Of a stretch of DNA of 56,756 nt, positions 1 through 56,756 are shown piece after piece. The notes beneath the pieces were generated by a model. That model saw only the letters and a list, made by a program, of their open reading frames with translations, did no database searches and was not told the DNA's origin. Source of the DNA: a virus. The position numbers and the translations under genes are program-made. The first letter of the stretch is position 1. Every line of letters begins with the position of its first letter. Location: positions 1 through 56,756 of IMG/VR virus record IMGVR_UViG_3300044730_000684; one strand, 5' to 3'.

Positions 1-105
1 TGTCGGTTACGAGCCTGACGGTATCGAGCCTGTCGCTCGCCAATGCGACCTTTACGTCCGCTACAATTACGACGCTGACTTCTACCTCGGCTGCGATTAC
101 GACCC
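1..105. repeat. terminal direct repeat, left copy
   Basis: These 105 bases are identical to 56652-56756 at the right end. The tail-fibre reading frame continues in phase when the two ends are joined through this repeat. This is the signature of a circular assembly opened at an arbitrary point (circularly permuted or circularised genome) rather than a physical phage end, because the repeat lies inside a gene. Confidence 0.95.
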
Positions 106-287
106 TTTCGGGAACCACGCTGTCGTATGGCAGTTCGTCTATTACGAATCTGTCCTTGGGAAGCCTTGTGATCAGTTCGACGACGCTGGTTGCGAACCTA
201 AATGCTGATTTGCTGGACGGGCAATCAGGAAGTTATTATCTCGATCTGGCTAATGCCACAGGAACCCTTAGCGGGGGAGCTTACTAA
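1..287 (+). CDS. tail fibre protein, C-terminal part (continues from 54281 across the ends)
   Basis: This is the last 95 or so codons of the fibre gene that starts at 54281. With the 105-base end repeat merged, the joined gene is 2,658 nt (885 residues). The part seen here is Ser/Thr-rich with short TxTxL-type repeats. It ends with a NADLLDG motif followed by GTLSGGAY, a C-terminal pattern common in phage fibre and appendage proteins. The stop TAA at 285-287 shares its last A with the ATG of the next gene, so the two are translationally coupled. The role is host adhesion or fibre structure, inferred from composition and neighbours. Confidence 0.85.
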   Translation, partial: SVTSLTVSSLSLANATFTSATITTLTSTSAAITTLSGTTLSYGSSSITNLSLGSLVISSTTLVANLNADLLDGQSGSYYLDLANATGTLSGGAY

Positions 288-2419
288 TGCCTACTATTCT
301 TACTAAGCGAAGCAACACTCCGGGCGCGGTCCCGGCAACGGCAAACTTGACGAATGCGGCGGGAGGCGCAGAACTTGCTGTCAATACGGCAGACAAGCGG
401 CTCTTTAGCATTAATTCAAGCAGCGCCATTATTGAAGTGGGCACGAACCCGTCAAGCCTGACTTGCGCGGATGCTTCGTTCACGGTTGCTCGTGTTGGCA
501 GTCTTACGATCAGCAGCTTGTCTCTGACCAATGTAACCGTAACTTCGGCTACGGTAACGACGCTGACTGGTACAAGCGCCAACATTACGAATATCTCTGG
601 CACTAGTTTGACTGTTAGCACCGCGACCCTCTCCGGCGGCACCGCCAACGGCGTGTTGTACTTGAACGGCAGCAAGGTGGCGACTTCGGGGAGTGCGCTG
701 ACGTTTGATGGGACTAATTTCGGCTTGGGGTTGACGCCTGCTAACTACGCGAATTACCGCAACCTTGCAATCAGCGGCACGACTGGCGCTAACATTGATA
801 TGCTGTCCGGCAGCACGAAAGTTGGCAATTTATTTAATGACGGGACGAATTTTTACGCATACAACGTCACCGCTGGGTCTTTGGTGTTTGGCGTCAACAA
901 CACCGAACAAATGCGCCTTACCTCGACGGGGTTGGGCATCGGGACGAGTTCGCCTGCTGCAAAGTTGGATGTATCTGGTACTGCGTTTTTTGGAGCCGCA
1001 ACAACAAAACTAAAAACTTATTCAGATGCTTCATACAGTGGCATCTTTAATGGCGCATCCCTCGGGGCAGCAGAATCCTTCTACATGGGTGCTGGGGCAT
1101 TGTTTTTTGTTGGTGGCGGCTCCGAGCGGATGCGCCTTGACTCCTCCGGCAACCTCGGTCTGGGCGTAACGCCGAGTGCGTGGGACAGCAGTTGGAAAAC
1201 CCTTGAGTTGCAGGGCGGCTTTGTCGGCGGTGGCGCAACATCGTATATAGAATTTGGACAAAACAATTTCTACGACGGCGCGTTTAAGTACAAAACAACA
1301 GGCGCTGCTAGTCTTTACGAGCAAAATACTGGGTCGCACCGCTGGTTCACCGCCCCCTCCGGCACCGCAGGCAACACCATCTCGTTCACGCAGGCGATGA
1401 CGCTTGATGCGAGTGGGAATTTGTTAGTTGGCGCGACATCAGCGGCAAGTACAGAGCGTCTTAATGTTGTTGGCGGTATTGGAATTCGTATTAACGAAGA
1501 CGGGTCAGGCACTAAAGTATTGTCATTGAGAAGTGATTTTGCCGGTGCTGGCCCTGCCGTTAACGTACCCACAAACCACCCGCTGCTCTTTCAAACCAAC
1601 AACACCGAACGCGCACGCATCACGAGCGGGGGGGATTTTGGGATTGGGACGACTTCGCCTGTATCAAGGCTGCACGTTGCTGGAAACATTTACGCGCAAA
1701 ACTCTGGCGCAGATACAAAGATTGACGTTATTGCCCCATCAGATTCTTACGCACAATATGTGCGGTGGGCGGTTACGGGCGTTCGCAATAATGGAATTTT
1801 AGGCTTCCCTGCTGGAAGTGCTGACTTGGTATTCCGCAACGGCGGCGATACGTTTAGCAATGGCACGGAGAGATTCCGCGTCACGAGCGGGGGGGATTTT
1901 TTAGTTGCAAAAACTGGTAACGACCCAGAGGTAGGTGTAGGTGCGATTTTAAGTTCAGGGGGGTTTATTTCTTCGGTTAGATCAGGTACCGACTCAACCA
2001 CTCAGTCGTATCTTCTTTACTCAACAGGCGCATCTGCTTATCGTTTTTACGTCAATATGGCTGGTACTGTTTTCGCAACCAACACATCAATTAGTGCAAT
2101 TTCAGACGAACGATTAAAAGAAAACATTTGCGATTTGGATATAGGACTTGATGCGGTCATGGCATTAAAGCCGCGCAAGTTTGATTGGAAAGAAGGCAAA
2201 GGCGCGAACATAAAAGATGCGCGTGGTTTTATCGCTCAAGAGTTTGAGCAAGTATTCCCAGACCTTGTTGACGAGTGGCGCGATCCTGCACCGGAAGGCG
2301 AGGAACCGTACAAGTCTGTGCGACAGGATTTGATTCCCGTGCTGGTCAAGGCCATCCAAGAACAGCAAGCAATGATTAACGATCTAAAGGCGAAAGTCGC
2401 CGCATTGGAGAGTAAGTAA
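287..2419 (+). CDS. tail spike/fibre with C-terminal S74 chaperone domain
   Basis: A 710-residue structural protein. The N-terminal 120 residues are Ser/Thr repeats resembling the end of the preceding fibre. The middle (about 200-560) has repeated blocks of the form RxxSxGxxGIGTxSP, a known phage fibre module. The last 110 residues match a peptidase S74/intramolecular chaperone domain: SDERLKENI at about 606, then a long region ending in the coiled coil QEQQAMINDLKAKVAALESK. In S74 proteins this domain trimerises the fibre and then cleaves itself off at the Ser before DERLK. Expected role: a receptor-binding trimer that matures by self-cleavage. The start is the ATG overlapping the previous stop (TAATG). 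Confidence 0.88.
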   Translation: MPTILTKRSNTPGAVPATANLTNAAGGAELAVNTADKRLFSINSSSAIIEVGTNPSSLTCADASFTVARVGSLTISSLSLTNVTVTSATVTTLTGTSANITNISGTSLTVSTATLSGGTANGVLYLNGSKVATSGSALTFDGTNFGLGLTPANYANYRNLAISGTTGANIDMLSGSTKVGNLFNDGTNFYAYNVTAGSLVFGVNNTEQMRLTSTGLGIGTSSPAAKLDVSGTAFFGAATTKLKTYSDASYSGIFNGASLGAAESFYMGAGALFFVGGGSERMRLDSSGNLGLGVTPSAWDSSWKTLELQGGFVGGGATSYIEFGQNNFYDGAFKYKTTGAASLYEQNTGSHRWFTAPSGTAGNTISFTQAMTLDASGNLLVGATSAASTERLNVVGGIGIRINEDGSGTKVLSLRSDFAGAGPAVNVPTNHPLLFQTNNTERARITSGGDFGIGTTSPVSRLHVAGNIYAQNSGADTKIDVIAPSDSYAQYVRWAVTGVRNNGILGFPAGSADLVFRNGGDTFSNGTERFRVTSGGDFLVAKTGNDPEVGVGAILSSGGFISSVRSGTDSTTQSYLLYSTGASAYRFYVNMAGTVFATNTSISAISDERLKENICDLDIGLDAVMALKPRKFDWKEGKGANIKDARGFIAQEFEQVFPDLVDEWRDPAPEGEEPYKSVRQDLIPVLVKAIQEQQAMINDLKAKVAALESK

Positions 2420-2580
2420 TGTCCGACGCAAAGTTAGAAATGACGCTTGAAGAAGCCGTCGCCATCGTGAATCTGCTGGGTAGCCTCCCGACGAGTCAAG
2501 GCGGGTTCCCGCTCTGGCAGAAACTGAAGGCGCAGGTGGAGGCGCAGTTGCCAAAGCCGGAAGAGGTGGTCAAGCAATGA
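2419..2580 (+). CDS. small hypothetical protein, 53 aa
   Basis: Begins MSDAKLEMTLEEAVAIV and ends EEVVKQ. The ATG at 2419 overlaps the stop of the spike gene (TAATG), and its TGA overlaps the next start (ATGA), so it belongs to a tightly coupled string. It is an acidic, amphipathic helical protein with no membrane segment. Its place between the spike and the membrane/lysis genes suggests a late accessory role. I do not recognise a family. Confidence 0.72.
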   Translation: MSDAKLEMTLEEAVAIVNLLGSLPTSQGGFPLWQKLKAQVEAQLPKPEEVVKQ

Positions 2581-2858
2581 CCATCAACGTCGCGTTTCTC
2601 CTAATCTTCCTAGCCCTTCAAGTGTTGGACATATGGACGACGCTCAAGGCTTTGAAGTTAGGAGGACGCGAGGTGAACCCAGTCTTGGCGAAGTTGTTTG
2701 AGAAATTTGATCCTTTAGCCACGATGGTGATGGTCAAACTCGCCGGGGTCTGGGCGCTGTGGTACGTCGATTTGTATGTCCTGACCGGCATCATGTGTGC
2801 GGTGTACTTGTGGGTCGTAGATCGGAACTTGGCCGTCGTTAAGAAGTTGCAGAAATGA
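2577..2858 (+). CDS. membrane protein, DUF5658-like (lysis cassette)
   Basis: 93 residues with hydrophobic segments at about 3-18, 47-62 and 66-84. The motif LDIWTTLKAL, then GGREVNPVLAKLF, resembles the DUF5658 family of small membrane proteins (from memory). The start is coupled to the previous gene by ATGA and its stop overlaps the next ATG. It lies upstream of two more membrane proteins, a holin and an endolysin, so a part in lysis or membrane modification is plausible but not shown. Confidence 0.72.
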   Translation: MTINVAFLLIFLALQVLDIWTTLKALKLGGREVNPVLAKLFEKFDPLATMVMVKLAGVWALWYVDLYVLTGIMCAVYLWVVDRNLAVVKKLQK

Positions 2859-3034
2859 CGGTCGAAGCCAAAGACCTGAAGTTGCTAAAGAGTGACTACA
2901 CCCACCGGATCAAGTCGGTCGGGGACAGGGTAAGGGGCTTGGAGCGTAGGCTCGACTGGGTTGAGAAGTTGTTGTGGTTATCGGCGGGAGCCGTCATCAG
3001 TTGGTTGGTGTCGATTGTGCTACGGAGTGTGTGA
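2855..3034 (+). CDS. small membrane-anchored protein, 59 aa
   Basis: The charged N-terminal 40 residues (heptad-like, with KSVGDRVRGLERRLDWVEKLL) are followed by one hydrophobic segment (LWLSAGAVISWLVSIVL) and a short basic end. It therefore looks like a C-terminally anchored coiled-coil protein. ATGA overlap with the gene before and TGATG overlap with the gene after. Its place in the lysis cluster suggests a holin partner or spanin-like subunit. This is inference. Confidence 0.72.
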   Translation: MTVEAKDLKLLKSDYTHRIKSVGDRVRGLERRLDWVEKLLWLSAGAVISWLVSIVLRSV

Positions 3035-3261
3035 TGGAAGACGGGCAGATTTTATTCAACATCATTATCGGAATCGCTGGGCTTTTCGGCGGTTGGATTC
3101 TGAATAACATCTCCCGTTCTATTGAGCGTCTGGACAAGGACGTTCGTGCGATGCCGTTGACCTACGTGACCCGTGCGGATTACCGCGCTGACATTGAAGA
3201 AATCAAAGCGATGCTGATGCGGATCAACGACAAGCTTGATGCCAAGGCGGATAAGGAGTAA
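3034..3261 (+). CDS. small N-terminally membrane-anchored coiled-coil protein
   Basis: 75 residues starting MEDGQILFN. Residues 7-24 form one transmembrane helix with Gly/Ile (IIIGIAGLFGGWIL), followed by about 50 charged residues with heptads (IERLDKDVRAM, IEEIKAMLMRINDKLDAK). The topology resembles small phage membrane proteins placed before holins, including inner-membrane spanin types, but no spanin partner is evident. I chose the ATG that overlaps the upstream TGA (TGATG) because longer readings would run into the previous gene without a Shine-Dalgarno site. Confidence 0.7.
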   Translation: MEDGQILFNIIIGIAGLFGGWILNNISRSIERLDKDVRAMPLTYVTRADYRADIEEIKAMLMRINDKLDAKADKE

Positions 3262-3264
3262 CCG

Positions 3265-3810
3265 ATGCCCCTCCCTGCTGCACTCCTGCCTTTGATAAAG
3301 CCGCTCCTTTCGAACGGTTTAAATCTCGTGGCGAACGCCGTTTCCGCGAAGGGCAAGCAATGGGTTGAGAATAAACTCGGCGTTGAGTTAAAGCCGGATA
3401 TGTCCTCTGAAGACTTGGCCAAGGTTCAAATGGCCCAGATGGAGCATGAAGAAGAACTGCTTCGGCTACGCATTGAAGAGGACAAGTTGGATTTGGCCAA
3501 GACGGAACTTTTCCTCAAGGACGTAGACTCGGCGCGGGATCGTGAGACAGCAATTGCCACCTCGGACAAAGCACCGCTGCTCAACAAGATTGTCACGCCT
3601 GTCCTTGCCCTTTCCATCCTGCTGCTGACTTTCATTCTTTTTGGTGTTGTGATGTTCGACAACACTCCGGTTGAGTCCAGCCGCAAAGATATTCTGATCT
3701 ACATTCTCGGGGTCTTGTCTGCGATCTCTACACAGATCGTGTCGTACTACTTCGGCTCCTCGCAGGGTAGTAAGGACAAGGCAGATCAGCTCAAGGAGGC
3801 GCTTAAATGA
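3265..3810 (+). CDS. holin, GTA-type 3TM family
   Basis: 181 residues. An amphipathic N-terminus (PLPAALLPLIKPLLSNGL) is followed by a charged helical middle (KVQMAQMEHEEELLRLRIEEDK) and a DSARDRE motif. Two strong hydrophobic segments follow (about 110-130 and 143-162), and the end is YYFGSSQGSKDKADQ. The SARxRE motif, the YYFGSS.GS end and the membrane helices match the three-TM holin family found in gene transfer agents and many phages. It would form the inner-membrane lesion that releases endolysin. The gene overlaps the endolysin start by ATGA, the expected order. Confidence 0.82.
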   Translation: MPLPAALLPLIKPLLSNGLNLVANAVSAKGKQWVENKLGVELKPDMSSEDLAKVQMAQMEHEEELLRLRIEEDKLDLAKTELFLKDVDSARDRETAIATSDKAPLLNKIVTPVLALSILLLTFILFGVVMFDNTPVESSRKDILIYILGVLSAISTQIVSYYFGSSQGSKDKADQLKEALK

Positions 3811-4172
3811 GTAACGTCTCCGAACAGGCTGGATTCTTGCTTGACATGTGTAAGCTGATTGAAAAGGCGACGGAACTTGGCTTCGTGGTGACGGGTGGCG
3901 AGTTGTACCGTACCCCCGAGCAGCAACAGATTCATGTTCGTGCCGGTCGTAGCAAAACGATGAATAGCCTGCATCTAAGCCGTCGAGCAGTAGATTTGAA
4001 CTTTTTTAAAGATGGCAAGTTGTGCTACGACAAGGCTGAGCTTGCCCCGCTTGGCGCTTATTGGGAAAGTTTGCACCCGCTTAATTCGTGGGGTGGGAAT
4101 GGAGTTCGCTTGGTCGATACTCCCCACTTCAGCCGGGGTATTGGTAAGCCGGAATGGCGGCGCGTTACTTAA
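3807..4172 (+). CDS. endolysin, M15-type D-Ala/L-Ala-D-Glu peptidase
   Basis: 121 residues, the usual size of phage M15C peptidases. It shows YRTPEQQ near 34-40, then SLH (54-56) and RRAVDLNFF (59-67), and DTPHFSR (104-110). By analogy with family M15, H56, D63 and H107 are the zinc ligands. It would cut peptide crosslinks of peptidoglycan after holin release. There is no signal peptide, consistent with holin-dependent export. It is directly coupled to the holin gene (ATGA). Confidence 0.92.
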   Translation: MSNVSEQAGFLLDMCKLIEKATELGFVVTGGELYRTPEQQQIHVRAGRSKTMNSLHLSRRAVDLNFFKDGKLCYDKAELAPLGAYWESLHPLNSWGGNGVRLVDTPHFSRGIGKPEWRRVT

Positions 4173-4184
4173 TTGGAGATTTAA

Positions 4185-4832
4185 ATGCCAGCCGCAATGA
4201 CCTTTACCAGTTTGCAGTCGGACATCCGCAACTACCTTGAGCGTGGTGGGGCAACGGACCCGATTGTCTTTGAACAGATTCCGCGTCTCATTACGCTGGC
4301 TGAGCGTCGGATTGCGCGTGAGCTGAAGATCCAGGGTTTTCAGAATGTGGTCACGATGACCATGCAGTCTGACGTTGCCGTGTATGCAAAGCCGGATCGG
4401 TGGCGCGATACCATCAGCATTAACTACGGCACCGGCACGGGCAACAACACGCGGGTTCAGGTCTATCCAAGATCGTATGAATATGTGCGTGAGTATTGGC
4501 CAAACGAAACCGAAACCGACCCGCCAAAGTTTTACGCTGACTACAATTACAACTACTGGATCTTTGCCCCAACGCCCGATGCGGCGTACCCGGTAGAGAT
4601 TCTGTATTACGAACTGCCGCCGCTGTTGGATGATACGAATCAGACCAACTGGTTGTCGGAGTACGCGCCCAACTTGTTGCTGTATGGGTCGCTTGTGGAG
4701 GCGACGCCGTTTGTAAAGGACGACCAGCGCGTACAGTTGTGGCAGTCCTACTACGACCGCGCTTTGGCGGCGTTGAATGGTGAAGACTTACAGAAGATCG
4801 TTGATCGGTCTACGAATCGTCGGGAGGCTTAA
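4185..4832 (+). CDS. head-tail adaptor (neck) protein
   Basis: 215 residues: N-terminal helices (LQSDIRNYLERGG, IPRLITLAERRIARELKIQGF) followed by a beta-rich middle and a helical end with LWQSYYDRALAAL. The IPxLIxLAExRIxRELKIxG pattern is typical of phage adaptor proteins that sit under the portal (gp6/gp4-like and SU10-type adaptors). Start ATG with a good GGAG site at 4175. Another adaptor-like gene lies at 52969, so this phage has two candidate neck layers. Confidence 0.72.
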   Translation: MPAAMTFTSLQSDIRNYLERGGATDPIVFEQIPRLITLAERRIARELKIQGFQNVVTMTMQSDVAVYAKPDRWRDTISINYGTGTGNNTRVQVYPRSYEYVREYWPNETETDPPKFYADYNYNYWIFAPTPDAAYPVEILYYELPPLLDDTNQTNWLSEYAPNLLLYGSLVEATPFVKDDQRVQLWQSYYDRALAALNGEDLQKIVDRSTNRREA

Positions 4833-4834
4833 CA

Positions 4835-6031
4835 GTGCCTAGCTTTACTCAAACTTTCGGCGGAACGAACATCTATCCAAGTGATGTCTCGTACCGTTAT
4901 GTGTCCCTGACGATTGATCAGGTGCTGGACTGGCCGCTAGAGACTGCGCCGTCAAATGATGTCGTGGCATCCATTATGGATGTTAATGCGACGACGACCA
5001 GCCTTGTCATTACGATGCCGGATGCGCGGGATGCAAGTACCGGCGAAACGGTGTTATTTAATAACGTCGGTTCTAACACCTTTACGGTCAAGACCAGCAC
5101 GGGCGTGCAAATTTGCGCACCCACTTCGGGCAGCACGTTTCAGATTTACCTGACGGACAACAGCACGGAGTCTGGAGCTTGGCGTTCGTTCCAATATGGT
5201 GCATCGGCTTCGGCTGCGAACGCGGCGGCACTTGCGGGTCTTGGGCTGAAGGCGATTGCGACGACGCTGAATCAGTCGGTTCCGGTCAGTACTTTTAGCA
5301 CCACCTACACCGCTGCCACGAGTGACCGTGCTAAGGCATTGGTATGGACGGGAGGCGCAGGGACTCTTGCGTTTGATACTGCCCCTACTCTGGGCAACGA
5401 CTGGTTTGTCAATGTCCGCAATAGCGGCACAGGCGATCTGACGCTAAACCCAAGCAGTTCAGAGACGATCAACGGTGAGCTGACTCTTGTGTTGTCTCCG
5501 GGTGACAGCGCGATTGTCGTTACAAACGGCGTACAGTTTTGGACGATTGGCTTTGGTCAGTCTGCTGTATACGCTTTTAGCTTGCTTCAGATTGATGTAT
5601 CGGGCAGTGGAAATTACACGCTGTCAATTGCGGAACTGAACAAGACGGCTTATGTGTTTACTGGCACGCTGACGGGTAATCGGGACATCATTGTTCCGAC
5701 CACGGTGCAGCAATACTGGGTCAGCAATCAAACCTCTGGGTCTTATACGCTTGGAATGCGTACATCTGGTCAAGCCAGCCCCGGTGTCACGGTAGCAGCC
5801 GGTGCCCGAGCCATTTTGTACTGCGACGGAACAGATGTGGTGGATGCCGACACGGCAACGATTGCCATTCCGGTTACCGTGGCTCAAGGCGGAACTGGCG
5901 CAACAACGGCTTCTGGAGCAAGAACCAACTTGGGCGCAACGTCGATTGGTAACGCGGTCTTTACGGCTGCGAGTACTTCTGCGGCGCAGATTGCGCTGGG
6001 TCTTGACCCGATTGAAGGCGGTAGTTACTGA
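4835..6031 (+). CDS. tail fibre/appendage protein
   Basis: 398 residues, beta-rich and poor in Cys. It begins with a recurring phage fibre N-terminus (SFTQTFGGTNIYPSDVSYR). The centre contains beta repeats, and the end has TVAQGGTGATTASGARTNLGATS and LGLDPIEGGSY, a module widespread in fibres and collar appendages. I use the GTG start at 4835 because GGGAGG lies eight bases upstream and the N-terminus fits. Expected role: virion-attached fibre or structure linking neck and adhesin. Its stop overlaps the next ATG (TGATG). Confidence 0.82.
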   Translation: MPSFTQTFGGTNIYPSDVSYRYVSLTIDQVLDWPLETAPSNDVVASIMDVNATTTSLVITMPDARDASTGETVLFNNVGSNTFTVKTSTGVQICAPTSGSTFQIYLTDNSTESGAWRSFQYGASASAANAAALAGLGLKAIATTLNQSVPVSTFSTTYTAATSDRAKALVWTGGAGTLAFDTAPTLGNDWFVNVRNSGTGDLTLNPSSSETINGELTLVLSPGDSAIVVTNGVQFWTIGFGQSAVYAFSLLQIDVSGSGNYTLSIAELNKTAYVFTGTLTGNRDIIVPTTVQQYWVSNQTSGSYTLGMRTSGQASPGVTVAAGARAILYCDGTDVVDADTATIAIPVTVAQGGTGATTASGARTNLGATSIGNAVFTAASTSAAQIALGLDPIEGGSY

Positions 6032-7641
6032 TGCCACTTCAGCCGGTCATCGTTCGCTCCGAACCCGGAATTAAGCGGGACGGAACGAAGTTTGAAGGTA
6101 ACTTTTATGTTGACGGGCAATGGGTCCGTTTTCAACGTGGGTTGCCGCGTAAGATCGGTGGGTATCGCGCACTCCAAGATCGACTGGATGGCATCGCCCG
6201 TGGCATGCACATTCACAATCATAATGGTTATACCTATGTCCACATAGGTACGGCAGCGGGCGTGTTTCGTTTTCGTCTCAGCCAGAACGGACAATCCAGC
6301 ATTGTTACCGATCGCACGTACAGCGGATACGTCGCCAACTCCGATAACCTTTGGCAGTTTGATGTGGCGTTTAACACCACAAACAGTCAGAACGAAATTT
6401 TGGCTCATGCAGCGCCAAACATCGAAGACATCTCTTCAGATGCTGCGGGTCAGCTTTATCAAGGTTTTGATAACGGAACGAGCGAGTTGGTCCCGGTTTC
6501 TGGCATTACCGTCTCTGGCGGTATCGTAGCCCTTGCTCCGTATGTGTTTGCGTATGGATCAGATGGCTTTATCCAATGGAGCCGCGCAGGGTACACGGAT
6601 GACTGGTCCGGCGGCGATGCTGGTGAGGCGCGTGTTACGAGTCAAAAAATCGTTAAAGGATTGCCTCTACGATCCGGTGCCGGTAACGCGCCATCTGGAC
6701 TTTTCTGGTCATTGGATTCAGTCATTCGTGCGACGTATGTTGGCGGTGCTGCTGTATTTCAGTTTGACACCATTACCTCGCAGTCAAGCATCCTCTCTTC
6801 GCAGAGCGTGATTGAGTACGACGGTATTTACTTCTGGTGCGGTGTTGACCGTTTCTTGATGTTTAACGGTGTCGTGCGTGAAGTGCCGAACTCGCTGAAC
6901 CTGAACTGGTTCTTCGATAACCTAAACTACTCTCAGCGCCAGAAAGTATTTGCTTTTAAGGTTCCGCGCTGGGGCGAAATCTGGTGGTGTTACCCGAGGG
7001 GTAATGCAACTGAGTGTACGCATGCCGTCATTTACAACGTTCGTGAGAATACGTGGTACGACACGGAACTCCCGAACGGCGGACGCTCTGCGGGTCAATA
7101 TGCGCAGGTGTTTAGTTCACCCCTCGTAGTAGGTGTGATTGATACCGAAACGGTTCAATTCCGTGGAACGCAAGATACAGAGCGTCGCGTAACAGAAGAC
7201 GATCAACCGCGAATCATTAATGACCCAAAAGGTTATGTGGTTTGGCAGCATGAATACGGAACGGATGAAATTAATGGCGACAGGATTCGCCCCATACAGT
7301 CTTACTTTGAAACGGCGGATATGTCTTTGGTTGCGGCACCTGAGCCACAAAACATGGCTGTTCGTGTTGAGTACATGGAGCCAGATTTTGTTCAGTCTGG
7401 AAACATGACCGTACAAGTTACGGGTAGAGCAAATGCTAAAGCAGGCGAAGTAACAAGCGATCCTCAAACAATTTATGCAACGCTAACGGATCGTCAGCAG
7501 CAGCTTGTCTACTTCCGCGAGATTCGTCGAGAAATGCGCTTTCGATTTGAGAGCAACACGGTTGGCGGGAACTACCAGATGGGGCAGATCATTGCCCATA
7601 TCGAACCGGCTACGGGTACGGTCCTTGGAGAGAATCCATGA
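6031..7641 (+). CDS. tail tube/hub closure protein, P22 gp10-like
   Basis: 536 residues with a repeated beta-propeller look: LPRKIGGYRAL, GTAAGVFRF, NEILAHAAPNIED, FAYGSDGFIQWS, IEYDGIYFWCGVDRFLMFNGVVREV. It begins IVRSEPGIKRDGTKFEG, a start I recall from uncultured podovirus neck proteins. P22 gp10 (packaged-DNA stabilisation/tail tube) has this kind of repeated fold. It lies between an adaptor and fibre gene on one side and internal virion proteins on the other, which fits a tail-hub role. It could also be a different tail-tip beta-propeller. The assignment rests on pattern, not alignment. Confidence 0.6.
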   Translation: MPLQPVIVRSEPGIKRDGTKFEGNFYVDGQWVRFQRGLPRKIGGYRALQDRLDGIARGMHIHNHNGYTYVHIGTAAGVFRFRLSQNGQSSIVTDRTYSGYVANSDNLWQFDVAFNTTNSQNEILAHAAPNIEDISSDAAGQLYQGFDNGTSELVPVSGITVSGGIVALAPYVFAYGSDGFIQWSRAGYTDDWSGGDAGEARVTSQKIVKGLPLRSGAGNAPSGLFWSLDSVIRATYVGGAAVFQFDTITSQSSILSSQSVIEYDGIYFWCGVDRFLMFNGVVREVPNSLNLNWFFDNLNYSQRQKVFAFKVPRWGEIWWCYPRGNATECTHAVIYNVRENTWYDTELPNGGRSAGQYAQVFSSPLVVGVIDTETVQFRGTQDTERRVTEDDQPRIINDPKGYVVWQHEYGTDEINGDRIRPIQSYFETADMSLVAAPEPQNMAVRVEYMEPDFVQSGNMTVQVTGRANAKAGEVTSDPQTIYATLTDRQQQLVYFREIRREMRFRFESNTVGGNYQMGQIIAHIEPATGTVLGENP

Positions 7642-7877
7642 GAACGCATCGCATCGTAGACCCGCGTGGAATGGACATTCAGTATTGGGCGGATACACTC
7701 TGCTTGGATCTGGACGAGTATGCGGTCATTCCGCAACTTTACGATAAGAACAGATGGCAAGATTGGGCGGCGGGTTTAGTAAGTATTAATGGCATCTCGC
7801 AGTTGAATCCGCCGTCGCCTTATCAGTTTGACGACTGGCGTGAGTGGGCGCTTCGCTTTTATCAAGTTTTGGACTAG
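7638..7877 (+). CDS. small hypothetical virion-region protein, 79 aa
   Basis: Begins MRTHRIVDPRGMDIQYW, is rich in Trp, Asp and Tyr and has no membrane segment. Coupled to the upstream gene through ATGA. The acidic aromatic composition and its place between the tail-hub gene and the coiled-coil structural gene suggest a small structural subunit or assembly factor. No family recognised. Confidence 0.7.
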   Translation: MRTHRIVDPRGMDIQYWADTLCLDLDEYAVIPQLYDKNRWQDWAAGLVSINGISQLNPPSPYQFDDWREWALRFYQVLD

Positions 7878-7884
7878 GTGAACT

Positions 7885-10800
7885 ATGAGTCGTTTTTACA
7901 CCTATGGTGACATCCCTGACGTAAGAGGGGAGTTTTACGAAGAAGGACCCAGTGGTCTTGGTTTTTTTTCTGAACCATCGTTTGACTACTCACCTGTATT
8001 TTCGCAGCCTTTAGAAGATGCTCCTTTAAGTTACTTTCAAGATGATCGACAACTAGAGTTGGATCGTCAGGCTGAAGAGAGACGCCAGTTTGAACTTTTT
8101 GAAGCACAGCGCAGACAGGCTGAGCAAGAATATGCTCGTCGCCTTGAACAAGAGCGTGCAATTGAACTTGCTCGGCAACAACAGATTGCGCGTGAGCAAG
8201 AGGCTGCGCGACAAGCAGAAGCTGCGCGTGTTGCTGAAATGGTCCGTCAGCAGGAGATGGCTCGACAAGAAGCATTAAGACAGCAAGAGATGGCTCGTCA
8301 AGAGGCATTAAGACAACAAGAGATTGTTAGACAGCAAGAAATGGCTCGTCAAGAAGCGGAGCGTCAGCGTCAGGCTGAGATTGCTCGTCAGGCTGAACTT
8401 CAGAGACAGGCCGAAATGCTGCGCCAACAAGAAATGGCGCGTCAAGAAGCTCTTCGTCAAGCAGAAATGGCTCGTCAACAAGAGATGGCTCGACAACAAG
8501 AGCTTGCAAGACAAGAAGTTGAGCGTCAGCGACAAATTGAAGTTGCGCGTCAGCAGGAAATTGCAAGACAAGAGGCTGCTCGTCGCGCAGAAGAATCTCG
8601 TCGTGCAGAGGATTTAAGGCGTGTTGAGCAGCAACGTATTGCCGAGGAGACTCGTCGTGCAGAGCAGGCCCGTCTTGCTCGTGAAGCACAACTAGCGCGA
8701 GAAGCCGAGGTTGCTCGTAGAGCAGAAGAGGAAGCAACCAGTCGTCGTCAAGCCGAGGCTGCAAGAAGAGAGCAGGAGCGTGTTGCTGCTGAGCAAGCGC
8801 GTCTTGAGCAAGAACGGGCTGCTGAAGCGCAGCGTCAGGCTGAGATTCAGCGTCAGGCCGAACTGCAACGCCAAGAAACAGAGCGTCAGGAAGCTGCCCG
8901 TCGCCAAGCGGAAATGGCAGAGATGCAACGTCGTCAAGCGGAGCAAGAAAACTCTATGCGTGTTGAGCAAGAGCGTCAAGCACAACTTCAGCGTCAGCAA
9001 GAGCTGGCTGATTTGCAGCGTCGTGAAGAGGCTCGTAGGGCAGAAGAAGAGCGAGCAAGAATTCCAACTCCTCAAGAAGAAGTTGCTATTTCACAACCGC
9101 CGCTTAGTCAGGTTGGAGATGAGTTAATTCCGCAAGCTCCTCCTGAAGATCCAATGCGTGGAGTTAGTGGTCCGGAAATGTTTCGTTGGTCAGACGGGAC
9201 ATATCACTTTAGACCTGAAGAATCTGGTCAAAGAACTCCAATTGATCAGCTTCCTGACTATTATCGTCGCTTAACTGAAGAGGCTTTGGCTAAGTCGCCT
9301 CTGCAAGATATTCCAGACTATATGCGTCAAAATCTTGTAGGGCCGTCTCGCACTCCTCCAGAAATGCCTGAAGAATTAATTCCCACTCCTCGCGGGGAAA
9401 ATGTTCCGATTTCACCGCTTACCTCGCTGCCTAGTGGCCCAGACCCAATTAGCGACTCTTGGGGATATCGTGGTGAAAATGTTCCGGTAGCGCCGCTTGA
9501 AAGTTTACCCGGACCGGGATTGGCTGGAGATGATGGAAGACTTCCGCGTGGGGAGGACGTTCCGGTAGCGCCGCTTTCTGCCCCAACCTCCTCTGGAGCA
9601 GCGCCATCAAATTGGCTTGAAAACATGAAGCAATTTACTGGTGGCGCTACACCATCTCCGCTTGCTTACCTTTCAACCAAAGGAACAGGAGGTGCTAACA
9701 TTCAAGAAGGCACTCCTCAAAAAACGCTTTCTGATCTTCTTAAAGCAAACAAATTTGAAGAAGCATTTAAATTTGCTGAAGCAAACAATCTTCAACAATT
9801 GCTTGCTGTTCCTGCTTATCTTAGGGACCTTCGTGATCCATTTACCAAAGAAGAAGCGCAACAGTTTTTAAACGCTGCTCCAGCAAACTTTTTGCCAAAC
9901 CTTTCCGGTACTGGAAATCTTGAAAAGTTTACATTTGATCCGCGTGGTGCGGCAGAGCGTGGCGCTTTTGGGTGGATGGGGTTTGACGAAAAAGGTCAAC
10001 CTATTGCATCTGAAACTGGGTTTCCAAGACTTGATGCGGCTTGGAAAGTTGAAGAACTTGATCCTAAAGAAAGCATTTTTCAAAAAATATTTAAAGCTGC
10101 TGCGCTTGCCACTGCCGTTGCTGGGGGTGCGCAACTTCTTGGTGGAGTAGGCGGCGCTGGTGGCGCCACGGCAGGTGGGGCTGCTGGAGGTGCTGGAGCA
10201 GGTGCTGGCGGATTGGCTCCGGTGATTCCTGCTGGCGTTCTTCCCGGATCGACTGCGGCTGCACTGGGTGGTGGATTGCAGACATTTGTTATTCCCGGAA
10301 CCGCAGCCGCTGGGGGTCTTGGCGCAGCCGGAACCGCTGGTCTTATTGGCGGCGGACTTGCTGCCTCTCAACTTGGCGGCGGGGCTGCGGCTGCGCCTAC
10401 GGCATCGACTGCTCCAACCACGCCTGTTGATCCACTTCAAGAAATTCTTGTCACCGGATCAAAAGTTCCCCCCGCTAGTTTAAGCGCAATCGGCCCCGGC
10501 ACTTTGGCATCTTTAAACTTGATGCGCGGTGTCAGCGATATTCCGGTAGACATTTATGGAAGACCTGTTGAGCCACCTCCGGCAGAAGCTCCGCCTGAAA
10601 CGCCGCCAGAAGAGCCGCTTAAGGAAATCCTTGTTACCGCACCTAAACCTATTTCTGCCTTAGATATTGCAGCGGGTGCTACGGTGCCTGCGCTTTCTAA
10701 AACAATTGCAGACATGGGGTACAGAGCGCCTGCTTTTGAAGGAACTCCGATTGAGAATATCCCTGAAGTTGTTGTTCAAGGAACCGCTCCAAAGCCGATT

Positions 10801-11589
10801 GACTTAACTTCGGTTGTTGGTCCCTTGACTGCTGCTCAACTAACGCAGGGCTTTACACAGCCTCAAGTTGATCCAACAACGGGTGAACTTAAAGAGCCGC
10901 CTAAGACGCAGCAGGAGTTGGATGCTATTGAAGAAGCCTTGAAGACCGGCAAACCAATACCGGGAACTGCAAGCGTTGTTGATAAAATTAAGGACGCTTA
11001 CGATAAATATAAGAAAATTAAAAGTATTGCGCAGATTCTTGGCGGTCTTGGTGCAGCCGCTACTGGGTATAAAAAACCAGTTGCCACAGCAGCAGCACCC
11101 CCCACAGTTTTAGGCGGCGCGTTGCCGAAGTACACTTATGCCCGTCAGCAACTGAGCCCAGACATTGATTACTACACCTACGGCACTCGACCGGAGGCGC
11201 GGTTCTTTGAACAGGGGCTTAAATTAGAACAGCCTACGCAACCTGAGCCGCCGCAACTTCCGCCCTCTAAGCCACCGGGTGATGAGCCGGTCTTTGCCAC
11301 GGGCGGTCTGACGGGCTATGCCAAGGGTGGTAGCAAGAAGTCCCGTTACGTTGCTGGCCCCGGCTCCGGACGGGATGACAAAATCCCGGCGCTGCTGAGC
11401 GATGGGGAATACGTGATTGATGCTGAAACGCTGGCTCTGCTCGGGGACGGCTCGACCAAGGAAGGTGCTCGGCGCATGGATAAGTTCCGTGCTAATATCC
11501 GCAAGCACAAGGGTCGTGCCCTATCGCGTGGCCGGATTAGTCCAAACGCAAAATCGCCTAGTAAATACATGGGCGGAGGGTTGACCTAA
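7885..11589 (+). CDS. very long coiled-coil virion protein
   Basis: 1,234 residues. Residues 50-390 are an almost uninterrupted Glu/Arg/Gln/Ala helix with units such as RQQEMARQEAL repeated many times, resembling TolA-type rods. Residues 400-560 are Pro-rich with repeated GENVPVAPL motifs, about 720-820 are Ala/Gly-rich and hydrophobic, and the end carries a module (GGLTGYAKGG, then GPGSGRDDKIPALLSDGEYVID) that recurs in large phage virion proteins. Likely an injected or tail-channel protein, the nearest thing to a tape measure here. DNA repeats of 36-39 bp within 8200-8600 could recombine. Internal Ala/Gly helices suggest membrane interaction during DNA ejection (inference). Confidence 0.75.
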   Translation: MSRFYTYGDIPDVRGEFYEEGPSGLGFFSEPSFDYSPVFSQPLEDAPLSYFQDDRQLELDRQAEERRQFELFEAQRRQAEQEYARRLEQERAIELARQQQIAREQEAARQAEAARVAEMVRQQEMARQEALRQQEMARQEALRQQEIVRQQEMARQEAERQRQAEIARQAELQRQAEMLRQQEMARQEALRQAEMARQQEMARQQELARQEVERQRQIEVARQQEIARQEAARRAEESRRAEDLRRVEQQRIAEETRRAEQARLAREAQLAREAEVARRAEEEATSRRQAEAARREQERVAAEQARLEQERAAEAQRQAEIQRQAELQRQETERQEAARRQAEMAEMQRRQAEQENSMRVEQERQAQLQRQQELADLQRREEARRAEEERARIPTPQEEVAISQPPLSQVGDELIPQAPPEDPMRGVSGPEMFRWSDGTYHFRPEESGQRTPIDQLPDYYRRLTEEALAKSPLQDIPDYMRQNLVGPSRTPPEMPEELIPTPRGENVPISPLTSLPSGPDPISDSWGYRGENVPVAPLESLPGPGLAGDDGRLPRGEDVPVAPLSAPTSSGAAPSNWLENMKQFTGGATPSPLAYLSTKGTGGANIQEGTPQKTLSDLLKANKFEEAFKFAEANNLQQLLAVPAYLRDLRDPFTKEEAQQFLNAAPANFLPNLSGTGNLEKFTFDPRGAAERGAFGWMGFDEKGQPIASETGFPRLDAAWKVEELDPKESIFQKIFKAAALATAVAGGAQLLGGVGGAGGATAGGAAGGAGAGAGGLAPVIPAGVLPGSTAAALGGGLQTFVIPGTAAAGGLGAAGTAGLIGGGLAASQLGGGAAAAPTASTAPTTPVDPLQEILVTGSKVPPASLSAIGPGTLASLNLMRGVSDIPVDIYGRPVEPPPAEAPPETPPEEPLKEILVTAPKPISALDIAAGATVPALSKTIADMGYRAPAFEGTPIENIPEVVVQGTAPKPIDLTSVVGPLTAAQLTQGFTQPQVDPTTGELKEPPKTQQELDAIEEALKTGKPIPGTASVVDKIKDAYDKYKKIKSIAQILGGLGAAATGYKKPVATAAAPPTVLGGALPKYTYARQQLSPDIDYYTYGTRPEARFFEQGLKLEQPTQPEPPQLPPSKPPGDEPVFATGGLTGYAKGGSKKSRYVAGPGSGRDDKIPALLSDGEYVIDAETLALLGDGSTKEGARRMDKFRANIRKHKGRALSRGRISPNAKSPSKYMGGGLT

Positions 11590-13028
11590 TGGGTGTCCTA
11601 GACTTTCTTTTTGAGGGCAGCGCCCCGACTCCCGGCACAACGACCGGAACCACCACTGTTCAATTGCCTGAGTGGTACACCCAGTACACCACCGACATGC
11701 TGGGGCGTGCTCAAGCAGCCGCAAACCTTCCGTATGCCCAGTATGGCGGTCCTCGGATTGCCGGGTTTACTCCGACTGAGAGAGCCGGGTTTGAGGCTAC
11801 CAAAGCCGCAGCGGCGGCGTATCAGCCTTTCCTACAGCAAGCCGGTGCCACTTTGGGTCAAGCAGGCGGAGTTAGCGGGATGGCAGCGGCTGAGCCAACA
11901 TTTGCCCAAGCGGCGGGTATGAGAGGTGCCGTTACGGCAGCGCCTTATTTTACTCAGGCCGGAGGGATGTCTGGATTAACGGCAGCTCAGCCCATGTTTA
12001 CGCAGGCCATGGCTCCGATTCAGCAGGCCGGTCAAGCATCGGCAGTAACCGCAGCCAGTCCCTTCTTGGCCGGTGCAGCTCGCACGTTCCCGCAGGCGGC
12101 TCAGGAATACATGAGTCCCTATCTCAAAAACGTCGTGGAGCAGATTGGCGACATTGGCGTGCGTCAGCTTCAAGAGAAATATCTTCCAGCGGTCGGCCAA
12201 GAGTTCATCCAAGCCGGTCAGTTTGGCGTGGGTCCGGGCAGCACCCGCATGGGCGAGTTTGGCGCTCGGGCGTTGCGCGATGTGAACGAAGCCATTATTG
12301 CCGAACAGGCCAAGGCGCTACAGGCGGGATACGGGCAGGCTGCGGACATTTACGGTCAGGATGTGGGTCGCTTGGCTCAGCTTGCCGGTACGGTCGGTCA
12401 GCTCAGCACGGCGGATTACAACCGGCTTCTTGAAAGCGGTGTTCGCATTGCCGACATTGGCGCAAAGACTGGACAGCTTACGAGTGACGATGCACAAAGA
12501 CTGGCCGAGATCGGAAAAGTAACAGGCACTCTTACGCAACAGGATGCCGCCAACCTTGCGCGAATCGGAGAGGCAAGAGGTCAGCTCTCTCAGCAAGATG
12601 CTGCCAATCTTCAGGCGCTGGCATCGAAGTACTCCATGCTCGGAGAGGCTTCTCAAACGATGGGCTTGCGAGGCGGAGAGGCTATTACCGGCGTTGGCGA
12701 AAAAGAGCGTCAGATGCAGCAGGCCAATCTCAACTTGGCCTATCAGGACTTCTTGCGTCAGGAGCAGTACCCGAAAGAGCAGATCAAGTTCTTGTCGGAT
12801 GTGCTTAGTGGCGTGCAGTTGCCTTCAACAACGGTTCAGACCAAAACAGAAATGCCAGCAATGCCGGGGGGTGCTTCTGGAATTGAAAAAGCAATCTCTG
12901 GTGGGACCGGAATAGGAACTCTTATTGATTTGTATAAAAAGTTCTTCCCATCCGGGTCAAGCGGCTCAACTACTATGCCAGACGTAGATTATATAGATGA
13001 GCTTCGACGGCTTGGCATTTTGAAATAA
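11589..13028 (+). CDS. internal virion/ejection-type protein with repeats
   Basis: 479 residues, Ala/Gly/Gln-rich. Two repeat families are visible. One, at about 90-160, has a period near 19 (GGMSGLTAAQPMFTQA type). The other, at about 265-345, has a period near 20 (GQLSxxDAxxLAxIG type, four copies). The centre (180-230) has VRQLQEKYLPAVGQEFIQAGQFG. It overlaps the previous gene by TAATG. Such low-Cys, repeat-rich proteins beside tail genes are usually internal or ejected virion proteins. No enzymatic motif is seen. Confidence 0.72.
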   Translation: MGVLDFLFEGSAPTPGTTTGTTTVQLPEWYTQYTTDMLGRAQAAANLPYAQYGGPRIAGFTPTERAGFEATKAAAAAYQPFLQQAGATLGQAGGVSGMAAAEPTFAQAAGMRGAVTAAPYFTQAGGMSGLTAAQPMFTQAMAPIQQAGQASAVTAASPFLAGAARTFPQAAQEYMSPYLKNVVEQIGDIGVRQLQEKYLPAVGQEFIQAGQFGVGPGSTRMGEFGARALRDVNEAIIAEQAKALQAGYGQAADIYGQDVGRLAQLAGTVGQLSTADYNRLLESGVRIADIGAKTGQLTSDDAQRLAEIGKVTGTLTQQDAANLARIGEARGQLSQQDAANLQALASKYSMLGEASQTMGLRGGEAITGVGEKERQMQQANLNLAYQDFLRQEQYPKEQIKFLSDVLSGVQLPSTTVQTKTEMPAMPGGASGIEKAISGGTGIGTLIDLYKKFFPSGSSGSTTMPDVDYIDELRRLGILK

Positions 13029-13046
13029 GTTTAGGGAAAGATACTT

Positions 13047-14204
13047 ATGGACAGAGAAAAAGCCGCACTGCTTGGTCTTCCTTATGAAGAGGAAGGGGTT
13101 GAAGCTCCTTTATCCGGCATTAGCTATCGCGATCTTTTGCGTAAACGCCTTCAAAAAGATATTGAAGAGTCTGAAACGGAAGAGAGCCAAAGCTTTCAAA
13201 CTGTCCTTAACAACATTGAACTGGCCAAGCAGCGTCTTTTAGCTCAGCCTTCGCGCCAAGAGACTCTTCAGCAAATAGCGTCCAAGCTGACGCAGCCTAG
13301 GGGGCGTACTGATCCGCGCTTTTTCGAGCGGCGAAACCTATACACGTTCTTGCGTGATATTGGTGAGTACGGATCTGAGCGAGAGGCTGCGCAAAAGAAG
13401 GCACAAGAACAAGCGGCTAAGCTTGAAGATCTTGCTGCTAAGTACAAGTTTGAGCGTGCGCAAGAGCGCGGCAGTAAGGCTCGCCAGTTGATGGCGCAGT
13501 ACTTGTCGAAGGAAGAGGCTGAACTTCCTTCTGAGGTTCGTCAGGTTGAGTACTATCAAAACATTGTTGCAAATCCCAATCAGTTTGCTCCAGACAGAGT
13601 TCAGTTTGCAAAAGACTGGCTTGCAAAAAATGTTCGTGTTCCGGAAGACGGAAAAGATAAGACTGGGCTTTCTCCGGCTGAGATTAGATCTATTGGTATG
13701 GAAGTTCGATCGCAGACTGACCCAGCTAGAGAAAAAGTTGGTTTCGCAAATGATGCCCTTGGCAAGTTAAAGCTTGCTATGGAGGGTAACCCGCAGGCCG
13801 AGGTTCAGGTTGACCGTGCTTTGGCAACGCTTGCTGGCGATAAGCAACTCAGTCTTGCGGAAGTTCAGAGCATTACCGGAGCTGGGTCTTTTGCTCAGCG
13901 CGTAACTAACGCTATCAGCAAGTTTTTTACTGGCGGCGCTGGCGAGCTTACAAATGAGCAGAAAAAAGAACTTCTTGAGTTTTACGAAGATTATTACGGT
14001 AATGCCTTTAACAACGCTAGGGAGCGTGTAAAAAGAATTTATTCTGGCACTGGATATGAAGCTTTGCCAGAAGACATCTTTGGCTCTCGCTATGTAACTA
14101 TTCGTGAGAAAAGAGAAAAGCAAGAAAGAGAGGCAGCTTCTGCTAAACCGGAAGGCGGGTCTATTAGCACAAGCACCGGCAAAACAGGCAGAAAGGTAGA
14201 TTAA
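13047..14204 (+). CDS. hypothetical helical virion protein
   Basis: 385 residues, mostly charged helix (residues 20-160 are Lys/Glu/Gln-rich), then a more conserved-looking block at about 230-330 with EKVGFANDALGKLKLAMEG, DRALATLAGDKQLSLAEVQS and LLEFYEDYYGNAF. An AGGGAAAG site precedes the ATG. It sits in a run of large structural genes and probably belongs to the internal protein set. No known domain identified. Confidence 0.68.
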   Translation: MDREKAALLGLPYEEEGVEAPLSGISYRDLLRKRLQKDIEESETEESQSFQTVLNNIELAKQRLLAQPSRQETLQQIASKLTQPRGRTDPRFFERRNLYTFLRDIGEYGSEREAAQKKAQEQAAKLEDLAAKYKFERAQERGSKARQLMAQYLSKEEAELPSEVRQVEYYQNIVANPNQFAPDRVQFAKDWLAKNVRVPEDGKDKTGLSPAEIRSIGMEVRSQTDPAREKVGFANDALGKLKLAMEGNPQAEVQVDRALATLAGDKQLSLAEVQSITGAGSFAQRVTNAISKFFTGGAGELTNEQKKELLEFYEDYYGNAFNNARERVKRIYSGTGYEALPEDIFGSRYVTIREKREKQEREAASAKPEGGSISTSTGKTGRKVD

Positions 14205-14216
14205 TAGGGGACTTCG

Positions 14217-17200
14217 ATGGCTAATAATGTCTACGTAATTGCTGGCCAGAAGTACGCATTTGACGAGCCGCTGACCCCAGCAGAGCTGCGCGAACTTGAG
14301 GAAAAGCTTGGCGGCAAGCCTGCTGCTCCTACGCCCGCTCCTGCTCCTGTTGCGGCTCCTGCCCCTGCTCCCGTTGCTCCCAAAAAGCCGGGAGAACCTA
14401 CCGGCACGCTTGAGTACCTTTGGAATGCTGCGAAAAGAGGTGTAACGGGGACGACTTCTATGCTTGGCGCTGGATATGAAACCGCCGTCGAGATGAATAG
14501 AAGACTTGAGGAAATGGCCGAACGTGCGCGTCGTGAAAAAATGGGGGTTAGAGAGCGTTTACAAATGTTTCGCGAAAGCGATTACTTCCCAAGCCTTTCT
14601 GAACTTGCAGAAAAGTATGGCGAACAACAGCGTAGAGCCGCTCGTGTAACTGGCGCTCGTGATTTAACGGCTCCGGGTCCTGTGACAGAAATTGTTGGAG
14701 CTGGTGTTGAGGCTGCGACAGATCCGTTTGGTTTGGTAGGTAAACTAAAGGCCATTCCAACAATTGGCCGCGCTACTGGTGAGTTCTTAACCGGCGTTTC
14801 GGCGGACATTGCAGGTCGTGGTGGCGCTGCGGCTGAAAAGGCCATTACTGGCGAGGAGTCAGGAACAGGTCGTTTAGTAGCCTCTTTGGCGGGCGGTGCT
14901 GCAAGCGCGTCTCAGCGCGAGGCTTTAGCAAAACTTGCTGAAGAAGTAGCTGAAAAGGCAAGGCAAGTACCGCTGCGCGCTTCCTCTGTCAAGGCGGAAG
15001 AAGATTATGCCAAGGGCGCTGCCAAGCGGTTGCTTGAATTTGCAGCTAAAGAGCAGGGCGCTAAGTCCATTGACGAAATTATCGCTGAAGCTGGAGAAGC
15101 CTCTCGTTTTGCTGCGGGTAAAGAAGCGCCGTTGCTTGTTGCTATGGCGGATAACCCTGTAATCAGGCAGCAGGTCATTAGGCTTGCCAAGAGCGATCCT
15201 GTATTTCGCCAACAAGTTAATGAAACACTGGCTTCGCTTCGTGGCGACATGCGTGCAAAGGTTGAGAAGATCTTTGGCGTTCGTTATGAAGCTGGCGGCA
15301 AAGAAGCGTCGATTTTTGAACCGGGATATGTTCCGGGTAAAGAGCCTCCAAAGGGTGTTGATGTAGGAAACGTAGCCCAAAGACGAGAGGCACTAACTCG
15401 ACGTATTGAGGATATTGCGTCTGGGTTTGAGCCTACTAAGTCCAAGGAAGAGATTGGCGCTAGCATTGAAAGTCTTGTTGAAGACAAGAAAAAGCTTGCT
15501 CGTCAGGAAGTTTCTCCCGAGTACGAAAGCCTTTTGGCAGAGGCCCGTAGTTCTGGTGTAAAAATGCCGCCAGAGGGCGTTGGTACTATTTACGACTTTG
15601 TTCGTCAAAACAATTTGCGCGACATTTTTGGAAAAGGAACAGACCTTGACCGTCGCATCATGGGCGTTTTAGCTCCGAAAGAAATGCCTGTTCCGGGAAC
15701 TGCTGAAACCGTTACCGAACACTTGCCCATGAGCTTTGACAACGTAGAGTCACTCAAGAAGGCAATTAACGAACTCAAGCGGCAGCGTATGAGCGAAGAC
15801 TCAATGCGCAAAGTTTTGCAGCTTGAAGAGGTGGTTGACGAAGCTCGTAAGACCATACCTGGAGACTTTAGCGACAGGCTTAACGCAATTGACTTGAAAT
15901 ACTACGAAAAGGTAGGCGTGCCGTTTGGCGCTCAAGGCGTTAAAGATATTGACTCCAAAAAGTACGCGACTCAGGTTGCTCCTGTCATCGTTAAGAACAG
16001 CGAGTCTTTTGATCAGTTTATCCGTGCTGTGGGAAAAGAGCAGGGGTACAAGATTGCCGAAGACTCCATTATTAGTGAGATTTACGATAGAGCGGTTAAA
16101 AACGGTGAGTTAAATCCCGGCGCTTTGGCCAAGTATCTCAAAACTAAAGAGGGCATCATTCGTCAGATTCCGGGTCTTGAGGACAAGCTTCGCACGGCTC
16201 TTTCCGACGATTCTGCTTTAAGAGCAAGGATTAGCCAGCTTGACGACGCTGCGGCTGCGGCTGAAAAACGTATTGCGGATAACGCGCTGACTAAGTTCGA
16301 TGCGCCTAACTACAACGCGCTTGCTCGTTCTTTTATGGTCGATCCCAAGTCGCGTGAGAAGCTGCTGCGGGATATTGGTGACTTGGACGCTGATTCTGCC
16401 AAGGCTGTTCGTCGAACTCTTCGTGCTGAAGTTATTGCTTTGGCAGATGAGAACCCGGCTGGGTTTATGGATTACTTGATGAATCCGGCGAACAAGGATG
16501 CCTTGGACAAGATCTTTGGCTCTGCGTTCCAGCCTGCCTTGAAAAAAGTAGGGTTGATGGCTGACAAGCTTTCTCAAGCCGATATCAGCAAGGTAGGCGT
16601 TGCCGTAACTAAAGAAGACCTAGACCCGCTAGCAAAACTGGCTCCGGGCTTGGATATTCCCTACATCTCGTCAACTTTTCGAGATCGCATCACGAGCTTG
16701 CCGCAAAAGATTGTTCGATTGATGTCTCGTGTTAACTCTGCGCGTCTGTTGCAAAAAACCGACGAAACGATCAAGGAGCTATTGCTTGACCCGAACGGGG
16801 TGCAAAAGTTGGCCAACGTAGCTACGGAGATCGACTTCTCACTAAATGCTGCGGATAAAGTCAAAAAGCTGGGGAATGCTGTTGCGGCGGTATTGCCACG
16901 CGCTTTCTACACCTCCGGAAAAACTGCCGTAGCCGGAGAGGAACGTGAGCAGCGTGCTGAAGAGCGACGCAAAGAAGTTAGCTCAGATATCGTTTTAGGC
17001 GGCTTTGAGGATGAGTTTGGACAACCATCAGAGAGTGGTGCCCCGCCTATTTCTGCTCCGCCAGAAGCTCCTGAAGAGGGAGCTGAGCCTTACAGCTACG
17101 AAAGCCTGACCAGCAATCAGGTCAACGAACTGGGGCGCTATCTCGATTCTTTGGGCATCAACAAAGACTTCTTGATGAATCCCCAAACATTTAATTCCAC

Positions 17201-17318
17201 CCCCATAGAAAAGCGTAAGCAATTGTTTGCGCGGCTTCAAGCGAAAAACATGGCCCGTGGCGGAGTTATGTACACACCTGCTGAGCAGAACTTGCTAAGA
17301 AGGTACGCAAGCAGGTAG
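14217..17318 (+). CDS. large internal virion protein, 1033 aa
   Basis: Begins with MANNVYVIAGQKYAFDEPLTPAEL-type residues, followed by a Pro/Ala linker (PAPAPVAAPAPAPVAPKKP, about 38-58). Then come Gly/Ala-rich segments with possible membrane-active helices (about 155-230), long charged helices, and an end with RGGVMYTPAEQNLLRRYASR. The last motif recurs at the C-terminus of large virion proteins. There is no lysozyme, transglycosylase or peptidase motif that I can see. The size and position resemble an ejection protein such as T7 gp16 or P22 gp16/gp20, but this is by analogy only. Confidence 0.68.
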   Translation: MANNVYVIAGQKYAFDEPLTPAELRELEEKLGGKPAAPTPAPAPVAAPAPAPVAPKKPGEPTGTLEYLWNAAKRGVTGTTSMLGAGYETAVEMNRRLEEMAERARREKMGVRERLQMFRESDYFPSLSELAEKYGEQQRRAARVTGARDLTAPGPVTEIVGAGVEAATDPFGLVGKLKAIPTIGRATGEFLTGVSADIAGRGGAAAEKAITGEESGTGRLVASLAGGAASASQREALAKLAEEVAEKARQVPLRASSVKAEEDYAKGAAKRLLEFAAKEQGAKSIDEIIAEAGEASRFAAGKEAPLLVAMADNPVIRQQVIRLAKSDPVFRQQVNETLASLRGDMRAKVEKIFGVRYEAGGKEASIFEPGYVPGKEPPKGVDVGNVAQRREALTRRIEDIASGFEPTKSKEEIGASIESLVEDKKKLARQEVSPEYESLLAEARSSGVKMPPEGVGTIYDFVRQNNLRDIFGKGTDLDRRIMGVLAPKEMPVPGTAETVTEHLPMSFDNVESLKKAINELKRQRMSEDSMRKVLQLEEVVDEARKTIPGDFSDRLNAIDLKYYEKVGVPFGAQGVKDIDSKKYATQVAPVIVKNSESFDQFIRAVGKEQGYKIAEDSIISEIYDRAVKNGELNPGALAKYLKTKEGIIRQIPGLEDKLRTALSDDSALRARISQLDDAAAAAEKRIADNALTKFDAPNYNALARSFMVDPKSREKLLRDIGDLDADSAKAVRRTLRAEVIALADENPAGFMDYLMNPANKDALDKIFGSAFQPALKKVGLMADKLSQADISKVGVAVTKEDLDPLAKLAPGLDIPYISSTFRDRITSLPQKIVRLMSRVNSARLLQKTDETIKELLLDPNGVQKLANVATEIDFSLNAADKVKKLGNAVAAVLPRAFYTSGKTAVAGEEREQRAEERRKEVSSDIVLGGFEDEFGQPSESGAPPISAPPEAPEEGAEPYSYESLTSNQVNELGRYLDSLGINKDFLMNPQTFNSTPIEKRKQLFARLQAKNMARGGVMYTPAEQNLLRRYASR

Positions 17319-17328
17319 AGTCAACCCC

Positions 17329-17544
17329 ATGAAAAAGCGGGAGAAGTACATCCCTGTCCAGATTGAGGATGGGAAGTGGTACCGCATGAGGGGTTACACG
17401 CACACGGAGTGCTGTGACTGTGCACTTGTACACAAGGAAGAGTTCCGCGTGGTGGACGGCCATATTGAATGGCGGGCTGTTAGGGATGACAAGGCTACGG
17501 AAAAACGCCGCAAGGAACTCGGCATCAAAATCACCAAGAAGTAA
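17329..17544 (+). CDS. small Cys-containing protein, 71 aa
   Basis: Basic protein beginning MKKREKYIPVQIEDGKWYRM. The cluster HTECCDCALVHKEEF (about 25-39) could hold a metal ion. Residues after this are charged. It lies 10 bases after the large virion gene and 2 bases before the phosphoesterase gene. The same type of small phage protein is often unassigned. Role unknown. Confidence 0.65.
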   Translation: MKKREKYIPVQIEDGKWYRMRGYTHTECCDCALVHKEEFRVVDGHIEWRAVRDDKATEKRRKELGIKITKK

Positions 17545-17546
17545 TC

Positions 17547-18545
17547 ATGCCCAAATACACAGACGATTCCGAGTTTATAGATGCTTGGAAACGGTTTAAG
17601 AAAGCGAGCTTAATTGCCAGACACTTCAAGATGAATGTCAGATCCGTCTACGACAGGCGACGGATAGTAGAGCAAAAGTACGGTATTTCTCTTGTAAGCG
17701 GTCAAAAAAGCACGCCTTCCAGTAGCATCAAAAACCAGATTGGCGACAGGCTTAACGAGCTGGCCAAGACTCGACAAGAAAAGTATGAATTAGAAATGTC
17801 CGACACGCTAAAGGATGGCGTGTTGATGATTGCTTCGGACTGCCATTATTGGCCCGGTATTGTCACCGCTGCCCACAAAGCCTTCTGCAAGTTAGCCAAG
17901 CAGCTTAGTCCAAAAATGGTGATTCTGAACGGGGACATCTTGGACGGCGCTCGCATTAGCCGTCATGCGCGGATCATGTGGGAAAAGCAACCGCTGATGA
18001 AAGACGAAATCGCTGCCGTTCAAGACCGATGCGCAGAGATTGAGCGGGCTGCGGGTAAGGCTAAGTTGATCCGCACCATCGGTAACCACGATGCCCGGTT
18101 TGAGAACTACCTCTCTAGCCGCGTGGGCGAACTGGAAGAGATGACGGGCATGACCTTGCTTGACTATCTGCCCCGCTGGCGTGCTGGGTGGGCGATACAT
18201 CTCAACAGAGAAACTGAGGGCTGGCTTACCATCCGGCATCGACCCGTATCCGGTGGGATACACGCTTCCTACAACAGCACCTTACGAGCGGGCGTGTCCT
18301 ACGTTCACGGACATCTTCACAAGCTTCAGGTTACGCCTTGGGCGGACTATCGCGGTCGAAGATACGGCGTAGACACAGGGACGCTTGCGGAGCCATACGG
18401 GCCGCAGTTCAACTACTGTGAGGCTGGCCCCGTCAACTGGGCGTCTGGATTTGCCGTTGTGACGTTTGTGGGCGGTAAGATGCTTCAGCCTGAATTGTGC
18501 GTCGTCGAACATGGCAAGGCTTGGTTCCGAGGGGAAGAAGTATGA
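17547..18545 (+). CDS. HTH-linked calcineurin-like metallophosphoesterase
   Basis: 332 residues. Residues 5-45 look like a helix-turn-helix (FKKASLIARHFKMNVRSVYDRRR). The catalytic part follows with SDCHYWPG, LNGDILDG, GNHDARF and HGHLH, the ordered motifs of the binuclear metallophosphoesterase family. It may cut phosphodiesters in nucleic acid or nucleotides. The HTH suggests a DNA-bound nuclease, similar in layout to phage and transposon-linked phosphoesterases. It closes the late transcription unit together with the next small gene. Confidence 0.82.
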   Translation: MPKYTDDSEFIDAWKRFKKASLIARHFKMNVRSVYDRRRIVEQKYGISLVSGQKSTPSSSIKNQIGDRLNELAKTRQEKYELEMSDTLKDGVLMIASDCHYWPGIVTAAHKAFCKLAKQLSPKMVILNGDILDGARISRHARIMWEKQPLMKDEIAAVQDRCAEIERAAGKAKLIRTIGNHDARFENYLSSRVGELEEMTGMTLLDYLPRWRAGWAIHLNRETEGWLTIRHRPVSGGIHASYNSTLRAGVSYVHGHLHKLQVTPWADYRGRRYGVDTGTLAEPYGPQFNYCEAGPVNWASGFAVVTFVGGKMLQPELCVVEHGKAWFRGEEV

Positions 18546-18736
18546 CGCGCTGTGCGCAATGCCGTCACTTTATCAAGACTTATGACGATGAGGGGTGGTG
18601 TTCTCACCCCAAGCATTCAGGGTTTGTAGCGTTGCAATTCAACGAAGAGCGTTGCCAAGGGCATGGTTTTGTTAAGGAAAGCGAACCCCGCTTATCTCCA
18701 CCCGCTGAGCCTGTAAAGAGTCTACATACGCCGTAA
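18542..18736 (+). CDS. small Cys-rich putative zinc protein
   Basis: 64 residues starting MTRCAQCRHFIKTYDDEG, with C4, C7, C19 and a further Cys near 38, a compact zinc-binding pattern. I start at 18542, where ATG overlaps the preceding stop (ATGA), and reject longer readings inside the phosphoesterase. Its 3' end overlaps by 65 bases the 3' end of the opposing gene at 18672, so the two transcription units converge here without an obvious terminator. Confidence 0.7.
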   Translation: MTRCAQCRHFIKTYDDEGWCSHPKHSGFVALQFNEERCQGHGFVKESEPRLSPPAEPVKSLHTP

Positions 18737-19016
18737 TGATGGCTTCGATGAACTGATCAAACTGGTCAGGCTTAAAGTCCATAAAGTTAGAAACGCCACA
18801 AGCTTCGATGAAATGCCCCGCCGCTGCTGAGGCATCGTTAATGGCGATCTGTTCGTTTGGTGTCTTGTCGATCATATAGCTATCCATGCACCGTATTGAA
18901 CAAAAGCGTGCCGGAGGTCGGCTCACTCCCGGCGGAGCTGAGTACAGAAACCCGCGCTCCTCCCGTCTGCATATCTTGCATAAATTTGACTTCAACAATT
19001 TCTGTGTACTTCCCAT
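18672..19016 (-). CDS. DUF6511-like zinc-finger protein, out-of-phase overlap with helicase
   Basis: 114 residues. The CKICRREERGFLY block and FCSIRCMDSYM form a four-Cys knuckle that I recognise as the DUF6511 pattern of phage and bacterial proteins (CxxCRRExRGF...FCSxxC). A helical C-terminus contains FIEAIITAYVDSLQ. The ATG is inside the helicase gene, and the first 46 codons use another frame of the helicase 3' end. It would be the last gene of the leftward replication operon. The overlap is discussed in the findings. Its 3' end also overlaps the convergent gene at 18736. Confidence 0.75.
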   Translation of the reverse strand: MGSTQKLLKSNLCKICRREERGFLYSAPPGVSRPPARFCSIRCMDSYMIDKTPNEQIAINDASAAAGHFIEACGVSNFMDFKPDQFDQFIEAIITAYVDSLQAQRVEISGVRFP

Positions 19017-20559
19017 TCTTACGAACCTGAATCTCGACTGGCTTTAATAGCGAATCCGCTTTGGAAATTGCATCTACCGTGTTTGCCGGAAGGATGCCGG
19101 GACCACTCATTCTTCTGCGCCACCACTTGAGCGCCTTTTCCTTGGGATAGCCCTTGTGGTCAAAGCAAACCCACTCTCGGTACACCTCCATCCCGCAGCG
19201 ATACTCCACGCGCATTGAGTCAGGCTTACCGGCCTTCTTGTGTATCCTATAAGCTACGCTGTTGGTTTTTAGCCATACTGCCGGGGAGTCAAAAGTCATC
19301 GCTGGCAGCGTCGTAGCCGTCCGGTCTATCTCGGGTTCCGTAGGGGGCCAAACGTACCCACAGTCGGGGCATTCAGAGCACCCGGCGAATACGATGCTCT
19401 CGCACTTGGGACAGTCTTTAGTCGGCGCTACGCCCTCTCCGTCGCCTTTACGGGGCTTCTTGGGGTTTACCCTATCCACAGGCCCATGTCGGGCGATATT
19501 GCCTGCAAAGTCCAATACGAGGCAGTTATCTTTACCCACGAAGTTACGCATTCCACGGCCCATGATCTGGATGTAAAGGCCGGTCGATTGGGTAGGCCGC
19601 AGCAACGCCAGCATGTCCACGGCAGGAGCGTTAAAGCCCGTTGTCAGCACCCCCATAGACGCAATGGCACGGATCTTGCGAGCCTTGAAGTCGGCCACAA
19701 TCTGATCTCGCTCTGCGATAGGGGTGTCCCCAAAGATGGTCGCGCAGTCAATCCCGTGGCTACGGACTAGCTCAGCGATATGGATGGCATGACTTACGCC
19801 CGAGCAAAAGAGCAGCCATGACTGCCTGTCGGCCCCGTAAGAGACGATCTCTCGCACTACGGACTCATTAACGTCTTTACGGTCTACGGCCCGCTCTAGC
19901 TCTCCGGGGACAAACTCGCCGCCACGGATGCTGACCCCGCTGACGTCAAGACGGGTCTTGGGCTGCTTGGACATCAGCTTGGTCAAGTACCCCTGCTCCA
20001 CCATGTCCCGTAGGTCTGCCTCATACGCCACGGCATCGAATAGCGCGTTCTCTCCCGAATGCAGAAGCCCAGAGTCAAGCCGATATGGTGTTGCAGTCAA
20101 CCCAACCACCCGCACATGCGGGTTCATAATCTTCAAGTTGTTAAGGAACTTTTGGTACATCGTGTTGGTCTTTCGTGGGATCAGATGTGCCTCATCCACG
20201 AGCACAAGGTCTACCTTCGTAAACCGAGAAGCCTTGTTGTAGACCGACTGAATCCCGCAAAACACGATTGACGGGTCATATTCTCGCTTCTTGAGTCCAG
20301 CAGAATTGATACCCGCAGGAGCCTCTGGCCAAAGAGTCTTTAACTCGTCGTAGTTTTGCCGGATCAACTCACGAACGTGCGTAATGACAAGAATCTTGGT
20401 GTCGGACCACTGCGCTAGAATGCGTTTGCAAAAGTCCGCGATCACCACGCTCTTACCTGTTCCGGTAGGAAGCACGATCAGCGGGTTGCCCTCTTCCTCC
20501 TGAAAGTACTTCAGGGTGCTATCAATGGCCTGTTCTTGATATGGCCTTAATTGAATCAT
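18880..20559 (-). CDS. SF2 DNA/RNA helicase (DEAH type)
   Basis: 559 residues. Residues 31-37 hold Walker A (PTGTGKS), DEAH lies at 122-125, GLTATPYR is motif III-like, and QIMGRGMRN (about 331-339) is motif VI. A Cys4 knuckle follows (CPKC...CPDCGYVWPP), and the C-terminal 150 residues are a separate domain (VWLKTNSVAYRIHKKAGKP, EYREWVCFDH-type). Such phage SF2 helicases remodel forks or recombination intermediates (UvsW/RecG-like role). The start ATG overlaps the stop of the upstream gene (ATGA). Its last 46 codons are shared out of phase with the DUF6511 gene, so the tail after IVEVKF may be functionally loose. Confidence 0.9.
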   Translation of the reverse strand: MIQLRPYQEQAIDSTLKYFQEEEGNPLIVLPTGTGKSVVIADFCKRILAQWSDTKILVITHVRELIRQNYDELKTLWPEAPAGINSAGLKKREYDPSIVFCGIQSVYNKASRFTKVDLVLVDEAHLIPRKTNTMYQKFLNNLKIMNPHVRVVGLTATPYRLDSGLLHSGENALFDAVAYEADLRDMVEQGYLTKLMSKQPKTRLDVSGVSIRGGEFVPGELERAVDRKDVNESVVREIVSYGADRQSWLLFCSGVSHAIHIAELVRSHGIDCATIFGDTPIAERDQIVADFKARKIRAIASMGVLTTGFNAPAVDMLALLRPTQSTGLYIQIMGRGMRNFVGKDNCLVLDFAGNIARHGPVDRVNPKKPRKGDGEGVAPTKDCPKCESIVFAGCSECPDCGYVWPPTEPEIDRTATTLPAMTFDSPAVWLKTNSVAYRIHKKAGKPDSMRVEYRCGMEVYREWVCFDHKGYPKEKALKWWRRRMSGPGILPANTVDAISKADSLLKPVEIQVRKNGKYTEIVEVKFMQDMQTGGARVSVLSSAGSEPTSGTLLFNTVHG

Positions 20560-20774
20560 GCGTCGAACTCTGCTTTTGGCAAGTTTTTAAGAATCTTTAC
20601 GGCAAGCGTTTTAACAAGCTCAAGTTCAGTTTGTGACTGCGAAATGATGAGCGCGTAGGCGTAGACATCTAAAGCCTTCATCACAAGGTATAGATCGTCG
20701 CCGGTAACAAAAAACTCTGCCTCTACGTCCTCTTCGCTAAAGTCTTCGTCATCTATTTCGTCGCGTCTATCCAT
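20556..20774 (-). CDS. small acidic hypothetical protein, 72 aa
   Basis: The strongly acidic N-terminus (DEIDDEDFSEEDVEAEFF) is followed by a helical region with LVMKALDVYAYALII and a Lys-rich end. It overlaps the upstream nuclease gene by 22 bases and the helicase start by 4 bases, so it is co-translated with the replication genes. Possibly a DNA-mimic or helicase partner because of its charge (inference). Confidence 0.65.
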   Translation of the reverse strand: MDRRDEIDDEDFSEEDVEAEFFVTGDDLYLVMKALDVYAYALIISQSQTELELVKTLAVKILKNLPKAEFDA

Positions 20775-21706
20775 ACCGTGCCGTCCTTCATCAGATACTC
20801 GACCCAGTTCGGCCCCGAGTTTATCTGTTCTCCGGGAATGATGTCCGGCACAAAAAGATGGTGATCGCAGCCCTTGAGCTGTGCTTCTGTGTCTAACTCC
20901 TTGTTATGCCATTCGCACTTCCATCCACCTGTCTTGAGCGGACTACTGTGTAAACAAGTGCGACATGACTTTTGTCTTGGAATTTCATCCTCGTGGCATA
21001 GGCTATGGAAAGTGCAGTATTTGCACTCGTGCCACGCAGGGTCTGAAGAAATCTTGCCCGCCGGTCGCGGTGAGAAAATGATGCGTCGTGCTTTCTCAAT
21101 AAACTTCTCGGCATCGCCACTGTTGTATTCAGTGACAACACTCGTAATGTCCCGCACCCCCGGACTCGCTGCCGTCAAGTAATGCTTCTTGGCTTCAAAA
21201 AAGTGCATATAGACCTGAGCCTGTGCGTAATACACATAGTCCCAGTTCTTCAACGCTTCGGCTTCGCCCTTAGTTGCTTTGAGCGATATCAGCTTTTTAT
21301 ACTTCGCCTCGTTGATGACTTTGCATTCCCAAACGTAAAGCGTCTCTGGATCTTGCAATAGCCCAGTAAGCAGTCCGTCGCAGTTGCCGCGAAAATGTCC
21401 GCCAAGTGCCTCAAACGAGTGCTGAACACCGGGTTCCTTTTCCGTGGAAAGGTCAACTGAAGGGATGGCCTTCAGCAGCGCTGCAACTACCTGTTCGCCC
21501 CGGTGTCCATCATTAATCCTGCGCAGCCCTGCGGCTTCAATAAAGCCCCGCTTGACCCAGCGTAAACTAAGCCAGAGCTTGCGATCGCAGACATCCCCAA
21601 TTGAGGATGCGCCTAAATAGTTCCTTGCTCGACTCTCTTGGGACGACTCCATCACAGAGTCCATAGCCCTCAAGGTCGGATCTTCGATCTCCGGTAACTT
21701 GACCAT
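20753..21706 (-). CDS. Cas4-like PD-(D/E)XK exonuclease with Fe-S cysteines
   Basis: 317 residues from the ATG at 21706. It has C40 in GDVCDRKLW, then D110 (NCDGLL), E127 and K129 (WECKV) and Q164-x-Y166 (QAQVY), the ordered RecB/Cas4 nuclease motifs. C228, C231 and C237 in CKYCTFHSLC complete, with C40, the usual four-Cys iron-sulphur site. A second Cys/His cluster follows (CRTCLH, CEWHNK, CDHH). Phage enzymes of this kind produce single-stranded ends for recombination, here beside a Sak4-like ATPase. GGAG five bases before the ATG supports this start. A longer TTG reading would begin inside the hairpin at 21721. Confidence 0.85.
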   Translation of the reverse strand: MVKLPEIEDPTLRAMDSVMESSQESRARNYLGASSIGDVCDRKLWLSLRWVKRGFIEAAGLRRINDGHRGEQVVAALLKAIPSVDLSTEKEPGVQHSFEALGGHFRGNCDGLLTGLLQDPETLYVWECKVINEAKYKKLISLKATKGEAEALKNWDYVYYAQAQVYMHFFEAKKHYLTAASPGVRDITSVVTEYNSGDAEKFIEKARRIIFSPRPAGKISSDPAWHECKYCTFHSLCHEDEIPRQKSCRTCLHSSPLKTGGWKCEWHNKELDTEAQLKGCDHHLFVPDIIPGEQINSGPNWVEYLMKDGTVWIDATK

Positions 21707-21713
21707 GCCCACT

Positions 21714-21780
21714 CCAAAAGAGGGCGCGACATCTAGCAAGTGGGGGATAGCAAATAAATGCTAGCCAAATGCCGCGCCCT
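21714..21780 (-). terminator. strong intercistronic hairpin, possible partial terminator
   Basis: Outer arms 21721-21731 and 21770-21780 pair over 11 positions (10 Watson-Crick pairs, one wobble). Inner arms 21733-21738 and 21759-21764 add six pairs. On the minus-strand RNA the hairpin is followed by CUCUUUU and then the GGAG of the nuclease gene. It lies between the DUF669 gene and the nuclease gene and could attenuate or stabilise the operon message. Confidence 0.55.
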
Positions 21781-21784
21781 TGTT

Positions 21785-22258
21785 TTACTTCTTGTGACGT
21801 TCCCAAGGCTTCGGCGCAGGGGCAGAAGCGGCAGGAGCAGACTCTGCTTTTGGAGCAGCGCCATCGGCCTTCAGGTAAGAAGCACGAGTCTCAAGACTGC
21901 CCTGCTTGTTTTCCTTGTGGGTAATGGCAACTTTCAAAGGCTTAAAGTGAAGCTGATCGGAGTCGGTCGGCAACGTCGCAAAGTTCAGTGCTGCGGAAAT
22001 CGCTGCAAGCTGCTTCTTAGCCACTTTGACGGTGACTTCGTTTTTGTTAAAGAGGTTGAGCCTCTCCCAAAACTTGCGACCAGTGTACTTCGGGCCAAGA
22101 ATTTCAAACTCTAGCCACAAGTATTCACCGTCGCCCGCTTTGGTAGAGCGCATCTCAGATTGCACGATCTGCATCGTGTACTCGCCTACCGGAAGAATCT
22201 CCGGAGCGCCATCGTTCAGACCTTCAAAATCAGCAGGATTTAAATTTAACTTAGCCAT
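21785..22258 (-). CDS. DUF669-family protein (putative ssDNA-binding/recombination)
   Basis: 157 residues starting MAKLNLNPADFEGLNDG. It has PVGEYTMQIVQSEMRSTKAGDGEYLWLEFEI-type strands and FWERLNLFNKNE, the recognisable DUF669 pattern. The end is an Ala/Pro/Lys tail (PAASAPAPKPWERHKK), a common arrangement in phage single-strand-binding-like proteins. It follows the Sak4-like ATPase by one base. GGGGA six bases before the ATG at 22258 supports this start. In phages this family is repeatedly encoded with Sak4-type ATPases (family knowledge), so a role in recombination or replication is likely. Confidence 0.8.
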   Translation of the reverse strand: MAKLNLNPADFEGLNDGAPEILPVGEYTMQIVQSEMRSTKAGDGEYLWLEFEILGPKYTGRKFWERLNLFNKNEVTVKVAKKQLAAISAALNFATLPTDSDQLHFKPLKVAITHKENKQGSLETRASYLKADGAAPKAESAPAASAPAPKPWERHKK

Positions 22259-22259
22259 G

Positions 22260-23024
22260 TTATTCCCCAATCACGTTTGACATCGCCGTGCTGAGTGCAT
22301 CGGCAAACTTGCTATATTCAAGCGGAAGCGAATCAGGCAGAGGCCATCTTGATTTGGCTTGCCAGCCCGGACGTTCCTGCGTGTAAAGAACACGATTACC
22401 ACTACCCACCGCACGAGTGACTTTTTGGTTAAACCCAACATCGCTCTTGACGGTCGAGTACTGTTGATTCGCAAACATCAGAATGTCGCACCACTCAGCA
22501 ATTAGACTCGCGCTGCCGTGATGCAGATCAAGTTGATAGCGATCGTATGGGTCAGCGAGCGGATCATCGAATCGCTTGACCTGCGTATGCGCGAGCAAAA
22601 TGACTTGCATATTTTTATCGGAACGCAAGTGATCAAGTCCATCCAGAATTTGCCGCCAGTAGTCGGTTGCAGCTTTATAGCCACGACCATATCCAATAGC
22701 GTCAATCGTAGCGACGTTGTTATCGCGAGCGACTTTCTTGTGAACCAACTGCTCTGCCCAGTCAGCAGAGTCGATAACGACCGTTGCGTAGTCGTGATCT
22801 TCAGAGGCCAACGAACCAATTGAGTCCATGATGTCCTCAAAGGACTGGCACTGTGGAAATGCCATGACGTTGATCGCGTCAAGTCCTTCTTCGGTTTGGA
22901 TGAACACAGGGTTCGGGGCTTGTGCGGCAAAGGTTGACTTGCCAATACCGTGAGTCCCATAGACCACGATTCGCGGCGGTCGCGCTACGCCAGTCTTTTT
23001 CAGGCTTTTTAGTGAAATAGCCAT
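22260..23024 (-). CDS. Sak4-like RecA-fold ATPase
   Basis: 254 residues from the ATG at 23024. Residues 22-31 hold the P-loop (YGTHGIGKST), and a hydrophobic strand followed by DSADWAE is the Walker B region. The motifs ILLAHTQVKRF and RVLYTQERPGWQAKSRWPLP match the phage AAA_24/Sak4 family of small RecA-like ATPases that promote strand annealing or exchange. Gene order with DUF669 and a Cas4-like nuclease forms a complete phage recombination set. GGGAG lies six bases before the chosen ATG. Confidence 0.85.
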   Translation of the reverse strand: MAISLKSLKKTGVARPPRIVVYGTHGIGKSTFAAQAPNPVFIQTEEGLDAINVMAFPQCQSFEDIMDSIGSLASEDHDYATVVIDSADWAEQLVHKKVARDNNVATIDAIGYGRGYKAATDYWRQILDGLDHLRSDKNMQVILLAHTQVKRFDDPLADPYDRYQLDLHHGSASLIAEWCDILMFANQQYSTVKSDVGFNQKVTRAVGSGNRVLYTQERPGWQAKSRWPLPDSLPLEYSKFADALSTAMSNVIGE

Positions 23025-23025
23025 T

Positions 23026-23400
23026 TCATGCTCCCATGACAATAGTTACGGTTGTTTTTGCAGGCTTGACGGTCAATGCCGGAGCCAAGATCTTGTAAAG
23101 TGCTGGCTCGTTATTAGCCAGATACTTTACGCCGGGTTCATCAAGCGCCCGCTTTACAGGCCAGAGCGATTCAGGAATCTTGTTCGACACTTGGTCAAAC
23201 AATTCCCAGTCGATCTTACGATTGATTCGCCCAGTGATCGTGACCTTGTAGGTTCCGACAGAGTGCGTCTTGCTTCCTTCTTCCCGCTGCCCCAAAACGG
23301 CAACGAGTTCTTCTTCGAGTGCTATCCGACGTTGTTCAGCTTCGCGTTCATCTTGTTTCGCTTTGAACAGGTCTTCAGCAATTTCAATTTCAGTTCGCAT
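23026..23400 (-). CDS. first gene of leftward replication operon, hypothetical 124 aa
   Basis: Starts MRTEIEIAEDLFKAKQDERE with a charged coiled-coil N-terminus (to residue 45). A compact domain follows with YKVTITGRINRKIDWELFDQV, LWPVKRALDEPGVKYLANNEPALY and AKTTVTIV. The second half resembles small phage proteins found next to ssDNA-annealing genes, often unassigned. AAGGA eight bases upstream and the divergent control region next to it support the ATG at 23400. Its stop lies one base before the ATPase ATG. Confidence 0.75.
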   Translation of the reverse strand: MRTEIEIAEDLFKAKQDEREAEQRRIALEEELVAVLGQREEGSKTHSVGTYKVTITGRINRKIDWELFDQVSNKIPESLWPVKRALDEPGVKYLANNEPALYKILAPALTVKPAKTTVTIVMGA

Positions 23401-23504
23401 TTTCAAGTTCCTTGTTTCACCGGACAACCCGGTAAGACAGAACATACGCCCCCTTGTGACGGAATGCAAGCAGTGGCAATATGTCACCGCCCGAGGAGGT
23501 CGGA
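23401..23504. promoter_or_regulatory. divergent control region between two early operons
   Basis: 104 bases without a gene between the leftward recombination operon and the rightward regulator gene. It contains a perfect inverted repeat ACCGG-5 nt-CCGGT at 23419-23433, and a GTGAC/GTCAC pair at 23456-23460 and 23483-23487 that flanks the -10 of the rightward promoter. These are candidate operators for the adjacent HTH protein. I do not see a strong leftward -35/-10 pair. Confidence 0.6.
23454..23482 (+). promoter_or_regulatory. candidate sigma70-type promoter for the regulator/RusA/primase operon
   Basis: TTGTGA at 23454-23459 and CAATAT at 23477-23482 with a 17-base spacer, about 25 bases before a strong ribosome binding site. 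The -10 is a weak match, which fits a regulated promoter flanked by an inverted pentamer. Confidence 0.4.
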
Positions 23505-23858
23505 ATGTCTCTTAAAGAGTGGTTGGAACGAAATAACTTGACGCACGCAGAATTCGCTGCTATGTGCGGGTGTACCCGTGCCGCCGTATCCCGGTGGGTG
23601 TCGGGGTCAAGAGCGCCGTCGCCCAAGTGGCTGAAGGTAATTGAGCGCAAAACAAAAGGTCAAGTCGTTGCATCTGGCGATACGTCGTCAGATCGTGAAA
23701 GAGCTTTTCTTCAGATTTATCGAAAAGGCTACACCGTATCGGCTGCTGCAAAGAAGTTACGCATTCATCGCAATACGTTGAGCCGTTACTTTTCTGGGCA
23801 GTCCTACACGCCATCGGACATTGTTTCAAAGATTTATAAATTAGCGGGGTTGGAATGA
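23505..23858 (+). CDS. double helix-turn-helix transcription regulator
   Basis: 117 residues from the ATG at 23505, with AGGAGG directly upstream. The first HTH (about 10-35) is Cro/CI-like: NLTHAEFAAMCGCTRAAVSRWVSGSR type. A second HTH is at about 72-98, with YTVSAAAKKLRIHRNTLSRYF. Its position at a divergent promoter with two inverted repeats is typical of a phage repressor or Cro-like switch protein. It is a candidate reader of the repeated dyads found in the leftward promoters at 36991, 37521 and 39710, though nothing in the sequence proves this link. There is no cleavable LexA-type C-terminus, so induction by RecA is unlikely. Confidence 0.85.
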   Translation: MSLKEWLERNNLTHAEFAAMCGCTRAAVSRWVSGSRAPSPKWLKVIERKTKGQVVASGDTSSDRERAFLQIYRKGYTVSAAAKKLRIHRNTLSRYFSGQSYTPSDIVSKIYKLAGLE

Positions 23859-24232
23859 TTGACATCGTGATTCACGGCAAGCCGGTGGGCAAGGCTCGAC
23901 CGCGTTTTGGCCGAAGAAAAGATGGTGGTGTAATGACATACACGCCGCGTGAAACAAAGAACTACGAGCAGTCTGTGGCTGCGCTAGCTCAATGCGCCAT
24001 GATGGGAAAGTCCATGATGCAGGGGCCATTGCGTGTCACGATTAGTGCGTACTTTCAGCACAAGACAAAAACGGGATATCACATATCGCGTCCAGATCTC
24101 GACAACATCGTCAAAGCAATCCTAGATGGTTTAAACGGAGTTGTGTTTGAAGATGACGCAGCAGTCGCTTCAATCGTGGCAACGAAGCAATACGGTGAAG
24201 AGCGAGTAGAGGTCACAGTCGAAAATGTCTGA
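23855..24232 (+). CDS. rusA: RusA-family Holliday junction resolvase
   Basis: 125 residues, the family size. GKPVGKARPR (8-17) is the N-terminal signature. The catalytic block PDLDNIVKAILDG with D81, D83 and K87, followed by D100/D101 in VFEDDAAV, matches the RusA active site. It cuts four-way junctions during recombination-dependent replication or before packaging. The ATG overlaps the regulator stop by ATGA, and its own end overlaps the primase gene by 8 bases, so the three genes form one rightward operon. Confidence 0.92.
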   Translation: MIDIVIHGKPVGKARPRFGRRKDGGVMTYTPRETKNYEQSVAALAQCAMMGKSMMQGPLRVTISAYFQHKTKTGYHISRPDLDNIVKAILDGLNGVVFEDDAAVASIVATKQYGEERVEVTVENV

Positions 24233-26462
24233 CTCTTACGTCGATCAATACGCCTCAAAGCTGGTAGACGGCGGCTATCGCATCATTCCTATCATGCCGG
24301 GAACCAAGCGTCCCGGTCGTTTCGATGGGGAGAAGTGGGGTGATTTGGCTCGCTGGACAGAAATCAACGCCCATCAAGTCCATGTCGATCTATGGTCAAA
24401 GTGGCCGGGGTGCGGCCTTGGTATTCTGACCGGAGAGGTCGTTGCCGTTGACATCGACATTCTGGATGAATCCATCGCCATCGCAATTGGTGAGGTCTTC
24501 CAGAATAAACTGGGACGCACTGATCTGATTCGCGTCGGCAAGTCGCCCAAGGCGCTCTATCTCTATCGAACTTTAGAGCCGTTTACCAAGATTTCCTTGC
24601 ACCCCATAGAGGTCTTGGGACAGGGCCAGCAATTTGTAGCCTATGCTACGCATCCCGAAACGGGCAGACCCTACAGCTGGCCTCTGGACGCTCCGCATCA
24701 AGTCCCGGTTCAAGCGTTGCCACTTGTTACCCGAGAGCAAGTCCTAGAGGCTGCGGAGGAAGCGTATAAGACTTTGCCGCCGTCCATGCGACGTACCCGT
24801 CTCGTCACTACGGTTATTCCAGACAAGGATGCCAAGACCTCTTACGACGGTTTGGTAGGCACTCTGGCTGCGGTTGAGGACGCGCTGAAGTTCATCCCGA
24901 ATCCAGACCTGTCGTGGGACGATTGGAACCGCATCGGTATGGCTATCTACTGCGCTACCGAAGCCAAGGGACTGCACATTTTCGACCAGTGGTCACGCTC
25001 ATCCGGTAAGTACAGCAGCTCAGAAACCACTCAAAGGTGGGATCATTACAGCAAATCCCCGCCGTCGAAGATTGGTGCAGGGACGCTTTATTATCACGCG
25101 CAACGTAATGGTTGGTTACCGCCGCCCCATCTGGATCTGAACCCGATCAAAGCGGTCAAGGTAGATCTGACGGGGTTGAAAGAGCCTAAGCGATTACCCA
25201 AAAGCTCAAAGGAAAACTTTCCGCAAGACTGGTTCACAAGTCCCTCTTTGGTAGGGCGAGTGGTCCGTTGGGTCAACTCTACAGCGCAGCAACCTCAACC
25301 AACCTTTGCGTTGATGAACACGCTCTGCATGTTTGGCGCGATCTTTGGGCGGCGATATGCCATGGCTCATCTCAACACGCGCTGCAATCTGTTCTCTATC
25401 GCCGTCGCCAAGCCGGGTGCGGGTAAGGATCATTCTCGTCAGCGCATTAAAGAACTCATGGCTGCGGCAGGACTGCATCAACTCATCTGCGGCGACCGCT
25501 TCAGCTCGGGCGTGGCGATTCTTCGGACGCTGCATGACTTTCCCTCACGCATCTCGCACCTTGACGAAATGGGCCTGTACCTTCAGAGCTTGATCGCCAA
25601 AAACGCCGCGAGTCATCAGCGCGACATCATTAAAACCTTGCTTGAGGTCTACTCTAGCAGCAGCGGTATGTATCACGGGCAGGAGTACGCCGATGCCGTG
25701 AACAGGGTACGACTCGACATTAATCAGCCTAACTTTAACTTCTTCGGCACTACAACGCCGCGCACATTGATCCCGGCACTTAACTTCGACATGGTGGACA
25801 ACGGCACTCTGAGTCGAATCCTGTTGATACCCCCGTTTGAGGATTACCCCGAGACGCAGATTCCTCAGCTTACTTCGCCGCCAGAAGACATTGTGAAAGA
25901 CATTATGGACTCTTACAACGTCGTCCCGGCAGGGCTTGGCAACTTAACCAACATGCCATCGCTCCCAAGCTCTCCCGTCGTCACCATGACAGTTCATTGG
26001 GAAGAAGCCGCGTTTGAGGAATACAAGCTGGTCAAGGATTGGCAGATTAAGCAGTCTCGAAACGAGGATGCGCTCTGGGTGCGCTACAGCGAAATTACGG
26101 TCAAGATTGCCATGATCGAAGCCATTGCTCGTGATCCGGTTTCTCCCACCGTGACCTTTGAAGTCTTCAAGATGGCTAATGATCTTGCCCGTTGGTCGTT
26201 TAACTACACCGCAGACCTGCTAGTCCGAGAGGTAGCGGAAAACGAAATTGAAGCCTCGCATAAGAAAGTGCTGAACTTTATTCAAAAGCAGGGCGAATCT
26301 GGTGCAAGCAGTACGCAACTCGCTAAGTCTATGCAAGGCATGAAAGCCCGTGATCGAAATGAGATTCTTCAGACCCTGTTGGAATCTGGCGACATCTTGG
26401 AAGAGGTCATCAAGAAGGACGGTCCCGGTCGTGACCGCAGAGTCTATCGGGCAAGGAAGTAA
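24225..26462 (+). CDS. primase-polymerase / PriCT / DUF3987-type helicase fusion
   Basis: 745 residues. Residues 1-170 are an archaeo-eukaryotic-type prim-pol: D76-x-D78 in VAVDIDIL, the GKSPKALYLYR strand and LGQGQQFVAYATHP. Residues 215-290 match a PriCT-like domain (LSWDDWNRIGMAIYCAT, FDQWSRSSGKY). The rest resembles the DUF3987 replicative ATPase domain, with AKPGAGKDHSR as P-loop variant near 396-404, HLDEMGLYL and LDINQPNFNFFGTTTPRTL. The end is a winged-helix-like domain. It primes and unwinds phage DNA, and since no DNA polymerase gene is present, host polymerase is probably recruited. The stop is followed by a terminator belonging to the opposite strand. Confidence 0.88.
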   Translation: MSDSYVDQYASKLVDGGYRIIPIMPGTKRPGRFDGEKWGDLARWTEINAHQVHVDLWSKWPGCGLGILTGEVVAVDIDILDESIAIAIGEVFQNKLGRTDLIRVGKSPKALYLYRTLEPFTKISLHPIEVLGQGQQFVAYATHPETGRPYSWPLDAPHQVPVQALPLVTREQVLEAAEEAYKTLPPSMRRTRLVTTVIPDKDAKTSYDGLVGTLAAVEDALKFIPNPDLSWDDWNRIGMAIYCATEAKGLHIFDQWSRSSGKYSSSETTQRWDHYSKSPPSKIGAGTLYYHAQRNGWLPPPHLDLNPIKAVKVDLTGLKEPKRLPKSSKENFPQDWFTSPSLVGRVVRWVNSTAQQPQPTFALMNTLCMFGAIFGRRYAMAHLNTRCNLFSIAVAKPGAGKDHSRQRIKELMAAAGLHQLICGDRFSSGVAILRTLHDFPSRISHLDEMGLYLQSLIAKNAASHQRDIIKTLLEVYSSSSGMYHGQEYADAVNRVRLDINQPNFNFFGTTTPRTLIPALNFDMVDNGTLSRILLIPPFEDYPETQIPQLTSPPEDIVKDIMDSYNVVPAGLGNLTNMPSLPSSPVVTMTVHWEEAAFEEYKLVKDWQIKQSRNEDALWVRYSEITVKIAMIEAIARDPVSPTVTFEVFKMANDLARWSFNYTADLLVREVAENEIEASHKKVLNFIQKQGESGASSTQLAKSMQGMKARDRNEILQTLLESGDILEEVIKKDGPGRDRRVYRARK

Positions 26463-26498
26463 AAAAATCCCCGGAGGAACTTGCGCTCAACTCCGGGG
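26460..26498 (-). terminator. rho-independent terminator of the leftward accessory operon
   Basis: Arms 26469-26476 (CCCCGGAG) and 26491-26498 (CTCCGGGG), with a 14-base loop. On the minus strand the stem is followed by AUUUUUUU. It lies just downstream of the DUF3310 gene and directly against the stop of the convergent primase gene. It has a U tract only in the leftward direction. Confidence 0.82.
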
Positions 26499-26540
26499 TA
26501 ACATTCTCATAGGAGAATAACGAGATAGCACGCCCCGAGG

Positions 26541-26888
26541 CTACTCTCTTGGATCTTGATTTGCAAGCCACGAGACATACCACATCGTCTTGCGGGCATC
26601 CTGCTCCACAGCGTCCTTATGCCCAAGTCGCCAGAGATACGCCACTGACGTACCCTTCAGAAACCCGCGCCACTCGTCTTCGGTCAGCATCGACCGGATG
26701 GCATCAATGCACTCAATCTCGCCCTTCCGGTAATGGCTCGGATTTACCGGATCGCTTTTTGGCTTTTCGCTTGGCGTGGCTGAGTTTGGCCATTCGCTGG
26801 TAGTGGGATTTAGGTCGTCGCTTTTTAGCCCCGGTAGCAGCGCTTCCACCTCGGCTTCCGATAGTCGCCAAGTATTCTCGGATGGCAT
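26541..26888 (-). CDS. DUF3310-family protein
   Basis: 115 residues. From residue 46 the DUF3310 pattern is clear: DPVNPSHYRKGEIECID, FLKGTSVAYLWRLGHKD and DARKTMWYVSWL. In phages these small proteins are associated with nucleotide metabolism gene clusters, but the biochemical role is not settled. An excellent AAGGAGAT site precedes the ATG at 26888. The first 45 residues are Ser/Pro-rich and overlap another reading frame at 26713-26904, so they may exist only because of that overlap. Last gene before the terminator at 26460. Confidence 0.85.
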   Translation of the reverse strand: MPSENTWRLSEAEVEALLPGLKSDDLNPTTSEWPNSATPSEKPKSDPVNPSHYRKGEIECIDAIRSMLTEDEWRGFLKGTSVAYLWRLGHKDAVEQDARKTMWYVSWLANQDPRE

Positions 26889-26904
26889 CTTTATCTCCTT
26901 TCAT
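26713..26904 (-). CDS. small basic GGxxxxG protein, overlapping DUF3310 out of phase
   Basis: 63 residues. The core YLATIGSRGGSAATGAKKRR and YQRMAKLSHAKRKAKK resemble the widespread tiny phage/bacterial proteins with IGxxGGxA and repeated Arg/Lys helices. It starts 16 bases before the DUF3310 ATG and inside the end of the upstream gene, so three frames are used within 14 bases. It has weaker initiation signals than DUF3310 and probably relies on coupling. I infer a nucleic-acid-binding role from charge. Confidence rests on the recognisable motif rather than length. Confidence 0.62.
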   Translation of the reverse strand: MKGDKDAIREYLATIGSRGGSAATGAKKRRPKSHYQRMAKLSHAKRKAKKRSGKSEPLPEGRD

Positions 26905-27097
26905 TTCTCAATAACTCCAACTCTGCCTTTAAAGTAATAATTTCCTGCTCCAACACCGCTGCCTCATTCCACATTCCGTGTGAACGAATTTCAGCCAGAG
27001 CAAACTGAACCTTCTTGTCCTGCGACTGACCGTAACCCCATGGCGCAGCCTTTAGCTCATTTTTCCACGACCCCGGAGGGCTTTGATTGTCGATCAT
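26891..27097 (-). CDS. small coiled-coil protein, 68 aa
   Basis: Begins MIDNQSPPGSWKNELKAAPWG and ends in a leucine-rich helix (EQEIITLKAELELLRNERR). GGGAG nine bases before the ATG. It overlaps the end of the TPR-glycosyltransferase by 41 bases and the next small gene by 14. Function unknown. Confidence 0.68.
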   Translation of the reverse strand: MIDNQSPPGSWKNELKAAPWGYGQSQDKKVQFALAEIRSHGMWNEAAVLEQEIITLKAELELLRNERR

Positions 27098-28466
27098 TGA
27101 TCATTACTCCCACTTCTTGCGTGACCTTTTCAACCACGCTATCCCACGGAGCGATCATGTTTTCCCTTGGAAAAATTCTTACGCTAGGGTACCAAGCACT
27201 ACGATCGCCCCTTACGTTGCCCCAGTACCAAAGCTTGTTTGCATCCATCAACAACACCGGAACACCTAGCGCACCGGCCAGATGAACCGTTGAACTACTA
27301 ATGGCTACGATCACATCACACAACTTGCAAAGCGCAGCCAAACCTTCAAAGTCATTACTTAGATTTACCGAAGAGGTCTGGATGTTTACTCCATTCTTCT
27401 GATTAAAATAATCAACTGCCTTCTTGTCGCTGCCGTATTGCAGGTTGATTAGATTCACATCTAACTGCATGACAGATAACAACCGCTCAAGATCAATACT
27501 CTTGTGTGGTCCGATCTTCGGGGCTGCGCTCACCCAAGATAAACCCACCGTCAGCTTGTTCGGATCAAGGTCAAGTTCCTTGCGATACTTCTCCACCAGC
27601 TCCGGGTCAGCCTTCAAATACTTCCGGGCAGCGTAGTACTCAATGTCATCCAAGCTCTTGATAAACGATCTGCCAATGCTTGCAAACGGAATCTGCGAGG
27701 TATGCAAATCAGATTTAACTTGATCAATGCTCGACATGAAGTTCACATCCGGCATCGAGCGACTGAATAGCGAGATCAGTCTCGGGTCAACCATCGCCGT
27801 CACATAATCTGCTCGCTTGCGAATCGACGGAATCAACGATCCGTAAATGATCATGTCACCGATGCCCTGCTCGCCCCACACAAGCACGGACTTGTGCTCG
27901 CTATCGAGCGACCATTGCGGCTTTTGTGTCACTAGGCGGCGGCTCTTGAATCTGCTGCTGCTCCATCGCTTCTCGTACAGAGGCCAGCCCGTCTCGAAGT
28001 CGTTTAATTGCAGAGCAAGCAATCCCAAAATCCAATTTGAATTCGCATCGTCTGGTGAAAGTTCGTTGGCCTTCAAGAAATCTTGCTTCGCCAGATCCCA
28101 CCGTCGCATCTCCCAATTCGCAGCCCCTCGCTGCACATAAGCCAGCGTGTAGTCGGGCTTCATCTGCGTGACTTTAGTAAAGTCTTCGATGGCCGCGTCG
28201 TACTTCTGCTGCTCTGATTTCACAACACCGCGATTAACGATGTCTTCAAACGTCAGCGCGCCACGACGCTCAGCGGCATCATAATACTGCTCCGCTTCTG
28301 CAAATTTTCGCTCAATCTGAAGCAACCGCGCCTTGGCACGATACGCAACAATGTCTTTTGGATTAAGCGAGATCGCATAGTTGCAAAGGTCCATGGCTTC
28401 AGCGTACTTACCCGCTTGAAACTTGGCTTCGATCTGCTGAATAGCACGTTGATGTTTGGTAATCAT
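27057..28466 (-). CDS. TPR-domain glycosyltransferase
   Basis: 469 residues from the ATG at 28466 (ATGA overlap with the upstream stop). Residues 1-165 are about four tetratricopeptide repeats (AGKYAEAMDLCNYAISLNPKD; YDAAIEDFTKVTQMKPDYTLA type). The second half has VLVWGEQGIGDMIIY and a C-terminal Rossmann motif (CDVIVAISSSTVHLAGALGVPVLLM), the GT9/GT41-like sugar-nucleotide site. Similar TPR-transferases modify surface glycans or proteins. Here it is the last of three transferases in a row, with two methyltransferases upstream. The acceptor is unknown. Confidence 0.84.
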   Translation of the reverse strand: MITKHQRAIQQIEAKFQAGKYAEAMDLCNYAISLNPKDIVAYRAKARLLQIERKFAEAEQYYDAAERRGALTFEDIVNRGVVKSEQQKYDAAIEDFTKVTQMKPDYTLAYVQRGAANWEMRRWDLAKQDFLKANELSPDDANSNWILGLLALQLNDFETGWPLYEKRWSSSRFKSRRLVTQKPQWSLDSEHKSVLVWGEQGIGDMIIYGSLIPSIRKRADYVTAMVDPRLISLFSRSMPDVNFMSSIDQVKSDLHTSQIPFASIGRSFIKSLDDIEYYAARKYLKADPELVEKYRKELDLDPNKLTVGLSWVSAAPKIGPHKSIDLERLLSVMQLDVNLINLQYGSDKKAVDYFNQKNGVNIQTSSVNLSNDFEGLAALCKLCDVIVAISSSTVHLAGALGVPVLLMDANKLWYWGNVRGDRSAWYPSVRIFPRENMIAPWDSVVEKVTQEVGVMINDRQSKPSGVVEK

Positions 28467-29131
28467 ATTGTTGATGCCACCGCCATCCATTCACGACCGT
28501 AATCCACATCGCACCAGTCCTTAAACCAAGGACCTCCGCGTGTGAAATGCACTGCGATGGGATCTGGCTCGTCCTTTCGGGTGTACCACCCTTCCAGATA
28601 GTTGTATGCGATCGGAAGATCCCCGATCAGCGAGTCGTCGAGCCATTCAAACCTATGAAGATACATCCCTGTGGCAATGTTTACCACCTCTGGCGTCAAC
28701 TTCTTAACTGCTTCATGCTCACAGTTGATGAACATAAAACTCGACCAGTTCTTGCGAGGGTATTGATGCTGCGCCTTGTTATCCATCTTGACCGTTTCGG
28801 TCGGCCTGTAGTCGTGCTTTACAAGCATGCACGCTTTTGTCCGGTCGGCGTAGCCAAGCAGTCCCGCGATGTCCCGCCGGAAAAGAAAATCGCAGTCGCA
28901 AAACACGGCCCAGCCGGTATACCCCGCGAGGTATGGAGTCAGAAACCGCGTGAAGCTGAACTCCGTAGACGAGAGCGGGTCGATGCCACGCCAATAAATA
29001 CCCTGCTCGCGCAGATCTCTTTGCTTTATCGGAGCAATGTCGAGCGCAATAGATGAGTGCAACTCCATGGACCTCTTTGCCACTTGATAGGCAATGTCCT
29101 CACGGCTGTCGTAACCAATAAAAACTTTCAT
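28463..29131 (-). CDS. GT-A-type glycosyltransferase
   Basis: 222 residues beginning MKVFIGYDSREDIAYQVAKRS, a start seen in GT8-like phage and bacterial enzymes. The nucleotide/metal site is CDCDFLF (DxD) near 80-85, with FMFINCEH and a HFTRGGPWF end. It likely transfers a sugar from a nucleotide donor. It is coupled by ATGA to the following TPR-transferase and lies 4 bases after a 56-residue gene. Confidence 0.82.
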   Translation of the reverse strand: MKVFIGYDSREDIAYQVAKRSMELHSSIALDIAPIKQRDLREQGIYWRGIDPLSSTEFSFTRFLTPYLAGYTGWAVFCDCDFLFRRDIAGLLGYADRTKACMLVKHDYRPTETVKMDNKAQHQYPRKNWSSFMFINCEHEAVKKLTPEVVNIATGMYLHRFEWLDDSLIGDLPIAYNYLEGWYTRKDEPDPIAVHFTRGGPWFKDWCDVDYGREWMAVASTI

Positions 29132-29135
29132 AAAA

Positions 29136-29306
29136 TTAAATTGGATTTAAATCTTTAAGAACAACAATGTAAGCAATAGCTTCACCACCAAGTTTCCCCT
29201 CAGAAACCCTCATGATGACGTATTGATCTCCAGCAGATTTCAACAATGCTTTAGCATCTTCAATGCTTTTGAATCCTGCTATTTCCATTTTAAAACCTTC
29301 AAGCAT
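29136..29306 (-). CDS. small hypothetical protein between two glycosyltransferases, 56 aa
   Basis: Reads MLEGFKMEIAGFKSIEDA and ends VVLKDLNPI. The ATG at 29306 overlaps the 3' end of the upstream transferase gene, and the TAA lies 4 bases before the next start. A second in-frame ATG is at residue 7. The fold looks alpha/beta and ACT-like or ubiquitin-sized, but no motif is decisive. Its retention between coupled transferases suggests a partner subunit. Confidence 0.62.
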   Translation of the reverse strand: MLEGFKMEIAGFKSIEDAKALLKSAGDQYVIMRVSEGKLGGEAIAYIVVLKDLNPI

Positions 29307-29970
29307 TTAAGAACGCCTCCTTACGAGCCTGTCCCTTGAAGTGAAGAATGTGCGGCACATGACCCTCCGGTGCCTTGTCCGGCAGACAGGCGTAATCCAG
29401 TTCCTGCATCTCACCCACCAGCTCGGGATAAAGCATGTGCGAGTACACCTTGAGAGCCTCTTGATCTCCGTACCAAGAGCGTAGGTTTTGATCCATAAAC
29501 CCCATCAAAATCGCCATCCCCTTCCACGCATGGTAGTTCTTCGTAATCGTCATGCACCCAAGGTATGGGTACAGCGTACCCAGCGGAATGCCGTGGTACT
29601 TCTTAAAGATCCCGTCCCGTTGCAGTCCGTTGAACGTAGCCTCCCGATCAAACGAGCGACGGCAAAACACAATCTCACGGTCGCCCAATATCGCAGCCGG
29701 ATCGACCGGCAATACAAAAAGCATATCGGTGTCGATATACATAGCGGGCTGCGTCAAACGTGCCTCTGCAAACGCCCGAGTGCGCCAGTACATGATCTGC
29801 GACGGGTCGCCTTTGGAGTACTTGTATTCGTCCACCCCATCGACCTTCGGAGTGACATCATCAGTACACATGATGACTTGAGCGTCGGGCATCACCGCTT
29901 TGAGCGAGGCCACCATCTTCGTCGGGAAGGTCACATCAGCCCCAACGTGAAAGAATACAAATCGGCTCAC
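29299..29970 (-). CDS. GT-A-type glycosyltransferase
   Basis: 223 residues with a GTG start in a GTGA overlap. MSRFVFFHVGADVTFPTKM begins a nucleotide-binding fold. YIDTDMLFVLP is the DxD metal motif. LGTLYPYLGCM, YGDQEALKVYSH and HILHFKGQARK are GT8/GT32-like acceptor and C-terminal motifs. It is a paralogue-like companion of the next transferase but not close in sequence. Probably builds a glycan with it. Confidence 0.8.
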   Translation of the reverse strand: MSRFVFFHVGADVTFPTKMVASLKAVMPDAQVIMCTDDVTPKVDGVDEYKYSKGDPSQIMYWRTRAFAEARLTQPAMYIDTDMLFVLPVDPAAILGDREIVFCRRSFDREATFNGLQRDGIFKKYHGIPLGTLYPYLGCMTITKNYHAWKGMAILMGFMDQNLRSWYGDQEALKVYSHMLYPELVGEMQELDYACLPDKAPEGHVPHILHFKGQARKEAFLNA

Positions 29971-30152
29971 TCTTCGCTCCTAACAACCGCCATGATGTCT
30001 GCAACCTTGTAAGCATCACGCGCCAGTTCCCACACGTTAGGGTGAGAGCCATCTGGCTGAGCTGCTAACATCCCTTGCATCGCCGCCGTTGCAAAGTAGT
30101 CACGCAGTTCCATGCCGTAAGCGGCACGATCTTCTTCTTTCTTAGTCATCAT
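29967..30152 (-). CDS. small hypothetical protein, 61 aa
   Basis: Begins MMTKKEEDRAAYGMELRDYFA; the segment DYFATAAMQGMLA is a recurring phage motif in short proteins of unknown role. Coupled to both neighbours (overlaps of 4 bases). No membrane segment or metal site. Two ATGs in tandem (30152, 30149) could start it. Confidence 0.72.
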   Translation of the reverse strand: MMTKKEEDRAAYGMELRDYFATAAMQGMLAAQPDGSHPNVWELARDAYKVADIMAVVRSEE

Positions 30153-30478
30153 TCCTCCAGAGGGTCTTTGAGCATGACCGTCGTTGCCGTCGCGGGTGCA
30201 ACGGAATACTTATTAAGCACATCGACGCATCTGTTAATCGTCTGCTCGCGGATCAGCACCGCCAGTTTGCAAATGATCTGCGCGTTGTTTTTTTGTGCGA
30301 TCGGACCAGCGGCATCAAACTCACGCGCCGTCTTCTCAACAAACGCCCAGTCAAAGTAGTCCAGCTTTCCCTCTGGACCGATCTTGCACCACGTTTCTTC
30401 ACCTGTCTTGGCCGTAGTCGGATTCTCAAGGTAATCAAACTCTTTTTCTTGCTTTGATTCCTCATTCGTGTCGCTCAT
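30149..30478 (-). CDS. hypothetical protein, 109 aa
   Basis: The acidic N-terminus (SDTNEESKQEKEFDYLENP) is followed by WCKIGPEGKLDYFDWAFVEKTAREFD and a helical end. No domain recognised. ATGA overlaps at both ends place it in the glycan block between a methyltransferase and a transferase, so it is presumably co-translated with them. Confidence 0.7.
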   Translation of the reverse strand: MSDTNEESKQEKEFDYLENPTTAKTGEETWCKIGPEGKLDYFDWAFVEKTAREFDAAGPIAQKNNAQIICKLAVLIREQTINRCVDVLNKYSVAPATATTVMLKDPLEE

Positions 30479-31251
30479 AACTTCACCATTACTCCTTGTC
30501 CGGTGGGCAATTCCAAAATTTTCTCTGGCTTGTCTTCCAAAAACTTCTGATGCGATAAACCCGATTCTCGGTATCTTGAAAAGCCGTAGTCATCAAATAC
30601 TAATATCGCACCCTTCGACATACGCTGATACAACTCCGGCAGCACATGGGCTTCGGCTTCGTGTCCGTTCAAGTCAAGGTGCGCGAAACAAATTTCATCG
30701 GGTAACTTGTGCGGGATCGTCTCAAACACATCTCCCCCACACATCACGGGGCAAAACTTACGCATACGCCTCTCAACTTTCTTTTCAAGTTCCGGCCCGT
30801 GTAAATTCTTTTTGTGATCGCCATCTGGTGCGTCGAAATAGTCAAACAGATACAGATTCTTTCCCAAAATCAAATCATTATTGTATTTACAAAAAACCGC
30901 TGTGCTCTTTGCCTCGTAGCACCCCACATCCACAATATCGCCTTCAATATGCGCGGCCTGTGAGAGTGCCCAGCACAAGTTATGTATGCGCCATGATCTA
31001 GCGTGCAACACAGCATCATCCTTAAACTCACGCATCGCTTCGACAAACTTCGGGTCTTGCAACCAGAACAGACTGCGAAACCAAATAAAGATGTCATCGT
31101 GAATCGTGAACGGAACGCCGCCTCTGTGCATCAGTTCAGCCATCTTTGAGATCGCAGCAAAAAACTCCTTACGATCGTCATCGGTCTTGAACATCTGCGC
31201 GTAATCTTTATTCGCAAACATAAAGACCGGCTGAACATAGGGGTTCGTCAC
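30475..31251 (-). CDS. TylF-like sugar O-methyltransferase
   Basis: 258 residues with a GTG start (GTGA overlap). IEGDIVDVGCYEAKSTAVF is SAM motif I. LYLFDYFDAPDG, FAHLDLNGHEAEAHVLPELYQRM and AILVFDDYGFSRYRESG match macrocin-O-methyltransferase (TylF) motifs, which include a metal-binding D...DD set. Family members methylate sugars on antibiotics and lipopolysaccharide-like glycans. Together with the three glycosyltransferases downstream it suggests a methylated glycan product. Confidence 0.85.
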   Translation of the reverse strand: MTNPYVQPVFMFANKDYAQMFKTDDDRKEFFAAISKMAELMHRGGVPFTIHDDIFIWFRSLFWLQDPKFVEAMREFKDDAVLHARSWRIHNLCWALSQAAHIEGDIVDVGCYEAKSTAVFCKYNNDLILGKNLYLFDYFDAPDGDHKKNLHGPELEKKVERRMRKFCPVMCGGDVFETIPHKLPDEICFAHLDLNGHEAEAHVLPELYQRMSKGAILVFDDYGFSRYRESGLSHQKFLEDKPEKILELPTGQGVMVKL

Positions 31252-31460
31252 AAATTAACCCCGTAATACCGCAGCACCAACTTAAATGCGTCAATGTGAT
31301 GCTTTAACTCAGCGATGTCTTGCTTTGGATCAGTATGAAAGATCGCAAGATTACCGCCCGCCTTACGTCGTTTTAGATCCTCTTGAAGACTCTTGAGCGT
31401 GTCCTTCAGATCCGCTCGAACAAGTGTATTCATGCCCTCAACACAGAGTTCAACTTTCAT
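31248..31460 (-). CDS. small hypothetical protein, 70 aa
   Basis: MKVELCVEGMNTLVRADL, then a helical charged region (LKSLQEDLKRRKAGGN) and KHHIDAFKLVLRYYGVNL. I start at 31460, where ATG overlaps the upstream TGA (ATGA), rather than at a further upstream codon that lies inside the previous gene. Function unknown. Confidence 0.68.
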   Translation of the reverse strand: MKVELCVEGMNTLVRADLKDTLKSLQEDLKRRKAGGNLAIFHTDPKQDIAELKHHIDAFKLVLRYYGVNL

Positions 31461-31624
31461 GTCATCGCCCCTATGGCGTAACCTAAAATGAATGTAATTA
31501 GGCATAGCATAATCTCCGCTACCATCGCGGCAGAGCGTTTCCTGTCCTGCTCCAGTTCCATCTCAAAAATCTGCTCTTTCAACTGGCGTATCTCAGCGCG
31601 TAGCCGGTCTTGCGAATACTCCAT
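31457..31624 (-). CDS. small coiled-coil membrane protein, 55 aa
   Basis: MEYSQDRLRAEIRQLKEQIFEM gives about 30 residues of heptad coil, then one transmembrane helix (VAEIMLCLITFILGYAIGAM). The start ATG overlaps the preceding stop as TGATG. This is a C-tail-anchored coiled coil, an arrangement often seen in early phage proteins that act at the host membrane. Role not known. Confidence 0.7.
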   Translation of the reverse strand: MEYSQDRLRAEIRQLKEQIFEMELEQDRKRSAAMVAEIMLCLITFILGYAIGAMT

Positions 31625-31755
31625 CACCAGTAGTCTCCATACTTGCAGTCGGTCTGCTTGCCACGCGAGCATCGGTAGTTGGGTGGCGGTACGCTTGCCC
31701 ATTCGCGGTATATGTCAGCCTTCCAATTTTGGATCAATCTCTTTAGCCAATTCAT
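31624..31755 (-). CDS. 43-aa basic aromatic protein
   Basis: Reads MNWLKRLIQNWKADIYREWA, continues through VPPPNYRCSRGKQTDCKYG and ends in DYW. The ATG at 31755 lies inside the end of the upstream coiled-coil gene, and the TGA overlaps the next ATG. Its neighbours on both sides are coupled to it in the same way. Two Cys and six Trp/Tyr residues in the second half suggest a compact fold. Short, so moderate confidence. Confidence 0.6.
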   Translation of the reverse strand: MNWLKRLIQNWKADIYREWASVPPPNYRCSRGKQTDCKYGDYW

Positions 31756-31906
31756 TTGGATCAGTCCTCGCCAGTTCTAGTTCGAGTAAGCGTATCTCTC
31801 TCTGCTTTTGTCGTATCTGACTCCACAACTGCTCGACCCTTGTGAGTTGTCTTTCGCGGCGGGTAACCCGCTCGTCTAGCAAGTCGTCGCCCTGTTTCAA
31901 TGCCAT
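31715..31906 (-). CDS. 63-aa coiled-coil protein overlapping the upstream gene out of phase
   Basis: Starts MALKQGDDLLDERVTRRERQ and has a clear heptad coil (VEQLWSQIRQKQREIRLLELEL). GGGAG seven bases before the ATG at 31906 is a good ribosome site. For 146 bases it shares DNA with the 3' half of the zinc-knuckle gene in another frame. Both frames look coding, this one by its coil periodicity and signals. GTG at 31909 is an alternative start. Confidence 0.62.
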   Translation of the reverse strand: MALKQGDDLLDERVTRRERQLTRVEQLWSQIRQKQREIRLLELELARTDPNELAKEIDPKLEG

Positions 31907-32087
31907 CACACAACTCCCTAATCAGCCGTTGTCGGCGCAGCGAACTAATACGCTCCTTGCGGGTTTCGATCCACCGCAGCGTCTCCTCGACGGAGGCTTT
32001 ACGATGAGATCGACCCCGCATGAAGTGACAACGCCCTTTATGCTCTGTGTTACATACAGAACACCGCGTTTCTTTCTTCGGGGGCAT
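31761..32087 (-). CDS. zinc-knuckle protein, 108 aa
   Basis: MPPKKETRCSVCNTEHKGRC gives a CxxC...C/H set with HFMRGRSHR, a likely zinc knuckle. A basic helix follows (ETLRWIETRKERISSLRRQR) and then an Arg/Thr-rich tail that overlaps the next gene in another frame. The ATG at 32087 is preferred. A TTG at 32117 overlaps the upstream stop (TTGA) and would add ten residues. Likely nucleic-acid binding by charge. Confidence 0.6.
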   Translation of the reverse strand: MPPKKETRCSVCNTEHKGRCHFMRGRSHRKASVEETLRWIETRKERISSLRRQRLIRELCDGIETGRRLARRAGYPPRKTTHKGRAVVESDTTKAERDTLTRTRTGED

Positions 32088-32113
32088 CCCCCAAAATTCT
32101 CTAAAGTTTCTAC

Positions 32114-32278
32114 TCAAAGTATTTTGGATAAAAAGTGGTTGAACATCCGCATCGTTGACTCTACTTGCATCGCCATCTGTTGCGTTTGCTCATACGCCGC
32201 TCGTTCCGCAGCCTCCTTTACCTGTGCATACTCTTGATAGGCACGATCCAACTCTTGACACTCTTGCTCGTTATCCAT
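32114..32278 (-). CDS. 54-aa helical protein
   Basis: MDNEQECQELDRAYQEYAQV continues as a Gln/Glu/Met-rich helix and ends FNHFLSKIL. GAGGAGG eight bases before the ATG is one of the best ribosome sites in this operon. It is the first gene after the only real gap (32279-32380) in the long leftward operon, where a copy of the repeated dyad lies. Confidence 0.68.
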   Translation of the reverse strand: MDNEQECQELDRAYQEYAQVKEAAERAAYEQTQQMAMQVESTMRMFNHFLSKIL

Positions 32279-32297
32279 TTGCGTTCCTCCTCAGAAC

Positions 32298-32317
32298 ACT
32301 ATTGGTCAAACGGCTTG
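32298..32317 (-). promoter_or_regulatory. fourth copy of the repeated dyad with a -10-like hexamer
   Basis: Core CAAACGGCTTG at 32307-32317 (CAAGCCGTTTG on the minus strand) is three bases upstream of AATAGT (minus strand, 32298-32303). The placement resembles the three other dyad promoters, but a -35 is not convincing. It lies in the 102-base gap before the 54-aa gene, so it may drive or control the glycan half of the operon. Confidence 0.45.
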
Positions 32318-32380
32318 CACACGATACCCTGCACCGAATATAGGCGCAATCCCTTTGTGCAAACCAACTGATTTACAGGG

Positions 32381-33001
32381 TTACTGTGCTACAAACTGAA
32401 CTGCCGATTGGGGCAGCAGTAGGGCGGTCTTTCGGCTTGGACGGGGGTACACCAGAATATGCCCCGCAAACTGAGTCGAAAGCAGCAGGGAAGCGTTTGC
32501 TACCCCCTTCTCTATGCCCTCAAAGTCATCCAAGACAATCACGGCATCGCGGGATAAATTCGCCATCAAGTCCGTATCCGCACCCGCCAACCGTCCGTCC
32601 AGATAAAACAGGTCTACCTGTACGCCCCGCTCAACCAAGGTCGTGAACATCTGCGTCGAGGTCTGCTTCGGAAACTGCTCAACGGCTCCCCCGTACAGTT
32701 CGGGTAACTTAATATCGTTTGAGGCATCGCAGGTGTAGATCACCCCACCGCTCATGCCGTCTGCCATCGCCCTCGTCGAGCGTCCGATATACGTCCCCAC
32801 TTCGGCTATGACCTTGGGCTTGAAGTGCCGCACAATCCCACGCAACTCCGCACAGTCCTCGTCGCCCAATGAACCCGTCTTGTAGTCGGCTTGGGCAACC
32901 AATTCCTCGTCGTTACGCAAAATGTAGGGAGTAATCTCCTTCGACAGTACCGCCCAGATCACAGGCGAAAACGCCATGCGGTTAATACGAATAGGATTCA
33001 T
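32381..33001 (-). CDS. class I SAM-dependent methyltransferase
   Basis: 206 residues. KVIAEVGTYIGRSTRAMADG is SAM motif I, VIYTCDASNDIKLPE is motif II, and VDLFYLDGRLAGADTDLM and DAVIVLDDFEGIEKG are the following strands. This is a Methyltransf_24-like layout, usually small-molecule or sugar methylation. The start ATG overlaps nothing upstream except a four-base ATGA with the gene at 33393. It stands before the gap at 32279-32380 and could act with the transferases further along. Confidence 0.82.
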   Translation of the reverse strand: MNPIRINRMAFSPVIWAVLSKEITPYILRNDEELVAQADYKTGSLGDEDCAELRGIVRHFKPKVIAEVGTYIGRSTRAMADGMSGGVIYTCDASNDIKLPELYGGAVEQFPKQTSTQMFTTLVERGVQVDLFYLDGRLAGADTDLMANLSRDAVIVLDDFEGIEKGVANASLLLSTQFAGHILVYPRPSRKTALLLPQSAVQFVAQ

Positions 33002-33393
33002 GCGCGATCCCTCGCGTCAAACGATTCATCCAACTCCCAATCCTCAAACTCGCGCTGCAAGTCCTCTGTGGTCATGTTGTTGAACCCTTGAAACCCAAAC
33101 TCCATGTAATCCCGCAGTAGTGAAGTGCCGTTGCTGCTCATAATCGTATCGACACGATCATCCACAAGCCGCCCAATCATCTTCTCGCGCCGCTTGCTCG
33201 TAAACGGATCGGGAGAGTCCTCCTTCAGCACATAAGCGTTATCCACCCATACCGCCGTCGCTTGGAAGTTCTCTGCCATCGCCCCCGTTCCTGCCGTGAT
33301 CGCCTCCGCAATCTCCGTCGCAGAAGCACTATCGGGGTCATCTATCCCCTCAAACTCTAAGCATACGGTCACTCTGTATTTGCTTTTAATCAC
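32998..33393 (-). CDS. hypothetical protein, 131 aa
   Basis: GTG start in a GTGA overlap. IKSKYRVTVCLEFEGIDDPDS suggests a beta-rich start. The end (LLRDYMEFGFQGFNNMTTEDLQREFEDWEL) resembles the end of the 68-aa gene at 34387 (LADYLREGFCGFEKYTDEQLKEEYEE), hinting at a shared short domain or duplication. Function unknown. Confidence 0.7.
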   Translation of the reverse strand: MIKSKYRVTVCLEFEGIDDPDSASATEIAEAITAGTGAMAENFQATAVWVDNAYVLKEDSPDPFTSKRREKMIGRLVDDRVDTIMSSNGTSLLRDYMEFGFQGFNNMTTEDLQREFEDWELDESFDARDRA

Positions 33394-33653
33394 GATGCCA
33401 CCTCGCTCGTATGATCGTTTTCTAAGTAATCCAATGCCGCCTCATGCAGACGGTCGCGCTCCGTTTCGTCTCTTGTGTAATACAAGATGAAGTTATCCAA
33501 CACCTCCAAATGTTGCGGCAGGGTGAGTGTTACCCCACCCGATACACGCCACACAGGGTCAGACCGCTTGCCAAAGTTCGGCGCAGGGATCAGATCGCGG
33601 AACAAATCCTCAAGTTCGGTCGGTGCGCGGTCGGTCACTTTGCGCTTTTTCAT
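33390..33653 (-). CDS. hypothetical protein, 87 aa
   Basis: Starts MKKRKVTDRAPTELEDLFRD, basic then mixed alpha/beta, with RVSGGVTLTLPQHLEVLDNF. ATGA overlap upstream and GTGA overlap downstream. No recognised motif. Confidence 0.68.
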   Translation of the reverse strand: MKKRKVTDRAPTELEDLFRDLIPAPNFGKRSDPVWRVSGGVTLTLPQHLEVLDNFILYYTRDETERDRLHEAALDYLENDHTSEVAS

Positions 33654-33817
33654 GCGGCCTCCAATTCACTAATGTGATATTCAAGTCGATTTTCGGGCCA
33701 CTCGTACTCGCTATCCTCGTCCTCAATGACGGCACGATTGCTCCATCGCTCGACGATCAGCCCCCAAATATCTTGATCGCAGACCTTTACACGGTCGCCA
33801 ATTTTGAAGTCGCTCAT
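33650..33817 (-). CDS. 55-aa acidic protein
   Basis: MSDFKIGDRVKVCDQDIWGL begins an SH3-like beta start, then IEDEDSEYEWPENRLE and the end LEAA. The stop/start junction has the repeated GAGGCCGCATGA form. A small beta-barrel regulator is plausible from FKIGDRVKV, but this is a weak inference. Confidence 0.68.
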   Translation of the reverse strand: MSDFKIGDRVKVCDQDIWGLIVERWSNRAVIEDEDSEYEWPENRLEYHISELEAA

Positions 33818-33990
33818 GCGATTGCAACCTCCACTTCCTTGATTTTGGCTAGAACTGCACGTTGGTTGCTTGCATCGAGTCCTGCACCTTCAAGGATTTC
33901 GGCGGCTTCCCATAGGGCTTCCTCCAACTTACAGATGCAAACCTGCAACTCCAATACATACCCTCGCTTTATCACGATCATGTCGTTCAT
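33814..33990 (-). CDS. 58-aa helical protein
   Basis: MNDMIVIKRGYVLELQVCIC, then EEALWEAAEILEGAGLDASN, the short helical type found in many phage early operons. ATGA coupling on both sides. Role unknown. Confidence 0.66.
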   Translation of the reverse strand: MNDMIVIKRGYVLELQVCICKLEEALWEAAEILEGAGLDASNQRAVLAKIKEVEVAIA

Positions 33991-34187
33991 GCGGCCTCCT
34001 TTGCCATCTGGCGACGATAACGGGCTAGGGCGTTGCGTTTACAGGCGGTAACGTCAGCGGCAGACATTCCAACCGCGATTCGTTCGGCAAACTTAATTAC
34101 CTCCTCAGCGGCTGCGTCAGTCGGCGCGGTCAATCCTAAAAATAAGGCCAACGTGAGGGCTTCCCGTGGCGTTTCTGGCTTTTTCAT
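33987..34187 (-). CDS. 66-aa helical protein
   Basis: MKKPETPREALTLALFLGLT, AEEVIKFAERIAVGMSAADV and a basic tail ending KEAA. The pattern LALxLGLTAP..... with an Arg/Lys end is common among small phage proteins. The 3' end is the repeated GGAGGCCGCATGA junction. Confidence 0.7.
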   Translation of the reverse strand: MKKPETPREALTLALFLGLTAPTDAAAEEVIKFAERIAVGMSAADVTACKRNALARYRRQMAKEAA

Positions 34188-34390
34188 GCTGCCTCCTCGC
34201 AGTCCTCTACCTCGTCCAAAACAATGTCACGCCAATCGTGTTCCTCCTCGTCGTAACTGTCATCGTGATCGACCCAATCTTTGTCAATCAGTTTTTCACG
34301 GGCTTCCTGCTCGTTTTCAGCAGCAACAAAAACCCTTCGCATACCGTAACTCACTACAGGAACGGTGAAGGTGTAGCACTTCTCGCTCAT
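34184..34390 (-). CDS. 68-aa acidic protein, DpnD/PcfM-like
   Basis: MSEKCYTFTVPVVSYGMRRVFV, then AENEQEAREKLIDKD. The strand-helix arrangement with a conserved xxAENxxEAxEK block resembles the small DpnD/PcfM-type fold seen in phage and plasmids (tentative). The C-terminus is very acidic and ends CEEAA, at the recurring SD/stop/start junction. Confidence 0.62.
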   Translation of the reverse strand: MSEKCYTFTVPVVSYGMRRVFVAAENEQEAREKLIDKDWVDHDDSYDEEEHDWRDIVLDEVEDCEEAA

Positions 34391-34593
34391 GCGGCTTCTC
34401 CTTTAATGTAAGCCTTTATCCACATACGTTCTTCGTATTCTTCTTTTAGTTGCTCGTCGGTGTATTTCTCAAAACCGCAGAATCCTTCTCTGAGGTAATC
34501 AGCAAGCATACTGAAGTCACCGTGAGCGGCATCCTCGCGGATGCTTTCCAGTAGGTCATCAACTAACGCATCAACCAATTCATCGCGTGTCAT
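34387..34593 (-). CDS. 68-aa acidic helical protein
   Basis: MTRDELVDALVDDLLESIRE, LADYLREGFCGFEKYTDEQL and KAYIKGEAA. The middle resembles the C-terminus of the 131-aa gene at 32998. Good coupling to the downstream gene through the EAA junction. Role unknown. Confidence 0.68.
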   Translation of the reverse strand: MTRDELVDALVDDLLESIREDAAHGDFSMLADYLREGFCGFEKYTDEQLKEEYEERMWIKAYIKGEAA

Positions 34594-34604
34594 CTTGCTA
34601 TCCC

Positions 34605-34862
34605 CTATGAAATGACGGGCAGAGTGTCCACCCGCTTATCGGTTGTGAATAACGCACCGGCATCGTTGCCCTCATCGTCGCTGCTAGGCCAAACCAGTAC
34701 GCCGTTGTCGAGTTCGATTACTACGCTACGACCGTACCAACCCAACCCCTCCGCTTCTTTCGGGTAGAGGTATCGAACGGCTTTGATCTTGCGACCCACC
34801 AGTACCAAGGCGGCTTGATTCTCCCAGTATGGGACTACTTGATCTTGGGGAATGGTGTTCAT
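34605..34862 (-). CDS. 85-aa hypothetical protein
   Basis: MNTIPQDQVVPYWENQAALV, VGRKIKAVRYLYPKEAEGLGW and VVIELDNGVLVWPSSDDEGN, a beta-rich small domain. A stretch of 11 bases separates it from the next gene, the only non-overlap in this string. Function unknown. Confidence 0.68.
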   Translation of the reverse strand: MNTIPQDQVVPYWENQAALVLVGRKIKAVRYLYPKEAEGLGWYGRSVVIELDNGVLVWPSSDDEGNDAGALFTTDKRVDTLPVIS

Positions 34863-35065
34863 GCGGCCTCTCCTTGCGGGAAATCCGCATCAATCGCTTG
34901 TAGTTGGTACTCGTAACACCAATAGCCATTGTCGAGGTCGTATATAGGCCGGTCGTTCTTCTCAGCCAATTCAACAATGGTCGCGGGTTTCGGCGGCTCC
35001 GTTCCCCACGCCCCAGACCACATAACGCGCTGCCCAATCTCGTATGAATGTGCCATCTTGCTCAT
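34859..35065 (-). CDS. 68-aa beta-rich protein
   Basis: MSKMAHSYEIGQRVMWSGAW and IVELAEKNDRPIYDLDNGYW. The EIGQRVMWSG start resembles small SH3-like or KOW-like modules. Ends GEAA at the repeated junction. Role unknown. Confidence 0.68.
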   Translation of the reverse strand: MSKMAHSYEIGQRVMWSGAWGTEPPKPATIVELAEKNDRPIYDLDNGYWCYEYQLQAIDADFPQGEAA

Positions 35066-35253
35066 TGTTCGGTTTCCTGTTCGTTGGTTTCGGATTCTTC
35101 TATCGGTTCAATTTCGATGCCCTCGCAATACGGGCAAACATTTCCTTCAAATAACGTCACCCACTCTCGACCAATTCCGTAGTCGATCATCTCCCGCTCG
35201 ACAATGTATTGCGGCTCGTCGAACGTCTCTTTACATCTTTTGCATTGGTACAT
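35062..35253 (-). CDS. zinc-ribbon protein, 63 aa
   Basis: MYQCKRCKETFDEPQYIVER and VCPYCEGIEIEPIEESE show two CxxC knuckles separated by about 33 residues, a zinc ribbon. The acidic tail (EESETNEQETEQ) is typical of transcription-modulating phage proteins. ATGA coupled to the next gene. Confidence 0.75.
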   Translation of the reverse strand: MYQCKRCKETFDEPQYIVEREMIDYGIGREWVTLFEGNVCPYCEGIEIEPIEESETNEQETEQ

Positions 35254-35260
35254 GGCGCAC

Positions 35261-35722
35261 CTAAATCGCGCAGTCGAACGCTGCCGTTATGAGTTTGTAT
35301 TTCCATGCGGGCATATCAGACTCGTAATCGTGTCCGTTCTCCTCATCAAACCCGCCGCAGAAACCCATACCGGCCTCGAAATACACCGCTTCCACGCGCC
35401 AATCGGTTTCCTCATGCAAGTATTCGTATAGCGCAATCGGCGGCGACCATGCCGTATGAAAGCAAACGGTCAGCGTCTTTTCGTCCTCGTCGAGTTCGAT
35501 GCTCCAAGCCGTCATCGCGTCCCACTTGGTTCCCCACTTGCTACATCGCCAGTCGTACCATTCGGCTCCGTCAAGCAATTCGGGCGGGATCGGACGCAGA
35601 TAGTTGAACGGATCGCCTTTTTCCCCGTCGTTGTGTACGCGATCAAACTCCTCCCGCAGCCTCTTTAATTTGTCCAAGTCGGGATTCGTGAAGGTCGCTT
35701 TGTTTTGGCAGTAATTCGGCAT
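35261..35722 (-). CDS. Api92-like ferredoxin-fold protein
   Basis: 153 residues from the ATG at 35722 with GGAG upstream. MPNYCQNKATFTN, FNYLRPIPPELLDG and a W-rich middle (YDWRCSKWGTKWDA) are the hallmarks of the Api92-like family of phage and plasmid proteins. FHTAWSPPIALYEYL completes the pattern. The family function is unknown. The longer reading that starts 19 residues earlier lacks a ribosome site and overlaps the 39-aa gene. Confidence 0.82.
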   Translation of the reverse strand: MPNYCQNKATFTNPDLDKLKRLREEFDRVHNDGEKGDPFNYLRPIPPELLDGAEWYDWRCSKWGTKWDAMTAWSIELDEDEKTLTVCFHTAWSPPIALYEYLHEETDWRVEAVYFEAGMGFCGGFDEENGHDYESDMPAWKYKLITAAFDCAI

Positions 35723-35727
35723 CGTCG

Positions 35728-35847
35728 TTACTCCTTCGAGTTTTGTTGTGTATCGTCCAAACAAGAATCGCCATCGCATGGCTCAACAAGCGCAGCGAAC
35801 AGATAGATCAGCACAATCGCAGCGATTAGCCAGTAGGGGCGTTTCAT
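35728..35847 (-). CDS. 39-aa membrane peptide
   Basis: MKRPYWLIAAIVLIYLFAAL then VEPCDGDSC and a short polar end. A basic N-terminus plus one hydrophobic helix gives a signal-anchor or secreted peptide with two Cys. AAGGTAAG precedes the ATG. The TAA lies five bases before the next gene. Small size keeps confidence moderate. Confidence 0.65.
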   Translation of the reverse strand: MKRPYWLIAAIVLIYLFAALVEPCDGDSCLDDTQQNSKE

Positions 35848-36020
35848 GTTCTTACCTTTTTAAGATCGTGAAGATAGGTTTGTTCAACACTTGTGTGCTT
35901 TTGTCTTTTGTAAAGATCAAACCCTTCTTCGGCTTGCCATTTCGCATCGTCAAAATCTATCGCCTCGACCTTGAAGGTTTGAAGCACAACAGCGCAAACG
36001 GTGACTTCGTAGGTGTTCAT
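35844..36020 (-). CDS. 58-aa hypothetical protein
   Basis: MNTYEVTVCAVVLQTFKVEA, AIDFDDAKWQAEEGF and a basic end (LHDLKKVRT). The strand-helix form with VEAIDFDDAKWQAE resembles DpnD-like small proteins again. ATGA overlaps with both neighbours. Confidence 0.68.
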   Translation of the reverse strand: MNTYEVTVCAVVLQTFKVEAIDFDDAKWQAEEGFDLYKRQKHTSVEQTYLHDLKKVRT

Positions 36021-36193
36021 TGGTGTTCCCCATTTTTCGTTAATTCGTCATGGCAAGCCTCGCAATAAAAAGCCTTGAACGGCTCACCCTCTAGGTCGGC
36101 ATAACACTTGTTCTCTGGCTCCCACTTGTCGCAGCGAACGCAGAGAACATTCCATGGGGGCGTCGAATACTGTTTGAGTCGTTGCAGATTCAT
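36017..36193 (-). CDS. 58-aa zinc-binding protein
   Basis: MNLQRLKQYSTPPWNVLCVR continues with CDKWEPENKC and FYCEACHDE, giving a CxxC / CxxCH metal site. Such proteins are common early phage gene products. ATGA coupling both sides. Role unknown. Confidence 0.7.
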   Translation of the reverse strand: MNLQRLKQYSTPPWNVLCVRCDKWEPENKCYADLEGEPFKAFYCEACHDELTKNGEHQ

Positions 36194-36438
36194 GCTCGTA
36201 CTCCCGTTGCTTTATTTAGCGCAGCCCGATAGCGGTCAAAGTCCATGGCGTACAGATCGCCGTCAGCGTCCAGAATGTCTTTAACGCACTCTAGTAAGTC
36301 GGGCGCAGCCGCTATCAGTAGCGCATGGTTCTCGCTGCTTAGTCCCTTGGCTACGGTACTCAAAGAGCGCGTCGAAATAACGTCATAAGTCGGGGGCGTA
36401 CCCACCCCGTGAAAGTGTTTGAATACTGACCAGTTCAT
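36190..36438 (-). CDS. 82-aa phage early protein with AAPDLLE motif
   Basis: MNWSVFKHFHGVGTPPTYDV, then NHALLIAAAPDLLECVKDIL. The AAAPDLLE block recurs in many phage small proteins. I start at 36438, where ATG overlaps the upstream stop, rather than at an earlier codon lying inside the previous gene. Function unknown. Confidence 0.74.
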   Translation of the reverse strand: MNWSVFKHFHGVGTPPTYDVISTRSLSTVAKGLSSENHALLIAAAPDLLECVKDILDADGDLYAMDFDRYRAALNKATGVRA

Positions 36439-36938
36439 GCTACGGCTCCCAAAGCAGCCGACACTTGATGCGCCTTCATGCGGAACGGTTGCCCATCCGA
36501 CACGCGAGTTACCATCCATCCTCGACGTTTGCCTTGCGCTCTCCCGTTCAAAATGTAATCAGTCCCGCCGTAGTTCACGCGCATCCCCGCAATCGGTTTC
36601 GGCTTGGATGCTTTCTTCTTCCAGTATTCCCGCACCGCCTCGCGCCATCTGGCAGCACTATCGTTCAGCGGCTCCGTCGCCGTATCAATCAGTCGCAGGG
36701 GGCAGTCGTAGAAATAGGGGTGCATGGTTTCGTCCATGTCTTTATATCCCCACCGCCCATTAGACTTGCCAAGCAGAAACAGACCGATTAGTCGCTTGCC
36801 TTCTGGCGTTTCAAATTGCGCCCAGAGATGATTTCCCCGTAGGGAATGGTCAGTCATCTTCGCAACTTCAAACTGGCGGGGATCAGTCAAATGCTCAACG
36901 AGTGCCTCCTTCGAGGGCTTGAAAAACAACCAACCCAT
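36435..36938 (-). CDS. DUF6927-like protein, first gene of the accessory operon
   Basis: 167 residues from the ATG at 36938, with CAGGAGAA seven bases upstream. MGWLFFKPSKEALVEHL is the start pattern I associate with DUF6927. LWAQFETPEGKRLIGLFLL, DETMHPYFYDCPLRLID and GRAQGKRRGWMVTRVSDGQPF complete a conserved-looking beta-rich protein. It sits 46 bases from the predicted start site of the promoter at 36991-37019. Function unknown. Confidence 0.78.
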   Translation of the reverse strand: MGWLFFKPSKEALVEHLTDPRQFEVAKMTDHSLRGNHLWAQFETPEGKRLIGLFLLGKSNGRWGYKDMDETMHPYFYDCPLRLIDTATEPLNDSAARWREAVREYWKKKASKPKPIAGMRVNYGGTDYILNGRAQGKRRGWMVTRVSDGQPFRMKAHQVSAALGAVA

Positions 36939-36990
36939 TTCGTGTTCTCCTGTTCTGTAGTTCACGGTTCAAGTTCAGTCGTCGGGAATC

Positions 36991-37019
36991 CTTTTACACA
37001 AGCCGTTTGTGCTTGTCAA
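36991..37019 (-). promoter_or_regulatory. leftward promoter of the accessory operon with internal dyad
   Basis: On the minus strand TTGACA (37014-37019), 17 bases, then TAAAAG (36991-36996). The spacer holds a perfect CACAA-5 nt-TTGTG inverted repeat at 36997-37011. A repressor bound there would block polymerase directly. It lies just downstream of the terminator at 37028-37055, so the operon has its own start. Confidence 0.75.
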
Positions 37020-37027
37020 CTACCCGT

Positions 37028-37055
37028 AAGAAAAGGCGGGTTGGCAGTCCCCGCC
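37028..37055 (-). terminator. rho-independent terminator of the 131-aa gene
   Basis: Arms 37035-37040 and 37050-37055 (GGCGGG/CCCGCC), nine-base loop, followed on the minus strand by UUUUCUU. It insulates the single gene at 37063 from the operon that begins just beyond it. Confidence 0.85.
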
Positions 37056-37062
37056 TCCATGT

Positions 37063-37458
37063 TTAGGCCGCTTCGGTTTTCTGCGACTCAGCGATGTCAC
37101 TTAGGGCTTTTTCAATCCACTCCTCACAGGTTTCGTGCGAGTCGTTGATGTCGCCCTTTTTCATCGGGGTGATGCTCTTGGGGGTCACGGTAAACAATCC
37201 GATAGGGGTCGGTATCGCATCGTTCTCCCAATAGATTGCACCACCCGCGCCGCAGTAGATCGAACCATTCTTGCCATACATACACATAACGGGAACTTTC
37301 TTTTTATCGCCTTCACCGTAACGGCTATAACCATGTTCGTCGGCAGCGTTTCGGATTGCGGTCAAGGGGTCGGTTGCCTTTGCCCATGAGCCGTAAGAAC
37401 CAAGAGTCACCGCCAAGAACGTATAGCCGTTCGACAAGACATGATCGTGCTTCGTCAT
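37063..37458 (-). CDS. 131-aa protein, single-gene early unit
   Basis: MTKHDHVLSNGYTFLAVTLG, WAKATDPLTAIRNAADEHGY, VMCMYGKNGSIYCGAGG and a helical acidic end (EEWIEKALSDIAESQKTEAA). Contains its own promoter (37521-37549) and terminator (37028-37055), so it is transcribed alone, probably strongly and early. AGGAG precedes the ATG. I do not recognise the family. The isolated, highly controlled setting suggests a host-takeover or regulatory protein. Confidence 0.74.
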   Translation of the reverse strand: MTKHDHVLSNGYTFLAVTLGSYGSWAKATDPLTAIRNAADEHGYSRYGEGDKKKVPVMCMYGKNGSIYCGAGGAIYWENDAIPTPIGLFTVTPKSITPMKKGDINDSHETCEEWIEKALSDIAESQKTEAA

Positions 37459-37520
37459 GCGCTATCTCCTACAGGTAAGTTGTTATAGAACGCGACGACC
37501 GCTTGGATCGCCGTATAATA

Positions 37521-37549
37521 ATTATGACACAAGCCGCTTGAGCAATCAA
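37521..37549 (-). promoter_or_regulatory. leftward promoter with internal dyad
   Basis: TTGATT (minus, 37544-37549), 17 bases, CATAAT (37521-37526), a good sigma70 match. The spacer includes the repeated dyad CACAA-GCCGC-TTGAG at 37528-37542 (one mismatch in the arms). Drives the 131-aa gene. Confidence 0.78.
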
Positions 37550-37648
37550 GTCAAGTTGTGCAAAGTTTTGTTAAGATTTGTTAAGACGAGTGTTGTATTT
37601 GTGCAACAAGTGTTGTTGAGAAACAACGCAGCCAAGGGGGATTAGTTC

Positions 37649-37744
37649 ATGTTTTTAGGAAAGAAATACTCTCCCCAAGATCAATTCGTCGCCGGTAAGT
37701 TATTGTCTAGTAAGGTCGAATTGGCAATTTTGCATCGGTTTTGA
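37649..37744 (+). CDS. 31-aa micro-ORF in the control region
   Basis: MFLGKKYSPQDQFVAGKLLS continues for 11 residues to a Phe-Tga end. An AAGGGGG site nine bases before the ATG is strong for this genome. It follows nested TTGT/ACAA inverted repeats (37580-37632). It could encode a leader peptide or simply be chance. Low confidence. Confidence 0.35.
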   Translation: MFLGKKYSPQDQFVAGKLLSSKVELAILHRF

Positions 37745-37870
37745 ATTTGTTTATTTCTTTCCTAGAGAGATAGAGATAGAGAAACAGAAAAGAGATAAAA
37801 GAAAGGTATAAGAGAAAGAAATAAATATATATATTATTTATATATCTATCTATATTCTCTTTTGTCTATC
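37745..37870. other. origin-like purine- and A/T-rich tract
   Basis: No gene. The + strand is nearly all purine at 37763-37824 (AGAGATAGAGATAGAGAAA type), then an A/T-only stretch at 37821-37845 with an ATAAATA/TATTTAT arm pair, then pyrimidine-rich TATCTATCTATATTCTC. This is the most easily melted sequence in the window and sits between opposing transcription units. A replication origin or unwinding element is the likeliest reading. Confidence 0.55.
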
Positions 37871-37945
37871 AACGACTTACGAGTGAGGCAATTTTGGTGC
37901 AGTCGTAATTAGTTCGTATTATTTCGTAATCGCAGGGTTACAGGA

Positions 37946-37974
37946 TTGCTCGGGCAGAGATCGGGCTATATACT
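37946..37974 (+). promoter_or_regulatory. rightward promoter for the small-terminase gene
   Basis: TTGCTC (37946-37951), 17 bases, TATACT (37969-37974). The -10 matches consensus at five of six positions and the -35 only at three. It is about 42 bases before the GTG at 38016. No copy of the leftward dyad is present here. Confidence 0.5.
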
Positions 37975-38015
37975 TAGACCTACGGCAACGGGCTAAACCA
38001 TGGGAGCGCGTAAAC

Positions 38016-38558
38016 GTGACAGAGAAGCCGCACAAGGCAACGAACGAGCAGGGCAGCGGGGTAGGTACAGGGGTAGTCGAGAAAGCCGCTCAGAGCGTCC
38101 CATTCGGCTCGAATGGTGTTGTAGTGGAGCAGAACAGTAGGTCGGTAATCCATAAAAGACCAGACAATAGGCAGCACCCAGATGCCTCAGTCGCCCAGAC
38201 AGTCGCCCAGATGGTGTTCGCGGGGATGCCTCAAGAGACAATCGCCCGTGTCCTCAAGGTATCGCTCGACACGCTCCACACTCACTACAAGCATGAACTC
38301 GACACGGGACAGGCAAGCATGGTCAACGATATCGCCCAGTCTCTCGCGCAACGTGCTAAAGCCGGTTCCGATACCGCCGCTATATTCCTACTCAAGACCA
38401 GGGGAGCCGGTAAGTTTACGGAACGTAATGGGGTGGAACTAACGGGCAAGGATGGCGGCCCTATTGAAATCGCGCAACGGACTGAAATCCTGCAAACGGT
38501 CAACGGACTACTGAGCAAGGGGATCACGATCGACGGGGAATCGGAGCCGCTCGACTAA
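38016..38558 (+). CDS. putative terminase small subunit / HTH DNA-binding protein
   Basis: 180 residues from a GTG start with GGGAG nine bases upstream. Residues 1-55 are disordered-looking. Then ASVAQTVAQMVFAGMPQETI and ARVLKVSLDTLHTHYKHELD form a helix-turn-helix, followed by VNDIAQSLAQRAKAGSDTAA and IFLLKTRGAGKFTERNG. This HTH-helix-LKTRxGW-like layout is seen in phage small terminases and related DNA-binding proteins. The large subunit lies 2.6 kb further on, separated by a leftward unit. It may instead be a regulator. Confidence 0.65.
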   Translation: MTEKPHKATNEQGSGVGTGVVEKAAQSVPFGSNGVVVEQNSRSVIHKRPDNRQHPDASVAQTVAQMVFAGMPQETIARVLKVSLDTLHTHYKHELDTGQASMVNDIAQSLAQRAKAGSDTAAIFLLKTRGAGKFTERNGVELTGKDGGPIEIAQRTEILQTVNGLLSKGITIDGESEPLD

Positions 38559-38563
38559 CGCGC

Positions 38564-38590
38564 AAAAAAAAGGGGAGCAAACGCCCCCCC
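38564..38590 (-). terminator. rho-independent terminator of the ArdC unit
   Basis: On the minus strand a G-rich arm (38584-38590) pairs with CCCC (38572-38575) and neighbouring GC, followed by eight U (38564-38571). The orientation fits the leftward antirestriction gene ending at 38618. The opposite strand lacks a U tract. Confidence 0.72.
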
Positions 38591-38617
38591 TATAGTGTCT
38601 CGAATTGTGGCGGCTCG

Positions 38618-39517
38618 TTATGCGGCTTCGGCGGCTTCTTCGGCGGCTTCTTGCTTGCCGGTCAATAGTTCGGCGGCTTCACGCGCTAGGCTCGCGGCTT
38701 TGAAAATTGCTTTCTTATCTTGCTTCAATACCGCTAACCAATTGTTAAGGTACTGAGCATGATCTACACGCGGTTCATTCGATATCCCTAGCGACGCGCA
38801 ACAAAAAGCCGCGCCTAATTCCGCGACCAATTCCTCAAAAGCATAGGCATGGGTTCCAAAGCCGTTCAAAAGTTTTCGGTCTAATCGTGACTCATGGCCC
38901 GTCCAATGCACTAACTCATGTGCCAATGTGGAGTAGTAACATTCCGTCGCGGTACTGGTCGCCGTTGCCGTGAATAGTGATTTCTCTGGCAAGTGTATCG
39001 AATCGAGAAGGGGAGCATAATAGGCGCGTTGCTCGAAAGAATGACGGATATTCGCGCCAGTATTTCGCGCCCATGCTTCGACACGCTCTAGCGTTTCAAC
39101 GTCGTTTTTATTGTCATCGGTGACAATGCTTCGGCATTTTTCGGCGAGTGGCCCTTCTACCTGATCGGCATTAAATACGTTGAAATACTTAAGCATGGGA
39201 AAAACACTTTTCTTCCCCGTTTGCTTGTCTTCTTTTTCTAACTTAGTAAAAAAGACAACGATAGAAGACTTTTCCCCTTTCTTTACTGAACAACCGGCGG
39301 CTTGCCATTGTTTAAAAGAAGCAAACGCGCATGACTCAAAAGGCGTGAAATTTAAGAGTAGGCTATTGATGCCACGATAGTTTCGAGCCGTTGTCGCATT
39401 GTATGGGCGTAGCGCGTTTCGTTTCTTGTTGAATGGGTTAGTCCACTTGTTGCCAGATGATTCCATCTGAGAAATCACTTTATCGGTGACGGATTGGTAT
39501 AAATCGAATGAGGCCAT
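38618..39517 (-). CDS. ArdC-type antirestriction protein
   Basis: 299 residues from the ATG at 39517, with GAGGGG upstream. Residues 1-130 match the ArdC N-terminal ssDNA-binding domain (YQSVTDKVISQMESSGNKW, NYRGINSLLLNF, WQAAGCSVKKGEKS). The C-terminal zincin-like part has H200-E201-x-x-H204 (AHELVHWTGH) and E233 (EELVAELGA). ArdC-family proteins protect incoming DNA from host restriction. The tail is a run of EAAEEAAEAA. Its own promoter, operator and terminator, plus the small membrane gene before it, make a compact early defence-evasion unit. Confidence 0.9.
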   Translation of the reverse strand: MASFDLYQSVTDKVISQMESSGNKWTNPFNKKRNALRPYNATTARNYRGINSLLLNFTPFESCAFASFKQWQAAGCSVKKGEKSSIVVFFTKLEKEDKQTGKKSVFPMLKYFNVFNADQVEGPLAEKCRSIVTDDNKNDVETLERVEAWARNTGANIRHSFEQRAYYAPLLDSIHLPEKSLFTATATSTATECYYSTLAHELVHWTGHESRLDRKLLNGFGTHAYAFEELVAELGAAFCCASLGISNEPRVDHAQYLNNWLAVLKQDKKAIFKAASLAREAAELLTGKQEAAEEAAEAA

Positions 39518-39534
39518 GATGCTATTCCCCTCTA

Positions 39535-39675
39535 TTATTTGTTGATCGCGTAAACGCAAAAAATCCAGAATGTTACGAAAAGAAAGCAATTAAGCCGAAA
39601 AAGTAAATCGTCCATTTTTTTGCTCATAAGAAAGTAATTAAGCCGAAAAAGAAAAGTGTTTAATTTCTTGCTCAT
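39535..39675 (-). CDS. 46-aa membrane peptide with internal tandem duplication
   Basis: The first 16 residues (MSKKLNTFLFRLNYFL) are repeated as MSKKMDDLLFRLNCFL, then a hydrophobic helix (FVTFWIFCVYAI) and NK. AGGGGATAG before the ATG at 39675 is an excellent ribosome site, and the predicted promoter start lies about 30 bases upstream. The 48-base DNA repeat (39628-39675 and 39580-39627, 40 of 48 identical) shows recent duplication in frame. The second copy has its own ATG, so a 30-aa product is also possible. It precedes ArdC in one unit. No known family. Confidence 0.68.
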   Translation of the reverse strand: MSKKLNTFLFRLNYFLMSKKMDDLLFRLNCFLFVTFWIFCVYAINK

Positions 39676-39709
39676 GTTTCTATCCCCTAGTGAGTTATCG
39701 GTCGCGGAT

Positions 39710-39739
39710 ATAATGAGCGCAAGCCGGTTGTGCTGTCAA
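39710..39739 (-). promoter_or_regulatory. leftward promoter of the membrane-peptide/ArdC unit with internal dyad
   Basis: TTGACA (minus, 39734-39739) then an 18-base spacer to CATTAT (39710-39715), or 17 bases to TCATTA. The spacer contains the dyad core CAAGCCGGTTG at 39720-39730, with flanks GCGC/TGTGC extending the symmetry. Third promoter of the same design. Confidence 0.75.
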
Positions 39740-40161
39740 CAAAAAAGATATGTTCCTATAACGCTATGCAATTTTGACAAGTATTTCGTTGCGGATTGTG
39801 GCGCGTGTATCGTTGTCAATTGTGGAATGAGTGCGATTCGCGTTTGCAAAATAGTTGCATAAGGTTCCCCTAGTCGATCGAAATGAGACGTATTCGCATT
39901 ATCGGTGGGTGGTACGGCACGAAAAACGACGGCGGGGTTACGGGTCCCATCTGCCTATTCACACTCCGCCCCCGCTTGCACTTTTTGAAAGCACTACCCC
40001 CTTGCGCACAAAAGTGTTAGGGTCCCATCTGAGTATCTGGCACGGTGCGCGTGCAGCGACTAGACCGGCAGCGGGACTAGCACACAGGCTCCACGGTTGT
40101 TGGAGATCGCTGCTTTCCGGCAGGATGATCCTGCATACTCAATAGGCAACGAAGGACCCCA
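39740..40161. other. intergenic region before the late genes, with repeats
   Basis: No convincing gene in 422 bases. A 45-codon frame at 39883-40020 has no ribosome site. Contains a 12-base exact repeat GGGTCCCATCTG at 39942-39953 and 40020-40031, 78 bases apart, and a 15-base perfect palindrome at 40120-40134. Candidate late control, packaging (pac/cos) or recombination site next to the terminase block. I see no strong rightward -35/-10 pair. Confidence 0.5.
40120..40134. repeat. perfect palindrome GCAGGAT-G-ATCCTGC
   Basis: Seven-base arms around a single centre base, 27 bases before the first late gene. There is no U tract on either strand, so it is more likely an operator or recognition site than a terminator. 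Confidence 0.7.
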
Positions 40162-40722
40162 ATGCTTTACACAGGTGCTGCTCCATTACCCCGCCACACG
40201 TATGCGTATGTTGAACCAAATGCGTTAGGGACCCATGACTGGTTGCGGGTAGCGTGGTTTGGCATCGTGAGTCATCCGGGTCGCACTTGGGGATGCCATG
40301 TGATGTTGGAGTGTGGGGCGGTATATAGAAACGTGCCGTTGCACAAGATGGCGAATTTACCTACTCAAACACGCTGGGACCCCGCCGACGCACAGACTTG
40401 GGATTGCTACGGGATTCACTTTAGCGTGCTGGAGTATCCGTTTCTTGAAGGGACCCGTATCAGGACTCGGCTACGGTCTAAGCTGGAATGCACGGGCAAT
40501 TACTTGTTTACGGCAATTCCGATGTTGGATGGGTTTAGCCTAGAGCCGGAGCAGAGCAAGGAGTTTTACTTCATCAAACTGGACAACGGGCGTTTTACAG
40601 CGCAACCTACGAATCATTTGTTGGTCCAAGACAAGTCGTTCATTACTGACTCAAACTGGCCCAAGTTAAAGCGTCAAACTGATGTATGGAGTGTTGACCA
40701 TGGCAACAAAATCGAAAGTTAA
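40162..40722 (+). CDS. hypothetical protein opening the late region, 186 aa
   Basis: MLYTGAAPLPRHTYAYVEPN, LRVAWFGIVSHPGRTWGCHV, LECGAVYRNVPLHKM and a beta-rich remainder with LRSKLECTGNYLF. GAAGGA six bases before the ATG. It overlaps the next gene by 23 bases. The order (this gene, two small basic proteins, TerL) recurs in my recollection of aquatic phage genomes, but the role is unknown. Confidence 0.75.
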   Translation: MLYTGAAPLPRHTYAYVEPNALGTHDWLRVAWFGIVSHPGRTWGCHVMLECGAVYRNVPLHKMANLPTQTRWDPADAQTWDCYGIHFSVLEYPFLEGTRIRTRLRSKLECTGNYLFTAIPMLDGFSLEPEQSKEFYFIKLDNGRFTAQPTNHLLVQDKSFITDSNWPKLKRQTDVWSVDHGNKIES

Positions 40723-40882
40723 CGCAGCGGGCAATTACACGAAACCCGAGATGCGCAAGAAGCTGTTTAATCAGATCAAGGCATCGGCCACCCAAGGCAC
40801 CGCAGCAGGACAATGGTCCGCGAGAAAAGCCCAGCTTTTAGCCAAGCGCTATAAAGAAAAGGGCGGCGGATACAGGGATTAA
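40700..40882 (+). CDS. small basic protein, 60 aa, KSKVNxAGNYTKP family
   Basis: MATKSKVNAAGNYTKPEMRK, LFNQIKASATQGTAAGQWSA and RKAQLLAKRYKEKGGGYRD. The pattern is shared by small proteins found next to terminase genes in aquatic phages and in bacteria (recognised from memory). GGAG eight bases before the ATG at 40700 decides the start, inside the previous gene. Highly basic, so likely DNA-associated. Confidence 0.8.
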   Translation: MATKSKVNAAGNYTKPEMRKKLFNQIKASATQGTAAGQWSARKAQLLAKRYKEKGGGYRD

Positions 40883-40885
40883 GTT

Positions 40886-41119
40886 ATGCGTGCACCTCAG
40901 AAATCTTTGAAGGACTGGACCGCGCAAGAGTGGCGCACCAAGTCGGGCAAGCCCTCGTCTAAGACTGGCGAGCGTTATCTGCCTAAAGCTGCGATTGAGT
41001 CGCTTTCTCCGCAGGAATACGCGGCTACGACGCGAGCGAAGCGTGAAGGCAAGGCGAAGGGCCAGCAGTTTGTGAAGCAGCCTTCCAAGATAGCGAAGAA
41101 GACTGCGCGATATCGTTAA
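40886..41119 (+). CDS. small basic protein, DUF5872-like
   Basis: 77 residues: APQKSLKDWTAQEWRTKSGK, PSSKTGERYLPKAAIESLSP and ATTRAKREGKAKGQQFVKQP. This WTxQxWRTKSGKPSSxTGERYLP pattern belongs to a conserved small basic family (DUF5872 as I recall). It lies 3 bases after the previous gene and just before TerL. Possible role in packaging or DNA binding, by charge and position only. Confidence 0.78.
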   Translation: MRAPQKSLKDWTAQEWRTKSGKPSSKTGERYLPKAAIESLSPQEYAATTRAKREGKAKGQQFVKQPSKIAKKTARYR

Positions 41120-41122
41120 TTT

Positions 41123-42613
41123 ATGTCTGCTCCCGCTCAAGGGAACCCTCCGCCGTTAGATCTCAACGATCCGCTGATCAAGGAGCTGAACAAGCTCCCG
41201 ACAGAGGATTTGCTGGCATACAAGAGTCGGCTGGAGTGGGCGCATAAAAGGCACAAGCACCAGAAGCCGCCGAAAGGTGAGTGGACGGTGTGGTTGATGT
41301 TGGCGGGTCGTGGCGCGGGTAAGACGAGGGCCGCAGCTGAGTGGGTGTGGTGGCAAGCGTACAAAGTGCCGGAAACGCGCTGGTTGGTGTGTGCGCCAAC
41401 GTCTGCGGACATTCGTGATACGTGTTTTGAGGGTGATTCGGGGTTGATTCAGGTCATACCCGAGCAAGTGGTGTCGGAATACAACCGATCGCTATCGGAA
41501 ATCATTCTCAAGAATGGGAGTCTCATCAAAGGCATCTCGGCAGAAACGCCCGATCGGCTTCGCGGTGGCCAGTGGCATGGCGCGTGGTGTGATGAGTTGG
41601 CGGCGTGGCAGTACGATCAAGAGGCGTGGGACATGATTATGTTTGCGCTGCGCCTCGGAAAGCATCCACGCATAGTTGCCACCACTACCCCTAAACCTAA
41701 AGCTCTTATCAGGGACTTAGTTGAGCGCGACGGAGCGGATGTACACGTTACGCGGGCTTCGACTTACGAAAATATCGCCAATTTGGCTCCGACTTTTCAG
41801 GCCCAGCTGCTGAAATTTGAGGGCACGACGCTTGGGCGTCAGGAAATTCACGCCGAAGTGCTCAATCCCGAAGAGCAGGGGATCATTAAGCGCAATCAAG
41901 TTCAGCTTTGGCCAGCCAAAAAGCCGCTTCCGAGGCTGGAACACATTGTGATGAGCTTGGATACGGCCTTCACGGAGCAGACGCGAGACAAGAAAACGTC
42001 GGATTCGGACCCGAGCGCGTGTGTGGTGCTCGGTTTATTCCACGAAGATGACAAGCCGAACATCATTTTGCTCGATTGTTGGGAAGATCGGCTGGGGATG
42101 CCGGATTTGATCAAGCGGGTGAAGCGGGAGATGGAGGTTTTCTACGGCGACGACGAGCAAAAGCCGATGATTAAGCCGAAGTTTGGCCCATCGCGGATGA
42201 TTAATACGGGAAGAAAGCCCGATACGATCGTCATTGAGGACAAAGGCAGCGGAATTAGCTTGAGACAGATGCTGGCTCGCGAGGGAATCATTGCTCACGC
42301 CTACAATCCGGGAAAAGCGAGCAAATTGACGCGATTGCACATGGTTTCTCACTTATTTGCTGCCGGGATGGTGTGGTTTGTGGAGTCGGAGAAGCGAAAA
42401 GGGCAGATTCGCTCGTGGGCGGAGCCGCTTTTGTACCAGCTGTGTTCGTTTTCGGGTGAGGGAACGATCAAGCACGACGATTTGATGGATGCGTGCACGC
42501 AAGGTTTACGTTTTCTAGCGGACAGGGATATGATAAGCGTGAGTAAGCCTAAGCCGTTGCAGCCGAGGCTCATTGTGAACGAGCGCCCGAGGGGAAATCC
42601 GTATGGCATCTAA
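41123..42613 (+). CDS. terL: terminase large subunit
   Basis: 496 residues. Walker A is LAGRGAGKTRAA (60-71), Walker B WCDELAAW (D157, E158), then TTTPKP (motif C). The nuclease half has D280 in MSLDTAF, a central IVIEDKGSG and the conserved end FSGEGTIKHDDLMDACTQGL. It is the ATP-driven motor and headful or site-specific nuclease that packages DNA into the capsid through the portal. The start ATG has a poor ribosome site, so translation may be coupled to the gene before, three bases upstream. The last bases overlap the next gene's start. Confidence 0.96.
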   Translation: MSAPAQGNPPPLDLNDPLIKELNKLPTEDLLAYKSRLEWAHKRHKHQKPPKGEWTVWLMLAGRGAGKTRAAAEWVWWQAYKVPETRWLVCAPTSADIRDTCFEGDSGLIQVIPEQVVSEYNRSLSEIILKNGSLIKGISAETPDRLRGGQWHGAWCDELAAWQYDQEAWDMIMFALRLGKHPRIVATTTPKPKALIRDLVERDGADVHVTRASTYENIANLAPTFQAQLLKFEGTTLGRQEIHAEVLNPEEQGIIKRNQVQLWPAKKPLPRLEHIVMSLDTAFTEQTRDKKTSDSDPSACVVLGLFHEDDKPNIILLDCWEDRLGMPDLIKRVKREMEVFYGDDEQKPMIKPKFGPSRMINTGRKPDTIVIEDKGSGISLRQMLAREGIIAHAYNPGKASKLTRLHMVSHLFAAGMVWFVESEKRKGQIRSWAEPLLYQLCSFSGEGTIKHDDLMDACTQGLRFLADRDMISVSKPKPLQPRLIVNERPRGNPYGI

Positions 42614-43292
42614 ATATGGCAAGTTTGGATTCAAGCGTTTTTCTGAAGGCGGGCTTGGGTACGAGGAAGATCCCCCGGAGTTTCGCGCAGATCGCAAAGG
42701 CGTAACGGCTCGTAAGTCTGTTACCAAGAAGACTGATGAAGTAAAAGCTGTTGAGAGCAAGAAACAGGGTTCTAGCGGCCCTTCGACTCGCAAAAGCTTC
42801 GGCACCAAGTCTGAATCTCGTGTTTCCAAGCGAGAGTTTGAACTGCCAAGTGATCGTGCGACGGGCTATCGCAGCCAAGTAGAAGACACCGGCATGACGG
42901 CTGAAGAGCGCAAGAACTTGGTCAAAAGTGGCGCTTTGGCTGCGGCTACAATGCTTCCGGTTGGACGGGCAATGCGCGCAGGGAACAAGGCATACGACAT
43001 TGCAAAAGCCGCTAAGGCCGCACAAAAAGCCGAAGACGCTGTGGCTGAAAAAGCTGCGCGTGGGTTATCGCGTCGTGACACCCCGAGTTACTCTGAAAGA
43101 TTTAGAGCGCAAAAAAGCGCGGCTGAACGCAGAGCGGCGAAGAAAGAGGGAAGACAACCGCGAGGGTTGCCTGATTGGCGTGGATTTACTGATGAGCCGG
43201 GACCGGATCAATCGTTTTTCAACAACGAGCCGTTTAAAAAAGGCGGCGTGGTTCGCGGTAAAAAGACAAAAAACTATTTTTCTAATTACTAA
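42603..43292 (+). CDS. basic hypothetical protein between terminase and portal
   Basis: 229 residues. Very basic throughout (KYGKFGFKRFSEGGL, ARKSVTKKTDEVKAV, RFRAQKSAAERRAAKKEG), with an Ala-rich amphipathic helix (LVKSGALAAATMLPVGRAMR) at about 99-118. The end has KKGGVVRGKKTKNY, a Lys-Gly motif shared with the protein at 51944. It could bind DNA in the capsid. No family identified. Confidence 0.7.
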   Translation: MASKYGKFGFKRFSEGGLGYEEDPPEFRADRKGVTARKSVTKKTDEVKAVESKKQGSSGPSTRKSFGTKSESRVSKREFELPSDRATGYRSQVEDTGMTAEERKNLVKSGALAAATMLPVGRAMRAGNKAYDIAKAAKAAQKAEDAVAEKAARGLSRRDTPSYSERFRAQKSAAERRAAKKEGRQPRGLPDWRGFTDEPGPDQSFFNNEPFKKGGVVRGKKTKNYFSNY

Positions 43293-43303
43293 CGGTGGGT
43301 GCC

Positions 43304-45829
43304 ATGTCATCTGAGCCGAACGATCTAGACGAAGCCAAGGAAGATCTTGGTGAGATGTTTGAGCTACCGGAGGAGGTAGCCGACGTTGAAGACACCGAGG
43401 ACGGTGGGGCGATTGTTCGTTTTGGCGAAGAGGAAGAGGGCGAGCCGGAGGGCGAGTCGGAGTTTTACGCCAATCTTGCCGAGACGGTGCCGGAAGGCGA
43501 CATGGATGCGGTGGCTCAAGAGTTTTTGGGCCTGATTGCGAAGGATAAAGAGGCGCGAAAGAAGCGCGATGAGCAGTACGAAGAGGGGTTGCGAAGAACG
43601 GGACTTGGCGATGATGCACCGGGCGGCGCTCAGTTTCAGGGCGCAAGTCGGGTCGTCCATCCCATGCTCACTGAAGTCTGCGTGGACTTCTCTGCCCGAG
43701 CTATTAAAGAAATTTTCCCAGCCGAAGGACCCGTCAAGGACCACATTGTTGGAGAAGTGACGGCTCAAAAGGTGGCGAAAGCCGAGCGTAAGAGCCAGTA
43801 CATGAACTGGCAGTTGACGCAGCAGATGCCGGAGTTTCGGGCGGAGTTGGAGCAGTTGCTCACGCAAGTTCCGCTCGGTGGTGCGCAGTATTTGAAGCTG
43901 AGCTGGGACCCCAATAAGAAGCGTCCGGTTCCGCTCTTCATCGGCATTGATGACATTTATTTGCCGTATGCGGCGACGAACTTTTATTCGGCTGAGCGCA
44001 AGACGCACGTTCAATACGTGACGGAGATTGAGTATCAACAGCGTGTGCGCTCGGGGATGTACCGGGATGTAGATTTAGCGCCGACGACGGCGGACCCGGA
44101 TGTCTCGAAGTCTGAGAAGGCAAACAACAAGATCGAGGGCCGTGATGACGGCGCGTATGACATTGATGGTCTGCGCACGGTCTTTGAGATTTACGCAATC
44201 ACCGATTTGGAAGAAAAGTATGGTTTAGCGCCGTACATCATTTCGGTGGACAAGACGAGCGGCAAGGTGCTCTCCATCTATCGCAACTGGCGGGAAGAAG
44301 ACCCGACCATGGAGGAGATGCAGTGGATTATTGAGTTCCCGTTTGTGCCGTGGCGTGGTGCGTATCCGATCGGCATCCCGCAGATGATTGGCGGTATTTC
44401 AGCAGCGGCGACGGGCGCGCTTCGGGCGCTATTAGACTCGGCGCACATTGCGAACTTCCCCGGTATGTTGAAGCTGAAGGGTGGCCGCGAGGGTGGTCAG
44501 TCCGAGCGCATTGATCCGACTGAGGTGAAGGAGATTGAGGGCGGTGCGTTCAGCGATGACATTCGCAAGATCGCGATGCCGTTGCCGTTCAATCAGCCTT
44601 CGGAAGTGCTCTTCCGCTTGCTCGGGTTCTTGGTGGATGCGGGCAAGAATGTTGTTCGCACGACGATGGAAGGCATTGCCGATAGCAGCGCGAATATGCC
44701 AGTCGGTACGCAGCTTGCTCGCATTGAGCAAGGCATGATGGTCTTTAGCGCAATTCATGCACGACTGCACGATGCGATGGGCCGCACGCTCAAAGTGTTG
44801 CACCGTATCAACGCGATGTACCTTGAGGACGAAGAGGTCCGCGAGGAGCTGGGCGAATTGGTGGTGCGTCGGTCTGACTTTGAAGGGCCGATGGACATTG
44901 TGCCGGTGTCGGACCCGAACATTTTCTCTGAGACGCAGCGTTACGCTCAGGTTCAGGCTGTTGCGCAGCGAGCGTTGGCGTTGCCGCAGATTTACGATTT
45001 GCGCAAAGTTGAAGAGCGCATTTTAAGCCAGCTCAAGATCCCGAATGCCAAAGACCTGTTGCTCCCGGCTCCGAAGCCGAAGGAGATGAATGCGGTCAAT
45101 GAAAACGTGGCGGCTTCACTAGGTAGGCCCGTATCGGCGTTCCCCGAGCAGGATCATTTGGCGCACTTGCAGGCGCATTTGGATTATCTGACTTCTCCCA
45201 TTTTGGGAAGCTCAATGCTGATGGCTCCGGCTTTTGTGCCAGCCATTTTGAATCACATCAAAGAGCACATTGCGCTGTGGTATGCCAATCATGTCTTTGA
45301 AGTGGCTTCATCGGCAGCGGGGCAAGACATTAGCGAGTTCCAGAAGGTCAAGGACACCGAGGTCAAGAAAGGCTTTGATCAGCTTTTGGCAGCGGCGAGT
45401 CAGAAGGTTGTCCCGAATGCCGCAAAGGCGTTTGGTGCGATTCCGCAGATTGTTCAGCAGGCCGTTGGTGTGTTGCAGCAGTTGCAGGGCATGAACGCTC
45501 CGCAAGATCCGCGCATGGCCGCTCAAATGGCCGAGACGCAACGCAAAGCTCAGGCCGATCAGGTGTCGGCGCAGGTCAAGCAAGCCGAGTTGCAGTTGGA
45601 GCAGGCGAAGCTTCAATTGGAGCAAGCGCAGGCTCAGCAGCGTCAGCAGGACGGCTTGCGGCGTGAGATGCTCAAACAGGATCGCTTGGATGACCGACAG
45701 GCTGCGGAGCTTCAGGTCAAGATGCTTACGAACCGTGAGGACAACGACACGGCGAAACAAATTGCCGCGATGGAAGCGATCACGGGTGAAAAGGTTGGAG
45801 TTTCAACAGGCACGGGTATTAATCCGTAG
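43304..45829 (+). CDS. portal protein, P22-like
   Basis: 841 residues from the ATG at 43304 (a GTG nine bases upstream is possible). Recognisable blocks include EKRDEQYEEGLRRTG-like helix, FQGASRVVHPMLTEVCVDFS, ARAIKEIFPAEGPVKD, VPLGGAQYLKLSWDPNKKRP and LPYAATNFYSAERKTHVQYV. The C-terminus is a long Gln-rich coil (about 735-800), like the P22 portal barrel. It forms the dodecameric DNA gateway, docking the terminase and then the neck adaptors. The acidic N-terminal 60 residues are disordered. Confidence 0.93.
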   Translation: MSSEPNDLDEAKEDLGEMFELPEEVADVEDTEDGGAIVRFGEEEEGEPEGESEFYANLAETVPEGDMDAVAQEFLGLIAKDKEARKKRDEQYEEGLRRTGLGDDAPGGAQFQGASRVVHPMLTEVCVDFSARAIKEIFPAEGPVKDHIVGEVTAQKVAKAERKSQYMNWQLTQQMPEFRAELEQLLTQVPLGGAQYLKLSWDPNKKRPVPLFIGIDDIYLPYAATNFYSAERKTHVQYVTEIEYQQRVRSGMYRDVDLAPTTADPDVSKSEKANNKIEGRDDGAYDIDGLRTVFEIYAITDLEEKYGLAPYIISVDKTSGKVLSIYRNWREEDPTMEEMQWIIEFPFVPWRGAYPIGIPQMIGGISAAATGALRALLDSAHIANFPGMLKLKGGREGGQSERIDPTEVKEIEGGAFSDDIRKIAMPLPFNQPSEVLFRLLGFLVDAGKNVVRTTMEGIADSSANMPVGTQLARIEQGMMVFSAIHARLHDAMGRTLKVLHRINAMYLEDEEVREELGELVVRRSDFEGPMDIVPVSDPNIFSETQRYAQVQAVAQRALALPQIYDLRKVEERILSQLKIPNAKDLLLPAPKPKEMNAVNENVAASLGRPVSAFPEQDHLAHLQAHLDYLTSPILGSSMLMAPAFVPAILNHIKEHIALWYANHVFEVASSAAGQDISEFQKVKDTEVKKGFDQLLAAASQKVVPNAAKAFGAIPQIVQQAVGVLQQLQGMNAPQDPRMAAQMAETQRKAQADQVSAQVKQAELQLEQAKLQLEQAQAQQRQQDGLRREMLKQDRLDDRQAAELQVKMLTNREDNDTAKQIAAMEAITGEKVGVSTGTGINP

Positions 45830-45838
45830 AGGTGATTT

Positions 45839-46012
45839 ATGGCAAACGATTACATGAACCAGCACAAGATGATGGCTATGGGCATGAAGCTTGATGGCCA
45901 GAAGATGGTGAATGGTGGCCCGAAGAAGGGCATGGTTGACCAGTCGAAGGGTGTCAAGGGCGACCCGAAAGCAACGCCCGCCATGATTAGCAAAGGTAAA
46001 CAAAACGCATGA
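45839..46012 (+). CDS. 57-aa Met/Lys-rich protein
   Basis: MANDYMNQHKMMAMGMKLDG, then NGGPKKGMVDQSKG and an end in KQNA. GAGGTGA eight bases before the ATG, and the stop overlaps the next start by ATGA. Low-complexity, basic, between portal and the chaperonin-like gene. Role unknown. Confidence 0.72.
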   Translation: MANDYMNQHKMMAMGMKLDGQKMVNGGPKKGMVDQSKGVKGDPKATPAMISKGKQNA

Positions 46013-46206
46013 TTGAACGCATCATTGACGAATTGGAGTTGGCCAAGGCTCGCGTTGCACACGACGCGATGAAGCGGCAACTGGAAGGTAAGGATGCTTC
46101 GTTTGAATATGGCAAGGCAGTGGGCACTTACGCCGGGTTGCAGGCCGCATTAAGTTACATCGACCGTCTTCTAAAACAGGATGAAGACGACGAAGAGGAG
46201 TTTTAA
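46009..46206 (+). CDS. 65-aa helical protein
   Basis: MIERIIDELELAKARVAHDA, YGKAVGTYAGLQAALSYIDR and an acidic end (DEDDEEEF). Two helices with the repeated phage pattern YGxxxGxYxGLxxALxxI. Ends one base before the GroES-like gene. Function unknown. Confidence 0.72.
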   Translation: MIERIIDELELAKARVAHDAMKRQLEGKDASFEYGKAVGTYAGLQAALSYIDRLLKQDEDDEEEF

Positions 46207-46605
46207 ATGTCAGCATTGGATGAGGCTTTTCCTAGTGTAGAGCCGGGTTTGGTTCCGTTTGGATCGCGAGTGCTAGTACAGATTCGCTCGGCAAAGAAGA
46301 CTTCTTCGGGTGGCATTATTCTGCACACCGAGACTCGTGAGACAGAGATCTGGAATACCCAGATCGCGAAGGTGGTCACCCTTGGACCGTTGGCGTTCAA
46401 GAACCGCAATACGATGGAATCATGGCCGGAAGGTAATTGGTGCAAACCGGGCGATTTTGTCCGAGTGCCAAAGTACGGCGGAGATCGTTGGAAAGTGCCG
46501 TATGGCAATGACGGGGAGGAAGAAGCCCTGTTTGTAATTTTCAACGATTTGGACATCGTGGGTGGCGTAGTGGGCGATCCGCTAGCCATCAAAGCGTTTA
46601 TCTGA
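46207..46605 (+). CDS. GroES-like co-chaperonin
   Basis: 132 residues. FGSRVLVQIRSAKKTSSGGI is the GroES entry motif (DRVLV...K...GGI), followed by a beta-rich body and KPGDFVRVPKYGGDRW, similar to the GroES exit strand GDxVxxxKYGG. The mobile-loop part (HTETRETEIWNTQ) differs from bacterial GroES. Phage T4 gp31 shows how such a protein can replace host GroES to fold a capsid protein. Its place just before scaffold and capsid genes fits that role (inference). Confidence 0.8.
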   Translation: MSALDEAFPSVEPGLVPFGSRVLVQIRSAKKTSSGGIILHTETRETEIWNTQIAKVVTLGPLAFKNRNTMESWPEGNWCKPGDFVRVPKYGGDRWKVPYGNDGEEEALFVIFNDLDIVGGVVGDPLAIKAFI

Positions 46606-46613
46606 GGTGACTT

Positions 46614-47603
46614 ATGGGTGAAAAAAATCAGTTAACAGAAAATGACGACGTTTCAGAAAAAGAAGAGTACGTCGTTACGGAAACTCCTCCAGAAGAGGAG
46701 AACGTAGAGCAGCAGGCTGACGCCCCAGAGGCTTTGGCAGAAGAAGATGACGGCGACGATGAGCGTCTTGCTGATTCCGATGACGGCGAAGAAGACGAAA
46801 AGGCTAATGGCAAGCGTCAGCTGACTCCGGAAGAGAAGCGTGCGCAGCGTCAAAATCGTAAGTTCCGTCGCCGTGCGGCGATTGAGCACAAAGAGCGCGA
46901 GTTGGCGTTTTTGCGTGCTGAGAACGAAGAGTTTAAGCGCCGCTTATTGAGCGTTGAAAAGCAGACTTCGCAGTTTAACGTCAACGCCGTGGACCAGAAG
47001 CTAAGCGAGGCTTTGAACGAAGCCCAGTTAGCCGAACGCATTATGGCTAAGGCCATTGAGCAGGGTCAGGGTGAGGATGTCACGAAGGCGCTTCAGATTC
47101 GCGATGCGGCGTTGGAGCGGGCGCGCCAACTTAAGGCTGCGAAGGAAGAGGCCGAAAAGCCCCGTCCCGAAGCCAAGCCGGGTAAAGATCCTCGCGTGGC
47201 GGCGTATGCCCAAGAGTGGATCAAGATGAACGATTGGTACGATCCGTCCGGCAAGGATGAGGATTCAGCGATCGTTAAGGTCATTGACCAGCGCTTGGCA
47301 GCGGAAGGATATAACCCTGCCACGGAAGATTATTGGGTTGAGTTGGACAACCGGGTCGCCCGCAGGCTCCCGCATCGTTACGGAGAGGAAGCCGTGGAAA
47401 AGCCAAAACAGGCTGCGAAAAGGGGCGGTCCTCCGGTTGGTGGTAAGCGCGAATATGCGCCGCCGTCCACTCGAAAAGAGGTGTATATCAGCCCTGAGCG
47501 CAAGCAGGCGCTCATCGACGCAGGCGTCTGGGACAACCCGGAGTTGCGTCAACGCTACATAAAGCGTTATGCTGAATACGATCGTAATTCTTCTTCTCGC
47601 TAA
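46614..47603 (+). CDS. scaffolding protein
   Basis: 329 residues. The first 75 are highly acidic (EEENVEQQADAPEALAEEDD), then a basic patch (KRAQRQNRKFRRRAAIEHKE), a long coiled coil (about 95-190) and a compact end with WIKMNDWYDPSGKDEDSAIV and YWVELDNRVARRLP. Phage scaffolds have this acidic, coiled-coil form and sit between portal and capsid genes. It would guide capsid assembly and then leave or be degraded. Confidence 0.82.
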   Translation: MGEKNQLTENDDVSEKEEYVVTETPPEEENVEQQADAPEALAEEDDGDDERLADSDDGEEDEKANGKRQLTPEEKRAQRQNRKFRRRAAIEHKERELAFLRAENEEFKRRLLSVEKQTSQFNVNAVDQKLSEALNEAQLAERIMAKAIEQGQGEDVTKALQIRDAALERARQLKAAKEEAEKPRPEAKPGKDPRVAAYAQEWIKMNDWYDPSGKDEDSAIVKVIDQRLAAEGYNPATEDYWVELDNRVARRLPHRYGEEAVEKPKQAAKRGGPPVGGKREYAPPSTRKEVYISPERKQALIDAGVWDNPELRQRYIKRYAEYDRNSSSR

Positions 47604-47621
47604 ACAAGGGAGCGAGTTACT

Positions 47622-48158
47622 ATGAGCGACGAAAGACTGAAGAAAGCACTTAACGAAGGGCGTGAGAATCGGCTTGCGTATGATCGCGCAGCAACTGAGA
47701 GCCGTGAGCTGTCAGACGATGCCCGTGTTGAGATGTTTCGGCAGCAGTTTATTCAGGCCGCGTTGCCTGATTTGCCAAAAATTCCGGGTTACCACACTTG
47801 CTGGTTGACCACCACGAACCCTAGAGATTCGATCCAGTCTCGCATTCGGCTAGGTTATGAGCCGATTAAACCCGAAGATGTTCCCGGTTGGGAGTATGTT
47901 TCGATTAAGACTGGCGAATGGGCAGGTTTCGTTGGAGTCAACGAGATGTTGGCGTTTAAGCTTCCCATGTCGCTGTACAAAAAGTACATGCAGGCGGTGC
48001 ACTACGATGCCCCCAATGAGGAAGAAGCGCGGCTGATTGGTGCGAATGAGCGTATGCGTGAGCAAGCTGAACGCGCCGGTTCAAGGATGGACGAAGGTGA
48101 TGGCATGTCGGCAATTCGGGAATCCGCTAAGGTACGCGCACCAAATGAGTGGGCGTAA
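47622..48158 (+). CDS. hypothetical protein conserved near capsid genes, 178 aa
   Basis: MSDERLKKALNEGRENRLAY, FIQAALPDLPKIPGYHTCWL, TTTNPRDSIQSRIRLGYEPI and WAGFVGVNEMLAFKLPMSLY. The block LPDLPKIPGYHxCWLTTTNxxD recurs before capsid genes in podovirus-like phages (from memory), without assigned function. Possibly a capsid accessory or scaffold partner. GGGAG precedes the start. The stop lies in a hairpin. Confidence 0.76.
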   Translation: MSDERLKKALNEGRENRLAYDRAATESRELSDDARVEMFRQQFIQAALPDLPKIPGYHTCWLTTTNPRDSIQSRIRLGYEPIKPEDVPGWEYVSIKTGEWAGFVGVNEMLAFKLPMSLYKKYMQAVHYDAPNEEEARLIGANERMREQAERAGSRMDEGDGMSAIRESAKVRAPNEWA

Positions 48159-48174
48159 TTAGCAATTACGTTTT
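48154..48174 (+). terminator. A/T-rich hairpin at gene end, weak terminator or processing site
   Basis: CGTAATT-AGC-AATTACG (48154-48170) followed by UUUU. The stem overlaps the stop codon of the preceding gene and lies just before the decoration gene. Three A/U-rich pairs make it weak, so it may reduce, not stop, read-through. Confidence 0.45.
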
Positions 48175-48188
48175 GTGAGGATTTAATT

Positions 48189-48749
48189 ATGCCTTCGACC
48201 AGTGCAGCTTTTGGCCTGCGTCCGGCTTTTCATCCGAGCGGGGTTGTTCGCCCTGTCGCGATGACTATTGAGTCGGGCTACAACGCCAACATTCTCCAGT
48301 TCCAGCCAGTCCTGATTAGTGCCACGGGCAACATTCAGGCTGCTGGTGCCAGTACTCCCTTCGTGGGTTCGTTCATGGGTGTCGAGTTCACCGATACCGA
48401 TGGTCGCCGCCGCGTGAGCAACAAGTGGACCGCCGGAACTTCGGCTACGGACATTGTTGCTTATGTGACGACCGATCCGGCTATCGTGTACGAGATCCAG
48501 TCGGACGCAACCTTGTCGCTTGCGGATATTGGTTCTCAGATGGACTTTGACAGTGTTACCGCTGGTAGCACGACGACTGGCCTCTCTGCGGCCATGTTGG
48601 ACGTTGCTTCCAAGACCACCTCGGGCAACGCTCTTTGCCGTGTTGTTAACCTCCAGCCGGATGTCAACAACGCTTGGGGCGACGCTTATGTCATCGTTCA
48701 AGTCCAGATCAGCGAGCACCAGTTTGTCGCTGACCGGGCAGCCATTTAA
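48189..48749 (+). CDS. head decoration/capsid accessory protein
   Basis: 186 residues, beta-rich with few charges. FGLRPAFHPSGVVRPVAMTI, QFQPVLISATGNIQAAGAST, GVEFTDTDGRRRVSNKW and VEIQSDATLSLADIGS-like segments. Directly before the major capsid gene and about the size of decoration proteins. A gpD-type or similar cementing function is suggested by position and fold type. GAGGA precedes the ATG. Confidence 0.7.
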   Translation: MPSTSAAFGLRPAFHPSGVVRPVAMTIESGYNANILQFQPVLISATGNIQAAGASTPFVGSFMGVEFTDTDGRRRVSNKWTAGTSATDIVAYVTTDPAIVYEIQSDATLSLADIGSQMDFDSVTAGSTTTGLSAAMLDVASKTTSGNALCRVVNLQPDVNNAWGDAYVIVQVQISEHQFVADRAAI

Positions 48750-48762
48750 GGAGGACTAGAAC

Positions 48763-49677
48763 ATGGCAGTCCCAATGCGTAGTACTGACTTTCGTTCCAT
48801 TGTTGAGCCTATTCTTAACGAGGCTTTCGATGGCATTTATGACCAGCGTGCTGACGAGTGGAAGCAAGTATTCGTCCAGCAGCAGGGCATTCCCCGCAAC
48901 TACCACGAAGAGCCGGTTCTGTACGGATTCGGCGCTGCTCCGGAACTTCCGGACGGCACCCCGGTCACGTATGACGCTGGCGGCGTGCTCTTCTTGCAGC
49001 GTTACGTCTACAAGGTCTACGGCCTTGCATTCGCGCTCACGAAGGTACTCGTGGAAGACGGTGACCACATCCGTATCGGCCAGACCTATGCCAAGCACTT
49101 GGCGCAGTCGCTGATCGAGACGAAGGAAACCCTCGGCGCTAACATCCTTAACCGCGCTTTCACCTCCGGCTACAACGGCGGTGACGGTGTGACGCTTGTT
49201 GCGACGAACCACCCGATTGCTACGGGTACGTTCAGCAACCAGCTCACGACCCCGGCGAACCTGTCCCAGACCTCGCTTGAGCAGATCCTCATTCAGATCC
49301 GCAACGCTGTTGACAACAACGGCAAGCGCATCCGTTTGAACCCGGAGAAGCTCGTTGTGTCGCCGTCGAACGTGTTCCAAGCGGAAGTGCTCCTCAAGAG
49401 CGTTCTCCGTACTGGCACGGCTGACAACGACATCAACCCGGTGAAGTCGATGGGCCTCCTCGCTGGCGGTCAGGCCAACCTCTCGCGTTTGACCTCGACC
49501 ACCGCTTGGTGGGTGAAGACGGACGCGCCGGAAGGTCTGAAGCTGATGATGCGTCGTGGCCTTGAGAAGAGCATGGAAGGTGACTTCGAAACCGACTCCA
49601 CGCGCTTCAAGAGCACGGAGCGTTATGCGTTCGGATGGACCGATCCTCGGACGGTCTATGGCACAGCTGGCGTTTGA
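48763..49677 (+). CDS. major capsid protein
   Basis: 304 residues. AVPMRSTDFRSIVEPILNEA, YDQRADEWKQVFVQQQGIPR, AFALTKVLVEDGDHIRIGQT and VAANHP-type loop (VATNHPIATGT), IRLNPEKLVVSPSNVFQAEV and RGLEKSMEGDFETDSTRFKS. These are HK97-fold/Mu gpT-like features: N-arm, E-loop region, spine helix and a late beta-hinge. AAGGAGG gives the best ribosome site in the late genes, as expected for the most abundant protein. It is followed by a strong terminator. Confidence 0.9.
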   Translation: MAVPMRSTDFRSIVEPILNEAFDGIYDQRADEWKQVFVQQQGIPRNYHEEPVLYGFGAAPELPDGTPVTYDAGGVLFLQRYVYKVYGLAFALTKVLVEDGDHIRIGQTYAKHLAQSLIETKETLGANILNRAFTSGYNGGDGVTLVATNHPIATGTFSNQLTTPANLSQTSLEQILIQIRNAVDNNGKRIRLNPEKLVVSPSNVFQAEVLLKSVLRTGTADNDINPVKSMGLLAGGQANLSRLTSTTAWWVKTDAPEGLKLMMRRGLEKSMEGDFETDSTRFKSTERYAFGWTDPRTVYGTAGV

Positions 49678-49704
49678 CGGGAATCAGTCCAAAAGACTGG
49701 AGAG

Positions 49705-49730
49705 AGGGGGCTTCGGCCCCCTTTCTTTTT
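49705..49730 (+). terminator. strong terminator after the major capsid gene
   Basis: Stem AGGGGGC-TTCG-GCCCCCT (49705-49722) with a stable tetraloop and then TTCTTTTT. A smaller CAGTC/GACTG hairpin precedes it at 49685-49700. An identical 19-base core occurs again at 50095-50113. Confidence 0.93.
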
Positions 49731-49732
49731 GC

Positions 49733-49760
49733 TTGACGGCGTTATAGAAAAGCCTAAACT
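49733..49760 (+). promoter_or_regulatory. rightward promoter immediately after the capsid terminator
   Basis: TTGACG (49733-49738), 16 bases, TAAACT (49755-49760). It restarts transcription for the small fibre-like gene and the tail genes. There is no leftward-type dyad. Confidence 0.55.
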
Positions 49761-49784
49761 AGAAAATAGGACTAGGTGTAACCA

Positions 49785-49849
49785 GCCCATCTGACCGGCC
49801 TAGCGGACGATGCACAGACAGATGGGCGACTCGTGCATGAGGTGATGCA
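49785..49849 (+). promoter_or_regulatory. structured leader with competing RBS structures
   Basis: Arms 49785-49793 and 49819-49827 form nine pairs. The loop sequence ATGCAC (49810-49815) can pair with GTGCAT (49833-49838) outside the stem, a pseudoknot. The same TGCAT (49834-49838) can instead pair with ATGCA (49845-49849), which puts the GAGGTG ribosome site in a six-base loop. The two states exclude each other. Confidence 0.55.
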
Positions 49850-50086
49850 ATGGCTAATACAACTTTTACCGGCCCGGTTAATTCGCTTAACGGATTTTCG
49901 GGCACTATTCTCACCGTTGCTTCGGCCACGGTAACCAATCTTGTTTGCACTTCGCTAACGATTGGCTCGACCAAGCTGACCACGGGTTCAGTTTCGGGCA
50001 CGATTGCTGATCAAGCGGGTCGCATCCCGGTGTTGATAGGAAGCACCACACGTTACATCGCTCTGTACAGCAGCCTGACTCCGTAA
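49850..50086 (+). CDS. small fibre-type protein, 78 aa
   Basis: MANTTFTGPVNSLNGFSGTI, TVASATVTNLVCTSLTIGST and VLIGSTTRYIALYSSLTP. It has the same Ser/Thr/Val repeat style as the end of the large fibre and the start of the spike. The leader is highly structured and terminators flank the gene on both sides, so its expression is controlled separately from capsid and tail genes. Possibly a virion decoration or minor fibre subunit. Confidence 0.74.
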   Translation: MANTTFTGPVNSLNGFSGTILTVASATVTNLVCTSLTIGSTKLTTGSVSGTIADQAGRIPVLIGSTTRYIALYSSLTP

Positions 50087-50094
50087 ATTCGCTG

Positions 50095-50117
50095 GGGGGC
50101 TTCGGCCCCCTTTGCTT
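50095..50117 (+). terminator. second copy of the capsid-type terminator
   Basis: GGGGGC-TTCG-GCCCCC (50095-50110) then TTTGCTT. The 19-base core is identical to 49706-49724. It closes the 78-aa gene and would also lower read-through into the tail genes. Confidence 0.88.
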
Positions 50118-50139
50118 GTGATTGTGAGGGAAAGCAACC

Positions 50140-50769
50140 ATGCGTCCTATTAGTTTTACAAGATCACAGCCTACAGCGAACATTGCGAGCATCGTCACGG
50201 CTCAATCTTTGAGTGTGTCGGGTGCAATTACGCTGGATGGTGCGTTGGTATCTAACGGTGTGGCTACGCTAACGGTGCCTGCGGTGCTGATTGCGTACAG
50301 CCAAGCCTCTTCCACAATTAACTTTGTGGTGACGGGTACGGGTCCTGCGGGCCAGTCTCAAGTTGAGACGCTTGCGGTAACGGCGTCGGGCAACCTTACG
50401 GGTTCGTTGTCGTTTGCGACAGTGACCAGCATTGTTTCTGATTCCGCCGCAGCTTCGACCATTAGCATCGGAAACGGTGTGCCAGGTTACACAGCTTGGA
50501 TTCCGCTCGACATCTACACGCCGAATCAGGCCACGAACATTTCCGCAAAGAAGAGCGGAACCGTGAACTACTCGGTTGAGTACACGAACGAAGATCCGTT
50601 TAATACGAGCATCCAGCAGCTGGCGGTGCCGCATCCAAATGCGAGTCTGACAAACTCAACGTCTGATGAGACGCAGTTCACGACCACGTTGATGCGTGCG
50701 GTGCGACTGAAGATCAACTCAGGCGACGGGTCTGTGCGATTCACGATCGTGCAGCAGTCCACGAAGTAA
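50140..50769 (+). CDS. beta-rich virion protein, 209 aa
   Basis: MRPISFTRSQPTANIASIVT, ITLDGALVSNGVATLTVPAV and ETLAVTASGNLTGSLSFATV, then a domain with VNYSVEYTNEDPFNTSIQQL and LMRAVRLKINSGDGSVRFTI. This mix of stacked beta repeats and an Ig-like end is typical of tail or head appendages. Ends four bases before the next gene. No specific family. Confidence 0.72.
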   Translation: MRPISFTRSQPTANIASIVTAQSLSVSGAITLDGALVSNGVATLTVPAVLIAYSQASSTINFVVTGTGPAGQSQVETLAVTASGNLTGSLSFATVTSIVSDSAAASTISIGNGVPGYTAWIPLDIYTPNQATNISAKKSGTVNYSVEYTNEDPFNTSIQQLAVPHPNASLTNSTSDETQFTTTLMRAVRLKINSGDGSVRFTIVQQSTK

Positions 50770-50772
50770 GTC

Positions 50773-51477
50773 ATGGCTAACGTCAAGATTACGGACCTTA
50801 CAGCGGCGACAGCTCTGGGTGGTACGGAGCTGTTTGAGTGCGTGCAGGCTGCGACTTCGGTCAAAGCCTCTGCGACTCAGATCAAGACGTTTGTAGGCAG
50901 CTCGCTCAACATTACGGGCGGGGTCTTGGGATCGGTCACGATCAGCAACGCGGTTGGTGAGTTTGATTCGATTACGGTGACGGCGGGCGCGATTCCGTTT
51001 GACACGATTACGGGTCGATCATACGCGCAGAAAATATCGACTAGGGACCAAACTGCAACTTCCGCGAATGTTGCGTATGCCGTGTCATTTGATACCGGGT
51101 CATCGTGGGATAGCGGAATCACGGTCGCATCCAGCACGAATATTACCTTTGCGACGGCGGGCGTGTATTCATGTTCGATGAACTTTCAGCTCAAAAATAC
51201 CGACACCGCTAACCACACAGTTACCGTTTGGTACCAGAAAAACGGCACGAACGTCGCTAATACTGCCTCAACAATTAGTGTTCCTAAAGCAACTGACGGT
51301 GGTGTGACGGTGTTTGAACTTACGTTCCAAGAGCAAGTCACTGCGACTCAGTATTTGACTTTGTATTGGGCTACGACAAACACGGCTGTGACGATTGATT
51401 ACACTGCTGCGTCCGCTGGTCCTCCTAATGTCCCGGCGATTCCGTCTGTAATCTTTACAGCAAATAGGATCGTCTAA
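50773..51477 (+). CDS. beta-jelly-roll-like virion protein, 234 aa
   Basis: The N-terminus (ITDLTAATALGGTELFECVQ, SVKASATQIKTFVGS) is a common phage start module. The C-terminal 150 residues are a C1q/TNF-like jelly roll: FATAGVYSCSMNFQLKNTDT, VTVWYQKNGTNVANTASTIS and QYLTLYWATTNTAVTIDYTA. Such domains form trimers on fibres or neck whiskers. Its end overlaps the next ATG (TAATG). Confidence 0.76.
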   Translation: MANVKITDLTAATALGGTELFECVQAATSVKASATQIKTFVGSSLNITGGVLGSVTISNAVGEFDSITVTAGAIPFDTITGRSYAQKISTRDQTATSANVAYAVSFDTGSSWDSGITVASSTNITFATAGVYSCSMNFQLKNTDTANHTVTVWYQKNGTNVANTASTISVPKATDGGVTVFELTFQEQVTATQYLTLYWATTNTAVTIDYTAASAGPPNVPAIPSVIFTANRIV

Positions 51478-51791
51478 TGAACTGCAAGGGCGACTGGTCA
51501 GAGTGGAAGCAGTTTGCCAAAGGCGGTGGCGCGTTTAAGAGTCCCGCTTGGCAGCGTAAGGCTGGGAAAAATCCGGAAGGCGGTCTGAACGAAGCGGGGC
51601 GACGTAGTGCAAAGCGCGAGGGGATGAACTTGAAGCCGCCGGTAAGTGCTGGACAGGCAAAGAAGTCCCCCAAAGCAGCGGCGCGTCGTCGATCGTTCTG
51701 TGCCCGGATGTCTGGAATGCCGGGACCGATGAAAGATGAGAAAGGTCGCCCGACGCGCAAAGCGTTGTCACTACGGAAGTGGGACTGCTGA
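51477..51791 (+). CDS. DUF6321-like small basic protein
   Basis: 104 residues. AFKSPAWQRKAGKNPEGGLN and AARRRSFCARMSGMPGPMKD plus KGRPTRKALSLRKWDC form a clearly conserved pattern that I recognise as DUF6321, found in aquatic phages near neck genes. Very basic. Its function is unknown; DNA or packaging association is plausible. Confidence 0.82.
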   Translation: MNCKGDWSEWKQFAKGGGAFKSPAWQRKAGKNPEGGLNEAGRRSAKREGMNLKPPVSAGQAKKSPKAAARRRSFCARMSGMPGPMKDEKGRPTRKALSLRKWDC

Positions 51792-51792
51792 C

Positions 51793-51942
51793 ATGGCAAA
51801 GAAACCCGTTAAGAAAGTGAAAGTTAAAAAAGTTTTGTCTTTTACAGACAAGCTTGATATTCAGTTTTTGTTGCTAAAGGCGAAGTTTAATTCGCTGTTG
51901 GCGCGTATCAAATTGTTTGCAGCCAAGCTGCGAGGATACTGA
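51793..51942 (+). CDS. 49-aa Lys-rich protein
   Basis: MAKKPVKKVKVKKVLSFTDK, then a hydrophobic helix (IQFLLLKAKFNSLLARI) and KLFAAKLRGY. Starts two bases after the previous stop and ends two bases before the next ATG. Amphipathic and basic, so DNA- or membrane-binding is possible. Longer readings begin inside the previous gene and are rejected. Confidence 0.7.
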   Translation: MAKKPVKKVKVKKVLSFTDKLDIQFLLLKAKFNSLLARIKLFAAKLRGY

Positions 51943-51943
51943 C

Positions 51944-52903
51944 ATGGGCGTTAAATACGTTAAAGACTTTGCCTATCCTAAGCACATGGGCTTTCATGCT
52001 GCTTCGGAGCCGATGAGTAAGTACGGCAAGGGCGGCTCTGTAAAGGCGGTACCTTCTAAGGCGAAGGATTCTTACAAGGATATGCCTGCTCGTGCCAAGC
52101 CGAACGCTCCGGCTAAGGGTGCTCGGAAAATGGAGTCCAAGCCCAAGATGGGTAAGGGGCAGGGATACGCTGAAGGTGGGCGCGTTCCGGGTTACGACAT
52201 GGATCGACTGCCTGCGAAGAAGCCGCCGGGGCGCACGATGGATTTGGCTCCCTCGAAGCCGGAAAGGGGCGAGTATCAGGGCTACGCCAAGGGCGGCATG
52301 ACTAAGGGCAAGTCCAAAATTGCCAAGGTCATGGGCGAGTACAAGCGCGGTGAATTGCACTCGGGTTCTAAGAAAGGCCCGAAGGTGAAAAGCCGTGAGC
52401 AGGCGGTTGCGATTGCGCTGTCTGAGGCTCGTAAGGCCGGTGCCAAGATCCCGAAAAAGTATGAAGGCGGTGAGATTTACAGCACCGAGTACTTGGCTTA
52501 CGGCGACAAAAAGGGTCCGTATCGCGGTAGTCCGAAGAAGGCCAAGATGCTTGGTCGTCAGGACCGCCGTGCTCGCGAGGCCATGGAGCGTGCGGAAAAG
52601 TATGCACCGGGCATGAGCCTCGACATGTCGGGTAAGGTCGTTAAGAAAGCCAAAGGTGGTGGGTTTCCCGATTTAACGGGCGACGGTAAAGTCACTCGCG
52701 CTGATGTGCTGAAGGGTCGCGGCGTTTTCAAAAAAGGCGGAATGGCCAAGCACAAAGATGTGAAGATGGACAAGGCTATGATGAAGAAGGCCGTTCATAA
52801 GCACGAGAAGGCGATGCACCCCGGCAAAAAGCTGACGAAGCTAAGCGATGGTGGTGTTCCGTCTTACGGTCGCAAACCAATGTACGGCGGCGGTAAGTGC
52901 TAA
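51944..52903 (+). CDS. DUF6496-containing basic Gly-Lys protein
   Basis: 319 residues. Repeated KGG motifs (KYGKGGSVKAV, YAKGGMTKGKSK). KIAKVMGEYKRGELHSGSKK, GPKVKSREQAVAIALSEARK and AGAKIPKK match DUF6496. At about 240-253 PDLTGDGKVTRADVLKGRG is a dockerin/EF-hand-type calcium loop. The protein is highly basic and may be a DNA-condensing or capsid-internal component. The motif KKGG also ends the protein at 42603. Confidence 0.78.
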   Translation: MGVKYVKDFAYPKHMGFHAASEPMSKYGKGGSVKAVPSKAKDSYKDMPARAKPNAPAKGARKMESKPKMGKGQGYAEGGRVPGYDMDRLPAKKPPGRTMDLAPSKPERGEYQGYAKGGMTKGKSKIAKVMGEYKRGELHSGSKKGPKVKSREQAVAIALSEARKAGAKIPKKYEGGEIYSTEYLAYGDKKGPYRGSPKKAKMLGRQDRRAREAMERAEKYAPGMSLDMSGKVVKKAKGGGFPDLTGDGKVTRADVLKGRGVFKKGGMAKHKDVKMDKAMMKKAVHKHEKAMHPGKKLTKLSDGGVPSYGRKPMYGGGKC

Positions 52904-52968
52904 AATAACTTTCGTGTAGTCATGGGGGTCTGCTCGGTGCAGCGGGCCACGGCGCAAGAGGGACCCTA

Positions 52969-53964
52969 ATGGCGACTTCCGGTACGGTTTCGACAACTCA
53001 GTTTACGACTAGGCAGGTCATCGACCATGCCTACAGGCGTTGTCGTTTGGGTGCGCAACAGATCACCTCTGAGATGATCGACATTGCGAACGACCAGCTT
53101 TACCTGATTCTTTCCAATCTTGCTAACCGTGGCGTTCAGCTCTGGTGTATTGAGCGTTTGATCCTGCCGCTTTACGAGGGGCAGGGTGCGGTCACGTTAC
53201 CGATCGGAACGGTGGATGTGCTCAATACCAACCTGCGAACGCTGCTGGAATCGACCGGAACTACGGCTACGACATCCACGACCTTTCAGGTTTATAACGT
53301 CGATGGTTTGACGGTAACGACGGTTGGCATCAAGTGGTCCGCAACTTCGCAGCCGTATGTGGTTGAGATGTCCAATGACGGCATCACTTGGACTGCCGTT
53401 GATACGATGGAGTACACCAACGATCCGGATGAGGTCGCTGGCGAGTGGAGCTGGGTCGATACTGAAGTCCCAGAGTCTGCGGATTATTTTCGCGTTCGTG
53501 TAACGAGCGGAACCCTTTCGGCCTCGGAAGTTTACTTTGGGAACACGCCCAACGAGATCCCTATTGCGCGATTGAATCGCGATGACTATACGGCGCTGCC
53601 CAACAAATCTTTCCTTGGCCGTCCTTTGCAGTTTTGGTTTGACCGCCAGATCAACCAGCCGATTATGCGTCTTTGGCCAGTTCCAAACGCAACAGCGGAA
53701 ACGCAGCAGATCATCGCGTGGCGGCATCGTTACATTCAGGATGTTGGCACGATGACGCAAGAGCTGGACATTCCGCAGCGTTGGTTTGATGCGATTGTGG
53801 CTATGTTGGCGTCAAAGCTTGCAGAAGAGACTCCAGAAGTCGATGCAAATCTGATGCCGATCTTGGAGGCAAAAGCGGAGAAGGCGCTTGCTCAGGCTGA
53901 GAACGAAGAGCGCGATAATTCGCCAATATACTGGACTCCGAATCTCAGTATGTATACGAGGTAA
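52969..53964 (+). CDS. head-tail connector/neck adaptor
   Basis: 331 residues. FTTRQVIDHAYRRCRLGAQQ and ITSEMIDIANDQLYLILSNL are the helical adaptor core, with TLPIGTVDVLNTNLRTLLE typical of P22 gp4-like or other podovirus adaptors. A central inserted beta domain (about 90-205, VEMSNDGITWTAVDTMEYTN) looks like an F5/8-type fold. The end is helical with DIPQRWFDAIVAMLASKLAE. It is the second adaptor-like gene (see 4185). Confidence 0.74.
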   Translation: MATSGTVSTTQFTTRQVIDHAYRRCRLGAQQITSEMIDIANDQLYLILSNLANRGVQLWCIERLILPLYEGQGAVTLPIGTVDVLNTNLRTLLESTGTTATTSTTFQVYNVDGLTVTTVGIKWSATSQPYVVEMSNDGITWTAVDTMEYTNDPDEVAGEWSWVDTEVPESADYFRVRVTSGTLSASEVYFGNTPNEIPIARLNRDDYTALPNKSFLGRPLQFWFDRQINQPIMRLWPVPNATAETQQIIAWRHRYIQDVGTMTQELDIPQRWFDAIVAMLASKLAEETPEVDANLMPILEAKAEKALAQAENEERDNSPIYWTPNLSMYTR

Positions 53965-53966
53965 TC

Positions 53967-54281
53967 ATGGGACTTTTCCTAGATACTCGTGGACAGCCTT
54001 ATGCAGCGATTGGAATTTGCGATCGTTGTTCGCGCAAGTTTCCTTTAGCAGAGCTGATGCCTGACCGTAACTCTCCAGGTCTTCGGGTGTGCAAAGTAGA
54101 TTGGGACGAACTTGATCCGTATCGTTTACCTGCTCGTCAGACTGAAAGAATTTCGCTTCCTTTTGTGAGGCCCGACGTTCCGCTGTCTTCGCAGCCGTAT
54201 GGCGTAATTAGTGAGGACGGCAATACGTTCCTTGTGAACGAAGCAGATGATGATTACCTTGAGCCGGAGCAGCCGCTGTAA
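53967..54281 (+). CDS. Cys-containing small neck-region protein
   Basis: 104 residues. GLFLDTRGQPYAAIGICDRC, SRKFPLAELMPDRNSPGLRV and CKVDWDELDPYRLP give a CxxC...C metal-binding look. The LCDRCxRKFPLxEL pattern is frequent next to phage adaptor genes. TAATG overlap couples it to the fibre gene. Possibly a tail accessory. Confidence 0.76.
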   Translation: MGLFLDTRGQPYAAIGICDRCSRKFPLAELMPDRNSPGLRVCKVDWDELDPYRLPARQTERISLPFVRPDVPLSSQPYGVISEDGNTFLVNEADDDYLEPEQPL

Positions 54282-56756
54282 TGGCTAACGTACCTAGCAA
54301 TCTTATTCCTGCGCGAATCAGCCAGCTACCAGAGGCTCCGGTTGCGGACCCGGCTGGCTATTTTCCAATTGTTATTTCTGGTACGACCTATAAGGTTCAG
54401 TTTAGTCAGATCAATCAGAATCTGACGGTCCCACCGAGCAGAGCAATCAATGCGGGCACGGGGCTGACGGGGGGCGGAACGCTATCGCACGATATTACGA
54501 TTGCGGTTGCAAACGGAGGTATTAGCGATTCGCAGCTTGATACGACTGGTGTAAGCGCAGGAACGTATGGTGATGGGGCAAATGTCCCTGTTGTCACGGT
54601 AAACACTAAAGGTCGTGTGACTTCATTGAGCACGACGCCGCTGGTTGTTAGCGGCTACGTTCCAGATTCGCGCCAAGTGATTGCGGGATCAGGATTGACT
54701 GGAGGGGGTACTCTCGCAGCTGATCGCACGCTGGCCATCAATTTCTCAAGCGCGACCCCTCAGCCCCTTGGCTCACCTACGGCGGGTATTGGGACCAATG
54801 CAGCACGGGACGATCACGTTCACCCGGCAGTAGATCTTTCTGACGGCACTGAAACATCTGGCGTTTTGCCGATGGGCCGAGGTGGTACTGGCGCAAACAT
54901 GTCGCCGGTTGCTGGCGCGATTGTTTTTAGTAATGGATCAAATTTTGATCTGACGACAGTTGGCTCAACGGGGCAAGTGCTGTTGGCGGCGGGCGCGTCG
55001 GCTCCGGTTTGGGGCGATGCCGCATCGTTTACGGTAGATGCCGCAGATCGTTTGTTGGGTGGCGCGGCCAATCGGGTCGTGTATCAGGCTGGCACTAGCG
55101 ACACTAGTTTTGTCGTTGCCCCGGCTTTAGCCGACACGTTTTTGAAGTGGAACGGTTCTTCATTTGAGTGGGGCGCGGTAGCTGGTGCGGGTACGGTCAC
55201 AAGCGTTCAAGGATCGGGCGGTACGACTGGACTGACTGTAAGCGGTGGTCCAATTACCACAGTCGGTACGTTGACGCTGGGTGGTACGCTTTCTATCAGC
55301 GCAGGCGGTACGGGACTTTCGGGCACGCCGACAAATGGTCAGTTGCTTATCGGCAATGGCAGCGGATATTCACTTGCAAGCCTGACGGCTGGAACGGCAA
55401 TTAGCGTTACGAATGCCACTGGCTCCATCAGCATTGCCAATACTGCACCGGATCAGACGATTACGCTGACCGATGGCACGGCGATTGATGTTACTGGCAC
55501 CTATCCAAGTTTCACAATTACTAATACCGCTCCTGACCAGACGGTTGTTATTTCTGCAAGCACGGCAATATCGGTTAGCGGTACTTATCCAAGCTTTACG
55601 ATTACTAATACCGCTCCGGATCAGACGGTCACGATTACTGCTGGCACAAACATTAGCACCAGCGGGACTTACCCGAGCTTTACGGTTTCGTCGCCCGATA
55701 CGGTTGTTGGTCCTGCGGGAGCAACGAGCGGTGCAATTTCACTGTTTGATGGTGGTACTGGCAAGTTACTCAAAAACTCTGTCATCACGATCAATGCTTC
55801 TGGCGTCATTAGTAACGTCAACACGCCAAATACTGGCACCGATGCTGCGAACAAGCAGTATGTGGATGACTTGGTTAGCACCGGAATTCACATCCACACG
55901 CCAGTTGTTCTTGCAACTTCGCCGGGGTCTTCGCGTACCGATACCTATAACAATGGCACCGCAGGAGTTAGCGCCACGCTGACATCCGTTGCTGCGGGCA
56001 CACTGGTCATTGACGGTACGGTGGCTTCTGCAACGATTCGAGTCTTGATTCAGGACTGCTCTAATCCAATTGGTAACGGTGTTTACGTTGTAACCAATCC
56101 TGGTAGCGCGGTTGCTCAGTACATTATGACGCGCTCGTCGGACGCAGATACGTCAGGACAACAGTCTACACAGTCACTTGATGATGGAAGTTATTTCTTT
56201 ACGACGGGTGGCACGAGCAATAAAGGTGCCGCTTGGGTTAACACCAATAGCGGAACCATCAGTTTTGGTTCTACAGCGATCACATTTGCTCAGTTCAGCA
56301 GCTCGCAGGTCTACTCGGCTGGTAACGGGTTAAGCCTAACGGCAACCACCTTTTCTTTAGAAACTCCGGTTACCGTGCTGAATGGCGGTACGGGCCAGTC
56401 ATCGGCTCCAACCAATGGCCAGTTGCTGATTGGTAATGGGGCTGGATATAACCTCAACACGCTGACTGCCGGTTCTAACCTCTCGGTCACGAACGCTACC
56501 GGGTCAATCACGCTCGCGGTTTTAAGCGATGTCTCGTTCAACAGCGCCTCGATTACCACCCTGTCAAGCGGGTCGCTGACGGCGACTAATCTGACGGCAA
56601 CCAGCGGTACGGTCACCACGTTGGCTTCGACCTCGGCGGCGATTACCAATTTGTCGGTTACGAGCCTGACGGTATCGAGCCTGTCGCTCGCCAATGCGAC
56701 CTTTACGTCCGCTACAATTACGACGCTGACTTCTACCTCGGCTGCGATTACGACCC
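54281..56756 (+). CDS. large tail fibre protein, N-terminal and central part (continues at 1-287)
   Basis: Starts MANVPSNLIPARISQLPEAP with TAATG coupling. AGTGLTGGGTLSHDITIAVA, GVSAGTYGDGANVPVVTVNT and KGRVTSL form the well-known fibre N-terminal module. GTDAANKQYVDDLVSTGIHI is the tail-fibre/tailspike link seen in many phages. The centre has tandem 28-residue repeats (55439-55690). The frame is open to the right end and matches the left-end segment when the terminal repeat is merged, giving 885 residues. Predicted trimeric host-binding fibre. The closing motif is NADLLDGQSG. Confidence 0.9.
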   Translation, partial: MANVPSNLIPARISQLPEAPVADPAGYFPIVISGTTYKVQFSQINQNLTVPPSRAINAGTGLTGGGTLSHDITIAVANGGISDSQLDTTGVSAGTYGDGANVPVVTVNTKGRVTSLSTTPLVVSGYVPDSRQVIAGSGLTGGGTLAADRTLAINFSSATPQPLGSPTAGIGTNAARDDHVHPAVDLSDGTETSGVLPMGRGGTGANMSPVAGAIVFSNGSNFDLTTVGSTGQVLLAAGASAPVWGDAASFTVDAADRLLGGAANRVVYQAGTSDTSFVVAPALADTFLKWNGSSFEWGAVAGAGTVTSVQGSGGTTGLTVSGGPITTVGTLTLGGTLSISAGGTGLSGTPTNGQLLIGNGSGYSLASLTAGTAISVTNATGSISIANTAPDQTITLTDGTAIDVTGTYPSFTITNTAPDQTVVISASTAISVSGTYPSFTITNTAPDQTVTITAGTNISTSGTYPSFTVSSPDTVVGPAGATSGAISLFDGGTGKLLKNSVITINASGVISNVNTPNTGTDAANKQYVDDLVSTGIHIHTPVVLATSPGSSRTDTYNNGTAGVSATLTSVAAGTLVIDGTVASATIRVLIQDCSNPIGNGVYVVTNPGSAVAQYIMTRSSDADTSGQQSTQSLDDGSYFFTTGGTSNKGAAWVNTNSGTISFGSTAITFAQFSSSQVYSAGNGLSLTATTFSLETPVTVLNGGTGQSSAPTNGQLLIGNGAGYNLNTLTAGSNLSVTNATGSITLAVLSDVSFNSASITTLSSGSLTATNLTATSGTVTTLASTSAAITNLSVTSLTVSSLSLANATFTSATITTLTSTSAAITT
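55439..55690 (+). repeat. three tandem 84-bp repeats in the fibre gene
   Basis: Units begin at 55439, 55523 and 55607. Each encodes a 28-residue block with NTAPDQT near its start and GTYPSFT near its end. Units two and three are the most alike. In-frame repeats allow length change of the fibre shaft by recombination. Confidence 0.88.
56652..56756. repeat. terminal direct repeat, right copy
   Basis: Identical to 1-105. With the left copy it shows that the two ends join and that the unique genome is 56,651 bp. Confidence 0.95.

Follow-up and report, generated by a model that had tools for sequence, protein, structure and literature searches.

Three leftward promoters of a freshwater phage, whose only source of knowledge is environmental DNA, hold the same short dyad between their -35 and -10 hexamers, and we found that a further leftward promoter is bracketed by a pair of such dyads. 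Judging from the sequence, these dyads are very probably the operators of a repressor encoded by the phage itself, whichever protein that may be. The record that we analyzed (56,756 bases, called the window throughout) has ends that overlap by 105 bases, so that it is probably a complete, circularly closed assembly. By its terminase, the nearest named isolates are the Caulobacter phages GB2A/RW at 50% identity, and dozens of environmental contigs are far nearer than these. The replication genes of the window include a helicase, a Cas4-type exonuclease, Sak4, RusA, and a primase-polymerase. Matches to PF00589 or PF00239, by which we looked for the integrase (or resolvase) that would mark a temperate immunity system, were absent from the window and seven relatives, which makes a shut-off of early genes likelier than lysogeny.

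Dyads at leftward promoters

The core CAAGCCGNTTG occurs in four exact copies in the window, where 0.22 are expected, and none of 100 shuffles had four. Three copies, reading on the + strand (36999-37009, 37530-37540, and 39720-39730), sit within the 17-18 nt spacers of leftward sigma70-like promoters that match the consensus at 9-10 of 12 positions (Table 1), and the fourth reads on the - strand (32307-32317). The places and hexamers of the three spacer copies agree with the preliminary description of this DNA, as does its claim that flanking bases extend the symmetry: scored with a 17-nt consensus, only O1-O3 reach 15/17, compared with 0-1 sites in ten Markov shuffles. Its statement that no other copy exists holds for exact copies but not for degenerate cognate sites, which are present at 32344-32360, 23450-23473, and 39991-40007. 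A promoter scan of the 12.5 kb around the operators returned four promoter-like sites (11.8 in shuffles), two of which are P39.7 and P37.5; P37.0 escaped it owing to the G at the end of its -10. The units behind these promoters, which we regard as regulated, are set apart by terminator-like hairpins.

Table 1. Features of the proposed regulon in the window.
Feature	Position	Strand	Details
Putative dyad operator O1	39717..39733	-	GCGCAAGCCGGTTGTGC; in spacer of P39.7, promoter of the ArdC unit
Promoter P39.7, leftward	39710..39739	-	TTGACA-18-CATTAT
ArdC-type anti-restriction protein	38618..39517	-	main gene of first regulated unit; phrog_7245 1.4e-79, PF18818, PF08401
Terminator-like hairpin	38570..38591	-	end of ArdC unit; z -2.9
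Putative dyad operator O2	37527..37543	-	ACACAAGCCGCTTGAGC; in spacer of P37.5
Promoter P37.5, leftward	37521..37549	-	TTGATT-17-CATAAT
131-aa protein	37063..37458	-	single-gene unit under P37.5; matches no family
Terminator-like hairpin	37030..37055	-	GGCGGG-9-CCCGCC-TTTTC, between 37063 gene and P37.0; folding -15.7 kcal/mol, z -1.8
Putative dyad operator O3	36996..37012	-	ACACAAGCCGTTTGTGC; in spacer of P37.0
Promoter P37.0	36991..37019	-	promoter of long leftward operon; TTGACA-17-TAAAAG
Weak dyad O4a	32344..32360	-	GCGCAATCCCTTTGTGC; overlaps -35 of P32.3; CAAGGGGGTTG here in relatives
Promoter P32.3, leftward	32321..32349	-	TTGCGC (32349-32344)-17-TATCGT (32326-32321)
Dyad O4b	32304..32320	-	CAAGCCGTTTG core; over predicted transcription start of P32.3; 40 bp from O4a
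Near-invariant promoter block of 23505 gene	23450..23488	.	everted half-sites CCCCTTG...CAAG; rightward TTGTGA-17-CAATAT
Candidate regulator, 117 aa	23505..23858	+	two tandem XRE (Cro/YdaS-like) domains

The fourth exact copy lies where it had been reported, ahead of a -10-like hexamer. That hexamer, AATAGT, is likely a poorer choice of -10 than TATCGT, and the copy is not a spacer operator, a role that we rejected for it. It belongs instead to a pair of dyads, spaced 40 bp, that flank the likely promoter P32.3; the upstream dyad takes in the -35 of this promoter with its right arm, and the downstream one lies over the predicted start. The same 40-bp distance separates CAAGGGGGTTG from CAAGCCGNTTG in G001, G007, G011, and G012, and G005 has a 42-bp version; a TTG...-17-TA...T pair stands at the place of P32.3 in these five relatives and in G002.

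Other observations concern the surroundings of these sites. By family match, two genes of the long leftward operon (27057-33001) are methyltransferase-like and one encodes a TPR protein, and two more appear glycosyltransferase-like by eye. Several relatives also have a stretch like AACAAAACTTTGCANAACTTGAC upstream of P37.5 (37541-37600). A C5-centred near-dyad, GCACTACCCCCTTGCGC, occupies 39991-40007 ahead of the rightward packaging genes and is shortly followed by AGGGTCCCAT; orthologous sites are found in G001, G004, G007, G011, and G012, and the element might serve as a cos site, as a late promoter, or as a sixth, weak operator.

Conservation in related phages

A search of related phages, as the preliminary description had proposed, found that the dyad (consensus RCRCAAGCSGCTTGYGY) is conserved in dozens of them. 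With a position matrix built on the relatives' sites, some of them picked for their promoter context, the dyad was detected in nearly every related record, mostly in intergenic DNA and commonly 40-70 nt before leftward genes. At 37 of 72 non-redundant sites (51%), it is centred in the 16-18 nt spacer of a promoter with at least 9/12 matches, a position expected to block RNA polymerase, compared with 5% for shuffled flanks; this enrichment may be somewhat inflated by the training of the matrix, which does not explain its size. As expected of operators, the window has several copies at unlinked promoters (three spacer dyads and the bracketing pair), and similar sets occur in relatives. The operators persist in front of genes that show little conservation, from which it follows that the regulator has its gene elsewhere. 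A strong dyad-like match in the relatives' helicase gene (ACAAGCCGGTTG, opposite the QSTGLYIQ codons) was rejected, since it is coding sequence and its score in the window is under 9 bits.

The proposal that one phage protein silences all leftward early units stands in part: phylogenetic footprinting and the positions of the dyads lend good support to one phage regulator, but 'all' is too wide. The leftward replication and recombination genes (18880-23400) have no head-to-head dyad, and dyads occur only from 39.7 kb down to P32.3.

The candidate repressor and its rivals

The protein encoded at 23505, previously suggested as the regulator, is the best candidate for a repressor acting through the dyads, because neither the window nor seven relatives contain any other HTH_3 protein, because its gene is a core gene, and because cognate half-sites lie in its own conserved promoter; we consider that it probably has this role. 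These half-sites are everted and not head-to-head. Two HTH_3 stretches lie in one chain (PF01381, 63 bits with a cut-off of 23), and the AlphaFold model has two four-helix domains (pLDDT 86) of uncertain mutual orientation (pTM 0.52). Domain 1 resembles the YdaS/Cro protein of prophage CP-933P (profile E 0.001 against 8co2; by fold 35% identity over 57 columns, with a weak Foldseek E-value), and domain 2 resembles the ImmR repressor domain. A homolog is encoded by all 11 relatives containing the replication module (41-85% identity in the aligned set). Its recognition helix is conserved and barely varies, so that covariation of protein and operator is no usable test. G004 (L157-L159) has the most altered recognition helix (ERSTVTKW) together with operators reading CCCAAYCSG, a hint of covariation as far as two sites go. 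The 23505 protein and the promoter dyads are both absent from G003 and G010, which have only ArdC or distant virion genes in common with the window and differ from it in most genes, the co-occurrence itself being drawn from related genomes. The 23505 gene lies 8.8-16 kb from the dyads. No divergent CI-type partner was found beside it, where the neighbour is a DUF7173 protein, and a tblastn search against cultured phages gave no match.

Upstream of the 23505 gene, CCCCCTTGTGACGGAATGCAAGGGGTGGCAWGATGTCACC is nearly unchanged in 20 lineages while its flanks vary, in a set that was collected with a partial pattern of the block itself; an alignment of 17 sequences by gene position only yields the same near-invariant block. 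The block contains a rightward promoter (TTGTGA-17-CAWGAT in the lineages, CAATAT in the window) and two CAAGGGG half-sites that point apart as an everted repeat, and the window copy of its core (half-sites 23450-23473) matches at 22 of 24 positions. The head-to-head dyad is absent here, so the geometry is a different one, and the CAAGGGG half-site is also present in the upstream dyad of the P32.3 pair in relatives. These common half-sites tie the 23505 gene to the operators and suggest autoregulation. Alternatively, the block could serve another purpose, for instance the initiation of replication. Positions 23450-23488 also read as a weak divergent leftward promoter (TTGCAT-17-TATGTT), and a second dyad, GGTGRCA-NNN-TGTCACC, lies over the -10 of the 23505 promoter, the only place in the window where it occurs with at most two mismatches.

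Another phage protein is unlikely to be the repressor, whether the small terminase subunit (38016) or a core protein whose DNA-binding fold went unrecognised. Every dyad-bearing relative examined has the 38016 gene, which in the window is located among the operators and encodes an HTH-like stretch with a weak LuxR-like HTH match below the cut-off, but its product matches small terminases (phrog_309), and no other Pfam or PHROG HTH family appears among the 25 families listed for the 62 other window proteins.

We judged it rather improbable that the dyads are bound by a transcription factor of the host (LacI/PurR-like, or a different repressor that recognises palindromes) which the phage exploits or suffers. 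LacI-family operators have CAA...TTG arms and a C/G-rich centre, which the dyads resemble, and the same promoter-embedded dyad occurs once each in five unrelated viral contigs (L303, L198, L329, L292, and L245). However, sites at which a host repressor acts should tend to disappear from a phage, and the 17-mer is not enriched in 563 sampled proteobacterial genomes (8 hits in 289 Alphaproteobacteria, 10 for the reversed control; 5 in 274 Gammaproteobacteria, 12 for the control); the alternative offered in the preliminary description is therefore disfavoured. We obtained 19 scattered hits for the dyad together with a promoter (including the -35) on scanning 257 Gb of genomes, where we estimate that about 11 are expected; most are in long open frames and lack a -10, and only three have a 4/6 -10. 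Among viral contigs, 13 of 15 such hits have a -10 of at least 4/6, and the scrambled palindrome control gave 0 compared with 15. Taken together, these scans make the dyad element look phage-borne. The five unrelated contigs carry the extended dyad in a promoter without a good relative of 23505, their HTH_3 matches being at most weak and below the cut-off; they may reflect chance, convergence, or another regulator, and we set them aside as evidence for 23505. Judged by title and abstract, the papers returned by a literature search for the core sequence have nothing to do with phage or with gene regulation of this kind.

Related promoters could also spread by duplication as cassettes without any regulator, but this is very improbable given that the promoters differ outside the dyad and hexamers, that conservation peaks at the symmetric positions -8 to +8 of the dyad, and that P32.3 has its dyads at other positions. 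A MerR-type activator that realigns the promoter is hardly credible: a dyad between -35 and -10 is a hallmark of MerR-regulated promoters, but these have 19-20 nt spacers, whereas the 16-18 nt spacers here need no realignment, and no MerR family match was seen, so that we rejected it on spacer length.

Proposed shut-off and known systems

In the model that we propose, a single repressor encoded by the phage, most likely the tandem-XRE protein 23505, has all of the dyads as its operators, and the binding, repression, timing, and autoregulation that we infer for it would run as follows. At entry, host sigma70 RNA polymerase would read the ArdC unit, the 37063 gene, and the long operon with its internal promoter, while the 23505 gene would be transcribed from its own weaker promoter and its product would build up. 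Each CAAGC-S-GCTTG dyad would then be bound by a dimer, or by both HTH domains of a single chain, so as to cover the spacer between -35 and -10 at three promoters and both the -35 and the start site at P32.3. RNA polymerase would be blocked and the early leftward arm shut off together, and the half-sites in the 23505 promoter would limit synthesis of the repressor. Because ArdC, which is expected to act at DNA entry, is encoded in one of the units, these are probably early units that are later turned off, and the normal 16-18 nt spacers around the dyads argue for steric repression and not for MerR-type activation. We also entertain, as a tentative extension that we think doubtful, that the tandem-XRE repressor reads the half-site CRCAAGSSG in two geometries, head-to-head for early-arm shut-off and everted for autoregulation at its own divergent promoter. 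If so, two HTH domains per chain would allow either arrangement, giving a one-protein timer in an apparently non-integrating phage.

Among known systems, the immunity repressor of the temperate mycobacteriophages L5/TipsytheTRex binds asymmetric 13-mer sites as a monomer, including stoperators in short spaces within operons (PMC9283540). The likeness lies in one phage repressor with many operator copies spread over the genome, several of them in promoters, and in two DNA-binding domains within one chain. Here, in contrast, the dyads are symmetric and at promoters, the second domain has an XRE fold, and an integrase was not found. C1 of phage P1, another phage repressor with dispersed operators, is also a near comparison. 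The dyads share their CAA...TTG arms and C/G-rich centre with LacI/PurR operators but are of odd length with one central base, and neither a LacI-family protein in the phage nor a host regulon was found. YdaS of CP-933P is a Cro-type prophage repressor that is reported to have operators overlapping promoters (PMC8630535; PDB 8co2, 8c7k); its inverted repeats have the half-site GTTTAGTAA, and it controls the adjacent divergent region beside a CI-like gene (PMC8630535). Domain 1 of 23505 matches it in sequence (E 0.001) and fold, and both are small XRE proteins without a CI-type C-terminal domain, whereas the 23505 gene lies far from the dyads, encodes a second XRE domain, and has no CI partner.

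Few studies have addressed how uncultured environmental phages regulate their genes, and in this instance sequence alone yields a regulon: promoters with their operators, the units that they drive, and one candidate for the repressor. Control of early promoters by one phage repressor on a shared operator, which is the most likely reading, is a sound, not exotic, form of phage gene control. A field concerned mostly with temperate phages would gain an example in which a phage that does not integrate switches its early genes in a coordinated way through a two-domain repressor.
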